DNA of 64,000 nt from Candidatus Pelagibacter sp. (GTDB lineage Bacteria > Pseudomonadota > Alphaproteobacteria > Pelagibacterales > Pelagibacteraceae), in NCBI GenBank assembly GCA_028227525.1, contig JAOJAE010000003.1, forward strand, positions 30,147 through 94,146. Reading direction: 5' to 3'. Position 1 is the first letter of the stretch, and each line of letters opens with the position of its first letter. Positions 1 through 64,000 of this stretch are shown piece after piece. The notes beneath the pieces are model-generated. The model was not told the origin of the DNA, searched no databases, and saw only the letters and a program-made list of their open reading frames with translations. The position numbers and the translations under genes were made by a program.

Positions 1-1
1 T

Positions 2-517
2 CTTGCTAATTCTGAATTTGGAACAACTATGTTGTTTAATAATTCAGTTACACTTCCAAATTCTAAATTATTTTCAGCCATTATAAGTATTATTTTTGCA
101 ATAGGGCTCGTTATTTATATGAAAAAATCAAAGTTAGGGCGGGCAATTAGAGCAACAGCACAAAATGCTAGAGCAGCTAAAATTTTAGGAGTTGATACTG
201 AAAAAGTTTATGCAGCTACATTTGGAATTAATGCAGCACTTTGTGGTGTAGCAGGTGCATTAGTTGCTATTACATTTACAATACATCCTTATATGGGTCT
301 ACCTTATACAATTAGATCTTTCATGATTGTTATTATTGCAGGATTGGGAAATTTGCCAGGTGTTGCAGTTTCAGGAATGGGTTTAGGTGTATTTGAAGAA
401 TTTGCTGATTATATTCTAGGGACAGAGTTTAGAATAGGTTCTGTATTCTTATTGTTAGTTTTAATTTTAGTTTATCGAAGATTTAAACTTTCTAGAAAAA
501 GAGAATATTTAAAATGA
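2..517 (+). CDS. LivH-type branched-chain amino acid ABC permease, 5' end cut by window
   Basis: The reading frame is open from base 2, so the ATG at 29 is probably internal and the gene begins before the window. The visible 171 or so residues match the C-terminal half of a LivH permease, which is usually about 290-340 residues. They include the cytoplasmic coupling stretch GRAIRATAQNARAAKILGVD followed by several membrane helices and a basic tail. It overlaps the next permease gene by four bases, starting a livHMGF operon. The substrate cannot be read from the permease; the family moves branched-chain amino acids, amides and other small organic acids. Confidence 0.9.
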   Translation, partial: LANSEFGTTMLFNNSVTLPNSKLFSAIISIIFAIGLVIYMKKSKLGRAIRATAQNARAAKILGVDTEKVYAATFGINAALCGVAGALVAITFTIHPYMGLPYTIRSFMIVIIAGLGNLPGVAVSGMGLGVFEEFADYILGTEFRIGSVFLLLVLILVYRRFKLSRKREYLK

Positions 518-1566
518 AAAATAATAATATTATTTTATACGCTGCAATACTGATTTTTGGTGTTCTTGCACCATTTATGCTTCCAGCATTCAAGGTTCAA
601 TTATCAATTCTTTGTATATTAATTGTTTTAGCCTTAACTTGGAATATTCAAGGTGGTGAAATGGGCTACAACTCATTTGGAAATATTCTTTTTTATGGTC
701 TAGGTATGTATATTTGTGCTTCTGTTCAAGTGGGTATGTTTTTCCCACTAGCAGAATGGACAGAAAGTGGTGGGGAAAAAACTTTCATACATTCACCTAC
801 GCAGTTTTTTCAAGGTATGGCATTTGGACTTTTAGCAGCAGCAATTATACCAACAATAGTTGCTGGTTTAATTGGTTATGCAATTTTAGGACTTAGAGGA
901 CACTATTTTGCAATTTGTACTTTAGGTTTAGGGGTAGCTGCAGGTGAAATTTCAGGAGGAATTGAAATTATTGGTGCAGGACAAGGGTTCACAACGCCTC
1001 CATTTCCAGAGACAGGAAACTTGGAATCTAGAGGACAGTTTTTTTATTTTTTAAGCTTTTTAGTTCTTGTATTAACTTTTGTTGCAGTAAAATCAGTTTA
1101 CTCAACTCGGTTTAAATTAGTTCTTAATGCAATAAGAGACAATGAAGACAAGGCTGAAGCAATGGGTATTCAGACAATGAAATATAAAATTATTGGATGG
1201 ATGATCTCTGCATTTTTCTGTGGGTTAGCAGGAGGTATCATGGGTGGATTAGTTGGTTATATAGATTCTACGGATGTTGCTTTTGATGGAAGAGAAATGG
1301 GTGTATTCATGGTTTTAATGGCAATACTCGGTGGTAAAGGAACATTATGGGGACCTGTTATTGGCGCAACTTTATTTCACTTATTTAAAGAAGGTTTTTG
1401 GACTTACTTCTTGGGCTGGCAGTATGTAGCTCTTGGAGTTTTAATTGTTGTGATTGTAATTTATTTCCCTGAAGGATTAATGGGATGGCTTAGAGAAAAA
1501 TATCCAGAGAGGTTTGGAGAAGTGGTTGATGAAGCTGATCGTAAAGCACAGGTGGAACTAAAATGA
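514..1566 (+). CDS. livM: LivM-type ABC permease
   Basis: This 350-residue protein has about eight to ten hydrophobic segments and the LivM-type cytoplasmic loop near residues 207-225, where NAIRDNEDKAEAMGI is the usual coupling-helix signature. It would pair with the upstream LivH-like subunit as the membrane channel of a HAAT-family importer. The start codon overlaps the livH stop by four bases and its own stop overlaps livG by four bases, so translation of the operon is probably coupled. The C-terminus ends in a charged cytoplasmic tail. Confidence 0.93.
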   Translation: MKNNNIILYAAILIFGVLAPFMLPAFKVQLSILCILIVLALTWNIQGGEMGYNSFGNILFYGLGMYICASVQVGMFFPLAEWTESGGEKTFIHSPTQFFQGMAFGLLAAAIIPTIVAGLIGYAILGLRGHYFAICTLGLGVAAGEISGGIEIIGAGQGFTTPPFPETGNLESRGQFFYFLSFLVLVLTFVAVKSVYSTRFKLVLNAIRDNEDKAEAMGIQTMKYKIIGWMISAFFCGLAGGIMGGLVGYIDSTDVAFDGREMGVFMVLMAILGGKGTLWGPVIGATLFHLFKEGFWTYFLGWQYVALGVLIVVIVIYFPEGLMGWLREKYPERFGEVVDEADRKAQVELK

Positions 1567-2303
1567 GCATCTTAGAAGTAAATAATGTTAGTAAATCTTT
1601 TGGTGGTGTTAAAGCCAATGTTGATATTTCTATGTCAGTTGAAAAAGGAAAAATAGTTGGTTTAATCGGGCCAAATGGCTCTGGTAAAACAACATTATTT
1701 AACTCAATAGTTGGCACATATCCTATAGACAGTGGATCTATAAAATTTAATGACAAAGAAGTATCTGAGCTGCCAGTTCCTGTAATAGCAAAATTAGGTC
1801 TACTTAGAACATTTCAACAAACAAGAATTTATGGAAAATTAAATTGTATAGATAATATGTTAATTAGTCATAAAGGAAGTGACGAGAGTTTAATCAAGAT
1901 ATTCTCTAAAATTCCTCAAGATCTAACAGATAAAGCAGAAAATTTATTAAGTTTTGTTGGCTTGTATCAAAAAAGAAAATTGAGAGCAGGAGATTTGTCT
2001 TTTGGTCAACAAAAACTATTAGAGCTAGCAATGGCTTTAATGAATGAGCCGGAAATGCTTTTATTAGATGAGCCTACAGCTGGAATAAACCCAACTTTAA
2101 TCAATGGAATTATAGATAGATTAATTAAAGTAAATCAAGACTTTGGCATTACACTCTTAGTTATCGAACACAATATGAAGGTGATAATGCAATTAGCCGA
2201 AGACATCTTCTGTCTAGCACATGGAAAAATGTTAGCTAATGGATCTCCAGATGAAATTAAAAATGATAAGCGTGTAATAGATGCTTATCTGGGAGCGCAA
2301 TAA
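1563..2303 (+). CDS. livG: LivG-type ABC transporter ATPase
   Basis: The 246-residue ATPase has Walker A GPNGSGKT at residues 36-43, an ABC signature LSFGQQ at 145-150 (Phe in place of the usual Gly), Walker B MLLLDEPTAG at 165-174 and an H-loop His at about 203. The C-terminal NDKRVIDAYLG is typical of LivG. It powers import together with LivF, encoded one base downstream. The divergent signature residue is tolerated in LivG proteins and I do not read it as loss of function. Confidence 0.93.
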   Translation: MSILEVNNVSKSFGGVKANVDISMSVEKGKIVGLIGPNGSGKTTLFNSIVGTYPIDSGSIKFNDKEVSELPVPVIAKLGLLRTFQQTRIYGKLNCIDNMLISHKGSDESLIKIFSKIPQDLTDKAENLLSFVGLYQKRKLRAGDLSFGQQKLLELAMALMNEPEMLLLDEPTAGINPTLINGIIDRLIKVNQDFGITLLVIEHNMKVIMQLAEDIFCLAHGKMLANGSPDEIKNDKRVIDAYLGAQ

Positions 2304-3088
2304 TGTCAAATCAATATGAAGTATTAGGAAAAGCCCCAACTCCAGAAGATTTAAAAAAATTATCTCCAAATGAAATTCATTTAACAATCAAAAATTTAAA
2401 TGCTGGTTATGGAAAAATGGAAATTCTTCATGATTTTGATTTAAATGTAAGTAAAGCTCAATCACTATGTTTGATTGGTCCAAATGGCGCAGGTAAATCA
2501 ACTATACTTCATTCGATATATGGATTTACAAATATATTTTCAGGACAAATTGAAATTGATGGAAAAGAAATTACCAGCTTAACTCCAGCTCAAAAACTTA
2601 CATCATGTGGAATTGCTTATATACTTCAAGATAATTCTGTTTTCCCAGATATGACTGTTGAAGAAAATCTATTGATGGGTGGTTATTCCAAAGAAAGTAC
2701 TGACGAATCCTATCAAGAAGCTGAAAGAATTTTTGAAAAATATGAAAGATTAAGAAACAGAAGAAATCAACCTGCTAAAGTTTTATCCGGTGGAGAAAGA
2801 AGGTTGTTAGAAATCTCCAGAGCATTAGTTATGAAGCCATCAGTATTGCTTGTTGACGAACCATCAATTGGTTTAGAGCCAAGGTATATTGACATGGTTT
2901 TTGAAATCTTAAGAGATCTTCAACAAAACGAAAAAAAAACAATTATTTTAGTAGAACAAAATGCCAAAAAGGGATTAGAGTTTGCAGATATAGGCTATGT
3001 TTTAGTATCTGGACAAACCGCAATTGCTGGCAAAGGGGATGATTTACTAAAAAACCCTGATGTTGGTAGATTATTCCTTGGTGGATAA
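2303..3088 (+). CDS. livF: LivF-type ABC transporter ATPase
   Basis: The 261-residue ATPase carries Walker A GPNGAGKST at 59-67, signature LSGGERR at 161-167 and Walker B VLLVDEPSIG at 181-190. A 25-residue polar N-terminal extension precedes the core compared with the second LivF in this window. The terminal VGRLFLGG is characteristic of LivF. It overlaps livG by one base and the following azlC by one base, so the exporter-like azlCD genes are transcribed with this importer. The binding protein for this set is not in the window and probably lies upstream. Confidence 0.93.
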   Translation: MSNQYEVLGKAPTPEDLKKLSPNEIHLTIKNLNAGYGKMEILHDFDLNVSKAQSLCLIGPNGAGKSTILHSIYGFTNIFSGQIEIDGKEITSLTPAQKLTSCGIAYILQDNSVFPDMTVEENLLMGGYSKESTDESYQEAERIFEKYERLRNRRNQPAKVLSGGERRLLEISRALVMKPSVLLVDEPSIGLEPRYIDMVFEILRDLQQNEKKTIILVEQNAKKGLEFADIGYVLVSGQTAIAGKGDDLLKNPDVGRLFLGG

Positions 3089-3792
3089 TGGTAAATAAAG
3101 AATTTTTCTTTAAAGGTTTTAAATCTATTTTAGCTCCAGATAGCCCGGCACTTGCACTTGGCTGTTGTTTTATCGCAATCGGTGCACTTCTTAAAAATTT
3201 AGGCTTTAATATTCAGGAAAGCATTTTTTCAACTATGCTTACTTATGCTTTACCTGGCTCATTAGTAATGGCTGAGTCGTTATTAGTTGGAGCGTCATTA
3301 CTTAATATTTTTTTAGCAGTTTGGTTTGTTAATGCTAGGCTTTATCCAATGGCAGTCTCATTATTTCCATTAATGATGCATGAAAGTCAACCAAGATGGA
3401 AATATTATTTTTCATGTCATTTTATTGCAGTCTCCGCATGGCTAATAATGAAAAGTAAATATAAAGAAATTGATAAAAAATTCAGAATTGATTTTTGGAT
3501 TGGAATCGGGTGTGCAACTTGGACTACAGCAGTTATAGGCACTTTTATTGGATTTTATGCATCTGATTACTTAGATAAAAATATGATGATGGGTTTAGCA
3601 ATTTTAAATCCAATTTACTTTTTATGCATGATGGTAGGAGCAATGAAAACAATTCAAATAGCAGCGTCTGTAGTATTAGGATTATTATTGGGACCAATAT
3701 TCTATTTTTTATCTCCTGAATGGTCAATTTTACTTGGTGGACTTGTTGGTGGAACTATTGCTTATTTAATAGGAGAACTAAATGTCAACTAG
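3088..3792 (+). CDS. azlC: AzlC-family branched-chain amino acid exporter large subunit
   Basis: This 234-residue membrane protein matches the AzlC/YgaZ family in length and pattern, with the early motif LALGCCFIAIGALLKNLGF and about six hydrophobic spans. The family exports branched-chain amino acids with a small AzlD partner, and that partner gene follows with an 11-base overlap. Lying directly behind a LivFGHM importer, it may act as a relief valve, or the pair may serve an unrelated substrate. The family call is firm; the direction and substrate in this organism are inferred. Confidence 0.85.
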   Translation: MVNKEFFFKGFKSILAPDSPALALGCCFIAIGALLKNLGFNIQESIFSTMLTYALPGSLVMAESLLVGASLLNIFLAVWFVNARLYPMAVSLFPLMMHESQPRWKYYFSCHFIAVSAWLIMKSKYKEIDKKFRIDFWIGIGCATWTTAVIGTFIGFYASDYLDKNMMMGLAILNPIYFLCMMVGAMKTIQIAASVVLGLLLGPIFYFLSPEWSILLGGLVGGTIAYLIGELNVN

Positions 3793-4105
3793 CATAGTAC
3801 TTGCAATTTTAGTTACATCGTTAGCAACATTCTCTTCTAGATTATTAGGAGCTATTTCTTCTGAGGGAATAAAAGAGACTTCAAAATTATTTAGATATTT
3901 TAATTGTCTTGCATATTCAACATTAGCTGCCTTGATCGCTAGAACAATTATTTTTCCTGTTGGAGTATTATCTGATGCTAGCTATTTAAGTAGAGCAACT
4001 GTAGTATTATTTTGCTTATTTATATTCTTTATATCTAAAAGAAATTTTGTTTATCCAACAGTAATTTCTGCTATCATGATGGCTTTATTAAGTGGGTATT
4101 TATAA
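3782..4105 (+). CDS. azlD: AzlD-family small membrane subunit
   Basis: This 107-residue protein has about four hydrophobic spans, the usual size for AzlD/YgaH, and contains the conserved-looking TFSSRLLGAISSE region near residues 16-28. It overlaps azlC by 11 bases and glaH by one base. The AzlCD complex is known as an amino acid exporter. Its position between a Liv importer and glutarate hydroxylase makes a role in handling lysine-derived or branched-chain acids possible, but this is inference from neighbours. Confidence 0.82.
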   Translation: MSTSIVLAILVTSLATFSSRLLGAISSEGIKETSKLFRYFNCLAYSTLAALIARTIIFPVGVLSDASYLSRATVVLFCLFIFFISKRNFVYPTVISAIMMALLSGYL

Positions 4106-5016
4106 TGGAAAAAATTGCTGGTCTAACAATTTCAGAACACAATAATTCAAAAAGAATAATTAATATTGATATTGAAAATGAAATTTTAGATAAATTAATA
4201 TTTCCATTTAACAAGTTTGATATCACTGCACTAGAATATAAACCATTCACACGTTTTACTTTAGCTAAAAGTCTAGATGATCTTACATCTAATAAATTAG
4301 GCAAATTAATGAATAAGATAATAAGAGATCGAGAAACAGGTTGTTTTATTATTGGTCCTAAGAATATTAATTCTAAAATTGATCATAACTTTTTAGTTAA
4401 ATTATCTACTGCTATTGCTCATTTGATTGGAATTCCAAACCATGACTCAATGGCTGGAAAATATTATGCAAGATTTACTGTTAAGCATGAGGATAAAAGT
4501 GACTCGTATTTAAGAAAAGCTTATACAAATATGGATCTCCATACAGATGGAACTTATGTTAAAGAAGTTACAGATTGGTTATTAATGACTAAAATTGATG
4601 AACAAAATGTAGAAGGTGGAGAAACGGCAATGTTACACCTTGATGATTGGGAACATTGTGAGGATTTATATAATGATCCTATTGGTAAACAGAATTTTAT
4701 TTGGGGTTCACCAAAAAGTAAAAATATAGATTACAAGGTAGAGCATCCAGTATTTTCTTCTGACGCTGATGGCAAACCTACTATTTCTTACATTGATCAA
4801 TTTCCTGAGCCTAAAAATATGAAACAGGGTAATTTTTTACAAAGATTATCAGATGGTTTAGAAGAAAGTAAAAACAAAGCCATTACCAAATTACCTGTTG
4901 GATCTTCAATAATTGCTAATAATTACTTTTGGCTTCATGGAAGAAAACCTTTTAAAGAGAATGAAGAATTAAGTAGAGAATTGTTAAGAATTAGAGGCTC
5001 TTTTTTTATTAATTAA
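4105..5016 (+). CDS. glaH: Glutarate 2-hydroxylase, Fe(II)/2-oxoglutarate dioxygenase (GlaH/CsiD)
   Basis: The 303-residue protein aligns by eye over nearly its whole length with E. coli GlaH (CsiD, 325 residues). Shared blocks include LEYKPFTRFT, AIAHLIG, YYARF, DSYLRKAY, TKIDEQN, LHLDDWEH, YIDQF and FWLHGR. Iron ligands are predicted at His146, Asp148 and His278, with a 2-oxoglutarate-binding Arg near 295-297. Known family chemistry is glutarate plus 2-oxoglutarate and O2 to L-2-hydroxyglutarate, succinate and CO2, in lysine/5-aminovalerate breakdown. No LhgO-type oxidase gene is seen here. It overlaps azlD by one base. Confidence 0.88.
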   Translation: MEKIAGLTISEHNNSKRIINIDIENEILDKLIFPFNKFDITALEYKPFTRFTLAKSLDDLTSNKLGKLMNKIIRDRETGCFIIGPKNINSKIDHNFLVKLSTAIAHLIGIPNHDSMAGKYYARFTVKHEDKSDSYLRKAYTNMDLHTDGTYVKEVTDWLLMTKIDEQNVEGGETAMLHLDDWEHCEDLYNDPIGKQNFIWGSPKSKNIDYKVEHPVFSSDADGKPTISYIDQFPEPKNMKQGNFLQRLSDGLEESKNKAITKLPVGSSIIANNYFWLHGRKPFKENEELSRELLRIRGSFFIN

Positions 5017-5049
5017 TTCAATATAATCAATATAAAGTAACCAAAATTT

Positions 5050-5817
5050 ATGAATTTAGGATTTATAGGTACAGGTAAAATAGCATCATCAGTAATTACT
5101 GGTATTTGCACATCTAAAATTTCATTTAACAAAATTATAATTTCCCAAAGAAATAGAAGTATTGCTAAGAATTTAAAACAAAAATTTAGAAAAGTAATAA
5201 TTGCTAAAGATAATCAACAAATAGTTGATAAATGTGATTGGGTATTTTTATCAGTTACACCTACTGTAGGAGATAAAATAATCAAAGAGTTAAAATTTAG
5301 ATCAACACAAACTATAATTAGCTTTATTTCTACAATAACTTTATCTCAGTTAAAAAAAGCAATAAAAGTTAAAGCACAAATTGTAAGAGCTATTCCTTTG
5401 CCGCCAATTTCATTAAAAAAAGGACCAGTACCTATTTGTCCTCCTAATAAAAAAGTTAAAGCATTCTTTGATAAAGTTGGAACAACTGTTGAAATAAAAA
5501 ACGAAAAATCATCTATTAATTTTTGGTCAACATCTGGAATGATGGCACCTTTTTATCAATTGTTAAGTTCAATGACAGACTGGTTAGTTAAAAGAGGTGT
5601 TAAAAGAAATAATGCTCAAAAATATATAACTTCTTTATTTTTAGCTTTGTCAGAAGATGCTGTTGTTAACTCAAAAAAAGATTTAAAATATTTGGTAAAA
5701 GAGTCTCAGACTCCTAAGGGATTAAATGAACAAGGTGTTAAAGAACTAACAAAAGCTGGTTTTTATAAATCTTTGGAGAAAACTCTCAATAGTATACATA
5801 AAAGATTAAATAAATAA
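5050..5817 (+). CDS. ProC-like NAD(P)-dependent reductase (pyrroline-5-carboxylate reductase family)
   Basis: The N-terminus MNLGFIGTGKIASSVITGI is a Rossmann nucleotide-binding fold of the ProC type. The C-terminal helical domain ends with SQTPKGLNEQGVKEL, which resembles the substrate-binding TPGG/NEQ region of pyrroline-5-carboxylate reductases. At 255 residues it is close to family length. Sequence in the middle is divergent and Lys-rich, so the substrate could be another cyclic imine or a keto acid rather than pyrroline-5-carboxylate. It sits 33 bases after glaH and eight bases before the second livG. Confidence 0.7.
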   Translation: MNLGFIGTGKIASSVITGICTSKISFNKIIISQRNRSIAKNLKQKFRKVIIAKDNQQIVDKCDWVFLSVTPTVGDKIIKELKFRSTQTIISFISTITLSQLKKAIKVKAQIVRAIPLPPISLKKGPVPICPPNKKVKAFFDKVGTTVEIKNEKSSINFWSTSGMMAPFYQLLSSMTDWLVKRGVKRNNAQKYITSLFLALSEDAVVNSKKDLKYLVKESQTPKGLNEQGVKELTKAGFYKSLEKTLNSIHKRLNK

Positions 5818-5824
5818 AAATTTC

Positions 5825-6619
5825 ATGGATCAACAACAGAATATTTTACAAATTGAAAGTTTATCTAAATATTTTGGAGGTTTGGCTGCAGTTTCTGATT
5901 GCTCTTTAAAAATTAAGAAAGGCTCTATCACTGGAATTATTGGACCTAATGGATCGGGTAAAACTACTTTATTTAATTTAATTGCTGGAAATTTAAAATC
6001 TACTCAAGGAAAAGTTTTATTTAATAATGAAGATATAACTGATGTTCCCTCATATGAATTATTTTCAAAAGGCATTTTAAGAACTTTTCAGATAGCTCAT
6101 GAATTTACAAATTTATCAGTTTTAGAAAACCTAATGATGGTTCCGGCAAATCAATCAGGTGAAAAATTAATAACTGCTTTACTAAAGCCTAGCTTGGTTA
6201 GAACTGAAGAATTAGCTGTAAAACAAAAAGCCCAAGATGTAGTCAATTTCTTAAATCTTACTCACTTATCAAATGAATTAGCTGGAAATTTATCGGGTGG
6301 TCAAAAAAAATTATTAGAACTTGGAAGAACTATGATGGTTGATGCTAAATTAGTATTACTTGATGAAGTTGGAGCGGGAGTTAATAGAACACTACTTAAA
6401 GAACTTGGAACTGCAATTCTTAAGCTTAATAAAGAACAAGGGTATACGTTTTGTATGATCGAACATGATATGGATTTTATTAGTAGATTGTGTGATCCCG
6501 TTATTGTCATGGCTGAAGGATCCGTCTTATTCGAAGGTACTGCAGAAGAAGTTAAGAAAGATGAGAAAGTTATAGAAAGTTATTTAGGTAGAGGATCAAA
6601 ACTTAAGGATGAAAATTAA
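5825..6619 (+). CDS. livG: LivG-type ABC ATPase of second transporter
   Basis: The 264-residue ATPase has Walker A GPNGSGKTT at 40-48 and LSGGQ at 156-160. Its Walker B/D-loop region reads LVLLDEVGAGV at about 176-186, where DEPTAG is usual. The catalytic Glu is kept, so it should hydrolyse ATP. It opens a second livGFHM cluster whose gene order differs from the first (HMGF), so this is a separate acquisition or rearrangement rather than a recent tandem copy. It is followed by livF with a one-base overlap. Confidence 0.92.
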   Translation: MDQQQNILQIESLSKYFGGLAAVSDCSLKIKKGSITGIIGPNGSGKTTLFNLIAGNLKSTQGKVLFNNEDITDVPSYELFSKGILRTFQIAHEFTNLSVLENLMMVPANQSGEKLITALLKPSLVRTEELAVKQKAQDVVNFLNLTHLSNELAGNLSGGQKKLLELGRTMMVDAKLVLLDEVGAGVNRTLLKELGTAILKLNKEQGYTFCMIEHDMDFISRLCDPVIVMAEGSVLFEGTAEEVKKDEKVIESYLGRGSKLKDEN

Positions 6620-7326
6620 TGGCATTTTTTGAAGGTATAAAAATGACTGGAGGATATGGCAATGGTCCAGATATTATTAATTCTTGTTCAGTTGATGTTA
6701 ATAGGGGAGAAATAGTTTCGATTCTTGGTCCTAATGGAGCTGGGAAATCAACAGCTATGAAAGCTATGCTTGGTTTGTTAAATTTAAAATCTGGCTCTGT
6801 AGTAATTGATGGAAAAGATATCTCAAAACTTTCTCCACAAGAAAGAGTTAGGGCTGGAATTTCATTTGTACCACAAACAAAAAATGTTTTTGCTGGAATG
6901 ACAGTTGAGGAAAATTTAGAAATGGGAGCCTATCTAAGAGACGATAACTTTCAAAATGTTTTAAAAGAAATTTATGATCTATTTCCTATATTAAGAGAAA
7001 AAAGAAGTCAGTTAGTTGGCGAATTATCAGGTGGTCAAAGACAACAAGTTGCACTTGGAAGAGCATTAATGATTAAGCCATCAGTATTAATGTTAGATGA
7101 GCCTACTGCTGGAGTTTCCCCTATAGTTATGGATGAATTATTTGACCACATTATTAAAGTTAAAAGAACCAATGTTGCAATTTTAATGGTTGAACAAAAT
7201 GCCAAACAAGCACTTAATATTTCTGATCGTGGATATGTACTTGTCACAGGTGAAAACAAATATGAAGGTACAGGCAAAGAATTATTAAATGACCCAAGAG
7301 TAAGAAGCTCTTTTTTAGGAGGTTAG
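6619..7326 (+). CDS. livF: LivF-type ABC ATPase of second transporter
   Basis: This 235-residue protein has Walker A GPNGAGKST at 37-45, signature LSGGQRQQ at 134-141, Walker B VLMLDEPTAG at 154-163 and the LivF-like tail RVRSSFLGG. It lacks the N-terminal extension of the first LivF in the window. It overlaps livG by one base and is separated from livH by a single base. With the neighbouring genes it forms a complete inner-membrane HAAT importer. The likely binding protein is the convergent gene at 10647-11837. Confidence 0.93.
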   Translation: MAFFEGIKMTGGYGNGPDIINSCSVDVNRGEIVSILGPNGAGKSTAMKAMLGLLNLKSGSVVIDGKDISKLSPQERVRAGISFVPQTKNVFAGMTVEENLEMGAYLRDDNFQNVLKEIYDLFPILREKRSQLVGELSGGQRQQVALGRALMIKPSVLMLDEPTAGVSPIVMDELFDHIIKVKRTNVAILMVEQNAKQALNISDRGYVLVTGENKYEGTGKELLNDPRVRSSFLGG

Positions 7327-7327
7327 T

Positions 7328-8338
7328 ATGGATTTTATAAACGCAATTATTTTATTATTAAATTATATTTTTGTTCCAGCTCTAACCTATGGTTCACAAT
7401 TAGCACTTGGTGCAATTTTTGTTACTTTAATCTATGGAATTTTAAGGTTTGCAAATTTTGCAACTGGAGACATGATGGCATTTGGTACTATGGTGACTAT
7501 TTTATTTACATGGTATTTTCAATCAGTGGGTATTTCTTTAGGTATTTTGCCAACAGCTCTTCTTGCTATACCATTTGCTATAATTTTTATGATTGGCTAC
7601 ATGCTCTTCATAGATAAATTTGTTTTTAGATATTATAGGGTCAATAAAAGTCCACCTGTCCAACTTGCAATGGTTAGTATTGGAGTAATGTTTGTAACTC
7701 AAGCAGTGGTAAGAATAATAATTGGTCCATCTGATAGAAGATTTTTTGATGGAGAAAAATTTATTATTAAAGCAGGTGAATTTAAAGAAATGACAGGACT
7801 TAATGAAGGATTGGCAATTAAATCTAGCCAGGTAATAACAATATTTGTAACCCTTATATTGGTCTCCATCTTATTTTGGTTCTTAAATAAAACTAAAACA
7901 GGAAAAAGTATGAGAGCTTACTCAGATAACGAAGATTTAGCTTTATTATCTGGTATTGACCCTAAAAGAGTGGTCATGATTACATGGATTATTGCAGGTA
8001 TTTTAGCAACAATTGGTGGTGCTTTGTATGGTTTAGATAAAAGTTTTAAACCTTTTACATATTTTAATAATATGCTTCCAATTTTTGCCGCTGCAATTGT
8101 TGGAGGTATTGGAAACCCTTTTGGAGCATTTTTGGGAGGTTACGTTATAGCTTTTTCAGAGATATTCATAACGTATGCATATAAGAAATTTTTTATGTAT
8201 ATTTTGCCAGAAAGTATGGAACCAGAAACCCTTGTTCAATTACTTTCAACTGATTATAAATTTGCTGTTTCGTTCTCTATACTAGTAATCGTCTTATTGT
8301 ATAGACCCAATGGCATATTTAAAGGGAAGGTGCTTTGA
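7328..8338 (+). CDS. livH: LivH-type ABC permease of second transporter
   Basis: This 336-residue polytopic protein shows the LivH hallmarks: GSQLALGAIFVTLIYGILRF near the N-terminus, a cytoplasmic loop with GKSMRAYSDNEDLALLSGID near residues 194-213, and the late AAAIVGGIGNPFGAFLGG turn. The C-terminal LLYRPNGIFKGK is typical of the family. Its TGA stop overlaps the TTG start of livM. The insertion around residues 135-160 is longer than in many LivH proteins, which may bear on specificity. Confidence 0.93.
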   Translation: MDFINAIILLLNYIFVPALTYGSQLALGAIFVTLIYGILRFANFATGDMMAFGTMVTILFTWYFQSVGISLGILPTALLAIPFAIIFMIGYMLFIDKFVFRYYRVNKSPPVQLAMVSIGVMFVTQAVVRIIIGPSDRRFFDGEKFIIKAGEFKEMTGLNEGLAIKSSQVITIFVTLILVSILFWFLNKTKTGKSMRAYSDNEDLALLSGIDPKRVVMITWIIAGILATIGGALYGLDKSFKPFTYFNNMLPIFAAAIVGGIGNPFGAFLGGYVIAFSEIFITYAYKKFFMYILPESMEPETLVQLLSTDYKFAVSFSILVIVLLYRPNGIFKGKVL

Positions 8339-9705
8339 GAAAAAATCTTAATATAATTGTGGCTTACTCAATAATGATGGGTTTAATTTTATTGGTTGGA
8401 ATATTTCAATCATGGAATGTAGCTCTTTCAATTTTCAATCTGTGTTTAATTTCTGCAGTAATGACTATGGGAGCAAATGTACAATGGGGTTATGCTGGCT
8501 TAATTAATTTTGGTCTTATGGGATATGCAGCATTAGGTGGACTAGCTGCAGTTTTAATATCAGTTGATCCAGTTCAAGAAGCATGGAGAGCTGGTGGTTT
8601 TGATATCTTAATGTGCTTATGGTTAATCATAGTAATGATATTAGCAATTCGCTTTATTCTAAAAAATTTTGCTAAATCAAATTTTAGAACTTATGGAATT
8701 GCAGCGATTATTATTGCAGGGATTATAATTATTAGGGTAACTGCTGAACCTGGAATTGAAGCAATTGAAGCTGTTAATCCTGCAAAGACAGGATTTCTAG
8801 GAGGCTTTGGATTGCCAATTATGTTTTCATGGATTGTTGGAGCTTTCTTTGCGGGAGGACTTGCATTTGTGGTTGGAAAAGTTGCTCTTGGTTTGCGTGC
8901 TGACTATTTGGCAATTGCCACATTACTAATTTCTGAAATTGTCATTGCAATAATCAAACATGAAGACTGGTTATCAAGAGGGGTCAAAAATGTAATTGGA
9001 TTGGATAGACCCGTACCTTATGAAGTTAATCTTCAGACTACTGATTGGTTCATAAATTTAGTTGCAAAATTTAATTCAAGTAAATTAGAATTAATTTCCA
9101 ATGTTGCAGATAAACAGGCTGCACTAAATCAGTTAGTTATCGAAGGATCTTCAGTCTTTGTAAAACTTTGCTACTCAGGATTATTTTTAATTGTAGTTAT
9201 AGCTTTATTAATAGTTACTCAAAAAGCACTTTATTCTCCATGGGGAAGAATGATGCGAGCAATTAGAGATAATGAAGAAGCCGCAAATGCAATGGGAAAA
9301 AATGTTGTTAAACAACATTTATTAATATTTATTTTAGGTTCAGCAATTGTCGGAATAGCTGGAGCAATGTTAGTGACGCAAGATGGTTTGTTTACACCAG
9401 GTAGTTACAGGCCTATGAGATACACATTTCTTATTTGGGTCATGGTTATAGTTGGAGGGAGTGGTAATAATTTTGGAGCAATTTTAGGTGGATTTGCTGT
9501 ATGGTTTTTATGGATTGAAGCTGCACCTATAGCATTATTTTTAATTAATCTTTTTACATCCGGTATGTCAGATACTCACGCACTAAAAATTCACTTAATT
9601 GAGAGTGTTCCATATTTTAGATATTTGATGATGGGTCTTGGATTGCTATTGATAATGAGATATCGCCCAAAAGGTATACTTCCAGAAAAAATAGAAATAA
9701 AGTAA
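8335..9705 (+). CDS. livM: LivM-type ABC permease of second transporter, long form
   Basis: The 456-residue protein is longer than the first LivM here (350), with extra segments around residues 85-150 and 225-270. The core motifs remain: WGYAGLINFGLMGYAALGG, the LRADYLAIATLLISE stretch and the cytoplasmic MMRAIRDNEEAANAMGKN. The start is TTG, four bases inside the end of livH; no in-frame ATG lies nearby and the overlap supports this start. The terminal RYRPKGILPEKIEIK is typical. It forms the channel with LivH. Confidence 0.92.
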   Translation: MRKNLNIIVAYSIMMGLILLVGIFQSWNVALSIFNLCLISAVMTMGANVQWGYAGLINFGLMGYAALGGLAAVLISVDPVQEAWRAGGFDILMCLWLIIVMILAIRFILKNFAKSNFRTYGIAAIIIAGIIIIRVTAEPGIEAIEAVNPAKTGFLGGFGLPIMFSWIVGAFFAGGLAFVVGKVALGLRADYLAIATLLISEIVIAIIKHEDWLSRGVKNVIGLDRPVPYEVNLQTTDWFINLVAKFNSSKLELISNVADKQAALNQLVIEGSSVFVKLCYSGLFLIVVIALLIVTQKALYSPWGRMMRAIRDNEEAANAMGKNVVKQHLLIFILGSAIVGIAGAMLVTQDGLFTPGSYRPMRYTFLIWVMVIVGGSGNNFGAILGGFAVWFLWIEAAPIALFLINLFTSGMSDTHALKIHLIESVPYFRYLMMGLGLLLIMRYRPKGILPEKIEIK

Positions 9706-9712
9706 TTCTATT

Positions 9713-9781
9713 ATGAAATATATTATATTAGGCGCTGCCATTGCCTGGACTATGTATATGGCTGACAAATATATGTTTTAG
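9713..9781 (+). CDS. Possible 22-residue single-span membrane miniprotein
   Basis: Seven bases after livM an ATG opens a 22-codon frame ending in TAG. The product begins MKYIILGAAIAW and ends MADKYMF, with a hydrophobic stretch long enough to enter the membrane. A perfect eight-base-pair hairpin follows immediately at 9782-9801, as though this were the last gene of the liv operon. No strong Shine-Dalgarno sequence is visible and so short a frame can occur by chance. Membership as a small transporter accessory subunit is inference. Confidence 0.4.
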   Translation: MKYIILGAAIAWTMYMADKYMF

Positions 9782-9801
9782 TAGTTAAAAACCTTTAACT
9801 A
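9782..9801 (+). terminator. Weak hairpin after liv operon
   Basis: TAGTTAAA at 9782-9789 pairs perfectly with TTTAACTA at 9794-9801 around a four-base loop, followed by TTAATTTTTATT. The stem is A+T-rich and therefore weak, but its place right after the mini-ORF fits the end of the livGFHM transcript. Confidence 0.4.
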
Positions 9802-9831
9802 TTAATTTTTATTAAACTTTAAAAAAAATAG

Positions 9832-10593
9832 ATGACATTTTTAACTTATTTTGACTTTAGCTTATCTGAGTTTTTAGTAATTTTATTTATAGTATTTATT
9901 GCATCTATAATTAGAGGGTTTAATGGCTTTGGTTTTTCTGCAACATGTATTTCAGGATTTTCTTTTATACTGCCTGCAATTCAAATAGTTCCAATTATAT
10001 TAATACTAGAAGTTTTTATTAGTATTTTTATGATTCCATATATATGGAATAAAATAGATTGGAATTTTGTTTTTAAACTTTTAATTGGAATAGCTATTGG
10101 GTCGCCAATTGGATTGTTTTTATTAAAATACTTATCTCCCGAAATTACTCATTTGTATGTGTGTTTGATAATTATTTTTTTTTCAATTTTATTGATGAAG
10201 GGATATGAAAATAAAAAAATTAATAACAACCGATCAAAAATCTTTACTGGTATTATTTCAGGAACTTTAAATGGATTAACAACACTGGGAGGAATGCCAG
10301 TAGCATTATTTCTTTTAGTGACCAGTATCCAGCCAGCTGTAATTAGAGGATCATTGGCTGCATTATTTTTTTTAACTGATATCTATGCTTTTATTTTAAG
10401 TTATTTTGGAGGAATTGTTGATATGACCACTATTTATCGAACTCTTCCTCTAATATTAGTTTTACCTGCAGGAGTGTTCATTGGTAACAAATTTTTTATT
10501 AAGAGTAAGGAAAAGTTTTATAGAAAGGTTGTCTTTTATTTCTTAATAATTATTTCAATTTTTGGTATTTTGAGAATTATAGGAAATATTTAA
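9832..10593 (+). CDS. TauE/SafE-family membrane transporter (putative sulfite/organoacid exporter)
   Basis: The 253-residue protein has about eight hydrophobic spans and the TauE/SafE pattern: an early helix with ASIIRGFNGFGFSATCISGF and a repeat in the second half around GTLNGLTTLGGMPVALFL. Members export sulfite, sulfoacetate or other small anions released in sulfonate catabolism, but many are uncharacterised. It lies 50 bases after the liv mini-ORF with no clear promoter seen, so it may be read through. Sulfite export would fit if a sulfonate substrate were degraded here, but no desulfonating enzyme is certain. Confidence 0.8.
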   Translation: MTFLTYFDFSLSEFLVILFIVFIASIIRGFNGFGFSATCISGFSFILPAIQIVPIILILEVFISIFMIPYIWNKIDWNFVFKLLIGIAIGSPIGLFLLKYLSPEITHLYVCLIIIFFSILLMKGYENKKINNNRSKIFTGIISGTLNGLTTLGGMPVALFLLVTSIQPAVIRGSLAALFFLTDIYAFILSYFGGIVDMTTIYRTLPLILVLPAGVFIGNKFFIKSKEKFYRKVVFYFLIIISIFGILRIIGNI

Positions 10594-10599
10594 TATTAA

Positions 10600-10633
10600 A
10601 AAAACCCCAATAATTTTCATTACTGGGGTTTTT
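10600..10633. terminator. Bidirectional intrinsic terminator
   Basis: AAAAACCCCAATAAT at 10600-10614 pairs with ATTACTGGGGTTTTT at 10619-10633, a 15-base stem with one mismatch and a four-base loop. A and T runs on both sides let it act on both strands, between the convergent TauE-like gene and the LivK-like gene. Confidence 0.9.
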
Positions 10634-10646
10634 AATTAGATAATAA

Positions 10647-11837
10647 TTATCTTTGTTTTTTAGTTTTGAATTTTCCGCCTTTGATTTCTTGCTCTAAGAA
10701 AGAACCTTCAGCTTCACCAACATCAGTAAAAGTTACTCCAGTTGCGCCTTCGTAATTTATCTTTTTACCTTTAGCTAATAAATCCAATCCTTTTTTAAGC
10801 TCACCTGGGTAAATTTTAGTTCCAGGTTCATTAGCAACACCCATTACATTTTTTGCAATTGATGCTCTGTCAGCAGAATTACCTGCTTGCATTGCTAATA
10901 CTATTAGCGCAGCTGCATCATAAGACTCACCAGTGTATGGACCAGAAGAGTCTATACCAGCAGCTTTTGCAACATCAGCAAATACTCCTGCACCTTTTCC
11001 AGTTGAACCCGGCATAGTACCAAAAGATTTTTTTAAACCTTTAGGGAATGCATCAACAAGTGATTGACCAATCATACCATCTGATAAAACAAACTTATCA
11101 AATGCTCCTGAGTCTAGAGCTGCTTGAATCATTCCTTTACCACCTTGGTCAAGATAACCAATTACAGCCATAGCATCACCACCAGCAGAAGCTAGTGTAG
11201 CAACTTCAGATGAGTAGTCAGCTTTACCATCTTCATGAGCAGTTACAGCTGTAACTTTAATACCATGAGCTTCAGCAGCAGCTTTATAAACATCAGCTAA
11301 CCCTTTTCCGTAGTCATTATTAGTATAAGTTATAGCTACGCTTTTAACTTTTCTATCTTTAGTTACGTCAGCTAAGATTTGTCCACCTCTAGCATCAGAA
11401 GGAGCTGTTCTAAAAAAGAATCCTTTGTCATCTAAAGTTGTTAATCCTGGTGAAGTAGCTGAAGGTGAAATCATTACCACACCATTTGGTACAGCAACAT
11501 TTGATGCAATTGCACCAGTTACACCTGAACAGTCAGCACCCATTATAGCTGCTACACCTTGTGAGATAACTCCTTCAGCTGCTGCAGTTGCTGCTGCTGA
11601 GTCAACACAAGTTGAGTCTGCTCTTACTACTTCAATTTTTTTTCCACCTAATAGTGAACCTGAGTCTGAAGCTTCTTTAAAAGCAAGCTCAGCAGATGCA
11701 GCCATAGCTGGTGTTAGAGATTCAATAGGACCAGTAAATCCTAAGATGATTCCCATCTTAATCGCGTGTCCGTCTGCCATTACATTAGTTCCAAAACTTG
11801 AAACAAACATAAATGCAGCAATAAATAGTTTTTTCAT
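10647..11837 (-). CDS. LivK-like periplasmic amino acid binding protein
   Basis: The 396-residue protein starts with a Sec signal peptide (MKKLFIAAFMFVSSFGTNVMADG, cleavage probably after Ala21) followed by IKMGIILGFTGPIESLTPAM, typical of Peripla_BP_6/LivK proteins. It would deliver ligand to the LivFGHM complex at 5825-9705. It is monocistronic, with a strong GAGGAAG ribosome site seven bases before the ATG and a strong terminator after it, as expected for an abundant binding protein. Ligand unknown; branched-chain amino acids, amides or short acids are all possible. Confidence 0.9.
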   Translation of the reverse strand: MKKLFIAAFMFVSSFGTNVMADGHAIKMGIILGFTGPIESLTPAMAASAELAFKEASDSGSLLGGKKIEVVRADSTCVDSAAATAAAEGVISQGVAAIMGADCSGVTGAIASNVAVPNGVVMISPSATSPGLTTLDDKGFFFRTAPSDARGGQILADVTKDRKVKSVAITYTNNDYGKGLADVYKAAAEAHGIKVTAVTAHEDGKADYSSEVATLASAGGDAMAVIGYLDQGGKGMIQAALDSGAFDKFVLSDGMIGQSLVDAFPKGLKKSFGTMPGSTGKGAGVFADVAKAAGIDSSGPYTGESYDAAALIVLAMQAGNSADRASIAKNVMGVANEPGTKIYPGELKKGLDLLAKGKKINYEGATGVTFTDVGEAEGSFLEQEIKGGKFKTKKQR

Positions 11838-11851
11838 TATCTTCCTCTTTA

Positions 11852-11863
11852 ATTGTTAACAAT
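11852..11863. promoter_or_regulatory. 12-bp palindrome ATTGTTAACAAT upstream of livK-like gene
   Basis: A perfect palindrome centred on GTTAAC ends exactly 14 bases before the ATG of the binding-protein gene. A second, weaker dyad, GAATATT/AATATTC at 11887-11903, lies further upstream. They could be operators or leader RNA structure. The potD leader has a palindrome with the same core at the same distance from its ATG. Confidence 0.4.
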
Positions 11864-11913
11864 TTATAAAAAGCCAATTTAATTATGAATATTGTTAATA
11901 TTCAATCACAAAA

Positions 11914-12771
11914 TCATCTCATTTTTTGCATATAATAGACTGATGCAAGAACAATAGTCCCGCCAATTAAAGTTAATAGCGGAGGTATTTCACCAAAAAT
12001 AAAAAAAGTTTGGATAATTCCAAAAATCGGAAATAAGGAATAAAAAGGCATTACTTGACCAACAGGGTAAAATTTATAAAGATAAAACATAGACATATGA
12101 GCCACCAAAGAAACTAAAACAGCACTATGAAGGATTAAAAGCCAAGTTGAAAAATTAATATTTTGAAAATGATAGATGCTGTTACCTTCAAAAATTATTG
12201 AAAAAATTAAAAGACTTAGACAGCCTGTTATTCCCATAAAGGTATTAGTCAACTTAACATCAAGGTCTTTTAAATATCTTGAAAAAACTTGAGCGAGAGC
12301 ATAACAAAGAGCCATTATAGTAGTATAAAATAATGCCAAAATTTCTCCCTTAAGATTAGGATCATAACCAATTAAAAAGATTCCAACAAAAGCAAAAAAA
12401 ACTAAACTCCATTTTTTATAGCTTATTTTTTCTCCTAAAAAAAATGAACTTATAAGAATTGCAAAGGGAATACTTAATTGTGCCCCAATAATTATTGGAG
12501 ATACAATAGTTGCTTCTAGTAGAGCCAAGTTCATAAATAAAAATACTCCTGTTCCCATCGATAATGAAAACCCAAACAAGGGTATAAAATATTTTTTTTC
12601 AGGAATTTTAAATTTCCAAAAAGGAATTAGACAAATAAAAACAATTCCCATTCTAATTGAGGCCATCAACATTGGTGGTAGAGAGCTATTTAAAATTAAT
12701 TTACCAACTGGATAAGCACTACCAAAGATTACCATTATTAATAAAACTAAAAAGTAATGTTTGGTAGTCAA
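11914..12771 (-). CDS. EamA/DMT-family transporter
   Basis: This 285-residue protein has about ten hydrophobic spans arranged as two EamA repeats, with the early FGSAYPVGKLILNSSLPPML motif and a second repeat ending in IGGTIVLASVYYM. Family members are mostly exporters of amino acids and metabolites. The likely start is TTG at 12769-12771, three bases after the stop of the upstream aldehyde dehydrogenase gene, making it the last gene of the seven-gene operon. Substrate is probably a product or side product of that pathway, but nothing in the sequence names it. Confidence 0.82.
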   Translation of the reverse strand: MTTKHYFLVLLIMVIFGSAYPVGKLILNSSLPPMLMASIRMGIVFICLIPFWKFKIPEKKYFIPLFGFSLSMGTGVFLFMNLALLEATIVSPIIIGAQLSIPFAILISSFFLGEKISYKKWSLVFFAFVGIFLIGYDPNLKGEILALFYTTIMALCYALAQVFSRYLKDLDVKLTNTFMGITGCLSLLIFSIIFEGNSIYHFQNINFSTWLLILHSAVLVSLVAHMSMFYLYKFYPVGQVMPFYSLFPIFGIIQTFFIFGEIPPLLTLIGGTIVLASVYYMQKMR

Positions 12772-12773
12772 AT

Positions 12774-14255
12774 TTATCTAATTGAAAAAGGATCTAGCGA
12801 AGGTTCATCAGAAGTATAAAACCACGTAGTTTTAACTCTTGTGTAATCTTTAATGGAATCTATACCTGCTTCTTTTCCATAACCACTATCTTTCATTCCT
12901 CCAAAAGGAGCTGAGGGAGAAATTAATCTATAAGTATTTACAAAAGTTATTCCTGCTCTTATTGCTTTAGAAACCCTCATGCCTCGAGATAGATTACTGG
13001 TATAAACACCTGAAGATAACCCATATTGATTATCATTCATTTTATCAATTACTTCTTCTTCAGTATTAAATTTCATAACTGATAAAACAGGTCCAAATAA
13101 CTCATTTTCTGCAACAGGTAAATTATGATTATTACATTCAATAATTGTTGGAGGAAAGTAATATCCTTTATTAGAAAAAGAGTCTCTTTTTCCGCCACAT
13201 TTAATTTTTCCACCTTGGTCAATTGTATCTTTTATATTTTTTTCAATAGTTTCTAATTGTTTAAAACTACTTAATGGTCCCATTTCAGTTTCTGGATCCA
13301 TGGGTGTTCCAATTTTAATTTTAGATGCTCGATTAGACAGTTTATTTAGAAACTCATCATAAATACCTTCTTGAATATATAATCTTGATCCAGCTATGCA
13401 GCTTTGACCACTTGCACCAAATATTCCAGCTACAATTCCATTAATTGCATTCTCTTGCTCAGCATCATCAAACACTGCTACTGGACTTTTTCCACCTAGT
13501 TCTAGACTTACCTCAGATAAATTGTCTGCAGAATTTCTAATGATATGCCTTGCTGTTTCAGGTCCACCTGTAAAAGCAATTTTTTCAACTAAATCATGTG
13601 TTGTTAGTGTTTTTCCACATGGATCACCAAAGCCAGTGATAACATTTACCACTCCTTTAGGGAGGCCAGTTTTTTCAATAAGTTTTGCAAATTCAAACAT
13701 AACCGCTGGAGCAAGTTCTGAAGATTTAATCACTACAGTATTACCCATTGCTAGAGCAGGAGCCAACTTTGTTGCAGTTAAAAACATTTGTGAATTCCAC
13801 GGAATGATTGCTGCTATTACACCAATTGGAATCCTGGTTGTTATAGCTTGAATGTTTGGCTTATCAATTGGAAGCACTGTTCCTTCAACTTTATCTGCAA
13901 GGCCTGCGTAATAATCATAATAGTCAGCAATATAAATTGCTTGTTTTTTAGTTTCTCTAATAATTTTACCTGTATCGATAGTTTCTATCTCACCTAGTAT
14001 TTCAGCATTGTCTCTTAACTGCTGTCCAATCATCCTCAAAAATTTTGCTCTTTCTTTAGGAAGTAATTTTGGCCAATCTCCCTCAAATGCTTTTTGCGCA
14101 GCATTAACGGCGTTGTTTACATCTTTAGCACTTGCTTCAGGGACTACTGCCCAAGGCTCATTATTTTCTGGGTTTAAAGTTTCAAAAGTTTTTTTACTTT
14201 CAGAGTCAACCCACTCTCCATTAATGAACATTTTGTACTGTTTAAGCTTACTCAT
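12774..14255 (-). CDS. NAD(P)-dependent aldehyde dehydrogenase
   Basis: The 493-residue protein is a full-length ALDH-superfamily enzyme. It shows IPWNSQMFLTATKLAPALAMGNTVV, the catalytic Glu in SLELGGKSP, and the nucleophilic Cys in GASGQSCIAGSRL. It oxidises an aldehyde to the acid in the cytoplasm. In its operon it follows an alpha/beta hydrolase gene with an eight-base overlap, so it probably oxidises the aldehyde released by a ring or chain cleavage. Betaine aldehyde or succinate semialdehyde are possible but not shown. It is distinct from the two closely related ALDHs at 40.7 and 55.4 kb. Confidence 0.92.
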   Translation of the reverse strand: MSKLKQYKMFINGEWVDSESKKTFETLNPENNEPWAVVPEASAKDVNNAVNAAQKAFEGDWPKLLPKERAKFLRMIGQQLRDNAEILGEIETIDTGKIIRETKKQAIYIADYYDYYAGLADKVEGTVLPIDKPNIQAITTRIPIGVIAAIIPWNSQMFLTATKLAPALAMGNTVVIKSSELAPAVMFEFAKLIEKTGLPKGVVNVITGFGDPCGKTLTTHDLVEKIAFTGGPETARHIIRNSADNLSEVSLELGGKSPVAVFDDAEQENAINGIVAGIFGASGQSCIAGSRLYIQEGIYDEFLNKLSNRASKIKIGTPMDPETEMGPLSSFKQLETIEKNIKDTIDQGGKIKCGGKRDSFSNKGYYFPPTIIECNNHNLPVAENELFGPVLSVMKFNTEEEVIDKMNDNQYGLSSGVYTSNLSRGMRVSKAIRAGITFVNTYRLISPSAPFGGMKDSGYGKEAGIDSIKDYTRVKTTWFYTSDEPSLDPFSIR

Positions 14256-15030
14256 TTTTGTCTATAAAATTTTTAATTGTTAAATTTACATCATCTGCAC
14301 ATTCAATACCACAAAGATGTTTACCACCTTTGACAATCTTTAATTCACTATTCTCAATTATACCTTTTAACTCTTGTGACATTTCAATTGTAGAACCAAT
14401 ATCATGTTCTCCAGTCATTATTAAGGTTTTGGTTTGAATTTTTTCAAAGTCTTCATCATTTTTATGTTTAACAAATAACTCATAAACTTTTAAAAAATTA
14501 ACCATATTATTTCCAGATAAAATTGAACTAATTTTTTCATAAGTATTAGGATTATTTTCTAAATATTTATCAGTAAACCATCTTTTCAATGCTTGTCTTG
14601 AGAGTTTTAATTCTTTTTTAGCTTGATTAAATCTTTCATTAACAATTTTTTGTTGTTGTTCTGAGCGTTTATATATTGAGCCTAAAAGGATCAGAGATTG
14701 AAGTCGATCATTATATTTGGTTGCAAAATTTCGAGCTATTAAAGAGCCAATTGAAAAACCAACTAAATGAATTTTTTCAATTTTTAGTTCATTTATTAAT
14801 TCTATTAGTTGATCTGAAAAATCATCAAAACTTATATTTTGTTTTGTTAAAGATGATTTTCCATGACCTAGAATATCGTATGAAAGATTAGAGTAACCAT
14901 TAAAAAAATCTAATTGAGGTTGCCAAATTTCGTAAGTTAAACCAACACCATGAACAAAAACTATTGGGATAGATTGTTCTTTTTTATTAAAGACATAGAA
15001 TGTACCTGACGCAGTATTACCGGTTACCAT
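14248..15030 (-). CDS. Alpha/beta-fold hydrolase
   Basis: The 260-residue protein has the alpha/beta hydrolase plan: oxyanion region VFVHGVGLTYEIWQPQ near residues 25-40, nucleophile elbow GFSIGS with Ser near residue 95, an acid in the TGEHDIGS loop near 210 and a C-terminal His in GGKHLCGIE near 237-243. It resembles 3-oxoadipate enol-lactonase/RutD-type enzymes. In this operon it may hydrolyse an ester, lactone or formamide made by the monooxygenase. Substrate unknown. Confidence 0.87.
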   Translation of the reverse strand: MVTGNTASGTFYVFNKKEQSIPIVFVHGVGLTYEIWQPQLDFFNGYSNLSYDILGHGKSSLTKQNISFDDFSDQLIELINELKIEKIHLVGFSIGSLIARNFATKYNDRLQSLILLGSIYKRSEQQQKIVNERFNQAKKELKLSRQALKRWFTDKYLENNPNTYEKISSILSGNNMVNFLKVYELFVKHKNDEDFEKIQTKTLIMTGEHDIGSTIEMSQELKGIIENSELKIVKGGKHLCGIECADDVNLTIKNFIDKNE

Positions 15031-15036
15031 TAAATA

Positions 15037-15624
15037 CTACTTAGGCTCAATGCCCATTTCTTTCATATCTTGATATCTATCACCAGTTCTTGCGTGTGCC
15101 CTACCACTTGAGGCACCACCAATAGCTATAACAATTTCATCCTCAAAAGGAGCGTCATGAATTGTGAATTCATGTGTTAAATAATATGGCCTCAAACCTG
15201 AATCTGTTTTATGCATCATTGGAATAGAAATTTTTGATCCAGCGGGTCCTCTAGTATTGGTAAAACTTAAATAAGATGTACCACCAACTGCATCTCTAAA
15301 TTTATTACCAAATCTTAATGTGTGTATAAAAGCTGAAGCATGTTCTATTTCTCCATTTAAACCAACCACTCCTGCTTTACCATACGCTAATATTTTTTTT
15401 GGAGATCCAATTTCTTTAATTAGTTCTGGGACCAATAAATCACCAAGCTTAGGTGCTAAATCTAAAATTGTAGGTCTTAAGTCTTCTACAAATCCTTGTC
15501 CGTGCCAAGGATTTTTAAAAACCGCAGCAACTGAAACTAATAAAACTGGTTCTTTAGCTTCTTTACCACCTTCAATAAAAGTTTTATCAACAAATTTTGT
15601 AAATTTTCTTAAATTAATATTCAT
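15037..15624 (-). CDS. AA_synth (DUF1185) family protein
   Basis: At 195 residues it has the size and wording of the 'amino acid synthesis' family (Pfam AA_synth/DUF1185), including VAAVFKNPWHGQGFVEDL, GKAGVVGLNGEIEHASAFIH and IAIGGASSGRAHARTGDRYQDM. The biochemical role of this family is not established to my knowledge. It is commonly found beside flavin monooxygenases and hydrolases, as here. The spacing to the hydrolase gene is six bases, so co-transcription is near certain. The clustered conserved His, Arg and Asp residues suggest an enzyme. Confidence 0.75.
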   Translation of the reverse strand: MNINLRKFTKFVDKTFIEGGKEAKEPVLLVSVAAVFKNPWHGQGFVEDLRPTILDLAPKLGDLLVPELIKEIGSPKKILAYGKAGVVGLNGEIEHASAFIHTLRFGNKFRDAVGGTSYLSFTNTRGPAGSKISIPMMHKTDSGLRPYYLTHEFTIHDAPFEDEIVIAIGGASSGRAHARTGDRYQDMKEMGIEPK

Positions 15625-15631
15625 AATTTTT

Positions 15632-16261
15632 CTATTTAGTTACTTGAGCTAACACTAACCAAGCATTTACCCCTTTGCTTGCAATATAATTTGATTTAAA
15701 GAATTCAATTATTTTCCAAGAATTCTTATCTTCTAATTCTTTGATCTTTTTGTCAAATCCATATTCTTCATAAATTCCAATATTGATTGTAAAACTAATT
15801 AATGATCCAGTTTTACAAATTCTTACCATTTCATCTAATGCTGGAGGGTTAAGATGGCCAAAAGTAAAAGTTCCAACACACGTTATTCCATCGTAAGTGT
15901 TATCATTAATAGCAACTTTCTTATTAAGATCGATTTTGAATAGATTTTGATAAATATTTTCTGGTACTAAATCTAACATTTTTTGAGAAAAATCTGCTCC
16001 ATCTAAATTATTAAAACCATTTTTCTTGAGTTCAACACCCACCAAACCAGTTCCACAACCAGCATCTAAAATTTTTATATCTTGATTGGGAGCATGTTTT
16101 TTAAAAAGATCTACAGTTTCTTGAGGTCCAGAATATTTCCAATCAACCATGTCCTTGTCATATTTATTTTCAATAGTCCATTCATCATAATAATCTTCAA
16201 CTTCTTTACCTGCTTTCAATTTATAAATTGGAATTTTATTACCAATATCTTTTTGGGACAT
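15632..16261 (-). CDS. Class I SAM-dependent methyltransferase
   Basis: The 209-residue protein has the SAM-binding motif I ILDAGCGTGLVGVELKKNG near residues 64-82 and an acidic post-motif (DGADFSQKMLDLV). A hydrophobic strand GITCVGTFTFGHL follows, as in Methyltransf_11/25 proteins. The substrate may be a small carboxylate or amine of the operon's pathway. It starts immediately beside the stop of the ThDP enzyme gene (adjacent bases), and the next gene begins seven bases after it. A methyltransferase inside a catabolic operon is unusual. Confidence 0.85.
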   Translation of the reverse strand: MSQKDIGNKIPIYKLKAGKEVEDYYDEWTIENKYDKDMVDWKYSGPQETVDLFKKHAPNQDIKILDAGCGTGLVGVELKKNGFNNLDGADFSQKMLDLVPENIYQNLFKIDLNKKVAINDNTYDGITCVGTFTFGHLNPPALDEMVRICKTGSLISFTINIGIYEEYGFDKKIKELEDKNSWKIIEFFKSNYIASKGVNAWLVLAQVTK

Positions 16262-17962
16262 TTATTTTTGCCTATGTTTAAAACTATCTCTTCTAAAACT
16301 ATATAGCGCAGCAGGATCAACATCAATATCAACTACTGCAGGTTTATTGCATTTAATTGCAGCTCTTACAGCCTCATTTATTTCAATAATTTTTTTAACC
16401 TTAAAGCCTTTTGCACCATATAATTCAGCTACTTTATCAAATGATGGGCTAGTAATATCCGCACCTAAATATCTTTTTCCAAAAAAATCTTTTTGATATG
16501 CTTTTTCTGCTCCCCAACTTTGATTATTCATCACAATCGTTGTTGTATTAATTCCATATTCAACTGCTGTACTTAATTCAGATATAGTCATTCCAAAACC
16601 TCCATCACCCATTAAGCTAACAACTGTTTTTTTAGGTTTTGCAATTTTAACTCCGAGACCACAAGCAAATGAAAAACCAACCAATCCAAAATCTAAAGGT
16701 GTAAATAATGAAGGAGGATTATAATATTCAAGAGCATCTGTTGCTTGCAGACAAAGTGTTCCTGCGTCTAGAGTAATTGCTGTATCTTTTGGTAAAGCTT
16801 TTCTTAATTGTTTAAATAACCCTTTTGGTTGAATAGGAAAGTTTTTTCCAAGATTATCTTTATCTCTATTTAATAAAAAATCTTTTCTTTCTTTTAGATA
16901 TGAGTTTGTCCAATTTCCTATTTCTAATTTAACTTTCTGTTTTTTAATTTCATTATATATCTGATTTATAGCTGTAGCTGCATCAGCATTAATTCCAACA
17001 GTTATTGGAAAATATTTACCAAGCATTTTTTTTTCAATTTCGATTTGTATAATCTTAGCTTTTTTATTTAGGTTATCGTATGAATAAAAAGTAGAGTTAA
17101 AACCTAATCTAGTCCCAATTGCTAAAATAACATCTGCTTCTTTAACAAGTCTTGATGCAACCGGGTTTCCACGAGGACCCATTTGACCAGCATTTAATTT
17201 ATGGTTAAATGGAATAGCATCACCGTGACCTGCGGCTGTAACTATTGGTATGTTTAATAATTCAGCAAGTTTAATGACTTCTTTATATTTAGCTGTATAT
17301 TTAATTCCTGCACCAGCAATGATAACAAGTTGCTTAGCTTGATTTATAATTTTGACTGCTTTTTTAATTTTTTCATTGTTACCTCTCATAGTGCTTTCAC
17401 TCTCAAAAGAGGGTTTATTGGCGTCTATTTTATATGTATTTGTTTCTGCTAGAATATTTCTAGGTAGATTAACGCAAACCGGGCCTCTTCTAGGTTTCAT
17501 AGCTAGACTAAATGCATCGCTAATAACATTGGGTATTATCTTTGAATTTTTTACTGTCCATGTTTTTTTAGTAATAGGTGTAAATAAAGATTGTTGATCA
17601 AGACCTTGAAAGGCATCTTCCATTTTATCTTTTGTTGAGTAAGATCCAGCTATAGCTACTACTGGTGAAAAAGCTGCTTTTGCTTGAGCAACTCCAGTTA
17701 CTAGATTTGTTGCCCCAGGTCCGTTTTGTCCTGCAATGATTACCCCAGGTTTATTAGATGCCCTGGCGTACCCGTCTGCCATATGAGTGCCAGTTCTTTC
17801 ATCTCTTACACCAATAAATTTTATCTTTTTTTCATGATAAAGGGCATCAAACATTTCCATTGTGGCTGAACCAATAAGCCCAAAAACATGTTCAACTTTT
17901 TCTTTTTTTAAAGATTGAACGGCAGCTTGGCCACCAGATATTTTTTTTCGTGATTTAATCAC
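16262..17962 (-). CDS. Thiamine diphosphate-dependent enzyme, acetolactate synthase/sulfoacetaldehyde acetyltransferase-like
   Basis: The 566-residue protein has the three-domain ThDP decarboxylase layout. It has the activating Glu at about residue 55 (RDERTGTHMADGYARAS), a central TPP_enzyme_M domain with GPRGNPVASRLVKEADVILAI, and the C-terminal cofactor motif GDGGFGM...NNQSWG. Parts of the N-terminal domain (GLIGSATMEMFDAL, GQNGPGATNLVTG) recall Xsc as well as acetolactate synthases, so it may condense or cleave a 2-oxo acid or sulfoacetaldehyde. No regulatory small subunit gene is nearby. The start is GTG, with a four-base overlap with the preceding monooxygenase gene. Confidence 0.83.
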   Translation of the reverse strand: MIKSRKKISGGQAAVQSLKKEKVEHVFGLIGSATMEMFDALYHEKKIKFIGVRDERTGTHMADGYARASNKPGVIIAGQNGPGATNLVTGVAQAKAAFSPVVAIAGSYSTKDKMEDAFQGLDQQSLFTPITKKTWTVKNSKIIPNVISDAFSLAMKPRRGPVCVNLPRNILAETNTYKIDANKPSFESESTMRGNNEKIKKAVKIINQAKQLVIIAGAGIKYTAKYKEVIKLAELLNIPIVTAAGHGDAIPFNHKLNAGQMGPRGNPVASRLVKEADVILAIGTRLGFNSTFYSYDNLNKKAKIIQIEIEKKMLGKYFPITVGINADAATAINQIYNEIKKQKVKLEIGNWTNSYLKERKDFLLNRDKDNLGKNFPIQPKGLFKQLRKALPKDTAITLDAGTLCLQATDALEYYNPPSLFTPLDFGLVGFSFACGLGVKIAKPKKTVVSLMGDGGFGMTISELSTAVEYGINTTTIVMNNQSWGAEKAYQKDFFGKRYLGADITSPSFDKVAELYGAKGFKVKKIIEINEAVRAAIKCNKPAVVDIDVDPAALYSFRRDSFKHRQK

Positions 17963-19128
17963 GAAACTTTTTTGACTTCAGTATCTATATCATCTTGAAA
18001 GTGAGGCATTACTTTTTCAGTAAAAAGCTTAATACTTTTCATACAGTCTTCATGTTTTACCCCAGGAAAGTTTGACCAAACTTGTAAATTTTGTAATTTT
18101 AATTCAGATTTTAATTCATGAATTTTATCAGCTACGTATTCAGGAGTCCCAAACAACATATTTCTTTTATGAAGAAATTCATAATTTAATAAATCTAATT
18201 TTCCTTTTGTTTCAGGAAGTTCTTCACCTGGATCCATATGATTTCCCAGACCTCGCCAATGACATACCCATCTCATATAATTTACCATATGTTCACCAGC
18301 TTTTTCTTTAGCTTCTTCCATGGTGTCGGCTACAAACATATCTCTTACTAGTGAAATTCCTTCACCCATTGGAACGTTTCTTTTTTCAGCTTCAGATTTT
18401 GCATTTTTGAAAGCTTCAAATTTTATTTTTAATGCTTTAACAGTTGGTATCCACATGATGATGTTTAAACCCTGTTGTGCTGCCCACTCAATCGATCTTA
18501 TACCATCTACAACTTGATGAATTGGTGGATAGGGTTTTTGATACGGTTGTGGCAGAACACTAATTTTTTTCATTACATTAGTTTTCATGTCCATAAATTC
18601 TTCACTTGGTTTACTCATATCATGTTGCCATACATAATCAGGTGATGGATAAGTATAAAATTCTCCTTTGTGATCAAAGAATTTTTCTTTCCAAGCTTTT
18701 TTTAAAATAGTTAATGTTTCATCAAATAATCTAAAGTTTTTAGCCTGATCTTTCATATCTGCTTCGATATTTAAGTTAACAGCTTCTCTTCCATAAATTC
18801 CTCTACCAATACCAACCTCAACTCTTCCTTTAGATAGTTGATCTAAAAGAGCGACATCTTCAGCCATTTGTATGGGGTTATGAAAAGTAATTACATTGCA
18901 TGCTTGACCAATTCTAATTTGATTTGTTCTTGCAGCAGCATCAACACCCATCATCAATGGGTTAGTGCAAGACTCCATTCCTTCGTGATTAAAATGATGC
19001 TCGGTATACCAAATTGAATTCCATTTATTTTGATCACAATATTCTGTGATCTCTCGAGTTTCATCTAATAGTTCGTGATAAGGCTTGTGTGTCCAGTTAG
19101 TAGTATTACAAAAATATCCAAATTTCAT
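17959..19128 (-). CDS. Luciferase-like (LLM-class) flavin-dependent monooxygenase
   Basis: The 389-residue protein is a bacterial-luciferase-family TIM barrel. It shows IWYTEHHFNHEGMESCTNP near residues 40-58, IRIGQACNVITFHNPIQMAEDVALLDQLSKGR near 72-103 and VEVGIGRGIYGREA. Such enzymes use reduced FMN and O2 for ring opening, Baeyer-Villiger or C-S cleavage reactions. No flavin reductase gene is in the operon, so reduced flavin must come from elsewhere. A strong ribosome site (AGGAGGAAG) precedes the ATG. It is the first gene of a seven-gene transcription unit and probably performs the opening step. Confidence 0.87.
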   Translation of the reverse strand: MKFGYFCNTTNWTHKPYHELLDETREITEYCDQNKWNSIWYTEHHFNHEGMESCTNPLMMGVDAAARTNQIRIGQACNVITFHNPIQMAEDVALLDQLSKGRVEVGIGRGIYGREAVNLNIEADMKDQAKNFRLFDETLTILKKAWKEKFFDHKGEFYTYPSPDYVWQHDMSKPSEEFMDMKTNVMKKISVLPQPYQKPYPPIHQVVDGIRSIEWAAQQGLNIIMWIPTVKALKIKFEAFKNAKSEAEKRNVPMGEGISLVRDMFVADTMEEAKEKAGEHMVNYMRWVCHWRGLGNHMDPGEELPETKGKLDLLNYEFLHKRNMLFGTPEYVADKIHELKSELKLQNLQVWSNFPGVKHEDCMKSIKLFTEKVMPHFQDDIDTEVKKVS

Positions 19129-19154
19129 GCTTCCTCCTTTAAACTTTCTAATTT

Positions 19155-19214
19155 AAAAAAAGACGATCGATCCCGCTTTCGTATTGGATTTAACGATGAG
19201 TTATGTATCGCTTT
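19155..19214 (-). promoter_or_regulatory. Candidate structured leader RNA ahead of the monooxygenase operon
   Basis: Between two minus-strand genes, bases 19162-19211 hold six CpG dinucleotides and 22 G/C in 50, against a very A+T-rich background. On the minus strand AAAGCGAU (19214-19207) can pair with AUCG-U-CUUU (19167-19159) with one bulged base. Inner pairs AUCC/GGAU (19189-19186 with 19173-19170) and AUCG/CGAU are also possible, and a run of seven U follows at 19161-19155. The remainder of the 124-base gap (19129-19252) holds the ribosome site near 19129-19138 and otherwise A+T-rich DNA. Confidence 0.35.
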
Positions 19215-19252
19215 ATATAATTAGATTAACACTTTTTTAATCTACTGGATAT

Positions 19253-20404
19253 CTAAAAAAGATTCTTTTTATGTGTCCAAGGTCCAATTTTAGTTTTAGG
19301 TAAAAACTTTTCTAGGTCTAATAGGACATTTTCTGCTAATTTTCTGTAAGTAGTTAATTTACCTCCATAAATACTAAGAAGGGGTAATTTTTTTATTATA
19401 TTTAAGTCAAAAATATAATCTCTTGTAACTTTGGATGCTTGATTGAAATCCTCTATCAAAGGTCTTATTCCAGAATAAGAGTCAACTATATCTTTTGTGC
19501 TAATTTGTTTTTCTAAATAATTATTTACTGAATGAATTAAATATTGAATTTCTTTTTTTGAAATTCCTTTGTTTTCAGGTGATTTAACTTCAACCTCTGT
19601 AGTCCCAATTAGTGAAAATTTTTTTTTATAGGGGATTACAAATATTATTCTCTTATCAGTATTTTGAAATGTAAATGCAATATCTTTCTTATATAATTTT
19701 TTAGTTATAATGTGACTTCCTTTAACTAATCTAATTTTATTTTTTGATTTTATTTTTATATTTTTTTTTAAAGTTTCATTTATCCATGGACCAGATGCAT
19801 TAATTAAAATTTTTGATTTTATTCTCTCCCCCTTTTGAAGATGAATAACCCATTCATTACCATCAATTTCAGCTTTTTTAACTTTATTATATTCTAATAC
19901 TTTAGCTTTATATTTTTTTGCAGACTTTATATTTAATTTGGTTAATTTTTTATCATCAATTTGAACATCAAAATATTGGAAACCAGTTTTAAATTTTTTT
20001 TTAAGAATGTTTGGTAATTTTTTTGAAATATCTAATGTGTTTGACTTTGGTATAATTGTTTTGCCACCTAAATTATCATAAAGAAATAAACCCATTTTAA
20101 TTAACCATGCCGGTCTAATTTTATCAACATATGGGATGATAAAAGGAATAGGTTTTGAAATTGGTCTTGCAATTTTATAAATCGTTTCTCTTTCTTTTAA
20201 AGACTCTCTTACCAGTTTAAATTCATAATTTTCCAAATATCGAAGACCACCATGAATTAATTTAGTAGACCATGAGGATGTTGCGCCACCTATTTCACCT
20301 TTGTCAGCGAGACAAACAGATAAACCTCTGCCTGCAGCATCTCTAGCTAAACCAGCGCCGTTTATACCACCACCTATAATGAATAAATCGAATACTTTTG
20401 ACAT
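19253..20404 (-). CDS. glpD: FAD-dependent glycerol-3-phosphate dehydrogenase, short form (GlpD-like)
   Basis: The N-terminus DLFIIGGGINGAGLARDAAGRGLSV is the FAD-binding motif of GlpD, followed by the family block GGATSSWSTKLIHGGLRYLENYEFKLVRESLKER. Later blocks include LINASGPWIN and SIYGGKLTTYRKLAENVL. It oxidises glycerol 3-phosphate to dihydroxyacetone phosphate at the membrane, feeding electrons to quinone. At 383 residues it lacks most of the C-terminal domain of the roughly 500-residue E. coli enzyme. It would use glycerol 3-phosphate from the Ugp/UgpQ genes at 33.7-39.6 kb. It lies 57 bases after the preceding operon gene. Confidence 0.85.
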   Translation of the reverse strand: MSKVFDLFIIGGGINGAGLARDAAGRGLSVCLADKGEIGGATSSWSTKLIHGGLRYLENYEFKLVRESLKERETIYKIARPISKPIPFIIPYVDKIRPAWLIKMGLFLYDNLGGKTIIPKSNTLDISKKLPNILKKKFKTGFQYFDVQIDDKKLTKLNIKSAKKYKAKVLEYNKVKKAEIDGNEWVIHLQKGERIKSKILINASGPWINETLKKNIKIKSKNKIRLVKGSHIITKKLYKKDIAFTFQNTDKRIIFVIPYKKKFSLIGTTEVEVKSPENKGISKKEIQYLIHSVNNYLEKQISTKDIVDSYSGIRPLIEDFNQASKVTRDYIFDLNIIKKLPLLSIYGGKLTTYRKLAENVLLDLEKFLPKTKIGPWTHKKNLF

Positions 20405-20461
20405 TACAATTATAGATTGTTTATAAAACGTAATTAAAAATTTTCAATAACTTAAATTATT

Positions 20462-21427
20462 TTAGCGCTGGTACTCAATAAATTTTTTTAACGATTGATT
20501 TAAAAATTTTTCATAAATTTGACTTTTAGACGAGAATTTTTTTAAATTTAAAAAAGATCTATTCATTTTAAAATCATATGAAGGTTCAAAGAAAAAAGGA
20601 ACAGAAAGTCTTTTACTTTTGTTCCATAAAACTCGGTGATTAGTTGCTTTAAATTTCCCTCCAGATAAGAATTCAAGAGCTCTACCAGTATTAACTATTA
20701 ATGCATTTTTATTGAATGGCACATCATACCACTTTTTGCTATTTCTATTTTGTACTTGAAGACCTCCTTTTTTGTCTTGATATAAGACAGTAAATATTCC
20801 GCTATCAACATGTGTTTCACAACCAAGAGCAACTCCATCTTGTTTTGAAATTTCTACTGGTTTTGACTGATTGGGATAATAGTTAAACCTTAAAGTGCTT
20901 AATGTTTTTAGTCTTGAAAAAGCTTTTGAAGAAATATCAGGGTTTTTTCTGTTGAGTTTGATGATGCTTTTAAACAAAGTCTCACTCAAATCATAAACAT
21001 TATCAAAGTAATTATTTAAGATATTAATAGCATTTTTATTGAAGCATTTATTTAAATTTAGGTATTCAATGTATTGGCTTCTGATTTTTGAAGCATATGA
21101 TTTGTTAATCCTTAAATCTCCAATATCTAAACCTTCTTTTCCATTCACATTATTAGGAAAGTATCCTCTATAAATATTTTTATTTTTTTTGTTCCATTTT
21201 TTTGGTGCTAATTTATTTTTATTTTCATTTGAAGAGTTAAAAAATTTATTACCAATTTTACAAATATTATTTATTTTTTCTTTATTTATACCATGACCAA
21301 CAATTTGAAAAAAACCAACATTAACACATGCCTTTTCAATTTTTCTTATTGTATTTTTTGAAGCCAAAGTATTAAAATCTGACTTTAATAAAGATGAAAT
21401 ATTAATCGTTGGAATATAGTTTCTCAT
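20462..21427 (-). CDS. Isopenicillin-N-synthase-like Fe(II)/2-oxoglutarate oxygenase
   Basis: The 321-residue protein has an N-terminal DIOX_N region (IPTINISSLL; EKACVNVGFFQIVGHGI) and a C-terminal 2OG-FeII_Oxy core. Iron ligands are predicted at His206, Asp208 (ETHVDSGIFTVL) and His264 (TNHRV), and the cosubstrate contact at Arg273-x-Ser275 (RLSVPFF). Relatives oxidise small molecules and amino acid derivatives. Its start overlaps the end of the DMT transporter gene by one base, inside the choline/carnitine-type operon. Its substrate is unknown; it is one of four 2-oxoglutarate oxygenases in the window. Confidence 0.85.
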   Translation of the reverse strand: MRNYIPTINISSLLKSDFNTLASKNTIRKIEKACVNVGFFQIVGHGINKEKINNICKIGNKFFNSSNENKNKLAPKKWNKKNKNIYRGYFPNNVNGKEGLDIGDLRINKSYASKIRSQYIEYLNLNKCFNKNAINILNNYFDNVYDLSETLFKSIIKLNRKNPDISSKAFSRLKTLSTLRFNYYPNQSKPVEISKQDGVALGCETHVDSGIFTVLYQDKKGGLQVQNRNSKKWYDVPFNKNALIVNTGRALEFLSGGKFKATNHRVLWNKSKRLSVPFFFEPSYDFKMNRSFLNLKKFSSKSQIYEKFLNQSLKKFIEYQR

Positions 21428-22377
21428 TATCTATTAGGAGTATCAGTTACAATCATTTGATCTTTAACTTTTTCTCTAAAATAAATATATATTCCAGCTC
21501 CTATTATTATTGAAACACCAATAAAAGTTCTTATTGTTGGAATATTATTAAAGAGAAGAAACCCTGTTAAAATTGACCAGATTATTAGAGAATATTCATA
21601 AAGCGAAATAACAGAAGGGGACGCTATGCTGTATGCGTTGAAGACAAAATAAAATGCAAAAGCTCCAATACATCCCATTGCCACAATAAATGGCCAAGCA
21701 TAAGATGGGTTTGTGAACCATTCCCTAAAAATAAATTGAAAGGTAGGATCATTAAAATTATCAATTTGTCCATTACCTGTGAAAATATAAAATAAAATAC
21801 TAATTAAAAGTGCCCCAAAATATAAATGTATCATTTGAGTGTAAACATTGTCTTTATCAGAGGTAATTTTAGTAATAGTCATGGATATCGCGTAACATAA
21901 TGCACATGCAACAGGAGCTAATTTCATATAATCAAAATTATTAAAATCAGGATTTAAAACAATATATACCCCTACAAAACCAATAAAAATTGCAGACCAT
22001 CTTCTAATTCCAACTTTCTCTTTTAAAATAAATGTTGCTAATATTGAAACAAAGAATGGACTTGAGAAAAACAAAGCATTTGCCATAGCAAGTGACATAT
22101 AAGTAAGCGAAATATAGAAAAAGCTAAAACCAAAAAAGAAACAAATAACTCTTATAATTGTTAAAAAAGGATAGTGAGTTTTTAAATTTATTTTTTGTTT
22201 TGAAAATTTTAAGTACCCAACCAACAAAATTAATGCAACAAACGTTCTTCCAAAATATAATTCGTACAAGGCTGCATCTTCATATATAAATTTGATCAAG
22301 GCATCCTGAATGGAAAACAATGCCATTCCTATTAAAATAAACAGGATTCCTTTAGAATTGCTTTGTGCAGATGTCAT
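21427..22377 (-). CDS. EamA/DMT-family transporter
   Basis: This 316-residue protein has about ten hydrophobic spans in two EamA repeats, starting with KGILFILIGMALFSIQDALIKFI, which resembles the S-adenosylmethionine- or carboxylate-transporting branch of the DMT superfamily. It overlaps the GMC oxidoreductase gene by four bases upstream and the IPNS-like gene by one base downstream. Export of a surplus intermediate, or uptake, are both possible. Substrate not readable. Confidence 0.82.
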   Translation of the reverse strand: MTSAQSNSKGILFILIGMALFSIQDALIKFIYEDAALYELYFGRTFVALILLVGYLKFSKQKINLKTHYPFLTIIRVICFFFGFSFFYISLTYMSLAMANALFFSSPFFVSILATFILKEKVGIRRWSAIFIGFVGVYIVLNPDFNNFDYMKLAPVACALCYAISMTITKITSDKDNVYTQMIHLYFGALLISILFYIFTGNGQIDNFNDPTFQFIFREWFTNPSYAWPFIVAMGCIGAFAFYFVFNAYSIASPSVISLYEYSLIIWSILTGFLLFNNIPTIRTFIGVSIIIGAGIYIYFREKVKDQMIVTDTPNR

Positions 22378-23957
22378 GAATTGAGAATAAAATTAGACGC
22401 TCTTTCTGCAATCATTAATGTAGGCGCATTAAGATTTCCACTTGTGATCTCAGGCATCACAGATGCATCGACCACTCTAATATTTTCTAAACCATGTACT
22501 TTAAGCTTTTCATCTACCACCGCCATATCATCCATACCCATTTTAAGGGTGCAAGATGGGTGGTAAGCTGTTTCAGCTTTTGATCTTATATATTCTTCAA
22601 ACAGTTCATCAGTTTGAACGTGTTCCCCAGGTCCAGTTTCTTTTCCTGCAAAAGGTTTTAATGAATTTTGACCTAAAATTTTTCTTGCTACATGAATACA
22701 TTCTATTGTCTGTCTTAGATCATCTTCATGCTCTAAATAATTAAATTGAATTTTCGGGTAATCATAAGGATCAGAACTGTTTAATGTAATGTGGCCTCTA
22801 CTTTTTGGATGATTGGGACTTGCATGCAATTGATAACCATGACGATCAGGATCAACTAAACCATGATCAATTACAAAAGCTGGAAAAAAATGAAATTGTA
22901 TATTTGGATATTCTCTTTCAGGAGATGATTTACAAAAACCACCAGCCTCTAAAAAAGAAGTAGAGCAGGGACCAGTTCTAGATAAAAACCACTGAATACC
23001 AATTCTCATCATATTTAATTTATTCACATAAGAATACAAAGTGTCCGAAGTTTTACATTCTTGCTGAACATATGTCTCCAAGTGGTCTTGTAAGTTCCTT
23101 CCAACACCATCAAGATTATGAACCACTTCTATCCCTTTACCTTTCAGATGTTCACTTGGACCAACTCCTGAAAGCATTAATAACTGGGGAGAATTTATTG
23201 CACCACCACTTAGGATTACTTCTTTGTTTGCATAAATCTTTTCTACTTTATTTTTAATTTTAACCTCAATACCGATTGCTTTTTTTCCATCAAAAATTAT
23301 CTTTTCAACAAAAGCTTCTGTAAAAACTTTTAAATTCTTTCTTTTTTTAGCTGGGTTTAAATAATATTTTGAAACACTTGCTCTTTCACCTTTGTGAATA
23401 GTTACATCGTACATTCCAAAACCTTCTTGATCTTCGCCGTTCATATCATTGTTAATTTTGTATCCAGCTTCTCCAGCTGAGTTGATAAACGCTTTAAATA
23501 AAGGATTTTTGTTTTTAGATTGATTAACTGGCAAAATTCCATTTCCGCCACGATATTCATTTTCACCTTCTGACCAAGTTTCAATTTTTTTAAAGAAAGG
23601 TAAAACTTTTTCATAAGACCAGTCTTTTAATCCAAATGATGCCCATCTCTGATAGTCATTAGGATTTCCTCTAACATAAACCATTCCATTATGAGCAGAG
23701 CAACCGCCAATCATTTTACCTCTTGGGCAAAATAGATTTCTGTTATGTAGATGGGGTTCTGGTTCAGAATAATATTTATAATTATATTTTGGATCATGCA
23801 TCGTATATAAAATAGCAAGAGGCATGTTTACCTTCCAAATATCACTTGGTTTTCCAGCTTCAAAAATAGCAACATTATTTTGACTATTTTCAGATAATCG
23901 ATTTGCAAGCACACAACCTGCTGAACCTGCACCTATAATTAAATAATCAAATTTCAT
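22374..23957 (-). CDS. GMC-family FAD oxidoreductase, choline-dehydrogenase-like
   Basis: The 527-residue enzyme begins DYLIIGAGSAGCVLANRLSE (FAD motif) and has the GMC signature PRGKMIGGCSAHNGMVYVRG. The second signature GGAINSPQLLMLSGVGP follows. Near the C-terminus the catalytic region YHPSCTLKMG includes the His typical of choline dehydrogenases, followed by SGNLNAPTLMIAE. Choline oxidation to betaine aldehyde fits the surrounding quaternary-amine genes, but GMC alcohol dehydrogenases also oxidise other alcohols. BetA of E. coli is 556 residues, close to this length. It overlaps both neighbours by four bases. Confidence 0.85.
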   Translation of the reverse strand: MKFDYLIIGAGSAGCVLANRLSENSQNNVAIFEAGKPSDIWKVNMPLAILYTMHDPKYNYKYYSEPEPHLHNRNLFCPRGKMIGGCSAHNGMVYVRGNPNDYQRWASFGLKDWSYEKVLPFFKKIETWSEGENEYRGGNGILPVNQSKNKNPLFKAFINSAGEAGYKINNDMNGEDQEGFGMYDVTIHKGERASVSKYYLNPAKKRKNLKVFTEAFVEKIIFDGKKAIGIEVKIKNKVEKIYANKEVILSGGAINSPQLLMLSGVGPSEHLKGKGIEVVHNLDGVGRNLQDHLETYVQQECKTSDTLYSYVNKLNMMRIGIQWFLSRTGPCSTSFLEAGGFCKSSPEREYPNIQFHFFPAFVIDHGLVDPDRHGYQLHASPNHPKSRGHITLNSSDPYDYPKIQFNYLEHEDDLRQTIECIHVARKILGQNSLKPFAGKETGPGEHVQTDELFEEYIRSKAETAYHPSCTLKMGMDDMAVVDEKLKVHGLENIRVVDASVMPEITSGNLNAPTLMIAERASNFILNS

Positions 23958-24490
23958 ATTAATTTTGACGTTAGCAAGTTTTGATAGTCATGAATAGATT
24001 TCATTTTAATATCAATTTTTTTAGCAGCTTCATCAAATTTTCTAAGAAGTATTGATGATTTGAAGTATTCTTGAGCTTCAAATTTGATACATTCTTTATC
24101 ATTAAGTATACCGCCCTGTAATCTCAAGCTTGTCTTTGAAGCTTCCGATAATAAGTCAAAGTATTTTTTATCTTTAGCAAGATATCTTTTTGCAAGAACA
24201 TGATATTTTATTGGCTCGGTAATTTCTTTTTTAAATATTTTTTTTAAATATTCATAACCAATATCTTCATGTTTACCGTCTAAATTTTCTTTTACTAATT
24301 CATCAGGGTTTTCTAAAATAAAATGACCATAATCATGTAATAAACAAGAGCATATCAAGTCATCATCGCACTTTGCTTTTTCTGCAAGCATTGCAGTTTG
24401 TATCATATGTTCTGACATAGTGACTTGTTCACCTATGTAGAGAGATTTATTATTTATAAAATTTGAAATTATTTTATCAATTATTTGCAT
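23954..24490 (-). CDS. HD-domain mixed-valent diiron oxygenase, PhnZ/TmpB-like
   Basis: This 178-residue protein keeps every residue I recall as functional in PhnZ, at near-constant offset. Tyr18 and Glu21 (YIGE) lie in the gating loop, and the metal ligands are His28, His52-Asp53, His74, His97 and Asp153. Lys101 is in HVLAKRYL, and the LSEASKTSLRLQGG stretch is also of PhnZ type. PhnZ and TmpB cleave the C-P bond of 1-hydroxyphosphonates with O2, releasing phosphate. Generic pipelines would call it an HD phosphohydrolase. A TauD-family hydroxylase gene lies six bases upstream, the expected partner type. Confidence 0.82.
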   Translation of the reverse strand: MQIIDKIISNFINNKSLYIGEQVTMSEHMIQTAMLAEKAKCDDDLICSCLLHDYGHFILENPDELVKENLDGKHEDIGYEYLKKIFKKEITEPIKYHVLAKRYLAKDKKYFDLLSEASKTSLRLQGGILNDKECIKFEAQEYFKSSILLRKFDEAAKKIDIKMKSIHDYQNLLTSKLI

Positions 24491-24495
24491 TAAAT

Positions 24496-25329
24496 TTATT
24501 GAGGATGGTCACCTTCAATTGCAATACGATCCATTATTCGCTCATACCCTAACCCTCGACCAGGAAAGAAATCTGCAATAGCATAATGAATAACACTTCT
24601 ATTGTCCCAGATAGCAACGGCATTTTCAGTCCAATTAAATCTACAAGTTAAATCCAATCTTGCTTGGTGTTCAAATATTTCTTTTAAAATTTGATCACTT
24701 TCTTCTTTATCAAGACCAATAATTTGTTTTGTATAGGTCCAATTAACATATAAGATTTTTTTTCCAGTTTCTGGATGAGTTCTAACAATTGGATGTTCAT
24801 TTGAATAAGAGTCGTAATTTCTTTTTTCATTTCCTTCCATATATTTATAGTTATCAATGAAAAATTCTGCCCCAAGAGAGCTGTGAATTGCTTTTTTATT
24901 TTTTATTTTTTCTTGAATTTTAGGATCTAAGGTTTCCCATGCTAATTCCATATTAGAAAAACAAGTATCACCACCAACTGGAGGTATTTTAATCGATTTT
25001 AGTATTACAGCTTTTGTAGGCTTTGAATTATAGCTGACATCACTATGCCAATTTTCTCCCCATTGGTTTTTTTCTTCTTTTCCTTTTATAATTCTTACTA
25101 TTTCAGGATAATTATCCAATCCTTTGACATAAGCATGAGTTTCCAAAGGTCCAAATTTTTCAGCAAGTGCAATTTGTTGTTCCTTAGTGATAGGCTGATC
25201 TCTAAAAAAAATTACCTTATGTTCTAAAAGTAAATCATTAACTTTTTTGAAATTTTCATCAGATACATCTGTTAAATCAATTCCTTTAATTTCAGCACCT
25301 AATGCTCCAGATAATAATTTAATTTCCAT
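24496..25329 (-). CDS. TauD/TfdA-family Fe(II)/2-oxoglutarate dioxygenase
   Basis: The 277-residue protein shows the TauD pattern: GAEIKGIDLTDVSDENF at the N-terminus, iron ligands His95 and Asp97 in ENWHSDVSY, His248 in NRSVIHYA, and an Arg at about 264 that should hold 2-oxoglutarate (ERIMDRIAI). Taurine dioxygenase cleaves sulfonates, but the family also hydroxylates other substrates. Placed directly before the PhnZ-like gene, it could supply the 1-hydroxyphosphonate that enzyme needs; a sulfonate substrate is the alternative. It overlaps the thioesterase gene by one base. Confidence 0.87.
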   Translation of the reverse strand: MEIKLLSGALGAEIKGIDLTDVSDENFKKVNDLLLEHKVIFFRDQPITKEQQIALAEKFGPLETHAYVKGLDNYPEIVRIIKGKEEKNQWGENWHSDVSYNSKPTKAVILKSIKIPPVGGDTCFSNMELAWETLDPKIQEKIKNKKAIHSSLGAEFFIDNYKYMEGNEKRNYDSYSNEHPIVRTHPETGKKILYVNWTYTKQIIGLDKEESDQILKEIFEHQARLDLTCRFNWTENAVAIWDNRSVIHYAIADFFPGRGLGYERIMDRIAIEGDHPQ

Positions 25330-25796
25330 TATTTTTTTAATTTTCCCGTAATTACTAAATCATTATTTTTAAAATTTGATTTATTTAGATTAATAAAATC
25401 ATCCATTAATTTAACTTTTTCTTGCTCAAACTCTGCAACTTTTCTTTGATTTAAATCTATATATAAAGAAAGCATTTCAAGTGTAGCAGCGAGTTTTTTT
25501 GAAGATTTTTCAATCATTTCCATTTTGAAGTGCAGTCTTTTTTTATCATGATCTAAAAATATAAGATTAATTTCAACTTCATCACCTTCTTTTACTTCAT
25601 TATTATAAGTTGTATGTGTTTCAACAACCATGGTGCTCATGTTTGTTGTTTTTGCAGATTGTTCACCCATTTTAAATTTTTCTAAAATGATTTCCCAAAT
25701 TTGATCAAACACCAAAACATAGTAAGCCATATTCATATGGTTATTATAATCAGTCCATTCTTTTTTAATAATTTGATTTGCTATGTGTATAGACAT
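25329..25796 (-). CDS. Hotdog thioesterase, betainyl-CoA thioesterase-like (CdhB type)
   Basis: The 155-residue protein is a 4HBT-type hotdog with the catalytic stretch WTDYNNHMNMAYYV (Asp16 and His20). The later text VVETHTTYNNEVKEGDEVE and DHDKKRLHFKMEM resembles the thioesterase domain often fused to L-carnitine dehydrogenase. In that pathway it hydrolyses betainyl-CoA to glycine betaine and CoA. Carnitine dehydrogenase and the BKACE enzyme are encoded divergently 1.6 kb away, as separate rather than fused proteins. The functional call rests on similarity by eye plus context. Confidence 0.78.
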   Translation of the reverse strand: MSIHIANQIIKKEWTDYNNHMNMAYYVLVFDQIWEIILEKFKMGEQSAKTTNMSTMVVETHTTYNNEVKEGDEVEINLIFLDHDKKRLHFKMEMIEKSSKKLAATLEMLSLYIDLNQRKVAEFEQEKVKLMDDFINLNKSNFKNNDLVITGKLKK

Positions 25797-26525
25797 TTAA
25801 TTTTTATATTCTGGTTCTTCTTTATCTAAAATTACTTTTATTTGATCAAGATGCAACTTTGCTAAATCAATTGGATAATTTGCAGTTTCTTGAGCAGTTT
25901 TTTCTGCCACTTCATCACTTACAATATTTAGTTCTTTATTAGTAGATAAAGCAGTTAAATAAGTCTCCGCTGCTTTTTCAAAATAATATAAATAATTAAA
26001 ACCCTCAGCGATTGTTTCACCAGTTGTTATAATTCCATGATTAGCTAATAACATATGCTGTTTGTTTCCTAGTGAATTAGCCATTTTAATTGACTCTTCT
26101 TCAAATCCTAATCCACCAAATTCATTAAAAACAGAAACTCTATTATAAAATATCATTGTATTTTGATCTATTGGCTTCATGACAGGATCTTTTAAAGTTG
26201 ATAGAGCTGTTGCATATTTTGAATGAACGTGAAAAATGCATTTTGCGTGTGGAACTTTTTGATGAATTGTACCATGAATATTGATTGCAGTAGGATCAAT
26301 TAAGTCTGGTTTATTTTTTAAATCATTGATGTTTTCTTTTGTGACTAAAATTAAATCACTAGCCTTTATTTGGCTAAAGTGTATTCCAGCTTTATTTACA
26401 TAAAAGTCTGTTGATGAACCAGGGACACAGGCACTAAAGTGATTTGCAACACCTTCATGCATATTTAATCTTGCAGTCCATCTAAAAGTTGCTGCTAAAT
26501 CTTTCTGTAATTCTGTTATTTCCAT
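25797..26525 (-). CDS. Class II aldolase/adducin family protein
   Basis: The protein (242 residues from the ATG at 26525) has class II aldolase motifs: ANHFSACVPGSS, the zinc-type pair in IFHVHSKYATALS and a later His in LLANHGIITTG. Relatives include fuculose-phosphate aldolases and decarboxylases. A longer frame starting at a TTG at 26534 adds only MVK; the ATG (MEITELQ) is the better start. It is the first gene of the minus-strand operon running down to about 19.2 kb and is divergent from the BKACE gene. Its substrate in an amine-degradation operon is unclear. Confidence 0.82.
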   Translation of the reverse strand: MEITELQKDLAATFRWTARLNMHEGVANHFSACVPGSSTDFYVNKAGIHFSQIKASDLILVTKENINDLKNKPDLIDPTAINIHGTIHQKVPHAKCIFHVHSKYATALSTLKDPVMKPIDQNTMIFYNRVSVFNEFGGLGFEEESIKMANSLGNKQHMLLANHGIITTGETIAEGFNYLYYFEKAAETYLTALSTNKELNIVSDEVAEKTAQETANYPIDLAKLHLDQIKVILDKEEPEYKN

Positions 26526-26560
26526 TTTTACCAAATTAAACTATATTTAAATTATAAATT
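26526..26560. promoter_or_regulatory. 35-bp divergent promoter region
   Basis: Only 35 bases separate the divergent ATGs of the aldolase and BKACE genes. The sequence is nearly pure A/T, with TATATT and TATAAA boxes close to both starts. Two promoters must overlap here or transcripts must have almost no leader, so the two arms of the carnitine-type cluster are likely regulated together. Confidence 0.4.
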
Positions 26561-27448
26561 ATGAGCAATAAGGTTTTTATATCATGTGCAGTGACAGGAT
26601 CAGGTGATACTGCTAGCAAGCATCCAGATTTACCAAAAACTCCAGAACAAATTGCAACCGCTTCAATTGAAGCTGCTAAAGCAGGGGCTGCGATAGCACA
26701 TATTCATGTTAGAGAAGAAGATGGTACTCCTAGTCGAAGATTGGAACTCTACAAAGAAGTTGTTGATAGAGTCCGTTCAAGTGACACAGATGTAATTATA
26801 AATTTAACCACTGGAATGGGGGGTGATCTTGATATTGGACAAGGGGACAATCCTTTAGATTTTGGTCCAATGACAGACATGGCAAACGTTATGGAAAGAA
26901 TTGCAAATGCTGAGCAGTTTCTTCCAGAGATTTGTACACTTGATGCCGGAACTTTAAATTTTGGTGATGGCTCAACAATTACAGTGAATACTCCAAATGA
27001 TTTAAGAAAAGCTGCAAAAAAATTAAAAGAAATCAACGTTAAACCAGAAATAGAAGCTTTTGATTTAGGAAATATGTGGTTTGGAGCCCAGCTATATAAA
27101 GAAGGATTATTAAGTGATCCGCCAATGTTTCAAATGTGTTTAGGAATACCTTGGGGTGCGCCAGCTACTACTTTAGCAATGCAGGCAATGAAAGACATTA
27201 TGCCAAAAGAAGGTGTGTGGTCTGGCTTTGCAATTTCTAAAAATGAAATGCCATTTGTTGCTCAAACAGTTTTAATGGGAGGAAACCCAAGAGTTGGATT
27301 AGAGGATAATTTATATTTATCAAAAGGTAAGCTTGCTACTAATGCTCAATTAGTTGAAAAAGCTATAAGAATTATTGATGAGATTGGTTACACACCAATG
27401 ACACCTGATGAAACGAGAGAAAAGTTAAAACTTGTTAAACACAAGTAA
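26561..27448 (+). CDS. BKACE-family beta-keto acid cleavage enzyme, 3-dehydrocarnitine-cleaving type
   Basis: The 295-residue protein is a DUF849/BKACE member with the zinc-binding pair His47 and His49 in IAHIHVREEDG, plus LTTGMGG and a C-terminal NPRVGLEDNLYLSKG. BKACE enzymes transfer acetyl-CoA onto a beta-keto acid. The carnitine version makes betainyl-CoA and acetoacetate from 3-dehydrocarnitine. The next gene, one base overlapped, encodes L-carnitine dehydrogenase, which strongly favours that substrate. Family certainty is high; substrate certainty comes from context. Confidence 0.88.
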   Translation: MSNKVFISCAVTGSGDTASKHPDLPKTPEQIATASIEAAKAGAAIAHIHVREEDGTPSRRLELYKEVVDRVRSSDTDVIINLTTGMGGDLDIGQGDNPLDFGPMTDMANVMERIANAEQFLPEICTLDAGTLNFGDGSTITVNTPNDLRKAAKKLKEINVKPEIEAFDLGNMWFGAQLYKEGLLSDPPMFQMCLGIPWGAPATTLAMQAMKDIMPKEGVWSGFAISKNEMPFVAQTVLMGGNPRVGLEDNLYLSKGKLATNAQLVEKAIRIIDEIGYTPMTPDETREKLKLVKHK

Positions 27449-28389
27449 TGTCTCAAATTAAAAAGATAGCAGTTATTGGAACTGGAGTAATTGGTGCAGG
27501 ATGGATTATTCGTTGTTTAGCCCACAACAAAATTGTTCATGCTTACGATAAAGATATTAAATTAAAGAAAAGTTTAATTAATGAGATTAAAAGAACTTGG
27601 CCATATGTAAAAAAACTTTTTAATAAAAAAACTCTCAATCTTAAAAATTTCAAATATTTTACCTCAATTGAAGATGCTCTCAAAGATGCAGATTTTATTC
27701 AAGAATGCGCAAGTGAAAATTATGCTTTAAAAACTAAGTTGATGAGCACTATTGGAAAATATGCAAAACCGAATGCAATAATTTCATCAAGCTCATCAGG
27801 ATTATTACCAACAAGAATTTATTCTAAATGTAAAAACCCTGAAAGAGCAATGATCGGACATCCATTTAATCCAGTTTATTTATTACCTGCTGTTGAAATT
27901 GTACCTGGAAAAAAAACATCAAAAAAATATTTAGCAATAGCTAAAAAATTTTATAATTCAATTTCAATGAACCCAATAATGGTCAAACATGAGTTGCCTG
28001 GTTATTTATCAGATAGATTGCAAGAGGCTTTATGGAGAGAGGGCTTACATATTATCAACGAAGGTCATGCAACTACAGAAGAATTAGATAGAGCAATTGA
28101 AGATGGACCAGGTTTAAGATGGTCTTTGATGGGAACCTTTTTAACTTTTCATTTAGCTGGAGGAAAAGCAGGAATGAGACATATGTTAGAACAATTTGGA
28201 CCTGCTTTAAAACTTCCGTGGACTAAATTAAAAGCCCCAACTTTATCTAATAAGTTAATTGATAGACTGGTTCAGGGGACTAAAAAACAATCTAAAGGAA
28301 AATCTGTTAGTAAAATTTCAAATATTAGAGATGAATATTTAGTTGAGCTTCAAAAGTTGAGAAAAAGATACGAAAAAAAATTAAGATAA
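27448..28389 (+). CDS. L-carnitine 3-dehydrogenase
   Basis: The 313-residue NAD-dependent enzyme belongs to the 3-hydroxyacyl-CoA dehydrogenase superfamily, with the Rossmann motif GTGVIGAG at 11-18 and the HPFNPVYLLPAVEIVPG stretch. The late block from GPGLRWSLMGTFLTFHLAGG through EQFGPALKLPWTKL is what I associate with bacterial carnitine dehydrogenases (LcdH/CdhA). It oxidises L-carnitine to 3-dehydrocarnitine. Many homologues carry a C-terminal thioesterase domain; this one ends without it, and a separate thioesterase gene is at 25329-25796. The gene ends one base from the convergent SDR gene. Confidence 0.9.
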   Translation: MSQIKKIAVIGTGVIGAGWIIRCLAHNKIVHAYDKDIKLKKSLINEIKRTWPYVKKLFNKKTLNLKNFKYFTSIEDALKDADFIQECASENYALKTKLMSTIGKYAKPNAIISSSSSGLLPTRIYSKCKNPERAMIGHPFNPVYLLPAVEIVPGKKTSKKYLAIAKKFYNSISMNPIMVKHELPGYLSDRLQEALWREGLHIINEGHATTEELDRAIEDGPGLRWSLMGTFLTFHLAGGKAGMRHMLEQFGPALKLPWTKLKAPTLSNKLIDRLVQGTKKQSKGKSVSKISNIRDEYLVELQKLRKRYEKKLR

Positions 28390-28390
28390 A

Positions 28391-29179
28391 TTAATCATTT
28401 CTCTCTGTATGGCCATCAACGGAGATTACTTGACCAGAAACTTTACTAGAGTCGTCTGAGATTAGAAAAGAACACATCTTTCCAATATCTTCTTCCAAGA
28501 TCCATTGTTTCATTGAACTCATTGAAACAAAATCTTTCTCAATAACTTTAGTTGAAACTTTAGTAAATTTTGCCTTATCTCTTATAACTCTTTTCATTCT
28601 ATCTCCCTTAATTGTTCCAGGACATACTGCATTAACTCTAATGTTAAATTTACCAAGCTCCATGGCCAATGTTTTTGTAACACCAATAATTGCCCATTTA
28701 CTTGCCGCATAAGGTGATCGAAGTGGAAAACCAAGTATTCCAGCAGTGGATGAAATATTAATAATTGACCCATTTTTAGATTTTTTAAGTAACGGGATAG
28801 CTTTTTTTGTAAAATAGAAGTGACTATTTACATCTACTTGAATAGTTCTTTCCCAATCTTTAGATTTTAATTTTTCAAGTGAGCCTGTGGGTCCTGCAAT
28901 ACCCACATTATTAATTAGAGCATCTATTTTTTTAGTTTTTTTTTTTACTTTTTCAAAAAAATCTGAAACCTGATTTTCATTTGATGCATCACAAAGGTAT
29001 GCAAACAATCTTTTATTTTTTAATGGGTGTTTATTTAATTTATGAAGTGATTTGTTATCTATATCGCAAAGATAGACAATTGCGCCTCTTGAAAGACAAA
29101 TTTTGACTGTTGCCAAACCAATTCCTGATGCACCTGCTGATATAATAATTTTTTTATTTTTTAATGATTGGTTAATCAT
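28391..29179 (-). CDS. Short-chain dehydrogenase/reductase
   Basis: The 262-residue SDR has the cofactor motif SAGASGIGLAT at about residues 14-24, NNVGIAGPTGSL, a catalytic Ser in NISSTAGILG and YAASK. The C-terminal SGQVISVDGHTERND ending resembles 3-oxoacyl or hydroxy-acid SDRs. It follows the proXWV genes (three bases after proV), so it is in the transporter operon. Possible substrates are a hydroxy acid or amine related to carnitine, or 3-hydroxybutyrate/acetoacetate released by the BKACE step; neither is proven. Confidence 0.85.
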   Translation of the reverse strand: MINQSLKNKKIIISAGASGIGLATVKICLSRGAIVYLCDIDNKSLHKLNKHPLKNKRLFAYLCDASNENQVSDFFEKVKKKTKKIDALINNVGIAGPTGSLEKLKSKDWERTIQVDVNSHFYFTKKAIPLLKKSKNGSIINISSTAGILGFPLRSPYAASKWAIIGVTKTLAMELGKFNIRVNAVCPGTIKGDRMKRVIRDKAKFTKVSTKVIEKDFVSMSSMKQWILEEDIGKMCSFLISDDSSKVSGQVISVDGHTERND

Positions 29180-29182
29180 TAA

Positions 29183-30208
29183 TTATGATTTTGTTAATGA
29201 GGACTGTAATTCTTTATTAGTGATATAGCCTTTGGTGTTTCCATTTTTATCAACTACCTCACAATTAGCGTTGGTACAAACTATTTGTGGTAAAAATTCT
29301 TCTATAAACTGGTCTTCATTAACTCTAACTAGATTTGATTTATCGATACCATTAGTCTCGTTAATATCTGTCATGATGATTTTTGCTTTAATAACTTTCG
29401 CTCTATTAACATCTTTAACAAAGGCTTTTACATAATCATCTGCAGGTTTCATGATAATATCAACAGGTGTTCCAACTTGAACTAATTTCCCTGCATTTAA
29501 AATTCCAATGTGGTCGCCTAATCTTAATGACTCATCAAGATCGTGAGTAATAAATACAATTGTTTTTTTTAATTCTGATTGAAGATCAATCAATTGTTTT
29601 TGCATGTCACTTCTAATAAGTGGATCTAATGCACTAAACGCTTCATCCATTAACATAATATCTGAATTAGTAGCTAAGGCTCTAGCTAGACCAACACGTT
29701 GCTGCATCCCTCCAGATAATTGATTAGGAAACTGGTTTTCAAAACCATTAAGTCCAACTGCTTCAATTTTTTCCATAGCAACCTTATCTCTTTCTTCTTC
29801 AGATTTTCCCTGCATCTCTAAACCATAACCAACATTTTGCATTACGGTTTTATGTGGAAACAAACCAAATCTTTGAAAGACCATACTCATTTTATGTCTT
29901 CTAAAATCTATTAATTGTTCAGGATTAAAACTCATAACATTCTCACCATCAATTAGAATTTCTCCAGCTGTTGGATCGATCAATCTATTTAAATGTCTTA
30001 TTAGTGTAGATTTTCCTGAACCTGATAACCCCATACAAACAAAAGTTTCTCCTTCTTCAATATTTAAAGAAACATTATCTAGACCAACTGTGTGGCCAGT
30101 TTGTTCAAGAACTTCATCTTTTGTAGATCCATTTTGAACCATACCCATTACTGAATCTGGATCATTACCAAAAATTTTATAAATATTATTTATTTCTATT
30201 TTTGACAT
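29183..30208 (-). CDS. proV: Quaternary amine ABC transporter ATPase (ProV/OpuAA type)
   Basis: The 341-residue ATPase begins with the ProV-type lead SKIEINNIYKIFG and has Walker A GLSGSGKST, signature LSGGMQQRVGLARAL and Walker B IMLMDEAFSALDPLIR. A C-terminal CBS-like region follows (residues about 260-341). It is shorter than the roughly 400-residue E. coli ProV, keeping perhaps only part of a CBS pair, which may reduce osmotic gating and suit a nutritional rather than osmotic role. It overlaps proW by one base. Confidence 0.93.
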   Translation of the reverse strand: MSKIEINNIYKIFGNDPDSVMGMVQNGSTKDEVLEQTGHTVGLDNVSLNIEEGETFVCMGLSGSGKSTLIRHLNRLIDPTAGEILIDGENVMSFNPEQLIDFRRHKMSMVFQRFGLFPHKTVMQNVGYGLEMQGKSEEERDKVAMEKIEAVGLNGFENQFPNQLSGGMQQRVGLARALATNSDIMLMDEAFSALDPLIRSDMQKQLIDLQSELKKTIVFITHDLDESLRLGDHIGILNAGKLVQVGTPVDIIMKPADDYVKAFVKDVNRAKVIKAKIIMTDINETNGIDKSNLVRVNEDQFIEEFLPQIVCTNANCEVVDKNGNTKGYITNKELQSSLTKS

Positions 30209-31227
30209 TATTTTTTAACCTTTTTAGCTGGAGCATTTCTCTCCTGAAGAGTTTCACCATAAGATTGAGTAATTCTATCCAACACAATTGCTAATAATAC
30301 AATTGCAATACCAGCTTCAGCAGCACGACCTACGTTTAATTGTTGAAGACCTAAAAGAACCTCATCACCCAAACCTCTTGTCCCGATCATTGAAGCAATA
30401 ACAACCATTGATAAAGCCATCATTGTACATTGGTTAATTCCTTGCATAATATTTGGAAGTGCTAATGGGATTTGAACTCCCCACAATTTTTGTTTTTTGC
30501 TAGCACCAAAAGCATCAGCTGCTTCTGTTACTTCACTGTCTACCAATCTAATTCCTAAATCTGTTAATCTAACCAAAGGTGGTACAGCATATATAAAAGT
30601 TGCAATAATTGCGGGCACAGCACCTAAACCAAATAACATAATTCCTGGTATTAAATACACAAAAGCGGGAATGGTCTGCATTAGATCAAGTATAGGAAGA
30701 ATTTTTTCTCTTACTCTATTTGCTCTAGACATCCAAATTCCAATTGGAACACCTATTATAAGACATAAGAAAATACTGATTAACATTATAGATGTTGTTT
30801 CAATTGCTTTGTCCCAGAATCTTGGATGCAAAAATCCTATAAAAAATGTACAGAAGCCAACAGCAACAGTTGTTTTAATCTTTTTCCCACTAGCAAAATA
30901 GGCAAGTATTACAACACCTATAATTACTAGAGGCCAGGGGGCTTGAACTAAAAAATTTTTAAGCCCCATTAACATAGCAAGTAGAACATTATTTATTGCT
31001 TCAAAAATAAAACCAAAGTTTTCATTTAAAGCTTTGAACCATTTGTTGATCCAGGGCATTAATGGTAAGTCTAACCACTTAGGCCAATTACTTAGCCATG
31101 AAAAATCATTTAATAATTCGCCAACAGACTCTGGTTTTCTTTTAGATGAGCTGTAGCTAGTAACTAATAACCATACAAAAATACCTAACAGACTTAAGTT
31201 AAATAAATTTTTTTTATTTTTAAACAT
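30208..31227 (-). CDS. proW: Quaternary amine ABC transporter permease (ProW type)
   Basis: The 339-residue protein has an N-terminal cytoplasmic and membrane leader, then the ProW/OpuAB core with about six spans. The family coupling loop reads EVTEAADAFGASKKQKLWGVQIPLALPN in two overlapping blocks near residues 230-258. The C-terminus has ALSMVVIASMIGTRGLGDEV. Together with ProV and ProX it imports glycine betaine, choline, carnitine or gamma-butyrobetaine. A hairpin at 31247-31271 separates it from proX. Confidence 0.93.
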   Translation of the reverse strand: MFKNKKNLFNLSLLGIFVWLLVTSYSSSKRKPESVGELLNDFSWLSNWPKWLDLPLMPWINKWFKALNENFGFIFEAINNVLLAMLMGLKNFLVQAPWPLVIIGVVILAYFASGKKIKTTVAVGFCTFFIGFLHPRFWDKAIETTSIMLISIFLCLIIGVPIGIWMSRANRVREKILPILDLMQTIPAFVYLIPGIMLFGLGAVPAIIATFIYAVPPLVRLTDLGIRLVDSEVTEAADAFGASKKQKLWGVQIPLALPNIMQGINQCTMMALSMVVIASMIGTRGLGDEVLLGLQQLNVGRAAEAGIAIVLLAIVLDRITQSYGETLQERNAPAKKVKK

Positions 31228-31246
31228 ATATGATTATAACTAATAG

Positions 31247-31271
31247 AAAGAGCCCAAGTTAAGGGCTCTTT
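31247..31271 (-). terminator. Intercistronic hairpin between proX and proW
   Basis: AAAGAGCCC at 31247-31255 pairs perfectly with GGGCTCTTT at 31263-31271 around a seven-base loop. On the transcribed minus strand only a short U stretch follows, so it is probably a partial terminator or RNA-stabilising stem that makes proX mRNA more abundant than the permease and ATPase mRNA. Confidence 0.8.
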
Positions 31272-31288
31272 CAAATTATTTTATCAGA

Positions 31289-32305
31289 TTATAAAGCAGC
31301 TGTAACTTTTGAAGCTACATCCGCAGGTACCCAACTTTTCCACATTGCTTGAGTTTTTAAGAACTCTTTAGCAGTTAACTCCATATCACCATCAGACTCG
31401 TCTTCGTAGAAGGCTAACATTTTGTTAACTACTGCTGTAGGAATAGTATACTTTTCTAAGAAAGCTGTTTCTGCTGGATTAGCTTTTGCCCAATCAGTTA
31501 AAACAGACTTTGTTAAAGCCATATCTCTATATTCACATGCACAAGATTTAGTGTATGCATCTGGACCATCTGCTTTGATTTTTTCAACAACTGCAGACAT
31601 ATTATTCCAACAATCAGAATCAAACTTAGGTTCTGTTAATCTAACAAGATCAACTTTGCCCATTAAACCAGTAGGTGCCCAGTAGTAAGTAAAGATAGGT
31701 TTTTTCTTAGCAAATGCACCAGCGATAGCAGCATCTAATGCGCCACCAGAACCTGGGTCAAAGTTTGTATAGAAAGCATCTAGACCATACTCTTTTTGTT
31801 TTACTAAGTTTACTGTGTAACAAGTCCAACCTGAAATACAGCTAGTCATTCTACCTTTAGAAGGATTTTCTGGATCTTTAAATAGCGCAGCTATTTTAGG
31901 ATCTTTCATATCCATTACTGACTTAAGATTGTATTTATCAGCTGTAGCTTTATCTACGTAGAAAGCTTGTTGAGAGTCTGGAGTGTTCACACCAATATTT
32001 TTGATCGTACCAGCTTTTTCGTGAGGCTCGTAGTTTGCAATAATATTGTCGTACCAAACTTCAGTGATTACATCTAACTGCTTATCGTAGTGAGCAGCCA
32101 TGATTGGAGTTGTACTTCCTTTAGTTACTGAAACTTCACATCCATACCCTTTTTCAAGAATAAAAGATGCAATAGCAGTATGAATATTTGCACTACTCCA
32201 GTCAAAATCTCCCAGTCTAGCTTTACAATCACCAGCGTTAGCACTAGTTGCTAATAATGACGATACAAAGAAAGCTGAAAGAACTAATTTTTTCAAAAAC
32301 TTCAT
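31289..32305 (-). CDS. proX: Quaternary amine periplasmic binding protein (ProX type)
   Basis: The 338-residue protein starts with a signal peptide (MKFLKKLVLSAFFVSSLLATSANAG, cleavage after about Ala24). It continues as an OpuAC/ProX domain with aromatic-rich stretches EVWYDNIIANYEP and FTYYWAPTGLMGKVDLV that would line a cation-pi cage. It would bind glycine betaine-like cations. The ligand could be carnitine or gamma-butyrobetaine, as the gene is divergent from the GBBH-like gene and near the carnitine enzymes. A strong AAGGAGAT ribosome site precedes the ATG. Confidence 0.92.
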   Translation of the reverse strand: MKFLKKLVLSAFFVSSLLATSANAGDCKARLGDFDWSSANIHTAIASFILEKGYGCEVSVTKGSTTPIMAAHYDKQLDVITEVWYDNIIANYEPHEKAGTIKNIGVNTPDSQQAFYVDKATADKYNLKSVMDMKDPKIAALFKDPENPSKGRMTSCISGWTCYTVNLVKQKEYGLDAFYTNFDPGSGGALDAAIAGAFAKKKPIFTYYWAPTGLMGKVDLVRLTEPKFDSDCWNNMSAVVEKIKADGPDAYTKSCACEYRDMALTKSVLTDWAKANPAETAFLEKYTIPTAVVNKMLAFYEDESDGDMELTAKEFLKTQAMWKSWVPADVASKVTAAL

Positions 32306-32410
32306 TTAATTATCTCCTTAGGTTAAGTTTTATTATCAAGATTTAATAATGAATGAAGATAAAACACAAGAGCTGAATCCTATTTACAACTATAAATTGA
32401 ATTGAATTTT

Positions 32411-32432
32411 TAATCATAATATATAATGATTA
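32411..32432. promoter_or_regulatory. Dyad over TATAAT box, divergent proX / hydroxylase region
   Basis: TAATCAT at 32411-32417 and ATGATTA at 32426-32432 form a perfect seven-base dyad with eight bases between, and a TATAAT box occupies 32422-32427. The ATG of the hydroxylase gene follows three bases later, so its transcript would have almost no leader. The 130-base divergent region (32306-32435) otherwise shows only the proX ribosome site and A+T-rich DNA. A repressor site is inference. Confidence 0.4.
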
Positions 32433-32435
32433 ATC

Positions 32436-33563
32436 ATGAGCTCAATTTCAAAATTAGAGAAAAATTCTAATTATTTAAAAGTTGTTTGGGATGATGGTGA
32501 GGAAAGCAAGTTTAACTATTTATGGTTAAGAGATAATTGTCCATCTGCACACGATAAAGACTCTCGTCATAGAATGTTTAATATTTTGAACATTTCTACA
32601 GATATTAGACCAAAAACTTATAATGTTAATAATAATGGAAGCTTAGAAATTGAGTGGAGCGAAGGGGATCACAAAAGCTCATATGATCCTTCATGGCTAA
32701 GAGAAAATTGTTACACGATAAAAAATAAAACTAAATATGTTTCACCATACAAACTTTGGGATAATTCATTACAGAATAATTTAAAATCAATCGAAATAGA
32801 TTATGATGAAATAATTAATTCAGAAGATGGATTAATTAAATGGTTAGAGCTTTTACATTATACAGGAATAGCAATTGTCAAAAATGCACCAGTTGAAAAA
32901 AATTCAGCTTTTAAAGTTCTAAATAGAATAAGTCATACTAGAGAAACTTTTTTTAAAACTCCATTTGAAGTAATCAATATTCCAAAACCAAATAATTCAG
33001 CTTATACAGCTCATGCATTAAGAAATCATATGGATCTTCCTTGGTTTGAAAATCCTCCAGGATATCAATTTTTACATTGTTTAATTAATTCTGCAAAAGG
33101 TGGAGATTCTTCTGCGGTTGATGCTTTTGCTGTTGCAGATTACTTAAGAAAAAATGAAAAGGAAATTTTTGATACTTTAGTTTCAGTTCCATTAAAATTT
33201 AAAGATAAAGATTATACTCAAGAGGCACACAGAAGCTTTCATTCTCCCGCTATAACTTTAACTAAAGATGGGGATTATAATGATATTAGATTTAGTGTTG
33301 CTACCATGGACACATTAGATTGCAATCCAGATATAATGGAAAAAGTTTATAAAGCTCATCATCGATTTGGAAATTTATTACATGATGAAAAATATCAAAT
33401 CAATTTTAGGCTAGAACCAGGTGATATATTCTCATTTAACAATAGGAGACTTCTTCATGGTAGAACTGAATTTGATCCAAATTCAGGTCATAGACATCTA
33501 CAGGGTTATTATATGGACCGAGATGAAATCATTGGAAGACTGAAATACTTAAAACAAATTTAA
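32436..33563 (+). CDS. Gamma-butyrobetaine hydroxylase-family Fe(II)/2-oxoglutarate dioxygenase (GBBH or TmpA)
   Basis: The 375-residue protein has the two-part layout of the family: an N-terminal GBBH-like domain (residues about 10-105, with WLRDNC at 30-35 and WLRENC at 87-92) and a TauD-type core. Iron ligands are His198, Asp200 and His341, and the signature LLHGRTEFDPNSGHRHLQGY with a following YMDRDE is clear. GBBH makes L-carnitine from gamma-butyrobetaine; TmpA, a close relative, hydroxylates 2-trimethylaminoethylphosphonate. The first zinc motif reads DNCPSAHD, so the Cys-rich zinc site of eukaryotic enzymes looks incomplete. Confidence 0.85.
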   Translation: MSSISKLEKNSNYLKVVWDDGEESKFNYLWLRDNCPSAHDKDSRHRMFNILNISTDIRPKTYNVNNNGSLEIEWSEGDHKSSYDPSWLRENCYTIKNKTKYVSPYKLWDNSLQNNLKSIEIDYDEIINSEDGLIKWLELLHYTGIAIVKNAPVEKNSAFKVLNRISHTRETFFKTPFEVINIPKPNNSAYTAHALRNHMDLPWFENPPGYQFLHCLINSAKGGDSSAVDAFAVADYLRKNEKEIFDTLVSVPLKFKDKDYTQEAHRSFHSPAITLTKDGDYNDIRFSVATMDTLDCNPDIMEKVYKAHHRFGNLLHDEKYQINFRLEPGDIFSFNNRRLLHGRTEFDPNSGHRHLQGYYMDRDEIIGRLKYLKQI

Positions 33564-33692
33564 ACCTGAAGTAGAAAATTTTTTTATTTTATCAAATATC
33601 ATCTTAAAAAAATTAATTTATTTGTAACAATACTTTAATATTTTTTATATGTTTCATTTATAAATTTATAATTTAATTAACGGAGAGAAATA

Positions 33693-35000
33693 ATGAAAAA
33701 GATATTAAGTATTTTAACAATACTATTTACATTCTCTTTTACATCACACAGTTACTCAAAAACTGAAATTCACTGGTGGTATGGAAACAGTGGTTTTCTA
33801 GGTGATGTAATTATAGAAATTGCAAATAGATTTAACGCTTCTCAAAATGATTACACTGTCATTCCGACAGGTAAAGGAAGTTATGAGGATAACATGGCTG
33901 CAACAATTGCGGCTTTTAGAGCTGGAGATCAACCGCACTATTCGCAAGTTTATGATGCTGGAGCTGCAATAATGGTAGCACAAGTAAAAAATGGTGTTGT
34001 GATCGGTTTTGAAGAGATGGCTGAGAAATATGGAATTAAAGTAGACGCAGATAACTACATTCCAGGAATTAAAAATTTCTATGCTGACTCTGATGGAAAA
34101 ATGATTGGTGTTCCTTTTAATAGTTCAACTTGTTTGATGTATGCAAACATGGACATATTAAAAAAAGTAGGAATTGAATCAGTTCCAAAAACTTATGAAG
34201 AATTTGAGGCTATGGCTCCAAAAATTAAAGCTGCTGGATACATTCCTTTAGTTCAAAGTCACTTTCCTTGGATTTGGACAGAAAATTTCTTTTCAAGACA
34301 TAACTTGTTAATGACTGATGGAAACAATGGCTACGATGCTGTTCCAACAAAAACTTTATTTGCTGAAACAGATGCATTCGTAATGCACTGGAAAAAAGTT
34401 AAAGAATGGTATGAAAGTGGTTTATATGGTTACAAAGGAAGAGCATGGGGAGATAACCAAGCTCCTTTTATAGCTGGTGAAGCTGCTTTCTGGTTTGGTT
34501 CTGCTGCATCATTTGGTGGTATGAAAGGTGTTGTACCTAACTTCTCAGTAAATCATATTCCTTATTGGGATTCTGTTACTAAAGGGAAAGAGTACCCAAC
34601 ATTTATTGGTGGTGCTGCTAACTGGATCTTAAATGGTCATACAGAAGAAGAATATAAAGGACTTGCTAAATTCATTGAATTTATGAGTTCTCCAGAAATG
34701 GATCTATATTACCATAACATGACTGGTTATTCTGCAGTGACTAAAGGTGGTATAGAGTTAGCTGAGACTATTAACTTTTATAGAACTTCTCCTTACCATA
34801 AAGCTGTTGGTGAACAATTAAGCTTAGAAGGTTCGACTATTCCTGGTGGATATAGAGCTGGTAACTGGCCACAAATTCGTGAAGTAATTTATGAAAATGT
34901 TGAGCCAATGTTAAATGGTAAGATCTCTATTGAAAAAGGTCTACAGAACATGGACAAGGGTGCAGCGAAATTGTTAAAACAATTTGCTAAAACTCTTTAA
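33693..35000 (+). CDS. ugpB: UgpB-type sn-glycerol-3-phosphate/sugar binding protein
   Basis: The 435-residue protein has a signal peptide (MKKILSILTILFTFSFTSHSYS) and then TEIHWWYGNSGFLGDVIIEIANRFN, typical of SBP_bac_1/UgpB. The motif GKGSYEDNMAATIAAFRAG and a C-terminal GNWPQIREVIYENVEPML also fit UgpB. UgpC-type ATPase and UgpQ genes downstream support glycerol-3-phosphate or glycerophosphodiester uptake over a sugar. GGAGAG precedes the ATG. The 129-base upstream gap (33564-33692) is A+T-rich with no clear operator. A strong hairpin follows the stop. Confidence 0.9.
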   Translation: MKKILSILTILFTFSFTSHSYSKTEIHWWYGNSGFLGDVIIEIANRFNASQNDYTVIPTGKGSYEDNMAATIAAFRAGDQPHYSQVYDAGAAIMVAQVKNGVVIGFEEMAEKYGIKVDADNYIPGIKNFYADSDGKMIGVPFNSSTCLMYANMDILKKVGIESVPKTYEEFEAMAPKIKAAGYIPLVQSHFPWIWTENFFSRHNLLMTDGNNGYDAVPTKTLFAETDAFVMHWKKVKEWYESGLYGYKGRAWGDNQAPFIAGEAAFWFGSAASFGGMKGVVPNFSVNHIPYWDSVTKGKEYPTFIGGAANWILNGHTEEEYKGLAKFIEFMSSPEMDLYYHNMTGYSAVTKGGIELAETINFYRTSPYHKAVGEQLSLEGSTIPGGYRAGNWPQIREVIYENVEPMLNGKISIEKGLQNMDKGAAKLLKQFAKTL

Positions 35001-35012
35001 AAAATAATATTA

Positions 35013-35042
35013 ATGAGGAGGATATTAAAGTATCCTCCTCAT
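35013..35042 (+). terminator. Intercistronic terminator hairpin after ugpB
   Basis: ATGAGGAGGATA at 35013-35024 pairs perfectly with TATCCTCCTCAT at 35031-35042 around a six-base loop, followed by TTTTT. It lies 10 bases before the ugpA ATG and should stop most transcripts after ugpB, keeping binding-protein mRNA in excess. Confidence 0.88.
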
Positions 35043-35052
35043 TTTTATATGT

Positions 35053-35931
35053 ATGAAAAAAGTTCAATTTAAATCTAATTATTCTCAATATCTTTTCTTA
35101 GCACCTCAGCTAGGAATTTTATTAATATTTTTATATTGGCCAATCATACAAACTTTTAGAGATGCATTTACTATTCAAGATGCATTTGGAATCAGTACCC
35201 AGTTTGCAGGTATTGATAATTTTTTATTTATTTTTGATGACCCGGCCTATCTAACAGCTTTTAAGTTTACTATTATTTATAGCTTTGTTATCACACTTAT
35301 AACAGGGGCTATTGGATTGTTGCTTGCTGTTCAAGCCAATAAAGTAATTCATGGTAAAAGTGCTTACAAAACACTTTTAATTTGGCCTTATGCAATTGCG
35401 CCAGCTGTAGTGGGCGTTATGGCAAATTATTTTTTTAGTGAAAGATTTGGACTGCTTTATCATTTGTTCAATGATATGTGGGGTTTTAACTGGTATGAAA
35501 ATGTCTATGATGCTTATATTTACGTAATTGTAGCTGGTTCTTGGAAACAAATTAGTGCTAATTTTATTTTTTTCTTAGCCGGTCTTCAAGCTATCCAAGT
35601 ATCTGTAATTGAAGCATCCATGATTGATTGTAAAAGTAGTTTTAGAAGATTTTGGACAATTACATTTCCTTTGTTGATGCCCACTACATTTTTTTTAATT
35701 ATAATTAATATCACTTACGCTTTTTTTGATACATTTGGAATTATTGATACCACAACAATAGGAGCTCCATCTGGGGAAACTAGAACTTTAGTTTATAAAG
35801 CTTACATGGATGGATTTAGGGGACTAGATTTAGGAAGTGCTGGTGCTCAATCAATAATGATGATGTTAATTGTTTTGTTTATTACGATTTTTCAATTTAG
35901 ATATATTGAAGGAAAGATACATTACAATTAA
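35053..35931 (+). CDS. ugpA: UgpA-type ABC permease
   Basis: The 292-residue protein has six predicted spans and the MalF/UgpA family loop EASMIDCKSSFRRFWTITFP near residues 190-209, in the usual place for ATPase contact. The opening YLFLAPQLGILLIFLYWPIIQTFRDAF is typical of UgpA. It pairs with a UgpE-type subunit to form the channel; two such subunits are encoded downstream. The gene begins just after the terminator hairpin and overlaps the next by one base. Confidence 0.92.
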   Translation: MKKVQFKSNYSQYLFLAPQLGILLIFLYWPIIQTFRDAFTIQDAFGISTQFAGIDNFLFIFDDPAYLTAFKFTIIYSFVITLITGAIGLLLAVQANKVIHGKSAYKTLLIWPYAIAPAVVGVMANYFFSERFGLLYHLFNDMWGFNWYENVYDAYIYVIVAGSWKQISANFIFFLAGLQAIQVSVIEASMIDCKSSFRRFWTITFPLLMPTTFFLIIINITYAFFDTFGIIDTTTIGAPSGETRTLVYKAYMDGFRGLDLGSAGAQSIMMMLIVLFITIFQFRYIEGKIHYN

Positions 35932-36752
35932 TGACTAGATTATTCACATCAAACTTATCACATATAATTTTATTCATCGGAATATCAATTATGGTAATTC
36001 CTGTATGGATGATTTTTGCTAGTTCAACCCACACAAGTTTATTTATTAATACACATGGACTTCAGTTTTTTTTAGGCGACAGCTTTCAAGAAAATTACTT
36101 AAGGGTTTTGTTGTATAAAGGAGGTTTCTTTAAAGAAATAACTGCTTTAAAAATGTTTCTTAATAGCTTTGTAATGGCAACAGGAGTAGCCTTGTTATCA
36201 GTTGTTACCTCTCTCATGGCCGCATACGCTTTAGTGTATTATAGAACTAAATATGCAACATTTTTATTCTGGTTAATTTTTATTACTATTTTGGTCCCTC
36301 TAGAGTTAAGAATTTTTCCCACTTATTCAGTTATGGCTAAACTTAATCTGGTAAATTCTTATTTTGGATTAATTGTTCCTATTTCAGCTTCAGCTATAGC
36401 AACTTTATTTTTTAGACAATTTTATAGAACAGTTCCAGATGAATTGCTTGAGTCAGCAAAATTAGATGGTGCAAGTACATGGAGATTTTTTATTGATTTT
36501 TTAGTTCCATTATCAAGAACAATGATTGTTGCTATGTTTATTTTTATGTTTGTCTTTGGTTATAATCAATATCTGTGGCCGCTATTAGTTACATCTTCAG
36601 AACAGTATTGGACAGTAGTTATGGGATTAAAAATGATGTCAGGATCAATCGTACATCGTTTTGCTTTTGTAATTATGTCTATGATTCCACCAATTTTAAT
36701 TATAATTATTTTACAAAAACATTTTATTAAGGGAGTGTTTCAAGATAAATGA
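35931..36752 (+). CDS. ugpE: UgpE-type ABC permease, copy 1
   Basis: The 273-residue protein has six spans and the coupling loop DELLESAKLDGASTWRFFID, the MalG/UgpE hallmark. It shares long blocks with the next gene product, for example FFRQFYRT, PDELLESAKLDGA and MFIFMFV, so the two are tandem paralogues. It overlaps ugpA by one base and the second copy by four bases. Either copy could pair with UgpA, or the complex may use both with different substrates; the sequence does not say which. Confidence 0.9.
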   Translation: MTRLFTSNLSHIILFIGISIMVIPVWMIFASSTHTSLFINTHGLQFFLGDSFQENYLRVLLYKGGFFKEITALKMFLNSFVMATGVALLSVVTSLMAAYALVYYRTKYATFLFWLIFITILVPLELRIFPTYSVMAKLNLVNSYFGLIVPISASAIATLFFRQFYRTVPDELLESAKLDGASTWRFFIDFLVPLSRTMIVAMFIFMFVFGYNQYLWPLLVTSSEQYWTVVMGLKMMSGSIVHRFAFVIMSMIPPILIIIILQKHFIKGVFQDK

Positions 36753-37600
36753 AAATTAAACCACTTCAAATTTCAGCTCACATTATTCTGTTACTAGGTG
36801 TGTTGTTGATGGTTGTTCCAATTTGGATATCTTTTGCTAGCTCGACTCACGATACAGTAACCATATTAACAGAAGGTATGAAATTTAATATTGGTGAGCA
36901 TTTTTCTAGAAACTACAATGAAGTTTTAAATGAAAAAGGTGGATGGTCAGAGGAAGTTACTGCAGCAAAAATGTTCATTAATAGTTTTATAATGGCATTA
37001 GGAATAGCGACCCTTAAAGTAACTATTTCAGCAATGTCAGCGTATGCTCTAGTTTATTATAGATTTAAATTAGCTGTACCTATTTTTTGGTTAATTTTTA
37101 TTACTTTGCTCGTACCTTTGGAGGTAAGAATTTTTCCAACATATAAAATTGTATCAGATTTAGGTTTAACAAATTCTTATACTGGTTTAATTCTTCCATT
37201 AGTTGCATCTGCAACAGCAACCTTTTTCTTTAGACAATTTTACAGAACTATCCCAGATGAGTTACTCGAGTCTGCAAAGCTTGATGGCGCAAATAGTTGG
37301 AGATTTTTCGTAGATTTCTTAGTTCCATTGTCCAAAACTATGATTGCAGCAATGTTTATATTTATGTTTGTTTATGGATATAGCCAATATTTATGGCCAT
37401 TAATCATGACGACTAGTGAAAAATATTGGACAGTTGTAATGGGAATGAAGATTATATTTACAGAGAGCTATGAAGGAGTTGCTCTTCCAAGAACAGCAGA
37501 AAGATTTGCATATATTATTTTATCAATGATACCTCCAGTTTTAGTGGTAGTAATTTTGCAAAAATGGTTCATAAAAGGATTAATTCAAACAGAAAAATAA
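36749..37600 (+). CDS. ugpE: UgpE-type ABC permease, copy 2
   Basis: This 283-residue paralogue of the preceding gene keeps the DELLESAKLDGANSWRFFVD coupling loop. It has a ten-residue insertion near the C-terminus (ESYEGVALPRTAERFAY) that copy 1 shortens to SGSIVHRFAF. E. coli UgpE is about 281 residues, so copy 2 is nearer the standard length. Differences are concentrated in the periplasmic loop after the first span and before the last, where substrate handling may differ. It is followed at once by the ATPase gene. Confidence 0.9.
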   Translation: MKIKPLQISAHIILLLGVLLMVVPIWISFASSTHDTVTILTEGMKFNIGEHFSRNYNEVLNEKGGWSEEVTAAKMFINSFIMALGIATLKVTISAMSAYALVYYRFKLAVPIFWLIFITLLVPLEVRIFPTYKIVSDLGLTNSYTGLILPLVASATATFFFRQFYRTIPDELLESAKLDGANSWRFFVDFLVPLSKTMIAAMFIFMFVYGYSQYLWPLIMTTSEKYWTVVMGMKIIFTESYEGVALPRTAERFAYIILSMIPPVLVVVILQKWFIKGLIQTEK

Positions 37601-38653
37601 ATGAGCTTTTTAGATTTAAAAAATGTAACTAAAATTTATCCTAATGGAACTAAAGCAGTCCATGAAACTTCGTTAAGTATTGAAGAAGGAGAGTTTATGG
37701 TTTTTGTTGGTCCAAGTGGATGTGGTAAATCTACTTTATTAAGAATGGTAGCCGGTTTAGAAGATATTACAGAGGGAGAAATTACTCTCGATGGAAATTT
37801 GATAAACGAAGTTGATCCATCTGAAAGAGATATCGCAATGGTATTTCAAAATTACGCTCTATACCCACACATGAATGTTTACAATAATTTAGCTTATGGA
37901 CTAAAGAACAGAGGGATAGATAAAAAAGATATTGAACAAAAAGTTAATGAAGCAGCAAAACTTTTACAAATTTCAGATTATTTGGAAAGAAAACCATCAA
38001 TGCTATCAGGTGGACAAAGACAAAGAGTTGCGATGGGAAGAGCTATTGTAAGAAATCCAAAAATATTTTTATTTGATGAGCCTTTGTCAAACCTTGATGC
38101 AAAATTAAGAATTCAAATGAGACTTGAGATCAAAAAACTTCAACAAAAAGTAGGGGTAACAAGTATATTTGTTACACATGATCAAACTGAAGCCATGACG
38201 CTTGCTGACAAGTTAGCTGTAATTAATAATGGAGTAATAGAGCAACTTGCAACTCCAATTGAAATTTATAATAACCCAAAATCTTTATTTGTTGCTGGAT
38301 TTATAGGATCTCCCCAAATGAATTTTATCGATGGTAAATTAAAAAGCAACACATTGTCTGCTGAAGGTTTTGAAATTAAAAATGTAAAAAGTGATTTCAA
38401 TGGCGACATAACACTTGGGATAAGACCTGAGCATTTATCCCAATCAGATAATGGTTTAATAAATTTAAATGTAGACTTAGTAGAACAGTTGGGTTCAGAT
38501 AATCTTGTCTATGGTCAATTAAAAGATAAAAAAGATTTCTGCTATAGATGTCCAGGAAATCTAACAATCAAAAAAGGTGATAAGCTTAATCTTAATATTG
38601 ATAACGAAAACTATTTTATTTTTGACAAAAGTAGCGGTAAACGAGTTAATTAA
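37601..38653 (+). CDS. ugpC: UgpC-type ABC transporter ATPase
   Basis: The 350-residue ATPase has Walker A GPSGCGKST near residues 37-45, Q-loop VFQNYALYPHMNVYNNLAYGL, signature LSGGQRQRVAMGRA, Walker B IFLFDEPLSNLDAKL and a C-terminal TOBE/OB domain with LGIRPEHL. This is the CUT1/UgpC/MalK pattern. The start codon is directly adjacent to the ugpE stop. The context of UgpQ downstream favours a glycerophosphodiester importer. Confidence 0.92.
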   Translation: MSFLDLKNVTKIYPNGTKAVHETSLSIEEGEFMVFVGPSGCGKSTLLRMVAGLEDITEGEITLDGNLINEVDPSERDIAMVFQNYALYPHMNVYNNLAYGLKNRGIDKKDIEQKVNEAAKLLQISDYLERKPSMLSGGQRQRVAMGRAIVRNPKIFLFDEPLSNLDAKLRIQMRLEIKKLQQKVGVTSIFVTHDQTEAMTLADKLAVINNGVIEQLATPIEIYNNPKSLFVAGFIGSPQMNFIDGKLKSNTLSAEGFEIKNVKSDFNGDITLGIRPEHLSQSDNGLINLNVDLVEQLGSDNLVYGQLKDKKDFCYRCPGNLTIKKGDKLNLNIDNENYFIFDKSSGKRVN

Positions 38654-38655
38654 AT

Positions 38656-39579
38656 TTGATTTTATCTAAACCAAACCATATTAAAATTTATGGTCACCGA
38701 GGAGCCAGAGGGGATCTTCCAGAAAATACTTTAGAGAGTTTTAAATATTTGTTTGATAACGCTATTAATGCTTACGAAACAGATATTCTAATTTCAAAAG
38801 ATCTTATACCTGTAATTACTCATGATTTTCGATTGGATCCTAGTCTTACTAAAGATAAGGAAGGAAATTGGATAAAGGATGAAAATATTAAAATTTTTGA
38901 CCTAACATATGATGAAATTTCAAAGTTTGATGTTGGCTCACTTAACAAGTTAACACGATATGGAAGAAGATTTGTTAATCAAAGAAGTTTAGAAAATCAA
39001 AAAATTCCAAAACTTTCAGAGTTACTTGAATTATCTTCAAAAAATGTATTACAAAATTTATTAATAAATTTAGAGATTAAATCTACACCAGATGAAAAAA
39101 ACCTTACTCCTAATCCTAAAGATTTGACTCAAATAGTTTTAAATGAAATTAATAATTCAAATTTAAAGGACAAAATTATAATTTCTTCTTTTGATTGGAG
39201 AATTTTAAGAGAGGTTAAAAAACAAAGTCCTGAAATTCCCAGAGCTTATTTAACCTTTCAACAAGAGGAAGGAATGAAGATTAAAAAAACAATTTATAGC
39301 AAGTCTCCTTGGATAGACCATATTCCTCTCACAATCGTTTATGATCTTCCTAAAATTATAAAAGAACTAGGTGGAAGTGCCTGGCACCCTTATTACAAAG
39401 ACATAAATAAAAAAGCTGTAAAAGATGCGCACGATAATAATCTGCCAGTAAATGTTTGGACGGTTAATGATGAGGATGATATGTTAAAAATGATTGAATA
39501 TGGTGTTGATGGCATCATGACAGATTATCCTTTGAGACTAAAAAACCTTTGTGAGAAAAGAAGCATAAACTGGTTCTAA
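38656..39579 (+). CDS. ugpQ: Glycerophosphodiester phosphodiesterase (UgpQ type)
   Basis: The 307-residue cytoplasmic protein carries the GDPD signature IYGHRGARGDLPENTLESF at residues 11-29, then the metal-binding AYETDILIS and catalytic-type VITHDF, and VNVWTVNDEDDM near the end. It hydrolyses glycerophosphodiesters to glycerol 3-phosphate and an alcohol such as choline. The start is TTG, two bases after the ugpC stop; no ATG lies before the first conserved motif. Its products would feed GlpD (19.3 kb) and the choline-type GMC enzyme (22.4 kb). Confidence 0.92.
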   Translation: MILSKPNHIKIYGHRGARGDLPENTLESFKYLFDNAINAYETDILISKDLIPVITHDFRLDPSLTKDKEGNWIKDENIKIFDLTYDEISKFDVGSLNKLTRYGRRFVNQRSLENQKIPKLSELLELSSKNVLQNLLINLEIKSTPDEKNLTPNPKDLTQIVLNEINNSNLKDKIIISSFDWRILREVKKQSPEIPRAYLTFQQEEGMKIKKTIYSKSPWIDHIPLTIVYDLPKIIKELGGSAWHPYYKDINKKAVKDAHDNNLPVNVWTVNDEDDMLKMIEYGVDGIMTDYPLRLKNLCEKRSINWF

Positions 39580-39589
39580 TTTAATTTTA

Positions 39590-40306
39590 ATGGACATTAA
39601 TATTGTTAACAATGAGAAAAAATTTTTAGCAGGTGAGCTTGAGGGGTATACTTTAAAAGGTGCGGACAATAAATTTGATGACAAAGGAAAAGCATTATTA
39701 TGGCCAGGATGTACAATTATTTGTCAAATTCCACTTCATTCTGATTTATCAAACGAGATAACAAATTTTCAAAAAAAATTAAAATATTTTAATCCAAAAG
39801 AAATTTATTCTTATTTGCCTCCATCCAGTTTTCACATGACACTATTTGATTGCTGCAATGTAAACACAAGAAATACCAAATATTGGCCAGAAGGTATTGA
39901 TAAAAACCTGGATTACCAGGTAGTGGCTACTGAATTAAATAAAAGAATTAAGAACTATATTTTTCCAGAAAAATTGAATCTTAAGCTAAAAATGTTTTTT
40001 GGCGGTTACAGTATTGTCTTAGAACCATATTCTGAAGAAGATGCAAAAATTTTAAGAAATTGTAGAGACGAACTAAGTAGTCTTTTAAAAATTAAATTTG
40101 AAAATCATCAAAGATACACTTTCCATATTACATTAGCATATATTTTAAGAGAACTTAAAGAAGATGAAATCAAAAAATTATTGGAATTCAACAAAAATTT
40201 ATTACAAGAGTTTGATAAAGAATTTCCTAAAATTATTTTAAATAAACCTGAAATGTCTACATTTGAAAATATGCTAGAATTTAAAAGTGTTATTCAGAAA
40301 TTTTAG
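39590..40306 (+). CDS. 2H-phosphoesterase-like protein (DUF1868 type)
   Basis: The 238-residue protein has two HxT motifs, SFHMTLFDCC (about residues 81-90) and YTFHITLAYI (about 183-192), the hallmark of 2H phosphoesterases, and resembles the DUF1868 subgroup. The family cleaves cyclic phosphodiesters or related bonds. It lies ten bases after ugpQ, so it is probably co-transcribed and may act on a related phosphodiester. The true substrate is unknown. Its last 17 bases overlap the convergent VOC gene. Confidence 0.78.
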   Translation: MDINIVNNEKKFLAGELEGYTLKGADNKFDDKGKALLWPGCTIICQIPLHSDLSNEITNFQKKLKYFNPKEIYSYLPPSSFHMTLFDCCNVNTRNTKYWPEGIDKNLDYQVVATELNKRIKNYIFPEKLNLKLKMFFGGYSIVLEPYSEEDAKILRNCRDELSSLLKIKFENHQRYTFHITLAYILRELKEDEIKKLLEFNKNLLQEFDKEFPKIILNKPEMSTFENMLEFKSVIQKF

Positions 40307-40667
40307 TAAATGCACAAACTTTATTTCCATCAAGATCCCGAACATAACAATAATAATCACCTGATCTAATCCCAGGCGCTCCTTCATCTTTTCCACCCAG
40401 TTTTATTCCAGTATTATAAAAACTATTAACTAATTCTTTTGAATTTACCAAAAAAGATATTTGGGTTCCATTTCCAAAAGTTGCCTTTTCTTTGTTGACC
40501 GGATTAGTTATGTAGAATTCAACTTCATTTGGCTTTTCTTTTGGTGCATAGCCAGCGTATTTTTCATTTGTAACTACTCTTTGTAATGCAATTGTGTTAA
40601 GTAGCGAGTCATAAAATTTAGTAGCTTTATCAAGATTGTTAGTGCCAACCATAACAAAGCCAATCAT
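40290..40667 (-). CDS. VOC-superfamily (glyoxalase-like) protein
   Basis: The 125-residue protein has the glyoxalase/bleomycin-resistance/dioxygenase fold pattern, with MIGFVMVGTNNLDKATKFYDSLL at the start and DYYCYVRDLDGNKVCAF at the end. The C-terminal half has Asp where a metal ligand Glu is usual, and the His of the first motif is replaced by Met5 or Val7, so metal binding is doubtful. It is three bases downstream of an aldehyde dehydrogenase gene and probably in its operon. Function unknown. Confidence 0.75.
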   Translation of the reverse strand: MIGFVMVGTNNLDKATKFYDSLLNTIALQRVVTNEKYAGYAPKEKPNEVEFYITNPVNKEKATFGNGTQISFLVNSKELVNSFYNTGIKLGGKDEGAPGIRSGDYYCYVRDLDGNKVCAFTKISE

Positions 40668-40670
40668 AAA

Positions 40671-42101
40671 TTATTTCCAGCCAGTAACTGTTTTTACCTC
40701 AAGATACTCTTCAAGACCCCATACTCCACCTTCACGACCATTTCCAGATTGTTTATACCCTCCAAATGGAGTTCCTGCATCAGCAGCATTACCATTGATA
40801 TAAACACATCCTGATCTTAATTTTTGAGCAACACGGTGAGCTTTTACTTTATCTTCGGTTTGTAAATAGTTTCCTAAACCATAAGATGTATCATTAACAA
40901 TATTTATTGCCTCTTCTTCTGTATCAAATGGAATAATTGATAATACTGGACCAAAAATCTCTTCTTTAGCTATTCTCATTTCATTTGTTACGTTTGTAAA
41001 TATTGTTGGTTTAATAAAATAACCTTTGTTTAATCCATTAGGTAGCTCAGGCCCTCCAGCTGCTAATGTTGCTCCTTCAGAAATTCCACTTTCAATTAAA
41101 CTTATAATTTTATCATATTGTGTTTTTGAAATTACAGGACCAATGTGATCTCCCTTTTTTGAAGCTTGATCCACTTGAATTTTATTTGCCTCATCAACTG
41201 CATCGCTTACTGCTCTTTCATAAATAGATTTTTCTACCAACATTCTTGTTGGAGCATCACAAGACTGACCAGAATTACTCATTACATTTCGAATACCATC
41301 TCTTACCGCATCTTTATAACTATCAGCAAAAACAATATTTCCACCTTTGCCTCCAAGCTCAAGACACACTCTTTTAATAGTATCAGCTGCATTTTTTGAA
41401 ATTAATCTTCCAGCTCTTGTTGAGCCTGTAAAAGAAACCATATCAATGTCATGATGACTTGAAATTTGTGATCCAACTCCAACTCCATCTCCATTGACTA
41501 AATTAAATACTCCTTTTGGAAAGCCTACTTCATCAATCATTTCAGCAAATAACATGCCTGAAATAGGGGCTATTTCAGATGGTTTTAAAATCATAGTGCA
41601 ACCTGTAGCAAAAGCGGGCACAACTTTAAGAGCTATTTGATTAATAGGCCAGTTCCATGGTGTGATTAGTCCACAAACACCTATTGGTTCGTAATAAATA
41701 TGGTTATTAGATTTTTCATCAAAGTGCTCATCAAACTTAAATTCTTTTAATCTTAAAATAAAATCTTCCAAGTGAGCTTGACCTGATGCTGTTTGAACAT
41801 CAGTTGCCCAATCCATAGGAGCTCCCATCTCTAAGGAAATAGCTTCCGCCATTTCTGAAAATCTTTTTTTATAAATTGAGAGTAATTTTTCTAAATAATC
41901 TATACGTTCCTCTTTAGAGGTTTCTTTCCAGGTCTCAAATGCAGTTTTAGCAGCTTTAACTGCTAAATCAGTATCTTCTTTTGATCCTAAAGAAATAACT
42001 GCAAACGGATCTTCTGTACAAGGGTCGATAACATTACAATTATTTTCTTTATATGGATTTACCCATTCACCATTGATATAAAATTTTTTTTTATCTAACA
42101 T
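40671..42101 (-). CDS. NAD(P)-dependent aldehyde dehydrogenase
   Basis: The 476-residue enzyme has the full ALDH core: GVCGLITPWNWPINQIALKV, the catalytic Glu in CLELGGKGGNIVF and the catalytic Cys in SNSGQSCDAPTRM. It is a close paralogue of the enzyme at 55449-56885, with the same MLDKK start and long matching stretches. The neighbouring hydroxyisobutyrate-dehydrogenase-like gene and the ectoine-hydrolase-like gene suggest it may oxidise an aldehyde such as a semialdehyde. A DoeC-type aspartate-semialdehyde role is possible but unproven. Confidence 0.92.
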   Translation of the reverse strand: MLDKKKFYINGEWVNPYKENNCNVIDPCTEDPFAVISLGSKEDTDLAVKAAKTAFETWKETSKEERIDYLEKLLSIYKKRFSEMAEAISLEMGAPMDWATDVQTASGQAHLEDFILRLKEFKFDEHFDEKSNNHIYYEPIGVCGLITPWNWPINQIALKVVPAFATGCTMILKPSEIAPISGMLFAEMIDEVGFPKGVFNLVNGDGVGVGSQISSHHDIDMVSFTGSTRAGRLISKNAADTIKRVCLELGGKGGNIVFADSYKDAVRDGIRNVMSNSGQSCDAPTRMLVEKSIYERAVSDAVDEANKIQVDQASKKGDHIGPVISKTQYDKIISLIESGISEGATLAAGGPELPNGLNKGYFIKPTIFTNVTNEMRIAKEEIFGPVLSIIPFDTEEEAINIVNDTSYGLGNYLQTEDKVKAHRVAQKLRSGCVYINGNAADAGTPFGGYKQSGNGREGGVWGLEEYLEVKTVTGWK

Positions 42102-42123
42102 TTATTTTAACTTATCATAATTA

Positions 42124-43065
42124 TTATATTTCATATCCTTTTTCTTTGGGCTCATTATCAGTAAGCTCTTCTGGAAATCCACTTGCTCTAAAATTTATAT
42201 TATTTAAATCTTCCATTCTTTTAACAATCATTGATGACCAAGCTCTTGATCCATATTTTTTTTTACCATCTTTAAAAATCTCAACAACCTTTGGCGAAAT
42301 TTCTAATGGGGCTCCTAATTTTTTTGCTAAATCATCAAACAAGCCTGTATCTTTTAATACTAAATCCATTGTAAAATTTATATTATAAGAACCATTTAAT
42401 ATAACCTGGCTTTCTGTTTCGTGAACGAAAGAGTTTCCAGATGATACTGCAATTCCTTTGTAAGCTTTAGCAAGATCTAAATTTGATTTTTTTGCAACTG
42501 TCCATGCTTCACCAAGAGCAACTAAATGAACTGATGCTAAATAATTAGTTATAACTTTTAAAACTGTGGCACTACCTAGATCACCTGTATGTAATATTTT
42601 TCTACCCATAACTGTTAATGCAGGTAAAATTTTATCAAAAGCTTCTCTTGCTCCACCAACAAAAATTGCAATATTACCTGTTGCAGCTCTATGACATCCT
42701 CCGCTTACAGGCCCATCCAATGGAATAGCTTTTTTATCAATTATTTTTTTTCCAATTCTTTTTATTTCAGCTTCGTCCGTTGTACTCATCTCTAACCAAA
42801 TTTTATTTTCAGATAATCCATTGATTACTCCATCATCAGCCTCCATAACTTCTGCACAAATTTTAGGAGAGGGCAAGCAGGTAATAATTAAATCAACTTG
42901 TTCGGCAAGTTCTTTTGCTGAATTTGTAACTTTAGCTCCTTTATCTTTAAATGATTTAGTAAGATTTTCATCTAGGTCTCTAACTGTTAAATTAAAGTTA
43001 TTTCTCAATAAACTTCCTGCTAGTTTGCCACCAACATTACCCAATCCAATAAAACCAACCTTCAT
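42124..43065 (-). CDS. 3-hydroxyisobutyrate dehydrogenase-family oxidoreductase
   Basis: The 313-residue protein has the cofactor motif FIGLGNVGGKLAGSLL near residues 5-20, the substrate-binding signature DGPVSGGCHRAATGNIAIF near 118-136 and a catalytic Lys in TVLKVITNYLAS. It belongs to the beta-hydroxyacid dehydrogenases, which include 3-hydroxyisobutyrate, tartronate semialdehyde and 4-hydroxybutyrate types. A Cys replaces a usual small residue in VSGGC. AAGGAGATATT precedes the ATG. It is divergent from the EutA-like gene and 22 bases before the ALDH gene, so the pair may act in sequence. Confidence 0.88.
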   Translation of the reverse strand: MKVGFIGLGNVGGKLAGSLLRNNFNLTVRDLDENLTKSFKDKGAKVTNSAKELAEQVDLIITCLPSPKICAEVMEADDGVINGLSENKIWLEMSTTDEAEIKRIGKKIIDKKAIPLDGPVSGGCHRAATGNIAIFVGGAREAFDKILPALTVMGRKILHTGDLGSATVLKVITNYLASVHLVALGEAWTVAKKSNLDLAKAYKGIAVSSGNSFVHETESQVILNGSYNINFTMDLVLKDTGLFDDLAKKLGAPLEISPKVVEIFKDGKKKYGSRAWSSMIVKRMEDLNNINFRASGFPEELTDNEPKEKGYEI

Positions 43066-43125
43066 TAATATCTCCTTAATTTTGATGAATATTCAGAGAC
43101 TAATGTTATATTTGTTTTTGAAATT
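43066..43125. promoter_or_regulatory. 60-bp divergent promoter region
   Basis: This gap between the hydroxyacid dehydrogenase and EutA-like genes holds a 10-base palindrome, TGAATATTCA, at 43086-43095 and a TATATTT box. Palindromes this A+T-rich arise easily by chance, so a regulatory role is only suggested. Confidence 0.25.
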
Positions 43126-43869
43126 ATGCACTCTGTAAAAATTGAACCGAAATATTCAAATCTATCAAACCCAAGAGTTGGATTAATCGCATTAGCAACA
43201 GATTTTAGAATAGAGAAAGATTTTATAAGTGTCATCAAAGATCAGAATATAGATTTTTTTGTTAACAGAATTCATTGTTATTTTCCGCTAACAAGTGAAA
43301 ATTTAATCAAAATGTCAGGCACAGTAACTGAAATATCAGAAGATATTTTGCCTAATGAAAAGTTAGATTGTGTAGTTTACGGATGTACTTCAGGAACTAT
43401 TGCTGCAGGTTATGAAAATATTAAAAAGAAAGTTAATATAGCAAAACCTGAAGCAGAGGTTACCACACCAAGCACTGCAGCAATCAATGCCTTAAAAAAA
43501 ATGAAAATTAAAAAGATTGCAATCTTTACTCCTTATTCAAAAGCTTTAAATGATGAAGTAATTGATTATTTTAAAAGTGAAAATTTTGAAATTTCTTCAA
43601 ACGCTTATTTTGATATCTTAAATGATTTAGATATTGGTAAAGTGGATGAAGATTACTTATATGAAACATTATCAAAAATGGATTTAGGAGATGCAGATGC
43701 TCTTTTTATATCTTGTACAGCATTACCTGCTTTATCAATTATAGAGAAACTTGAAAAAAAATTAAATAAAGTTGTACTATCAAGCAACCAAGTTTTAATA
43801 TGGGATACATTACAATCAATTGGAAAAAAAGATTCAATAGAAGGTTTTGGTAAATTATTTAAAAATTAA
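43126..43869 (+). CDS. Asp/Glu racemase-superfamily protein, EutA/maleate-isomerase-like
   Basis: The 247-residue protein has the paired catalytic-type cysteines of this superfamily, in VVYGCTSGTIAAGYE near residue 87 and ADALFISCTALPAL near residue 197, as in maleate isomerase and arylmalonate decarboxylase. It resembles EutA, encoded beside the ectoine hydrolase gene in rhizobial ectoine catabolism clusters. Here too an ectoine-hydrolase-like gene follows, four bases later. The EutA reaction is not well established. A racemisation, isomerisation or decarboxylation of a small diacid or amino acid is likely. Confidence 0.8.
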   Translation: MHSVKIEPKYSNLSNPRVGLIALATDFRIEKDFISVIKDQNIDFFVNRIHCYFPLTSENLIKMSGTVTEISEDILPNEKLDCVVYGCTSGTIAAGYENIKKKVNIAKPEAEVTTPSTAAINALKKMKIKKIAIFTPYSKALNDEVIDYFKSENFEISSNAYFDILNDLDIGKVDEDYLYETLSKMDLGDADALFISCTALPALSIIEKLEKKLNKVVLSSNQVLIWDTLQSIGKKDSIEGFGKLFKN

Positions 43870-43873
43870 AGAT

Positions 43874-45040
43874 ATGGATTTTACAAAAGAAGAATATCAA
43901 CGAAGACTTAAAAAGGTTCAAAAAATGATGCAAGAAAAAGGCATCGAACTATTAATTTCTCATGACACGAATAATTTAAATTATTTAACTGGTTATGATG
44001 CTTGGTCTTTTTATTATGCACAATGCGCAATTGTTCATGTAAATGCAGATGAGCCATTGTGTTTTGTAAGAGCACAAGACTCAGGTGGAGCTTATATTAA
44101 AACTTACTTGAAAGATGAAAATATAATTGTTTATGACGAAGGTTATATTCATACATGGCCAAAACACCCTTATGATTATCTAGTTCAAGTAATTAAAGAG
44201 AGAAAATGGGATAAGCTTTCTGTTGGTGTGGAAATGGATGCTCATTATTATACAGCTTTTTGTCATGAAAAAATTAAACAAGGCTTACCCAACGCTAAAA
44301 TTGTAGACAGCGATAGACTTGTTAATTGGGCAAGATTAGTTAAATCAGATGCTGAAATTGGATTTATGAAATCTGCAGCATTAATTTCCGAAAAAGGAAT
44401 GAAAACTGCAATAGAGGTTATTAATCCTGGTGTTAGGCAGTGTGATGCGGTTGGAGAAATTCAAAAATCATTATTTTATGGAACAGAAGAGTTTGGGGGA
44501 GAGTATTCAAGTATTGCCACTTTACTTCCAACAGGAAAAGGAACTTCAGCTTCACATTTAACAGCTACTCAAGATAAATTTGTAGAAGGTGAGGCAACTA
44601 TTATTGAGCTGTCAGGAGTTTACAAAAGATACCATGCGCCAATGGCTAGAACGGTATTATTAGGTAAACCTGATCAGTTAAAAATTGATACAATGAAAAA
44701 AACCATTGAAGCATTGGAAATGGGTATTAGTGCAGTAAAACCTGGTAATACTGCAGACGATGTAGCACAAGCCTTTTGGAAAATATTGGATAAATACGGT
44801 ATCGATAAAAAATCAAGAACGGGATACTCAATAGGAATTGGTTATCCACCTGATTGGGGAGAGCATACTCTTAATATATATAAAGGAGACATGACTGTCC
44901 TAGAACCTAATGTGTGTTTTCATATGATTGCAGTAATGCAATTCGGTGATTGGGGAGTTGAAGCATCAGAAGCTATTAGAGTTACAGAAACTGGAAGTGA
45001 GTTATTTTGTAATATGAGTAAAGAATTACATATAAAATAA
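43874..45040 (+). CDS. doeA: M24-family hydrolase resembling ectoine hydrolase DoeA (EutD)
   Basis: From the ATG at 43874 the protein is 388 residues and begins MDFTKEEYQRRLKKVQ, aligning with the DoeA start. An upstream TTG would run into the preceding gene. Shared blocks with DoeA include LTGYDAWSFY, VGVEMDAHYY, LVNWARLVKS, ATLLPTGKG, GVYKRYHAPMART, IGYPPDWGEHTL and VEASEAIRVTE. DoeA opens the ectoine ring to N-acetyl-2,4-diaminobutyrate. It has the creatinase-like pseudo-metal site rather than the full metal set. No DoeB gene is adjacent. Substrate by similarity only. Confidence 0.8.
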   Translation: MDFTKEEYQRRLKKVQKMMQEKGIELLISHDTNNLNYLTGYDAWSFYYAQCAIVHVNADEPLCFVRAQDSGGAYIKTYLKDENIIVYDEGYIHTWPKHPYDYLVQVIKERKWDKLSVGVEMDAHYYTAFCHEKIKQGLPNAKIVDSDRLVNWARLVKSDAEIGFMKSAALISEKGMKTAIEVINPGVRQCDAVGEIQKSLFYGTEEFGGEYSSIATLLPTGKGTSASHLTATQDKFVEGEATIIELSGVYKRYHAPMARTVLLGKPDQLKIDTMKKTIEALEMGISAVKPGNTADDVAQAFWKILDKYGIDKKSRTGYSIGIGYPPDWGEHTLNIYKGDMTVLEPNVCFHMIAVMQFGDWGVEASEAIRVTETGSELFCNMSKELHIK

Positions 45041-45079
45041 ATTACTTGATTATCAATCTAACAAATGTTTTAAAGTACT

Positions 45080-46165
45080 ATGCCTAATGATCACTTTGTA
45101 AGATTCGAAAATGTAGATAAAAGTTACGACGGCAAACAACTTGTAGTTAAAGGCTTAGATCTAGACATTGCTGAAGGAGAGTTTGTTACAATGCTTGGAC
45201 CCTCTGGTTCAGGTAAAACTACATGCTTGATGATGTTAGCTGGATTTGAAACTCCAACTAATGGACAAATTTATTTAGACAATAAAGTAATCTCAGATAT
45301 CCCTCCTCATAAAAGAGGAATTGGAATGGTGTTTCAAAACTATGCTTTGTTTCCTCATATGACCGTATATGAAAACTTAGCTTTTCCATTAAGAGTTAGA
45401 AAAATTCCAAAAGATGAAGCAGATAAAAAAGTTGATAAGGCATTATCAATGGTATCTCTTCAAGGTTTTGAAGCTAGAATGCCAATGCAATTATCTGGTG
45501 GCCAACAACAAAGAGTTGCTGTTGCAAGATCATTGGTATTTGATCCACAATTAGTTTTAATGGATGAACCCTTAGGGGCATTAGATAAAAATTTAAGAGA
45601 AAGTATGCAGTATGAAATAAAACATATTCATGAAAGTATTGGTGTAACAGTTGTTTACGTTACTCACGATCAAACAGAGGCATTAACGATGTCTAATAGA
45701 ATTGCAGTATTCAATGACGGAAAAGTTCAGCAGCTTTCAAGTCCAGATGAATTATATGAAAGACCAGTAAACTCATTTGTTGCAGAATTTATTGGAGAAA
45801 ATAATACTTTTGCAGGTGAGGTATCTGATGTTTCGGGTGACAAATGTAAAGTAAAATTAAATTCAGGAGATGAAATTTTAGCAAACCCAATTGTTGCAAA
45901 AGCTAAAGGTGACAAAACTACAATATCTCTTAGACCTGAAAGAGCTTTAATCGACTCAGAGACCAAGATGGATAATAATCACAAAGGTAAAATTGAAGAA
46001 GTGATTTATCATGGAGATCATACAAGATTAAGAGTAAATTTATTAGGAAACGATCAATTTATTCTTAAAGTTCCAAATAGCTCAAGTAGAATGGATATTA
46101 AAGTAGGTAGAGAAGTTAATATTGGTTGGAATAGTGTTGATTGTAGAGCTCTAGATCCAAAATAA
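45080..46165 (+). CDS. potA: PotA-type ABC transporter ATPase
   Basis: The 361-residue ATPase has Walker A GPSGSGKTT near residues 40-48, signature LSGGQQQRVAVARSL, Walker B LVLMDEPLGALDKNL and a C-terminal TOBE_2 region, the PotA/FbpC-type layout. It precedes the binding-protein gene by 135 bases and is separated from doeA by 39 bases, so it may be read from the doeA promoter. It powers the PotB/PotC channel. Polyamines are typical substrates, though this family also moves other cationic solutes. Confidence 0.92.
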   Translation: MPNDHFVRFENVDKSYDGKQLVVKGLDLDIAEGEFVTMLGPSGSGKTTCLMMLAGFETPTNGQIYLDNKVISDIPPHKRGIGMVFQNYALFPHMTVYENLAFPLRVRKIPKDEADKKVDKALSMVSLQGFEARMPMQLSGGQQQRVAVARSLVFDPQLVLMDEPLGALDKNLRESMQYEIKHIHESIGVTVVYVTHDQTEALTMSNRIAVFNDGKVQQLSSPDELYERPVNSFVAEFIGENNTFAGEVSDVSGDKCKVKLNSGDEILANPIVAKAKGDKTTISLRPERALIDSETKMDNNHKGKIEEVIYHGDHTRLRVNLLGNDQFILKVPNSSSRMDIKVGREVNIGWNSVDCRALDPK

Positions 46166-46193
46166 TCATTTATAATCATTTATAATTATTTAC
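46164..46193. repeat. Three imperfect 10-bp tandem repeats upstream of potD
   Basis: AATCATTTAT at 46164-46173 and 46174-46183 are identical, and AATTATTTAC at 46184-46193 differs at two positions. The ten-base period places the A/T tracts on one face of the helix. The first copy overlaps the potA stop. An upstream promoter element or protein site is possible. Confidence 0.5.
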
Positions 46194-46201
46194 ATAACAG
46201 A

Positions 46202-46256
46202 TTAGTCAATTTAACCATAATCAACTGTTGACTAAGCTAATCTATATTGTTTTAAT
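46202..46256 (+). promoter_or_regulatory. potD promoter with overlapping operator-like dyads
   Basis: TTGACT at 46228-46233 and TTTAAT at 46251-46256, spaced by 17 bases, each match the sigma-70 consensus at five of six positions. The -35 box lies in the right arm of an inverted repeat, TTAGTCAA at 46202-46209 and TTGACTAA at 46228-46235. A shorter dyad, TCAAC-T-GTTGA at 46221-46231, overlaps the same -35. Repressor control is inference. Confidence 0.55.
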
Positions 46257-46274
46257 TTAACTTTATAAAAACTA

Positions 46275-46286
46275 AACGTTAACGTT
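46275..46286. promoter_or_regulatory. 12-bp palindrome AACGTTAACGTT in potD leader
   Basis: This perfect palindrome centred on GTTAAC ends 14 bases before the potD ATG, just before the AGGAG ribosome site at 46291-46295. The livK-like gene has a GTTAAC palindrome at exactly the same distance from its ATG. It falls downstream of the predicted transcription start, so it could act as an operator or as leader RNA structure. Confidence 0.4.
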
Positions 46287-46300
46287 AAATAGGAGAATAA

Positions 46301-47422
46301 ATGAAAAAATTAAGTAAATTATTACTTGCTCTTTCTTTTGTACTTTCTGTAACAACTTCAGCATTTGCAGTTACTGTAGTGTCTTGGGGTGGAGCTTACA
46401 CAGAGTCACAAAAATTGGGTTACGGTGATCCTACAGCAGCAAAACTTGGAATACCTGTTAATTGGGTAGACTACACTGGTGGATTATCAGAAATTAAAGC
46501 TCAAAAAGAAGCTGGAAAAATAACTTGGGACATCATCGATGTGTACGCAAAAGATACAATCATTGGATGTGACGAAGGTATTTTCCATGAATTCGATTTT
46601 GATAAAGATTTTGCACCTGCTCCAGATGGAACACCTGCAAGTCAAGACTTCTTTACAGGCATGCCTTCAAAATGTGCAGTTGGAAACATTCTGTACTCTT
46701 GGAACTATGCTTACAATGATGCAACAATTGGTGATAAAAAACCAAGCACATTGAAAGACTTTTTTAATACTAGCAAGTTCCCTGGTAAAAGAGCTATTTA
46801 CAAAGGTGCAATGTCTAACTTAGAAATTGCTATCACTGCGGACGGTGTAAACCCTGGTAAAGGTTCTGACTTAACTTACAGAAAACTTGAAGCAGATGGC
46901 GGTATTGATAGAGCTATGAACAAGCTTAAAGCACTTTGTACAGATCCAAATGGTGGATGTGTATTCTGGAATGCTGGAGCTCAACCACCAGAACTACTAG
47001 CTAATGGTGAAGTAGTAATGGCAACTGGTTGGAATGGTAGATTCTTCAATGCACAAATGGAAGGAACTCCACTTGTACAAGTATGGGATGGACAAATTCT
47101 TGACTATGAATACTTTGCATTAGTTAAAGATGGCCCAGGTTATGCTGATGGTTCAGCTATGAAAGTACTTAGAGAAATGACAAGCACTGAAATGCTAGCA
47201 GGAAGTGCTAAGTACATCGCATACGCACCTTGGAGAAAATCTTCAATTGCTATTATGGAAGCAGGAGAGCCTTGGTTTAAAGATGGCAAGACTAACATGG
47301 TACCACATATGCCAACAGCTCCGGCTAACACTAAAAAATACATCCTAATGAACCCTGATTTCTGGGCAGATAACCAAGATGAAATCGGTGAGAAGTGGGA
47401 AGCTATGAAAGCTGGACTATAA
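46301..47422 (+). CDS. potD: PotD-type periplasmic binding protein
   Basis: The 373-residue protein starts with a signal peptide (MKKLSKLLLALSFVLSVTTSAFA) followed by VTVVSWGGAYTESQKLGYG, the usual opening of PotD/PotF-type proteins. Later blocks include WDIIDVYAKDTIIGCDEGIFHEFD and NPDFWADNQDEIGEKWEAMK. It would deliver a polyamine or related cationic solute to PotB/PotC. It has its own promoter and a terminator hairpin directly after, fitting high expression. Confidence 0.9.
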   Translation: MKKLSKLLLALSFVLSVTTSAFAVTVVSWGGAYTESQKLGYGDPTAAKLGIPVNWVDYTGGLSEIKAQKEAGKITWDIIDVYAKDTIIGCDEGIFHEFDFDKDFAPAPDGTPASQDFFTGMPSKCAVGNILYSWNYAYNDATIGDKKPSTLKDFFNTSKFPGKRAIYKGAMSNLEIAITADGVNPGKGSDLTYRKLEADGGIDRAMNKLKALCTDPNGGCVFWNAGAQPPELLANGEVVMATGWNGRFFNAQMEGTPLVQVWDGQILDYEYFALVKDGPGYADGSAMKVLREMTSTEMLAGSAKYIAYAPWRKSSIAIMEAGEPWFKDGKTNMVPHMPTAPANTKKYILMNPDFWADNQDEIGEKWEAMKAGL

Positions 47423-47457
47423 TTTAGTTTTATAGAATAGTTTTTTATACTATATTG

Positions 47458-47485
47458 AAAGGGCAGTTATTTATAACTGCCCTTT
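47458..47485 (+). terminator. Intercistronic terminator after potD
   Basis: AAAGGGCAGTTAT at 47458-47470 is complementary to ATAACTGCCCTTT at 47473-47485; a stem of about 11-12 pairs with a small loop is realistic. A T run continues to 47488, just before the potB ATG at 47492. Most transcripts should end here, with some read-through to potBC. Confidence 0.9.
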
Positions 47486-47491
47486 TTTATT

Positions 47492-48739
47492 ATGAGCAAA
47501 AAACAAATATTATCATCTGACGGTATACCCTTAGAGGAAAGCCTTAAAAAAGCTGAGAGAAAAAATAAGTTAAAAGCTGTTTTATTAGTTGCTCCATTAT
47601 TTTTATTTATTTTAATTATTTACATTTTTCCAATTGGCGACATGTTATTTAGAAGTGTTGATGACCGTATGATCACTAAAATGCTTCCAAATACATTCAA
47701 AGCAATAGAAAAATGGGATGGAAAAGATTTACCAGAAGAGCCAGTTTACAAAGGACTGTATGATGATTTAACTTATTTGAAGAAAAATAAAACTTACGGA
47801 AAGATTATAGCAAGATTAAACTATGAAAAAGGTGGCTTTAGTAGCTTAATAAAAAAAACAGTTAGAAAAATTGATAAATTCGAAGAAGGAAATTATAAAG
47901 AACAGTTTATCAAAGTTCATAAAAGATGGGGTCAAAGTGAATATTTGATAGCTTTGAAAAATACAGCTCCTAATTGGTCATACGCTAAATATTTAAAAGG
48001 AATTGATAGAAAATTTGATCAAGATAGAAATATAATCCAAGTACCAGAAGATAGAAGAATACACAAAACTTTATGGCTAAGAACATTAAATGTTGCCTTT
48101 TGGGTCACCATATTCTGCTTTATTCTTGCTTATCCAATTTCTCATTTGTTAGCTACTTTACCAATGAAATACAGTAACTTATTAATGATTTGTGTGTTAC
48201 TTCCTTTCTGGACCTCACTACTGGTTAGAACTTCTAGTTGGATGGTTTTACTTCAACAACAGGGACCCATAAATGATTTAATTGTTTGGATTGGTTTAGC
48301 CGCCGATGATAACAGGCCTGAATTAATGTATAATGTGATAGGGACTTTTGTTGCAATGACACAAATATTATTACCTTTTATGGTTTTACCTCTTTATAGT
48401 GTTATGAAAACTATATCACCTAGCTTGATGAGAGCTGGAAAATCATTAGGAGGAACGCCACTTATATCTTTTGTAAAGATTTATTTTCCATTAACAATCC
48501 CAGGAATTGGTGCTGGATGTCTATTAGTATTTATTTTAGCCATAGGATATTACATTACTCCTGCTTTAGTTGGTGGCGCAAGTGGATCTCTAATTAGTAA
48601 TACAATTGCTTATCATATGAAAAGTTCGCTAGATTGGGCTTTTGCTTCTGCTCTTGGAACGATGCTATTAGTAGGAGTTTTAGCAATTTACTGGGTTTAC
48701 AACAAACTTGTTGGAATAGATAATATCAAATTAGGATAA
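47492..48739 (+). CDS. potB: PotB-type ABC permease with long periplasmic insertion
   Basis: The 415-residue protein has a first span at about residues 28-48, then a 140-residue, Lys-rich polar stretch (about 50-190), then the normal five-span permease core. The coupling loop is MRAGKSLGGTPLISFVKIYFP. Standard PotB proteins are about 280-300 residues, so the insertion is the notable feature. Long-insert PotB relatives are known in alphaproteobacteria. The insertion is probably periplasmic and may contact PotD. Confidence 0.88.
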   Translation: MSKKQILSSDGIPLEESLKKAERKNKLKAVLLVAPLFLFILIIYIFPIGDMLFRSVDDRMITKMLPNTFKAIEKWDGKDLPEEPVYKGLYDDLTYLKKNKTYGKIIARLNYEKGGFSSLIKKTVRKIDKFEEGNYKEQFIKVHKRWGQSEYLIALKNTAPNWSYAKYLKGIDRKFDQDRNIIQVPEDRRIHKTLWLRTLNVAFWVTIFCFILAYPISHLLATLPMKYSNLLMICVLLPFWTSLLVRTSSWMVLLQQQGPINDLIVWIGLAADDNRPELMYNVIGTFVAMTQILLPFMVLPLYSVMKTISPSLMRAGKSLGGTPLISFVKIYFPLTIPGIGAGCLLVFILAIGYYITPALVGGASGSLISNTIAYHMKSSLDWAFASALGTMLLVGVLAIYWVYNKLVGIDNIKLG

Positions 48740-48744
48740 TAATT

Positions 48745-49599
48745 ATGGCTTTACCAAATCACACACCTCTAAATTATAGAATTTGGCATTACACGTATTT
48801 AACTTTTTGTGGTTTGGTTTTTTTCTTTTTAATAGCTCCATTATTTGTAATTTTACCACTTTCTTTTAATGCTGAGCAGTACATTCACTTTTCAGCAAAG
48901 ATGTTAGCGTTAGACCCAGAAGGTTTTTCTTTAAGATGGTATGAGGACATGATTTATGGAACAAAAAATCCTTGGGGTTTAGCTACTAAAAATAGTTTAA
49001 TTATTGCTTTCTTTGCAACTATTGGATCAACTATTCTTGGAACTGTTGCCGCTTTAGGTTTAAGTAGCAGACATATGCCTTATAAAGCTGCATTCATGGC
49101 ATTATTAATTTCACCAATGATTGTTCCGTTAATTATTTCAGGTACAGCAATATTTTTCTTTATGGCTAAAGTTGGTTTAGCAGCAACTCACACAGGAATT
49201 ATATTATCTCATATAATTTTAGGAACTCCATTTGTGGTAATCACAGTTACTGCAACATTAACAGGTTTTGATCACAGTGTGACAAGAGCAGCTGCGAGTT
49301 TAGGAAGCAATCCAGTAAATACATTTATGAAAATAACATTACCGTTAATTATGCCTGGTGTAATTTCTGGAGCATTATTTGCTTTTGTAACTTCATTTGA
49401 TGAAGTTGTAGTTGTTTTATTTTTAGCTGGATTAGAAAATACTACAATTCCAATTCAGATGTGGGTTGGTTTAAGAGAGCAATTAAGTCCAACTATTATG
49501 GCTGTTGCAACTTGTTTAATTATAATGTCTACTCTGATTTTAGTTAGTGCTGAACTTTTAAGAAGAAGATCTGAAAGGCTTAGAGGAATAAATAGATAA
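48745..49599 (+). CDS. potC: PotC-type ABC permease
   Basis: The 284-residue protein has six spans and the coupling loop RAAASLGSNPVNTFMKITLP near residues 189-208. The start region, with FFFLIAPLFVILPLSFNA, is typical of PotC. It completes the PotADBC importer. Its stop codon abuts the stop of the convergent thiolase gene with no base between, so no terminator can lie outside coding sequence here. Confidence 0.92.
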   Translation: MALPNHTPLNYRIWHYTYLTFCGLVFFFLIAPLFVILPLSFNAEQYIHFSAKMLALDPEGFSLRWYEDMIYGTKNPWGLATKNSLIIAFFATIGSTILGTVAALGLSSRHMPYKAAFMALLISPMIVPLIISGTAIFFFMAKVGLAATHTGIILSHIILGTPFVVITVTATLTGFDHSVTRAAASLGSNPVNTFMKITLPLIMPGVISGALFAFVTSFDEVVVVLFLAGLENTTIPIQMWVGLREQLSPTIMAVATCLIIMSTLILVSAELLRRRSERLRGINR

Positions 49600-50724
49600 C
49601 TAATTTGTTGACTCTATAATCGTCGCAATACCCATACCATAACCAATACATTGAGTAGCTAAAGCATATTTCTTATTTTCTCTAACTAATAGTTCTGCAG
49701 CTTTTCCAGTAATTCTAGCTCCTGTTGCACCAAGTGGATGTCCTAAAGATATTGCTCCTCCATCAGGGTTTATTTTCTTGATATCAATTTCTAAATCTTT
49801 GATACAAGCTAATGATTGAGATGCAAAAGCTTCATTAAGCTCTATAATATCAATATCTTTAATTGATAAGTTTGCTCTTTTTAAAGCTTTTCTAGTTGCA
49901 CCAATAGGTCCTAACCCCATATAATCTGGATCACACCCTTCAACAGCAGTAGAAACAATCCTTCCTAAAATTTCTAAATTATTATCTTTAGCATACTGTT
50001 CTTCACACACTAAAACTGTTGCTGCTCCATCTGTTAGCGGAGATGAAGTGGCTGCAGTAACTGTTCCATTTTCATCAAAAATAACTTTTAAACTATCTAA
50101 AATTTCGTGATTAGAGTTAGCTCTTATACCGCCATCAATATCACAATCATTTATTTTTGTAATTTCGTTTTTAAATTTTCCTTGAACTTGTGCTTCATGA
50201 GCTTTTTGATGACTTAAAATTGCAAACTCTTGTTGAGCTCTTCTGTCAATAGAATATCTTTTAGCTACATTTTCTGCAGTAGTGCCCATTGTAAAATAAA
50301 GATGAGGATTGTCAGTATTTGACTTAGGATAAGGCAATGGGTTAAAACCAGTAGTTACTCTAGTCATACTTTCTACACCTCCACAAATAAAAGCTTTACC
50401 TGCTCCCATTGAAATTTTTCCAGCAGCAATATGAATAGCTTCCATTGAAGATCCACACCATCTATTAACAGTTGTTCCAGCTGTTTTTACATTCATTTCA
50501 CTTAAAAAAGTTACAATCTTACCTATGTTAAATCCTTGTTCTCCTTCTGGAAAAGCACAACCAATAATTACATCTTCTATGTCATTTTTGTTTATTTTTG
50601 TTTTTGAAATAAGATTTTTAATGACTTCTGATAATAATTCATCAGGCTTAACATTAATTAAAGCACCTTTTTTAGCAATAGTGAAAGGTGATCTTGAGTA
50701 ACCTGCTATGACTGTTTTAAACAT
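49600..50724 (-). CDS. Acetyl-CoA acyltransferase (thiolase)
   Basis: The 374-residue enzyme has the nucleophilic Cys90 in NRWCGSSMEAIHIAAG, the NEAFASQSLA stretch, the GGAISLGHPLGATGARI motif with catalytic His and the C-terminal catalytic Cys in ATQCIGYGMG. It cleaves or forms 3-ketoacyl-CoA. The bifunctional FadB/J-like gene is divergent 91 bases away, so the two probably form a beta-oxidation pair. It could also process acetoacetyl-CoA derived from acetoacetate of the carnitine route. Confidence 0.92.
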   Translation of the reverse strand: MFKTVIAGYSRSPFTIAKKGALINVKPDELLSEVIKNLISKTKINKNDIEDVIIGCAFPEGEQGFNIGKIVTFLSEMNVKTAGTTVNRWCGSSMEAIHIAAGKISMGAGKAFICGGVESMTRVTTGFNPLPYPKSNTDNPHLYFTMGTTAENVAKRYSIDRRAQQEFAILSHQKAHEAQVQGKFKNEITKINDCDIDGGIRANSNHEILDSLKVIFDENGTVTAATSSPLTDGAATVLVCEEQYAKDNNLEILGRIVSTAVEGCDPDYMGLGPIGATRKALKRANLSIKDIDIIELNEAFASQSLACIKDLEIDIKKINPDGGAISLGHPLGATGARITGKAAELLVRENKKYALATQCIGYGMGIATIIESTN

Positions 50725-50798
50725 TGTTAATTAATATATATATTTATTTTATTATTGGTAGAGAGATTATATTAATAATTGTCTTTAATAAATTTTGT

Positions 50799-50804
50799 TA
50801 TACT
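50799..50804 (+). promoter_or_regulatory. TATACT -10 box ahead of the FadB/J-like gene
   Basis: TATACT lies 11 bases before the ATG at 50816, so the transcript would begin only a few bases before the ATG. No good -35 box at standard spacing is seen. This placement supports the ATG over the upstream TTG at 50795 as the start. Confidence 0.4.
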
Positions 50805-50815
50805 GTTCACAACTT

Positions 50816-53038
50816 ATGGATATCAAAAAAGTTGTAGTTATTGGTTCAGGTACTATGGGTAGCGGAATTGCAGCTCATTTGTGTAATGCGAATGTGCCTG
50901 TTACATTATTAGATCTTACAACTGAAATTTCTGAAAAGGCAAGAGATAGGATATTTAAGTCAAAACCTCCACTATTGTTAGACAAATCACAAATTGAGAA
51001 TATTAAAGTAGGTAATATCAATGATAATTTTGATGTTGTTAAGGAAGCAGATTGGGTGGTCGAAGCAGTTGTTGAGAGAATTGATATTAAACATAATATT
51101 TATGAGAAAATTTTCAAAAATAGAAAAGAAGGTGCAATTGTTTCATCAAACACATCATCTATTCCAATTAAAGTTTTATCTGAGAAATTAACTGCCGAAG
51201 AAAAAAAAGATTTTTGTATTACTCACTTTTTTAATCCAGTTAGATACATGGGATTATTAGAGATTGTTAAAAATGAAAATAATGATTTAGCTAAAATCAA
51301 TTCTCTAAAAAAATTTTGTGAAGTAGAGCTAGGAAAAGGAGCAATAGTTTGCAATGATACCCCAGGATTCTTAGGCAATAGAATAGGTGTTTTTGCAATG
51401 CAAGTTGCAATGACTGAGGCCTTTAAAATGAAATTAAGTATTGAGGAAGCAGACGCAATTTTTGGAAGACCAATGGGTATACCAAAAACAGGAGTTTTTG
51501 GTCTTTATGACTTAATTGGAATTGACCTAATGGCCGATGTTTTAAAAAGTTTTATCAAAGAACTATCGGAAAAAGATCCTTTTCAAGAAGTTGCTAAAGA
51601 AATTCCTCTTGTCAAAAAATTAATTGAGACAGGATATACTGGTCGAAAAGGTAAAGGTGGCTTTTATCGAATGAATAAAACTGGTGCAACCAAGATTATG
51701 GAGGCAATTGATCTTGAAACAGGTGATTATTCTGCAAGTCAGAAAATTAATATTGGTTCAGATAAAGTCGATTTAAAATCTTTGATTTCAAGAGATGATA
51801 AATATGGTGAGTACGCGTGGTCTGTTATTTCAAAAATTATAAAGTATTCATCTTCATTAGTTCCTGGAATTACTAAAAATTTTAATGACATTGATGAAGC
51901 TATGAGACTTGGTTTTAATTGGGCTAAAGGCCCATTTGAAATGTTAGAAGAAATTGGTGTAGAAAATTTTTTCAATAAAGTTGATGATTTTCAGGGAAAT
52001 GAGTTTTTAGAAAATTTATCCAAAAGTAAAAACCAAGATTTTTATGGCTCTAGACAAAAATATACTGAGATAGAAACATTAGGAAAAGTTAAAAAGAAAG
52101 CAATCAGTGTTGATGGAAACAATTCAGCTCAAGTTTATCGTTTTAAAGATTATAACATTGTTGAATTTACAACTAAAGCCAATGCACTTGATTACGATTC
52201 AATGGATGCTCTTAAAAAAGCTACAGATAAGCCTTTAATTATTATCAATGAAAGTATGCAATTTTCTGCTGGTGTAAATTTAACTTACACAATGGATTTT
52301 GCGAACAAAGGTGATTTTAAATCAATTGAAAAATTTATTAAATATTTTCAAGAAACATGTAAACATCTGAAATATTCTGATCATCCAGTAATCTCAGCGC
52401 CCTCAGGTTTAACTTTAGGTGGTGGATTTGAAGTAATGGTTCAAAGTAATTTTGTGGCCTCACACACAAACATTGTTGTTGGTTTAGTTGAAACTATTGT
52501 TGGTTTAATTCCAGCAGGAGGTGGATGTAAGGAAATGTTGGCAAGATGGTTAGATACAGATGAGGCTAAAAAAGATCCAAATTACGCCCCTCTTAAAGTA
52601 TTTGATATTATTGGTTATGGTAAAACGGCAACTTCACCAGTTGAGGCAGAACCTATGAAATATTTAAAGCCTGAAGATAAAAAGATTATGAATAGGAATA
52701 GTTTACTTGAGGTTTCAAAGGAAATTTTAATTGAAAATAAAGATTTTAAAGCCCCAACAGAGACAAAATTTAACCTTCCAGGAAAAATAGTGATTCCCGA
52801 AATGAATAAGATTTTAGAAAAATTATATAATGACAAAGTTATTCTTAATCATGGATTAAAAGTTGCTCAAGAATTAGCCCATGTGTTAAGTGGTGGTGAT
52901 ACATCGATTGAAAAAACTTTATCCGAAGATGATCTGTTTAAATTGGAATTAGATGCTTTTATGAGATTAATTGAGACTAAAGAAACTCAAGATAGAATTA
53001 AACATACACTTGCAACAGGCAAGCCTTTAATCAACTAA
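50816..53038 (+). CDS. Bifunctional 3-hydroxyacyl-CoA dehydrogenase/enoyl-CoA hydratase (FadB/FadJ-like)
   Basis: The protein (740 residues from the ATG) has an N-terminal 3-hydroxyacyl-CoA dehydrogenase half: VVVIGSGTMGSGIAAHLCNA, HFFNPVRYMGLLEIV and the C-terminal helical region near residues 190-295. A crotonase-like domain follows (SAPSGLTLGGGFEVMVQSN and VGLIPAGGGCKEM). This is reversed relative to E. coli FadB, where the hydratase is first, and matches the alphaproteobacterial two-domain form. It acts in beta-oxidation with the divergent thiolase. A TTG at 50795 would lengthen it by seven residues. Confidence 0.9.
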   Translation: MDIKKVVVIGSGTMGSGIAAHLCNANVPVTLLDLTTEISEKARDRIFKSKPPLLLDKSQIENIKVGNINDNFDVVKEADWVVEAVVERIDIKHNIYEKIFKNRKEGAIVSSNTSSIPIKVLSEKLTAEEKKDFCITHFFNPVRYMGLLEIVKNENNDLAKINSLKKFCEVELGKGAIVCNDTPGFLGNRIGVFAMQVAMTEAFKMKLSIEEADAIFGRPMGIPKTGVFGLYDLIGIDLMADVLKSFIKELSEKDPFQEVAKEIPLVKKLIETGYTGRKGKGGFYRMNKTGATKIMEAIDLETGDYSASQKINIGSDKVDLKSLISRDDKYGEYAWSVISKIIKYSSSLVPGITKNFNDIDEAMRLGFNWAKGPFEMLEEIGVENFFNKVDDFQGNEFLENLSKSKNQDFYGSRQKYTEIETLGKVKKKAISVDGNNSAQVYRFKDYNIVEFTTKANALDYDSMDALKKATDKPLIIINESMQFSAGVNLTYTMDFANKGDFKSIEKFIKYFQETCKHLKYSDHPVISAPSGLTLGGGFEVMVQSNFVASHTNIVVGLVETIVGLIPAGGGCKEMLARWLDTDEAKKDPNYAPLKVFDIIGYGKTATSPVEAEPMKYLKPEDKKIMNRNSLLEVSKEILIENKDFKAPTETKFNLPGKIVIPEMNKILEKLYNDKVILNHGLKVAQELAHVLSGGDTSIEKTLSEDDLFKLELDAFMRLIETKETQDRIKHTLATGKPLIN

Positions 53039-53042
53039 TTCA

Positions 53043-53687
53043 TTAATTAAACATTCTAACAGTATTAATAAAATCAGGTCTGAGTACATATTCAGATCTA
53101 TGAGAGTATTTTATTTTTTCTAAAACTTTAATACCGTAGATAACCTTACCTATTGGGGTGTATTCACCTTCAAACAAAGGTTCATCATCAAGAATGATAA
53201 AAAATTGACTATCTTCAGTATCATACTTTAAAGTTCTTGCTAAACCAACTGTGCCTCTTTGAAAATTAAACTCAGCATCAATTTCTGATTTTATTGTACC
53301 AAACCCAGATTTGCCAGTTCCAATCTTTCCATAATCTATTTGATTTTTCTTACCAAACTCAATGTCTCCCCCTTGAACAAGTTTATTTTTTATAACTCTA
53401 TGAAAAGCAACATTGTCATATGATTTTAAACCAATTAATTTTTTAAATCGCTCAACTCCATTTGGAGATACTCCAGGATAAAGTTCAATAATAACATTTC
53501 CACATTCAGCATTAAGTATGACAATATTGTTTGGCTTTTCAAAATCAATTTTTTGAGGATCAAAATTTTTTACAAACAAACATTTATTTTTAACTATAAT
53601 AGTAAAACTTAAAGCAAAAATTGCCAATACTATTAGAAATATAAAAATTAATTTTTCATGCAATGAGGCTTTAATTTTTTTAATCAT
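53043..53687 (-). CDS. Membrane-anchored cyclophilin-type peptidyl-prolyl isomerase
   Basis: The 214-residue protein has one N-terminal hydrophobic span (residues about 13-32), then a cyclophilin domain with IVILNAECGNVIIELYPG and AFHRVIKNKLVQGGDIEFG. It continues with GTVGLARTLKYDTEDSQFFI. The domain probably faces the periplasm and assists protein folding. The active-site Arg in FHRVI is kept. The gene converges with the FadB/J-like gene four bases apart, and is three bases downstream of the metallopeptidase-like gene. Confidence 0.9.
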   Translation of the reverse strand: MIKKIKASLHEKLIFIFLIVLAIFALSFTIIVKNKCLFVKNFDPQKIDFEKPNNIVILNAECGNVIIELYPGVSPNGVERFKKLIGLKSYDNVAFHRVIKNKLVQGGDIEFGKKNQIDYGKIGTGKSGFGTIKSEIDAEFNFQRGTVGLARTLKYDTEDSQFFIILDDEPLFEGEYTPIGKVIYGIKVLEKIKYSHRSEYVLRPDFINTVRMFN

Positions 53688-53689
53688 AT

Positions 53690-54418
53690 TTAAAATTCAA
53701 AACTATTATCAATTTGATTTAATTTATCTTTAATAAATTTTATCTTTTTATTAAGAATTGTGTCGTTTGAAATTTTATAATCTCCAGATATTAAATGTGA
53801 ATATACTTCTGCCATATCTTCAGAAGGAGTTGTCATTGAGTATTCAGTAAAAAAACCATTAGTATTTTTATATGTATCAAGGCCTAAATTTTTAGAACAG
53901 GTAGAGCAATCAGCATATTTAAAACTTGAGTTATTAAATTTTTTCCATTCATCTTCATTAAATAAATCTTTAAAACCATCATTAACAATATGGAATAACT
54001 CGTGATGAATTACTCTTTCAAAATATTTTTCATTAAATTTTAGATCTATAATTAATGTTTTCATTACATGATCTGGAATACCTGCTGTATTTATTCCTGA
54101 AATTGATAAATTTTCACACATAACAATGTATTTTAAGTTAATCTTCTTTAAAAATTCCTTTGAATATCTATTCAAATTTTTAGATATTATTTGATATTTT
54201 CTATGATAGGTTTGTTTATTGGAATTAACACATGCAATATTATTTTGAACTCCTAATCTAAAAGGCTTTTTTGCATAAAAGTATTTGAGTTTATTTGGTG
54301 TTTTTAATTGATAAATTTCTAAATTTGGAATTTTAATAAGATTGTAAATAGAATTTGGATTTGCAGACGTTATTAAAAAAAATGATATCAAAACAAGCTT
54401 AAAAATCCTCATAAACAT
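53690..54418 (-). CDS. Putative secreted zinc metallopeptidase (HExxH, gluzincin-like)
   Basis: I do not recognise a named family. The 242-residue protein has an N-terminal signal-like stretch (MFMRIFKLVLISFFLITSA) and the zinc motif IHHELFHIV, with His139, Glu140 and His143. Downstream acidic residues include Glu192 and Glu200/Glu204 in TPSEDMAEVYSHLI, one of which could be the third ligand. A CSTCSKN pair near residue 171-174 could form a disulfide. It lies in one operon with the cyclophilin, which may help it fold outside the membrane. Confidence 0.65.
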   Translation of the reverse strand: MFMRIFKLVLISFFLITSANPNSIYNLIKIPNLEIYQLKTPNKLKYFYAKKPFRLGVQNNIACVNSNKQTYHRKYQIISKNLNRYSKEFLKKINLKYIVMCENLSISGINTAGIPDHVMKTLIIDLKFNEKYFERVIHHELFHIVNDGFKDLFNEDEWKKFNNSSFKYADCSTCSKNLGLDTYKNTNGFFTEYSMTTPSEDMAEVYSHLISGDYKISNDTILNKKIKFIKDKLNQIDNSFEF

Positions 54419-54468
54419 AATTTAGATGATATTCGATTTAAAAAGAATGTGGTACATTTTGTTTATAA

Positions 54469-55428
54469 ATGAAAAAAGAGCGTAACAAAAATCCTATCCA
54501 GCCAGTAAGTGGAACTAAAGTTCCAAGATTTGCAGGCCCTTCAACATTTGCAAGACTACCAGAGTTAAGGGATGTGGAAAGTTGTGATGTTGCAATTGTT
54601 GGGGTACCATTTGATGCAGGCACAAGCTACAGACCAGGTGCAAGATTTGGTCCTCAAAGTATTCGACAAGCTTCAAGACATTTAAGAACCAACTATCATC
54701 CAAGTTATGATGTAGAACCTTTTAAAGTTCAGCAAGTAGCAGATGCTGGAGATATTACCTGTAATCCTTTTAGTATTGATGAAGCAATAAAACAAATCGA
54801 AGCTGGAGCAACCGATCTGTTAAATAAAGTGGGTGGTATAATCAGTTTAGGTGGTGACCACACCATCGCTGTCCCACTTCTTAGAGCAATTAATAAAAAA
54901 TGTAATGGACCAGTTGCTCTAGTTCATTTCGATGCTCATCTAGATACGTGGGATACTTATTTTGGTGCACCTTATACACATGGCACTCCATTTAGAAGAG
55001 CTAGAGAAGAAGGTTTATTTTTAGATGATGCTTCAATGCATGTTGGTATTAGAGGTCCACTTTATAGTAGAGATGACATTAAAAACGATGAAAGTTTTGG
55101 ATTTAAGATAATTCATTGTGATGAATTTCAAACAGAGGGAACAGATAAAATTGCAGAAAGAATTAAAAAAAGAGTAGGAGACAATCCTTTATATCTATCA
55201 ATCGATATTGATGTACTTGATCCTGCTTTTGCGCCAGGTACAGGGACACCAGAGATTGCAGGTATGACCACAAGAGAAATGGTAAATGTCTTAAGAGGAC
55301 TTTCAGGATTAAATTTAGTTTCGGCTGATGTTGTTGAAGTTTCACCTGCATACGACCATGCTGAAGTAACCTCTTTAGCTGCAGCTACAATTGTTTACGA
55401 GCTTACAAATCTATTTGCAAAATCATAA
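54469..55428 (+). CDS. Agmatinase/ureohydrolase family enzyme
   Basis: The 319-residue enzyme keeps all manganese ligands of the ureohydrolases: His131 in LGGDHT, Asp155, His157 and Asp159 in FDAHLDTWD, and Asp246/Asp248 in LSIDIDVLDPAF. It cleaves a guanidino compound to urea and an amine. Agmatine is typical, but guanidinobutyrate, guanidinopropionate and guanidine are also handled by this family. An ALDH gene follows 20 bases later and a Pot transporter is 5 kb away, so a guanidino or polyamine degradation route is plausible. Confidence 0.88.
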   Translation: MKKERNKNPIQPVSGTKVPRFAGPSTFARLPELRDVESCDVAIVGVPFDAGTSYRPGARFGPQSIRQASRHLRTNYHPSYDVEPFKVQQVADAGDITCNPFSIDEAIKQIEAGATDLLNKVGGIISLGGDHTIAVPLLRAINKKCNGPVALVHFDAHLDTWDTYFGAPYTHGTPFRRAREEGLFLDDASMHVGIRGPLYSRDDIKNDESFGFKIIHCDEFQTEGTDKIAERIKKRVGDNPLYLSIDIDVLDPAFAPGTGTPEIAGMTTREMVNVLRGLSGLNLVSADVVEVSPAYDHAEVTSLAAATIVYELTNLFAKS

Positions 55429-55448
55429 AGAAAGGATAGTTATAAGAA

Positions 55449-56885
55449 ATGTTAGATAAAAAAAATTTTTACATTAATGGTCAATGGGTTGCTCCAAAAA
55501 AACCTAATGATTATAAAGTTATAGATCCATCAACAGAAGAAGAGTGTGCAGTAATATCTTTAGGTGGAACTGAAGATGTTAATGATGCCGTAGATGCTGC
55601 AAAAAAAGCATTTGAGACTTGGGCATTTTCATCAAAAGAAGAAAGATTAGAATATCTAGAAGCTTTATATGCTATTTATAAAAAAAGATGGGCAGACATG
55701 GCTCAAGCAATTTCACTTGAAATGGGAGCGCCAATAGATTTTTCAACTCAACTTCAAGCAGGCACTGGGGCAAGCCATATAAAATCTTATATTAAAGTTT
55801 TAAAAGAATATACGTTTGAAGAAATATTAGGGGATCATGCTCCAAATAATAAAATTTTACATGAACCAAAAGGTGTTTGTGCATTAATCACTCCTTGGAA
55901 TTGGCCAATGAACCAAGTTTGTCTTAAAGTAATTCCAGCTATAGCAACTGGTTGTACTATGGTGCTTAAGCCATCTGAAATTGCTCCTTTATCTTCTATG
56001 ATATTAGCTGAGATGATTGATGAGATAAAATTACCAAAAGGTGTTTTTAATTTAGTTAATGGAGATGGAGCTGTGACAGGTGATGCTTTAACTAGTCATC
56101 CAGATGTTAACATGGTTTCATTTACAGGATCTACAAGAGCAGGTGCTTTAATTTCTGAAAATGCAGCAAAAGACTTTAAAAGAGTTAGTTTAGAGCTTGG
56201 AGGAAAAGGCGCAAACATTATATTTAAAGATGCTGATGCTGAAGCTGTTGAAAGAGGAGCGCTTAGATGTTTTAGAAATACAGGACAATCTTGTAATGCT
56301 CCAACAAGAATGTTGGTAGAAAAATCAATGTATGATGAAGCGGTTGAAAGAGTTAAAAATTTTGCAAATTCAATGAAAGTGGATGTGGCAACAAAAGAGG
56401 GTGATCATATAGGTCCAGTAGTTTCAAAAACTCAGTTTGATAAAATTCAATCATTAATTCAAGTTGGAATTGATGAAGGTGCAAAGTTAGTAGCAGGTGG
56501 AACCGGAAAACCTGATGGATTAGACAAAGGTTACTTTGTAAAACCAACAGCTTTTGCAGATGTGAATAATCAAATGCAAATTGCAAGAACAGAAATTTTT
56601 GGTCCAGTGTTATCAATTATACCTTTTGAGACAGAGGAAGAAGCGATTGCAATTGCTAATGATACACCTTACGGACTTTTAAATTTCATTCAAACTCAAG
56701 ATCAAGAAAAAGCTAACAGAGTTGCAAGAAAACTTAGGTCTGGAATGGTTGATATCAATGGCGCAGGTCTAGCACCTGATGCACCTTTTGGTGGTTACAA
56801 ACATTCTGGTATTGGTCGTGAAGCTGGTAAGTTAGGGCTTGAAGAATATCTTGAAGTTAAAGCGGTAAGTGGTTGGAACGATTAA
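55449..56885 (+). CDS. NAD(P)-dependent aldehyde dehydrogenase
   Basis: The 478-residue enzyme has GVCALITPWNWPMNQVCLKV, the catalytic Glu in SLELGGKGANI and the catalytic Cys in RNTGQSCNAPTRM. It is a close paralogue of the enzyme at 40671-42101. The agmatinase-family gene 20 bases upstream suggests it oxidises an aminoaldehyde derived from a polyamine or guanidino compound, but no amine oxidase or transaminase gene is adjacent. Its last four bases overlap the convergent ArgE-like gene. Confidence 0.92.
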   Translation: MLDKKNFYINGQWVAPKKPNDYKVIDPSTEEECAVISLGGTEDVNDAVDAAKKAFETWAFSSKEERLEYLEALYAIYKKRWADMAQAISLEMGAPIDFSTQLQAGTGASHIKSYIKVLKEYTFEEILGDHAPNNKILHEPKGVCALITPWNWPMNQVCLKVIPAIATGCTMVLKPSEIAPLSSMILAEMIDEIKLPKGVFNLVNGDGAVTGDALTSHPDVNMVSFTGSTRAGALISENAAKDFKRVSLELGGKGANIIFKDADAEAVERGALRCFRNTGQSCNAPTRMLVEKSMYDEAVERVKNFANSMKVDVATKEGDHIGPVVSKTQFDKIQSLIQVGIDEGAKLVAGGTGKPDGLDKGYFVKPTAFADVNNQMQIARTEIFGPVLSIIPFETEEEAIAIANDTPYGLLNFIQTQDQEKANRVARKLRSGMVDINGAGLAPDAPFGGYKHSGIGREAGKLGLEEYLEVKAVSGWND

Positions 56886-58072
56886 TTAGGAATAGAATTT
56901 TTTTTAATTCCATCTAATAAATTCAAACATTTTTTTAGTTCATCTAAAACAATGAACTCATCAATTTTATGAGCTTGTTCAATTGAGCCAGGACCACAAA
57001 CAACAGTACTAATTCCTATTTCTTGAAACAAACCTGCTTCAGTTCCAAATGAAACTACTTGTCTAGAATTGTCACCAGTTAAACTTGAGATTAATTCACA
57101 AGCATCTGATTTATCTTCTCTATCAAAGCCAACTATTTCACCAATGATATCCTTTTCAATCGAAGCATGTGGAAAAATTTTTTTCATATCAGGAAGCAAT
57201 ACTTCATTTGCATACTTATCAATTTCTTGATTTAAAAATACTCCATCTTCTTTAACTACTGGTCTTGTTTCCCAATTTACATGACACTTGTCTGCAATTA
57301 CATTGTGAGCAATACCGCCAAAGACACCTCCAATAGAAAGAGTAGAGTGAGGAGGGTCAAAAATTGAGTCTTTTGGTGCTCTTTCTTTTAGTTTTTCTCT
57401 TAATTCAATTAATTTATTTACATATCTTGATGCATACTCAACAGCACTGACACCTTTATGTGGTGCTGAACTATGTCCGGCTAAACCTTTAAAGTATGTT
57501 GTGTATTCATAACAACCTTTATGAGCATCAATAATTTTCATATTAGTTGGTTCACCAATAATACAAATGCCATCTTTAATATCTCTTTTTTTTAATTCCT
57601 CTATTAATATAGGAGCTCCCTGACATGCAGTTTCTTCATCGAAAGTGAAAGAAAAATGAATATCTCTATCTAAATTTGATTTTGAAAAAGTAGGTGCATA
57701 AGCTAAAGCACAAGCAATAAATCCTTTCATGTCACAAGATCCTCTACCATATAATTTGTCTCCTTTAATAGTCGCTATGAAAGGATCTGAGCTCCATCCT
57801 TTTGAAACTGGAACCACATCCGTGTGGCCAGATAGAATTATTGGTTTTTTTGTTTGAGAACTTTTAGCTTTTAATGTTGCAAATAGATTTACTCTTTTTT
57901 TTTCATCATCGTAAGTTCTAAATGAAGTGGCCCCAAGTTTTTTTAAGATATCATCACAATAATCAATTAATGAGCTATTATCTTCTCCTGAAATAGTTTT
58001 AAAACCTATTAGGTCTGTTAGGATTTTAACTGAATTATCGAATAATTGTTCTGAATTATTTGCTGTATTCAT
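56882..58072 (-). CDS. argE: M20-family deacylase, acetylornithine-deacetylase-like (ArgE)
   Basis: The 396-residue enzyme has the M20 metal motifs: SGHTDVVPVSKGWSSDPF, YGRGSCDMKGF, FTFDEETACQGAP and a dimerisation region with GLAGHSSAPHKGVSAVEYA. ArgE removes the acetyl group of N-acetylornithine. It may instead act on another N-acyl amino acid, for example the product of the DoeA-like enzyme encoded at 43.9 kb, because no DoeB-type gene is in view. The sequence alone cannot separate these. Confidence 0.85.
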   Translation of the reverse strand: MNTANNSEQLFDNSVKILTDLIGFKTISGEDNSSLIDYCDDILKKLGATSFRTYDDEKKRVNLFATLKAKSSQTKKPIILSGHTDVVPVSKGWSSDPFIATIKGDKLYGRGSCDMKGFIACALAYAPTFSKSNLDRDIHFSFTFDEETACQGAPILIEELKKRDIKDGICIIGEPTNMKIIDAHKGCYEYTTYFKGLAGHSSAPHKGVSAVEYASRYVNKLIELREKLKERAPKDSIFDPPHSTLSIGGVFGGIAHNVIADKCHVNWETRPVVKEDGVFLNQEIDKYANEVLLPDMKKIFPHASIEKDIIGEIVGFDREDKSDACELISSLTGDNSRQVVSFGTEAGLFQEIGISTVVCGPGSIEQAHKIDEFIVLDELKKCLNLLDGIKKNSIPN

Positions 58073-58099
58073 TTTTAAGTTCTACTATATATTAATTAT

Positions 58100-58441
58100 A
58101 TGAAAGAACAAATTACCTTTGATGACTTTGATAAAGTTGATATTCGTGTTGGAACAGTTATTTCAGTTAGGAAAAATGAGAAAGCAAGGAAACCATCTTT
58201 AGTTGTTGAGGTTGATTTTGGACAAGAAATAGGAATTAAGCAATCATCGGCTCAAATTACTCATTACTATAATGAGGAAAATCTTAAGGGAAAACAAGTT
58301 ATTGGAGTATGTAATTTTGCTGAAAAAAATATTGCGGGCGTAGTATCACAAGTACTTATATTGGGATCGATTGATAAAGAAGGTAAAGTAATTTTAGTCC
58401 ATCCATCACAAAAATCTGAGAATGGTTTACCGATTGCTTAA
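58100..58441 (+). CDS. csaA: CsaA-type tRNA-binding/chaperone protein
   Basis: The 113-residue protein is a single OB-fold tRNA_bind domain with FDDFDKVDIRVGTVISVRKN at the start and KGKQVIGVCNFAEKNIAG in the middle, the full CsaA length. CsaA is described as an export-related chaperone in Bacillus and binds tRNA in structural work. It is four bases upstream of the LysE-family gene, and divergent from the ArgE-like gene by 27 bases. Confidence 0.9.
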   Translation: MKEQITFDDFDKVDIRVGTVISVRKNEKARKPSLVVEVDFGQEIGIKQSSAQITHYYNEENLKGKQVIGVCNFAEKNIAGVVSQVLILGSIDKEGKVILVHPSQKSENGLPIA

Positions 58442-58444
58442 TAA

Positions 58445-59038
58445 ATGCATCCAGAAATTTTATCTATAACATTATTTGGAATTGTAGCTGCATTCACACC
58501 AGGACCAAATAATTTTGTTGCATTTTATTCTGGTTTCAATTTTGGAATAAAAAGAACACTACCACATATATTTGGTGTTACCTTTGGTTTTCCTTTTTTA
58601 TTACTTTGTGTAGCTTTAGGATTAATTAATATCTTTAAACTTTATCCATTAATTCAAATTATATTAAAATATTTGGGAACAATTTTTTTAATATATTTAG
58701 CATATAAAATTTCATTTTCAGGATCAGAAAATCAAGAAAGTAAAAATAAAAATCCTGTAAAATTTATAGAGACATTTATTTTTCAATTTTTAAACCCTAA
58801 AGCTGTAATTGCCTCAATAATTGTAGTCTCCACATACATAACTCCAGGAGAAAATTTTATAAATTACACGACTCAAATTATTATCTTAGCTTTCCTAGTT
58901 TCTGTCACTAGCATTACACTTTGGACCTTTTTAGGCAAATTTCTTAGGAAATTTGCGACAAATGATAAATTTATTAATTATTTTAATTATGCTATGTCAC
59001 TGCTTCTCTTATTAAGCATAATAACTTTTTATTTATAA
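58445..59038 (+). CDS. LysE/RhtB-family exporter
   Basis: The 197-residue protein has about six hydrophobic spans and the LysE opening LFGIVAAFTPGPNNFVAFYSGFNFG followed by GVTFGFPFLLL. Family members export amino acids. It lies between csaA and acnA with gaps of three and one bases, so the three genes are probably one transcription unit. Its substrate cannot be read. Confidence 0.87.
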   Translation: MHPEILSITLFGIVAAFTPGPNNFVAFYSGFNFGIKRTLPHIFGVTFGFPFLLLCVALGLINIFKLYPLIQIILKYLGTIFLIYLAYKISFSGSENQESKNKNPVKFIETFIFQFLNPKAVIASIIVVSTYITPGENFINYTTQIIILAFLVSVTSITLWTFLGKFLRKFATNDKFINYFNYAMSLLLLLSIITFYL

Positions 59039-59039
59039 T

Positions 59040-61709
59040 ATGACGCCAGGAAAAAAAAATTCTTATAACTCTCTCAAAATAATTTCAATCGATAATAAAG
59101 AATATAAATACTATTCTTTAAAAGAAGCAGAAAAAAATGGTTTAGAAGGCATTTCTAATCTTCCAAAATCACTCAAAGTTCTTTTGGAAAATCTTTTAAG
59201 ATACGAAGATGATCTTTCAGTTAATAAAAATCAAATCGACTCTATTAAAGAATGGTTAAAGTCTAAAAAATCAAATACAGAAATTGCATATAGACCAGCA
59301 AGAGTTTTACTTCAAGATTATACAGGTATTCCAGCGGTAGCAGATTTAGCTGCTATGAGAGAAGCTGTAAAAGATAAAAATAAAGATCCAAATACTATCA
59401 ACCCATTGTCAGCTGTAGATCTTGTAATTGATCACTCGGTTCAAGTTGATCAATCAGCAAAATCAGATTCATTTGAAAAAAATGTTGATATAGAATTTGA
59501 AAGAAACGGAGAAAGATATTCTTTTTTAAAATGGGGACAACAAGCTTTTAATAATTTTAGAATAGTTCCACCAGGAACTGGAATTTGTCATCAAGTAAAT
59601 TTAGAGTATTTATCAAAAGTAGTTTGGTCAGAAGAATTTGAAGGAAATAAATATTTATTTCCAGATACTTTGGTAGGTACAGATAGTCATACCACAATGG
59701 TGAATGGATTATCAGTATTAGGTTGGGGTGTTGGAGGAATTGAAGCTGAAGCAGGAATGCTAGGTCAACCTATTTCAATGTTAATTCCTGAAGTAATAGG
59801 TTTTGAAGTTAAAAATAAAATGCCTGAAGGAACAACAGCAACAGATTTAGTTTTAACTGTAGTTAAAATGTTAAGAGATAAAGGTGTAGTTGGAAAATTT
59901 GTTGAATTTTATGGTGAGGGTCTAAAAAATTTAACTCTTGCTGATAGGGCAACTATTGCAAACATGGCTCCTGAATATGGTGCGACATGTGGATTTTTTC
60001 CAATTGATGATGAAACATTAAAATATTTAAAATTTTCTGGGAGAGATCAACATACAGTAGATATTGTTGAGCAGTATGCAAAAGAACAAGGTTTGTGGGC
60101 AAGTGATAATATAGAATTTACAGATACTATTTCACTAGATATGTCTACGGTCGTGCCAACAATTTCTGGACCTAAAAGACCACAGGATAAAGTTCTACTT
60201 ACAGATGCACCTGTTTCGTTTAAAAAAGTTTTAGAAGATGCAACAAATAAAAAAAATCATTCCATTTCAAAAGTATCAAATACTGAATATGAAATTAAAG
60301 ATGGTTCAATTTTAATTGCAGCAATTACTTCTTGTACAAACACTTCAAATCCAAATGTTTTAATTGGAGCTGGGTTGCTTGCAAAAAAAGCTGTTGAATT
60401 AGGATTAGAAGTTAAACCATGGGTTAAAACCTCTTTAGCACCAGGCTCACAAGTTGTTACTGATTACTTAGCAAAAGCGGGCTTAAATACCTATCTCGAT
60501 AAGCTTGGATTTAATTTAGTAGGCTATGGTTGTACTACATGTATTGGAAATTCTGGTCCATTGCCTGAAAATATAGTTGAAGCTATTCAAAAAGAAAATA
60601 TTTATGCAGTCTCTGTTTTATCTGGGAATAGAAACTTTGAGGGAAGAATTTCTCCTCATATAAAAGCAAATTATTTAGCATCTCCTCCATTAGTTGTTGC
60701 TTATGCATTAGCTGGTCACATGGAAGTAGATTTATATAAAGATGCTCTTGGTAAAGATAAAGATGGAAATGAAATTTATTTAAAAGATATTTGGCCATCA
60801 AATAAAGAAATTGAAGATACTCTGAAGCAATCTTTAAATGCTGAAATGTTTATTAAAAGATATTCAAATGTTTCAGAGGGACCAAGTCAATGGCAAAAAA
60901 TTAAAACAGAAGAAAGTAGTATTTACAATTGGGATGAAGGATCAACTTATGTAAAAAAACCTCCTTTCTTCGATAATTTATCAGATGAACCAGAGGGATT
61001 TAAAGAAATTAAAGATGCAAGACCTTTATTAATTTTAGGGGATATGGTTACAACTGATCATATTTCACCAGCAGGAAATATCCAAAAAGAAAGTCCAACT
61101 GGTGAATATTTTATGCAACATCAAATTCTGCCAAAAGATTATAACTCTTATGGATCAAGAAGAGGAAATCATGAGGTAATGATGAGAGGAACATTTGCAA
61201 ATATTAGAATTAGAAATGAAATGGCACCTGGAACCGAAGGTGGCTTTACAAAAATTTATCCAGAAGAAAAAGTAATGCCTGTTTATGATGCCGTTGTTGA
61301 GTATAAAAAAAGAGGAACTGATTTAGTAGTTATTGGAGGTAAAGAATATGGCACAGGTTCTTCAAGAGACTGGGCTGCGAAAGGAACAAAATTATTAGGT
61401 GTTAAGGCCGTTATTGCTGAAAGTTTTGAGCGTATTCATAGATCAAATTTAATAGGGATGGGAATTTTACCATTACAATTTACAAACGATGTAAATAGAA
61501 AAAACTTAAATCTTATTGGTTCAGAATTAATAAGTGTTTTAGATGTTGAAAAAGGAATTAATCCATCAGATGAAGTGACTCTAGAGATCAAATACGCCTC
61601 AGGAGATATCAAAAAAGTTAAAACTTTATGCAGAATTGATACTAAAAATGAATTAGAATACTATAAAAATGGAGGCATACTCCAATACGTTTTAAGGAAT
61701 ATGATTTAG
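59040..61709 (+). CDS. acnA: Aconitate hydratase A
   Basis: The 889-residue enzyme has the [4Fe-4S] cysteines in ITSCTNTSNP and GYGCTTCIGNSGP, the AcnA-type LLQDYTGIPAVADLAAMR near the N-terminus and the swivel domain motifs GDMVTTDHISPAGNI and TGSSRDWAAKGTKLLG. It interconverts citrate and isocitrate in the TCA cycle. The length is that of bacterial AcnA. Two bases separate it from the YfgM-like gene, so this TCA gene may share a transcript with envelope genes. Confidence 0.97.
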   Translation: MTPGKKNSYNSLKIISIDNKEYKYYSLKEAEKNGLEGISNLPKSLKVLLENLLRYEDDLSVNKNQIDSIKEWLKSKKSNTEIAYRPARVLLQDYTGIPAVADLAAMREAVKDKNKDPNTINPLSAVDLVIDHSVQVDQSAKSDSFEKNVDIEFERNGERYSFLKWGQQAFNNFRIVPPGTGICHQVNLEYLSKVVWSEEFEGNKYLFPDTLVGTDSHTTMVNGLSVLGWGVGGIEAEAGMLGQPISMLIPEVIGFEVKNKMPEGTTATDLVLTVVKMLRDKGVVGKFVEFYGEGLKNLTLADRATIANMAPEYGATCGFFPIDDETLKYLKFSGRDQHTVDIVEQYAKEQGLWASDNIEFTDTISLDMSTVVPTISGPKRPQDKVLLTDAPVSFKKVLEDATNKKNHSISKVSNTEYEIKDGSILIAAITSCTNTSNPNVLIGAGLLAKKAVELGLEVKPWVKTSLAPGSQVVTDYLAKAGLNTYLDKLGFNLVGYGCTTCIGNSGPLPENIVEAIQKENIYAVSVLSGNRNFEGRISPHIKANYLASPPLVVAYALAGHMEVDLYKDALGKDKDGNEIYLKDIWPSNKEIEDTLKQSLNAEMFIKRYSNVSEGPSQWQKIKTEESSIYNWDEGSTYVKKPPFFDNLSDEPEGFKEIKDARPLLILGDMVTTDHISPAGNIQKESPTGEYFMQHQILPKDYNSYGSRRGNHEVMMRGTFANIRIRNEMAPGTEGGFTKIYPEEKVMPVYDAVVEYKKRGTDLVVIGGKEYGTGSSRDWAAKGTKLLGVKAVIAESFERIHRSNLIGMGILPLQFTNDVNRKNLNLIGSELISVLDVEKGINPSDEVTLEIKYASGDIKKVKTLCRIDTKNELEYYKNGGILQYVLRNMI

Positions 61710-61711
61710 TT

Positions 61712-62356
61712 ATGGAAGAAGACATTTCAATTATTAACAGCAATACAAGAAATGAAAGAGTAAGAAATTTTTTTATCAACAATAAAAATAAGATTATTTC
61801 TACAATAGTAGTTTTGATAATTGTTTTAGTAGGTGCATACAGCTTTGACAGCTATAAAACAAATAAGAAAAAAGAAATTTCTAATAAATTTAATTCTACC
61901 ACTTTAGCTTATTCAGAAAATACAAAAGATTTAACAGTACAAAAATTAGTTGAAATTATTAATGAGCAAGACCGAACTTATTCTCCTTTGTCTCTATATT
62001 TTATTATTGATAATAAATTAATTTCAAATCAAAGTGAGATTAATAGTTATTTTGATGTTTTAATTGAAAAAACATCTCTAGATAAAGAAATAAAAAACCT
62101 GGTTATTTATAAAAAAGCTTTGTTTAATGCTGATGAAGCTCAGGAAAATGATTTATTAAATATTTTAAATCCATTGATTAATTCTGAAAGTGTATGGAAA
62201 TCCCATGCTTTATATTTAATGGCAGAATATTTCTATTCACGGGATCAAAAACAAAAATCAAAAGAATTTTTCAATCAAATTGCTAATTTAGAAGATGCTA
62301 ATTCAGATATAAAGCTTGAAGCACAAAAAAGATTGAATAGAGATTTGAGTGATTAG
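61712..62356 (+). CDS. YfgM-like membrane-anchored TPR-type protein
   Basis: The 214-residue protein has one hydrophobic span (KIISTIVVLIIVLVGAYSF, about residues 27-45) after a short cytoplasmic N-terminus. The C-terminal helical part has TPR-like segments such as WKSHALYLMAEYFYSRDQKQKS. The YfgM/TPR_21 family is encoded next to bamB in many proteobacteria, as here. YfgM assists secretion and periplasmic chaperone networks. The overlap with bamB is eight bases. Confidence 0.75.
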   Translation: MEEDISIINSNTRNERVRNFFINNKNKIISTIVVLIIVLVGAYSFDSYKTNKKKEISNKFNSTTLAYSENTKDLTVQKLVEIINEQDRTYSPLSLYFIIDNKLISNQSEINSYFDVLIEKTSLDKEIKNLVIYKKALFNADEAQENDLLNILNPLINSESVWKSHALYLMAEYFYSRDQKQKSKEFFNQIANLEDANSDIKLEAQKRLNRDLSD

Positions 62357-63647
62357 ACTAACTTTTTTACTTTTTATTTTATTTTTTTTATCCAATTGTT
62401 CTATTAGTGAAAATTCACGTATTTGGAGAGATAAAGAAGAAAAAGTAGAAAACCAAAAAAATATTAAAAAGCTATTTTCTAATGAAAAAAAGATTATCAC
62501 AGAATTTAATCCTGAATTAAAGTTAGATTTATCAAAAATTTCATTTAATGAGTTTATTATAGATAATCAAAATAATTTTGGTGCACAAAATTATGAGGGT
62601 CTAAAACAAAAAATTAGTTCTTATAAATTTTCTAAAATAGAAGACATTAATCAATTAAACTATAAACCAATTTTTTTAGACGATGGTCTTATATTTTTTG
62701 ATAAAAAAGGAAACATTACTAGATATGATTTAAATAATAAAATTGTTTGGAAAGTAAACCATTACTCAAAATCTGAAAGAAAACTAAGTCCTAAACTTTA
62801 TTTTGTAAAAGACGATCAAAACTTATTAATTGCAGATAGTATTGCAAAATATTATTCAATTAATATCAGAGATGGTGAATTAAATTGGTCAAATAATGGA
62901 AGTTATTCTTTTAATTCAGAAATAAAGAAAACCGATAACAAATTTTTTGCAATTGATTATAAAAATACTTTAAGATCTTTTGATATAAATGATGGAACTG
63001 AATTATGGAATTTTCAAACAGAGGATTCTTTTGCTATGTCAGGTTCAAAAAATTCTCTTATTATTGTTGGTAATTTAGTCATTTTTAATAATTCTATTGG
63101 AGATATTACAGCAGTGGATGTTGAAACAGGGCTGATCACTTGGCAGCTTCCAACACAAAGTAGCAATATAATCAATGAGTCTTATAATTTTAAAAGCTCA
63201 AAACTAGTTTCAGATGGAAAATCAATTTTTTTTTCAAATAATAAAGAAGAATTTTATTCAATTGATATAAAAACTGGAGTTACAAATTGGATCAATGATA
63301 TTAATTCTATTTTAACACCTTTGGTTATTGGAAACATAATTTTTACCGTATCTGAAAAAGGTTATTTATATGTAATAGAAAAAAATAATGGAAATATCAT
63401 TAGAATAACTGATCTTTATAAAAACTATAAAGAAAAAAAGAGAATAAATATAAAACAAATTGGGTTTGCTATAGGTAAAACCAATTTATATTTAACAAAT
63501 AATGATGGAAAATTGATAATAGTAGATTTAATAACTGGCAATCCAACTGATACCATTAAAGTTTCTAATAATTTTTTGTCTGAACCATTTATTTTCAATA
63601 AAAATTTATTTGTTATAAGAAATGGTTCTATTGTTAAGTATAATTAA
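62349..63647 (+). CDS. bamB: BamB-like beta-propeller lipoprotein
   Basis: From a GTG start the 432-residue protein has a lipoprotein signal ending in the lipobox LSNC (Cys at about residue 17), then a long linker and PQQ-type repeats. The repeats show the usual W/G pattern, for example NIRDGELNWSNNG, DINDGTELWNFQ, DVETGLITWQLP and DIKTGVTNWIND. BamB is an accessory of the outer-membrane protein assembly machine. Its gene overlaps the YfgM-like gene by eight bases. The repeat spacing gives about seven or eight blades. Confidence 0.85.
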   Translation: MIRLTFLLFILFFLSNCSISENSRIWRDKEEKVENQKNIKKLFSNEKKIITEFNPELKLDLSKISFNEFIIDNQNNFGAQNYEGLKQKISSYKFSKIEDINQLNYKPIFLDDGLIFFDKKGNITRYDLNNKIVWKVNHYSKSERKLSPKLYFVKDDQNLLIADSIAKYYSINIRDGELNWSNNGSYSFNSEIKKTDNKFFAIDYKNTLRSFDINDGTELWNFQTEDSFAMSGSKNSLIIVGNLVIFNNSIGDITAVDVETGLITWQLPTQSSNIINESYNFKSSKLVSDGKSIFFSNNKEEFYSIDIKTGVTNWINDINSILTPLVIGNIIFTVSEKGYLYVIEKNNGNIIRITDLYKNYKEKKRINIKQIGFAIGKTNLYLTNNDGKLIIVDLITGNPTDTIKVSNNFLSEPFIFNKNLFVIRNGSIVKYN

Positions 63648-63649
63648 AC

Positions 63650-64000
63650 ATGTTCTTAAAGTTTCTAGATAAGATCGGACGAAAAAAAGTTGTTTTAGAT
63701 AGAGGCCCCTCTCATCCAAGATATGATGAGGCTAAACCATGGATGAACAGATACTATGTTTTGTTTAGATATAGACCTAAATGGTTTCCATTTAATATAT
63801 TAATTCATGAGATGTTAGCAGATGATCATGGAGAAGGTGTTCATAATCATTTATGTCCTTATATAACTATAATTTTACGTGGTGGATATTGGGAAACTAC
63901 TAAAAAAGGAAAGTTTTGGAGAAGACCAGGCTATATTGGATTTCGCTCTGCAAATGCCCATCATAGAGTAGATTTAAAAGAAGGTACAAAGCCAATGACA
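63650..64000 (+). CDS. Cupin-domain protein, 3' end cut by window
   Basis: An ATG two bases after the bamB stop opens a frame to the window end (117 codons). The core reads DDHGEGVHNHLCPYITIILRGG and then GYIGFRSANAHHRVDL. This fits a cupin with a GxHxHxxxx metal motif and a late His. Substrate unknown. Der (EngA) usually follows bamB in other proteobacteria, but no GTPase is seen in the visible part. Confidence 0.7.
   Translation, partial: MFLKFLDKIGRKKVVLDRGPSHPRYDEAKPWMNRYYVLFRYRPKWFPFNILIHEMLADDHGEGVHNHLCPYITIILRGGYWETTKKGKFWRRPGYIGFRSANAHHRVDLKEGTKPMT

Follow-up and report, generated by a model that had tools for sequence, protein, structure and literature searches.

A probable SAR11 genomic island for gathering N-methylated compounds into glycine betaine, with a possible phosphonate arm

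The cdhCAB clusters of Caballeronia and Burkholderia, which we take to be of the Pseudomonas type characterised in Pseudomonas, have cdhC and cdhA adjacent on one strand and a separate thioesterase gene; in Burkholderia a gamma-butyrobetaine hydroxylase (GBBH) gene lies nearby. A glycine-betaine island in which a carnitine-to-betaine conversion is hinted at has been described in Arctic SAR11 bacteria, as far as the available text of that report goes (mBio 2025, PMC12421898). A third relevant system is the TmpA/TmpB pathway of Leisingera, outlined in the available parts of two papers (PMC10574752, PMC8177086). Here we analyze a 64,000-nucleotide stretch of a Pelagibacteraceae (SAR11) genome, referred to as the window, in which elements of all three systems can be recognized.

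The island in the window is one already described: the genes in the Fig. 5 legend of the Arctic report match it in their listed order, HADH/HIBDH, ALDH, LGL/VOC, GPDP/GDPD, BBOX1, ABC transporter, ADH/SDR, CDH, BKACE, class II aldolase, thioesterase, (SMR), BBOX2/TauD, CHDH and DMT (PMC12421898, legend as available). The window differs from that island in holding an HD-domain TmpB-like gene and no SMR gene in that stretch (locus L025 represents the SMR form), and in an inserted Ugp-like transporter. The Fig. 5 gene list contains no HD oxygenase, and the word phosphonate does not occur in the main text as available. While the arrangement was reported there as absent from 18 earlier single-contig genomes, we find its BKACE gene in 61 of 297 family genomes. 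The genes for the choline-dehydrogenase-like enzyme, thioesterase, BKACE and SDR occur together in 78 of the 104 SAR11 loci examined. This count is not a frequency, as 80 of the loci were retrieved through BKACE and 24 through HD matches, and some of them share a genome. Core-island loci in this set include records named SAG-MED and GOM, presumably from the Mediterranean and the Gulf of Mexico, in which case the island core is not confined to the Arctic.

We read the locus, with a probability of roughly 0.7, as a genomic island of SAR11 in which several N-methylated compounds are funnelled towards glycine betaine. Support for the carnitine arm of this hub is strong and that for the choline arm good, while a quaternary-amine phosphonate arm, which is new, is possible. 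Gene identities (by similarity), the clade placement of the BKACE and GBBH-family enzymes, residue conservation and co-occurrence in relatives were computed directly; from these we infer all substrates and all flux. The sequence-only reading had placed GBBH-family, dehydrogenase, BKACE, hotdog thioesterase and ABC transporter genes here, and all are indeed intact in the window's list of open reading frames, with family scores far above chance. It had passed over two genes within the same interval, encoding a GMC choline-dehydrogenase-like enzyme (22374..23957, - strand) and an HD-domain oxygenase of the TmpB/PhnZ type (23954..24490, - strand).

The carnitine arm is anchored by the BKACE enzyme (26561..27448, + strand; PF05853, 310 bits, cut-off 25), which is 57-58% identical to its counterparts in the Burkholderia and Caballeronia cdhCAB clusters and 59% to one from Novosphingobium. 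Its placement in a carnitine clade, the point on which the sequence-only reading had staked its refutation, is borne out by a branch with support of 98/93 that unites ten rows: the window, six of seven cdh-linked rows and three of unknown linkage. The seventh cdh-linked row (L112) joins in a 13-row clade (97/93); the label "non" in this tree marks the lack of a CdhA match within loci of 2.7-3.9 kb, so that some such rows may be carnitine-linked. The enzyme carries HIHVR at residues 47-51, a motif to which we ascribe a metal role. These data support its assignment as a CdhC-like 3-dehydrocarnitine:acetyl-CoA transferase, with turnover of 3-dehydrocarnitine predicted.

The adjoining dehydrogenase gene (27448..28389, + strand) encodes a CdhA-like protein for which PRK07066 is the best of 20 models at 365 bits, below the model's own cut-off of 414, followed by PRK07531 (295), PRK06129 (215) and others at 109 bits or less. 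The protein is 47-49% identical to Burkholderia and Caballeronia CdhA, one of which is annotated as L-carnitine dehydrogenase, and in the alignment it has the stretches GHPFNPVYLLP..VEIV and RWS.MGTFL...AGG.AGMRH in common with the carnitine rows. Models, motifs and neighbours are compatible with an L-carnitine dehydrogenase, but the basal fork of its tree is open: the six labelled carnitine rows are split off as a group in 30% of the bootstrap trees. The hotdog thioesterase (4HBT_2; 25329..25796, - strand; PF13279, 88 bits) matches the C-terminal thioesterase part of the PRK07531 carnitine 3-dehydrogenase at 63 bits (cut-off 592, set for the fused protein). It is related in fold to the fused or separate Cdh thioesterases, at the low identity of 27-29% to those of the Burkholderia and Caballeronia clusters, and we designate it a CdhB-like candidate betainyl-CoA thioesterase. 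None of the island proteins reaches the cut-off of a curated carnitine model. The cdhC-cdhA-thioesterase order of the window recurs in an annotated Caballeronia record and, together with a GBBH gene, in two unannotated Burkholderia records; in contrast to these clusters, the window has its thioesterase on the opposite strand and a different transporter, and the scan of the island genes revealed no regulator of the GlxA type.

CdhA is present in 60, BKACE in 61 and both in 56 of the 297 family genomes (p = 2e-49, which like the p-values below overstates the association because the genomes are related to each other and some are incomplete). This corresponds to 56 of the 65 genomes holding either gene; five BKACE genomes have no CdhA match and four CdhA genomes no BKACE match. 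Clade placement, dehydrogenase similarity and co-occurrence together support the proposed flow, in which the CdhA-like enzyme would oxidize L-carnitine to 3-dehydrocarnitine, the BKACE enzyme would convert this and acetyl-CoA to betainyl-CoA and acetoacetate, and the thioesterase would release free glycine betaine. The description of the route as complete-looking had left out the acetoacetate co-product. A CoA-transferase for acetoacetate (PF01144) was found in none of eight relatives, and acetoacetyl-CoA synthetase was therefore sought instead; it scored above cut-off in eight of ten relatives and, encoded elsewhere, would be the likely means of reclaiming acetoacetate. The betaine is likely demethylated by an enzyme of the homocysteine S-methyltransferase family, which is present in eight of eight relatives.

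The ABC transporter (29183..32305, - strand) comprises a ProV/ChoV-type ATPase (29183..30208; TIGR01186, 366 bits, cut-off 327), a ProW/ChoW-type permease (30208..31227; TIGR03416, 279 bits, cut-off 363) and a substrate-binding protein of the betaine/DMSP class (31289..32305; PF04069, 153 bits). The closest solved relative of the binding protein is 7yle (100 bits, against 56 for E. coli ProX), which we take to be the DMSP-binding DmpX. The inclusion of ProXWV in the carnitine route is not supported, nor is carnitine uptake by this system; DmpX of Ruegeria binds little carnitine according to the text available (PMC10030565). ProX occurs in 26 of 41 loci with the HD gene and in 0 of 37 without it, although the loci are related, some were chosen by HD and some are truncated at the end of a contig; an association of HD with ProV was dropped, as a second ProV, 51% identical, also passes the 45% filter. 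An SDR oxidoreductase (28391..29179, - strand; PF13561/PF00106) lies between the dehydrogenase and the transporter, and this gene usually adjoins CdhA in SAR11 loci.

The GBBH-family 2OG/Fe(II) hydroxylase (32436..33563, + strand), of a SAR11 clade, scores 313 bits with TIGR02409 (cut-off 415) and 280 with the TmpA model, in both cases below cut-off. The alignment shows H198xD200, H341 and R353 conserved, presumably as the HxD...H iron ligands and the 2OG-binding arginine. One of the two asparagines that hold the substrate acid group in human GBBH is kept and the second is absent (residue roles, including those of TmpA N287/R288, from the available text of PMC9296572), whereas the Burkholderia cdh-linked GBBHs keep asparagine at the second place. 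The gene is found in 72 of the 297 genomes and together with BKACE in 59 (p = 1e-46), that is, in 59 of 61 BKACE genomes. Conversion of gamma-butyrobetaine to carnitine by this enzyme, as first proposed, is plausible on family membership and its position outside the TmpA clade, with the substrate predicted; weighing against it are the absent asparagine and the 13 of 72 genomes that have neither CdhA nor BKACE. Eight of these 13 loci were examined: two reach a contig end (L135, L137) and six look like local absence.

Three other accounts of these enzymes have to be weighed. A TmpA identity for the GBBH-family enzyme, which with the HD enzyme would give a complete TmpAB pathway for trimethylaminoethylphosphonate (TMAEP) and no role for gamma-butyrobetaine, was suggested by its best solved relative (TmpA, 180.7 bits, against 174.6 for human GBBH) and by the HD gene 8 kb away. 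The identity was rejected on tree and residues: the TmpA clade (97/95, in a tree where the human GBBH row is long-branched and of unsure place) does not include the enzyme, which also lacks the HTDNPYRDP stretch and N287/R288 of TmpA. Moreover, five of six genomes with a true TmpA also hold the SAR11 GBBH as a second gene, and the HD gene is absent from 43 of 72 GBBH genomes, so that this account is hardly credible. It is also rather doubtful, though a good deal less so, that the hydroxylase acts on another betaine in concert with a class II aldolase, beside the carnitine genes and not feeding them. The window encodes a class II aldolase/adducin-family protein (25797..26534, - strand; PF00596, 136 bits; distant matches among solved structures to aldolases and NovR/TqaM). 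Activity on another betaine would fit the absent asparagine, a class II aldolase-like gene directly before GBBH in four of the eight GBBH-only loci examined (checked against Pfam for one, L131), and, among 18 plasmid GBBH loci, a class II aldolase after four Roseobacter-group genes and before one Paracoccus gene (genes located by tblastn in these GC-rich loci, where greedy ORF calling gave spurious genes). The presence of GBBH in nearly all BKACE genomes and its position next to cdh genes in the two Burkholderia records speak instead for a link to carnitine. The dehydrogenase, BKACE and thioesterase might also act on a 3-hydroxy osmolyte other than carnitine, for example a sulfonium compound yielding DMSP; dinoflagellates contain gonyol-like sulfonium hydroxy acids. 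The resemblance of the binding protein to 7yle and the sub-threshold carnitine scores would agree with this, but it is made highly improbable by the BKACE lying inside the carnitine clade and by all four annotated relatives examined (L109-L112), which have carnitine-named genes near BKACE and a GlxA regulator.

In the choline arm, the GMC enzyme scores 747 bits with PRK02106 (cut-off 605) and 686 with TIGR01810 betA (cut-off 732), and an aldehyde dehydrogenase (40671..42101, - strand) has the betaine-aldehyde dehydrogenase model TIGR01804 as the best of 41 (426 bits, cut-off 669); the pair would take choline to glycine betaine. A Ugp-like ABC transporter with a glycerophosphodiester phosphodiesterase-like gene (33693..39579, + strand) may supply choline esters. 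The genes at 33693-35000 (PRK10974, 268 bits) and 35053-35931 (PRK10561, 267 bits) both score below cut-off, and 35931-39579, which lies beyond the profile scans, was named from translation and the available gene list of the published island (PMC12421898).

The HD protein looks able to break C-P bonds in a related nitrogen compound, a capacity not noticed before. It scores 168 bits with TIGR03276 (cut-off 215) and 151 with the TmpB model NF049941, below the latter's cut-off of 300; among related SAR11 loci, the L101 relative of the HD protein that adjoins a true TmpA in L100 also scores 151. All metal and YxxE-loop residues are kept (Y18xxE21, H28, H52D53, H74, H97, D153), in agreement with the signature H...HD...H...H...D and the YxxE loop given in the available text of PMC8177086, and in this respect the enzyme resembles Leisingera TmpB. 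Some related SAR11 islands hold a true TmpA, while the window does not: a search of its open reading frames with the L100 protein finds only the GBBH-family enzyme, at 29%. Close HD relatives occur in 30 of the 297 genomes (six matches of about 40% identity are left out of this count, and one of the 30, G014, has an internal stop). True TmpA is found in six of these and in 0 of 267 others (p = 7e-7); where its locus was examined, the gene lies within the island or next to it. Adjoining the HD gene is a TauD/RdpA-like 2OG dioxygenase (24496..25329, - strand; PF02668, 203 bits; RdpA 196 bits, taurine dioxygenases at most 172), a candidate partner hydroxylase. Its gene is present in 32 of 41 HD-containing loci and in 10 of 37 others, and strict coupling was rejected, as it is absent from nine of the former.

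Alternatively, the HD protein could be a PhnZ of the ordinary kind, acting on 2-aminoethylphosphonate, or of a methylphosphonate type. This would accord with the higher TIGR03276 score, with the absence of TmpA from 24 of 30 HD genomes, and with the counting of Pelagibacterales sequences as phnZ in the literature (PMC9381506, available text); the HD tree, mostly open with only four starred forks, was not drawn on for the distinction between TmpB and PhnZ. Against it, the best solved relative is TmpB (6npa, 112 bits, against 91 for PhnZ), the stretch YxGExVTMxEHM is common to the window protein and TmpB but not PhnZ, TmpA is confined to genomes with the HD gene, and 28 of the 30 HD genomes also hold the carnitine BKACE; we regard this alternative as unlikely. 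In the TmpB-like reading, the HD enzyme would break the C-P bond of an alpha-hydroxylated quaternary-amine phosphonate, for example hydroxylated TMAEP, and so yield glycine betaine and phosphate. Hydroxylation would fall to the TauD-like enzyme, the GBBH-family enzyme or a gene product encoded outside the window. We tentatively propose, at clearly less than even odds, that in part of SAR11 a TmpB-like oxygenase and a non-TmpA hydroxylase (either the SAR11 GBBH or the TauD-like enzyme encoded next to the HD gene) split quaternary-amine phosphonates in this way, that one island thereby supplies methyl groups, glycine and phosphorus, and that many Pelagibacterales "phnZ" genes encode this enzyme.

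Pelagibacter ubique can grow on glycine betaine in place of glycine, which it cannot make, according to the available text of PMC12478193, and feeder routes to betaine are therefore important to heterotrophs that are very abundant in the ocean. If the carnitine arm is real, it names a substrate for 61 of the 297 family genomes sampled, or about one in five. A real phosphonate arm would couple the supply of betaine to the release of phosphorus, and marine phnZ counts would have to be read differently.

The genes from which the sequence-only reading assembled a route from carnitine and gamma-butyrobetaine to glycine betaine are all present as intact ORFs where it had placed them, and its interpretation is upheld in part. 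The window belongs to the Pelagibacteraceae: SAR11 genome records match its BKACE (26561-27448, +) at 99% identity. This BKACE also matches PF05853 in full (310 bits). The genome collection yielded 366 confirmed relatives, the best 80 of which were fetched (fetched loci carry L numbers). A tree of 40 rows places the window BKACE in a ten-row clade (98/93) with six of the seven cdh-linked BKACEs and three rows of unknown linkage, and it shares a fork (96/87) with BKACEs linked to fused carnitine 3-dehydrogenases; Kce, the lysine-fermentation enzyme, lies outside. Among curated models, PRK07066 (L-carnitine dehydrogenase; 365 bits, cut-off 414) scores highest for the adjoining CdhA-like dehydrogenase (27448-28389, +), ahead of carnitine 3-dehydrogenase PRK07531 (295), PRK06129 (215) and the remaining models shown (at most 109 bits). 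The base of the dehydrogenase tree is unresolved; the stretches GHPFNPVYLLP..VEI and RWS.MGTFL...AGG.AGMRH are common to this protein and the carnitine enzymes and absent from lambda-crystallin. The CdhB-like hotdog thioesterase (25329-25796, -) matches PRK07531 over that model's C-terminal thioesterase region (63 bits).

The reactions of this arm are known from other organisms. Among plasmid records, relatives are located within carnitine clusters. The annotated cluster of Caballeronia M1242 contains, consecutively, a substrate-binding protein, BKACE, L-carnitine dehydrogenase and thioesterase, and tblastn located BKACE, CdhA, thioesterase and GBBH together in Burkholderia cenocepacia and B. 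stagnalis (L113 and L114), where they are unannotated. Window proteins are 57-58% (BKACE), 47-49% (CdhA) and 27-29% (thioesterase) identical to those of the three clusters, and the GBBH is 34% identical to its counterparts in L113 and L114 only. BKACE would also release acetoacetate. Of ten genomes tested, eight have an acetoacetyl-CoA synthetase that scores above cut-off and could reactivate it, whereas none of eight tested gave a PF01144 CoA-transferase. Betaine demethylation would need an enzyme of the homocysteine S-methyltransferase family, a member of which occurs in all eight genomes tested.

The binding protein of the ABC transporter (31289-32305, -), read earlier as part of ProXWV, has 7yle as its closest solved relative (100 bits; 56 bits for E. 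coli ProX) and shares with it a YYWAP stretch, presumably the site of the DMSP-binding Tyr. The transporter is therefore assigned to the betaine/DMSP class, and its membership of the carnitine route is not supported. 7yle is probably the structure of DmpX; according to PMC10030565, Ruegeria DmpX is DMSP-specific, with low affinity for carnitine.

Scores alone do not distinguish the GBBH-family hydroxylase (32436-33563, +) from TmpA, the hydroxylase of the trimethylaminoethylphosphonate pathway: it scores 180.7 bits against solved TmpA and 174.6 against human GBBH, and 313 and 280 bits with the curated GBBH and TmpA models, respectively. In a 29-row tree, a TmpA clade (97/95) of eight rows, each the solved TmpA or adjoining an HD gene, is separate from a group that includes human GBBH and the cdh-linked GBBHs of Burkholderia along with the SAR11 enzyme; the SAR11 enzymes have a long branch of their own (1.57). 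The closest TmpA rows carry HTDNPYRDP and NNRS, where the SAR11 enzyme carries HMDLPWFENPPG and SVAT instead; N287 and R288 of TmpA bind the phosphonate (PMC9296572), and NNRS is also missing from two divergent HD-linked rows (L101 and L128). The position outside the TmpA clade and the agreeing residues make it unlikely that the window enzyme is TmpA. Gamma-butyrobetaine hydroxylation is a likely, though putative, activity. The second Asn, an acid-group residue of human GBBH, is missing from the SAR11 enzyme, and neither CdhA nor BKACE was found in 13 of the 72 GBBH genomes. Eight of these 13 were fetched; two loci end at contig ends (L135 and L137) and six lack CdhA and BKACE locally. In four of the six (L131, L132, L133 and L138) GBBH comes immediately after a class II aldolase-like gene, with coordinates and Pfam checked for L131. 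There (8581-10463) the aldolase overlaps the GBBH start by one base; Roseobacter-group plasmids (L120-L123) have the pair in reverse order, aldolase second.

Across the 297 family genomes BKACE occurs in 61, CdhA in 60 and GBBH in 72. Both CdhA and BKACE are found in 56 of the 65 genomes having either, and of the 78 genomes with at least one of the three genes, 54 have the full set; the very small Fisher p-values overstate independence, because the sample consists of related genomes, some of them incomplete. CdhA lies distant from the island in some genomes (e.g. G010 and G065), and its co-occurrence with BKACE still holds. In one relative (G293:C1:53267-54206) the CdhA match is split into two pieces with stop codons. 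Between BKACE and CdhA, L004 has an insert (11203-18084) of 2-hydroxyacid-dehydrogenase, Rieske, ring-hydroxylating, glutamine-synthetase-like and hydrolase genes, and L025 has ORFs of similar size there.

The sequence-only reading overlooked an HD-domain oxygenase gene (23954-24490, -). Its product scores 168 bits with TIGR03276 (cut-off 215), 151 with TmpB and 132 with PhnZ1 (cut-off 300 each); among solved structures TmpB comes first (111.7) and PhnZ next (90.8). All ligands (H28, H52, D53, H74, H97 and D153) and the YxxE loop (Y18/E21) are kept, which are marks of PhnZ and TmpB (PMC8177086). Close relatives (at least 56% identity) occur in 30 of the 297 genomes and more distant ones (about 40%) in another six. 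Bona fide TmpA (73-100% identity to L100:3053-4186, itself 532 bits, cut-off 400) is present in six of the 297, all among the 30. It adjoins the HD gene in L100 and L145; in L142, L145, L146 and L147 it adjoins island-bordering HIBDH, dimethylglycine-dehydrogenase-like or DMT genes, and in G130 it lies 2.4 kb past the fetched stretch. TmpA was not found in the window, where the HIBDH-type gene (42124-43065) is followed by the EutA-like gene. As TmpA is absent from 24 of the 30 HD genomes, another hydroxylase would be needed there if the HD enzyme acts on phosphonates. The nearest candidate is the adjoining TauD-like gene (24496-25329, -), present in 32 of 41 loci with the HD gene and also in 10 of 37 without it. 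G001 has the HD gene grouped with BetA, TauD-like and thioesterase genes, and BKACE is located some 27 kb away on that contig. Separately, at 10824-12475 of L101 a second GBBH-family gene (TmpA model 334 bits, cut-off 400) overlaps a divergent HD gene near BHMT and dimethylglycine-dehydrogenase-like genes, and has relatives in L134-L136 and L141.

Elsewhere in the window, a GlpD-like protein (19253-20404, 383 aa) covers model positions 4-392 of 508 and lacks the C-terminal part. Tandem related UgpE-like permease genes (35931-36752 and 36749-37600) share one ABC operon; relatives also have the pair, with the second gene at about 63-66% when scored against the first copy. At 43126-49599, EutA-like (202 bits, cut-off 318) and ectoine-hydrolase-like (444, cut-off 613) genes precede a Pot-type ABC transporter, and in Parasedimentitalea (L112) a carnitine-clade BKACE adjoins a related transporter.

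In the available text of these papers, the SAR11 island is published (PMC12421898; mBio, August 2025), carnitine metabolism in offshore SAR11 genera is mentioned (PMC12636525), Pelagibacterales are counted among phnZ holders (PMC9381506), and marine homologues of trimethyl-AEP type are described with SAR11 not named for them (PMC8316502). A search of the literature that covered few subscription papers, and is thus weak evidence, found no SAR11 HD or TmpA gene tied to the island. The core of the island is already described, and the HD gene makes the window a variant worth testing.
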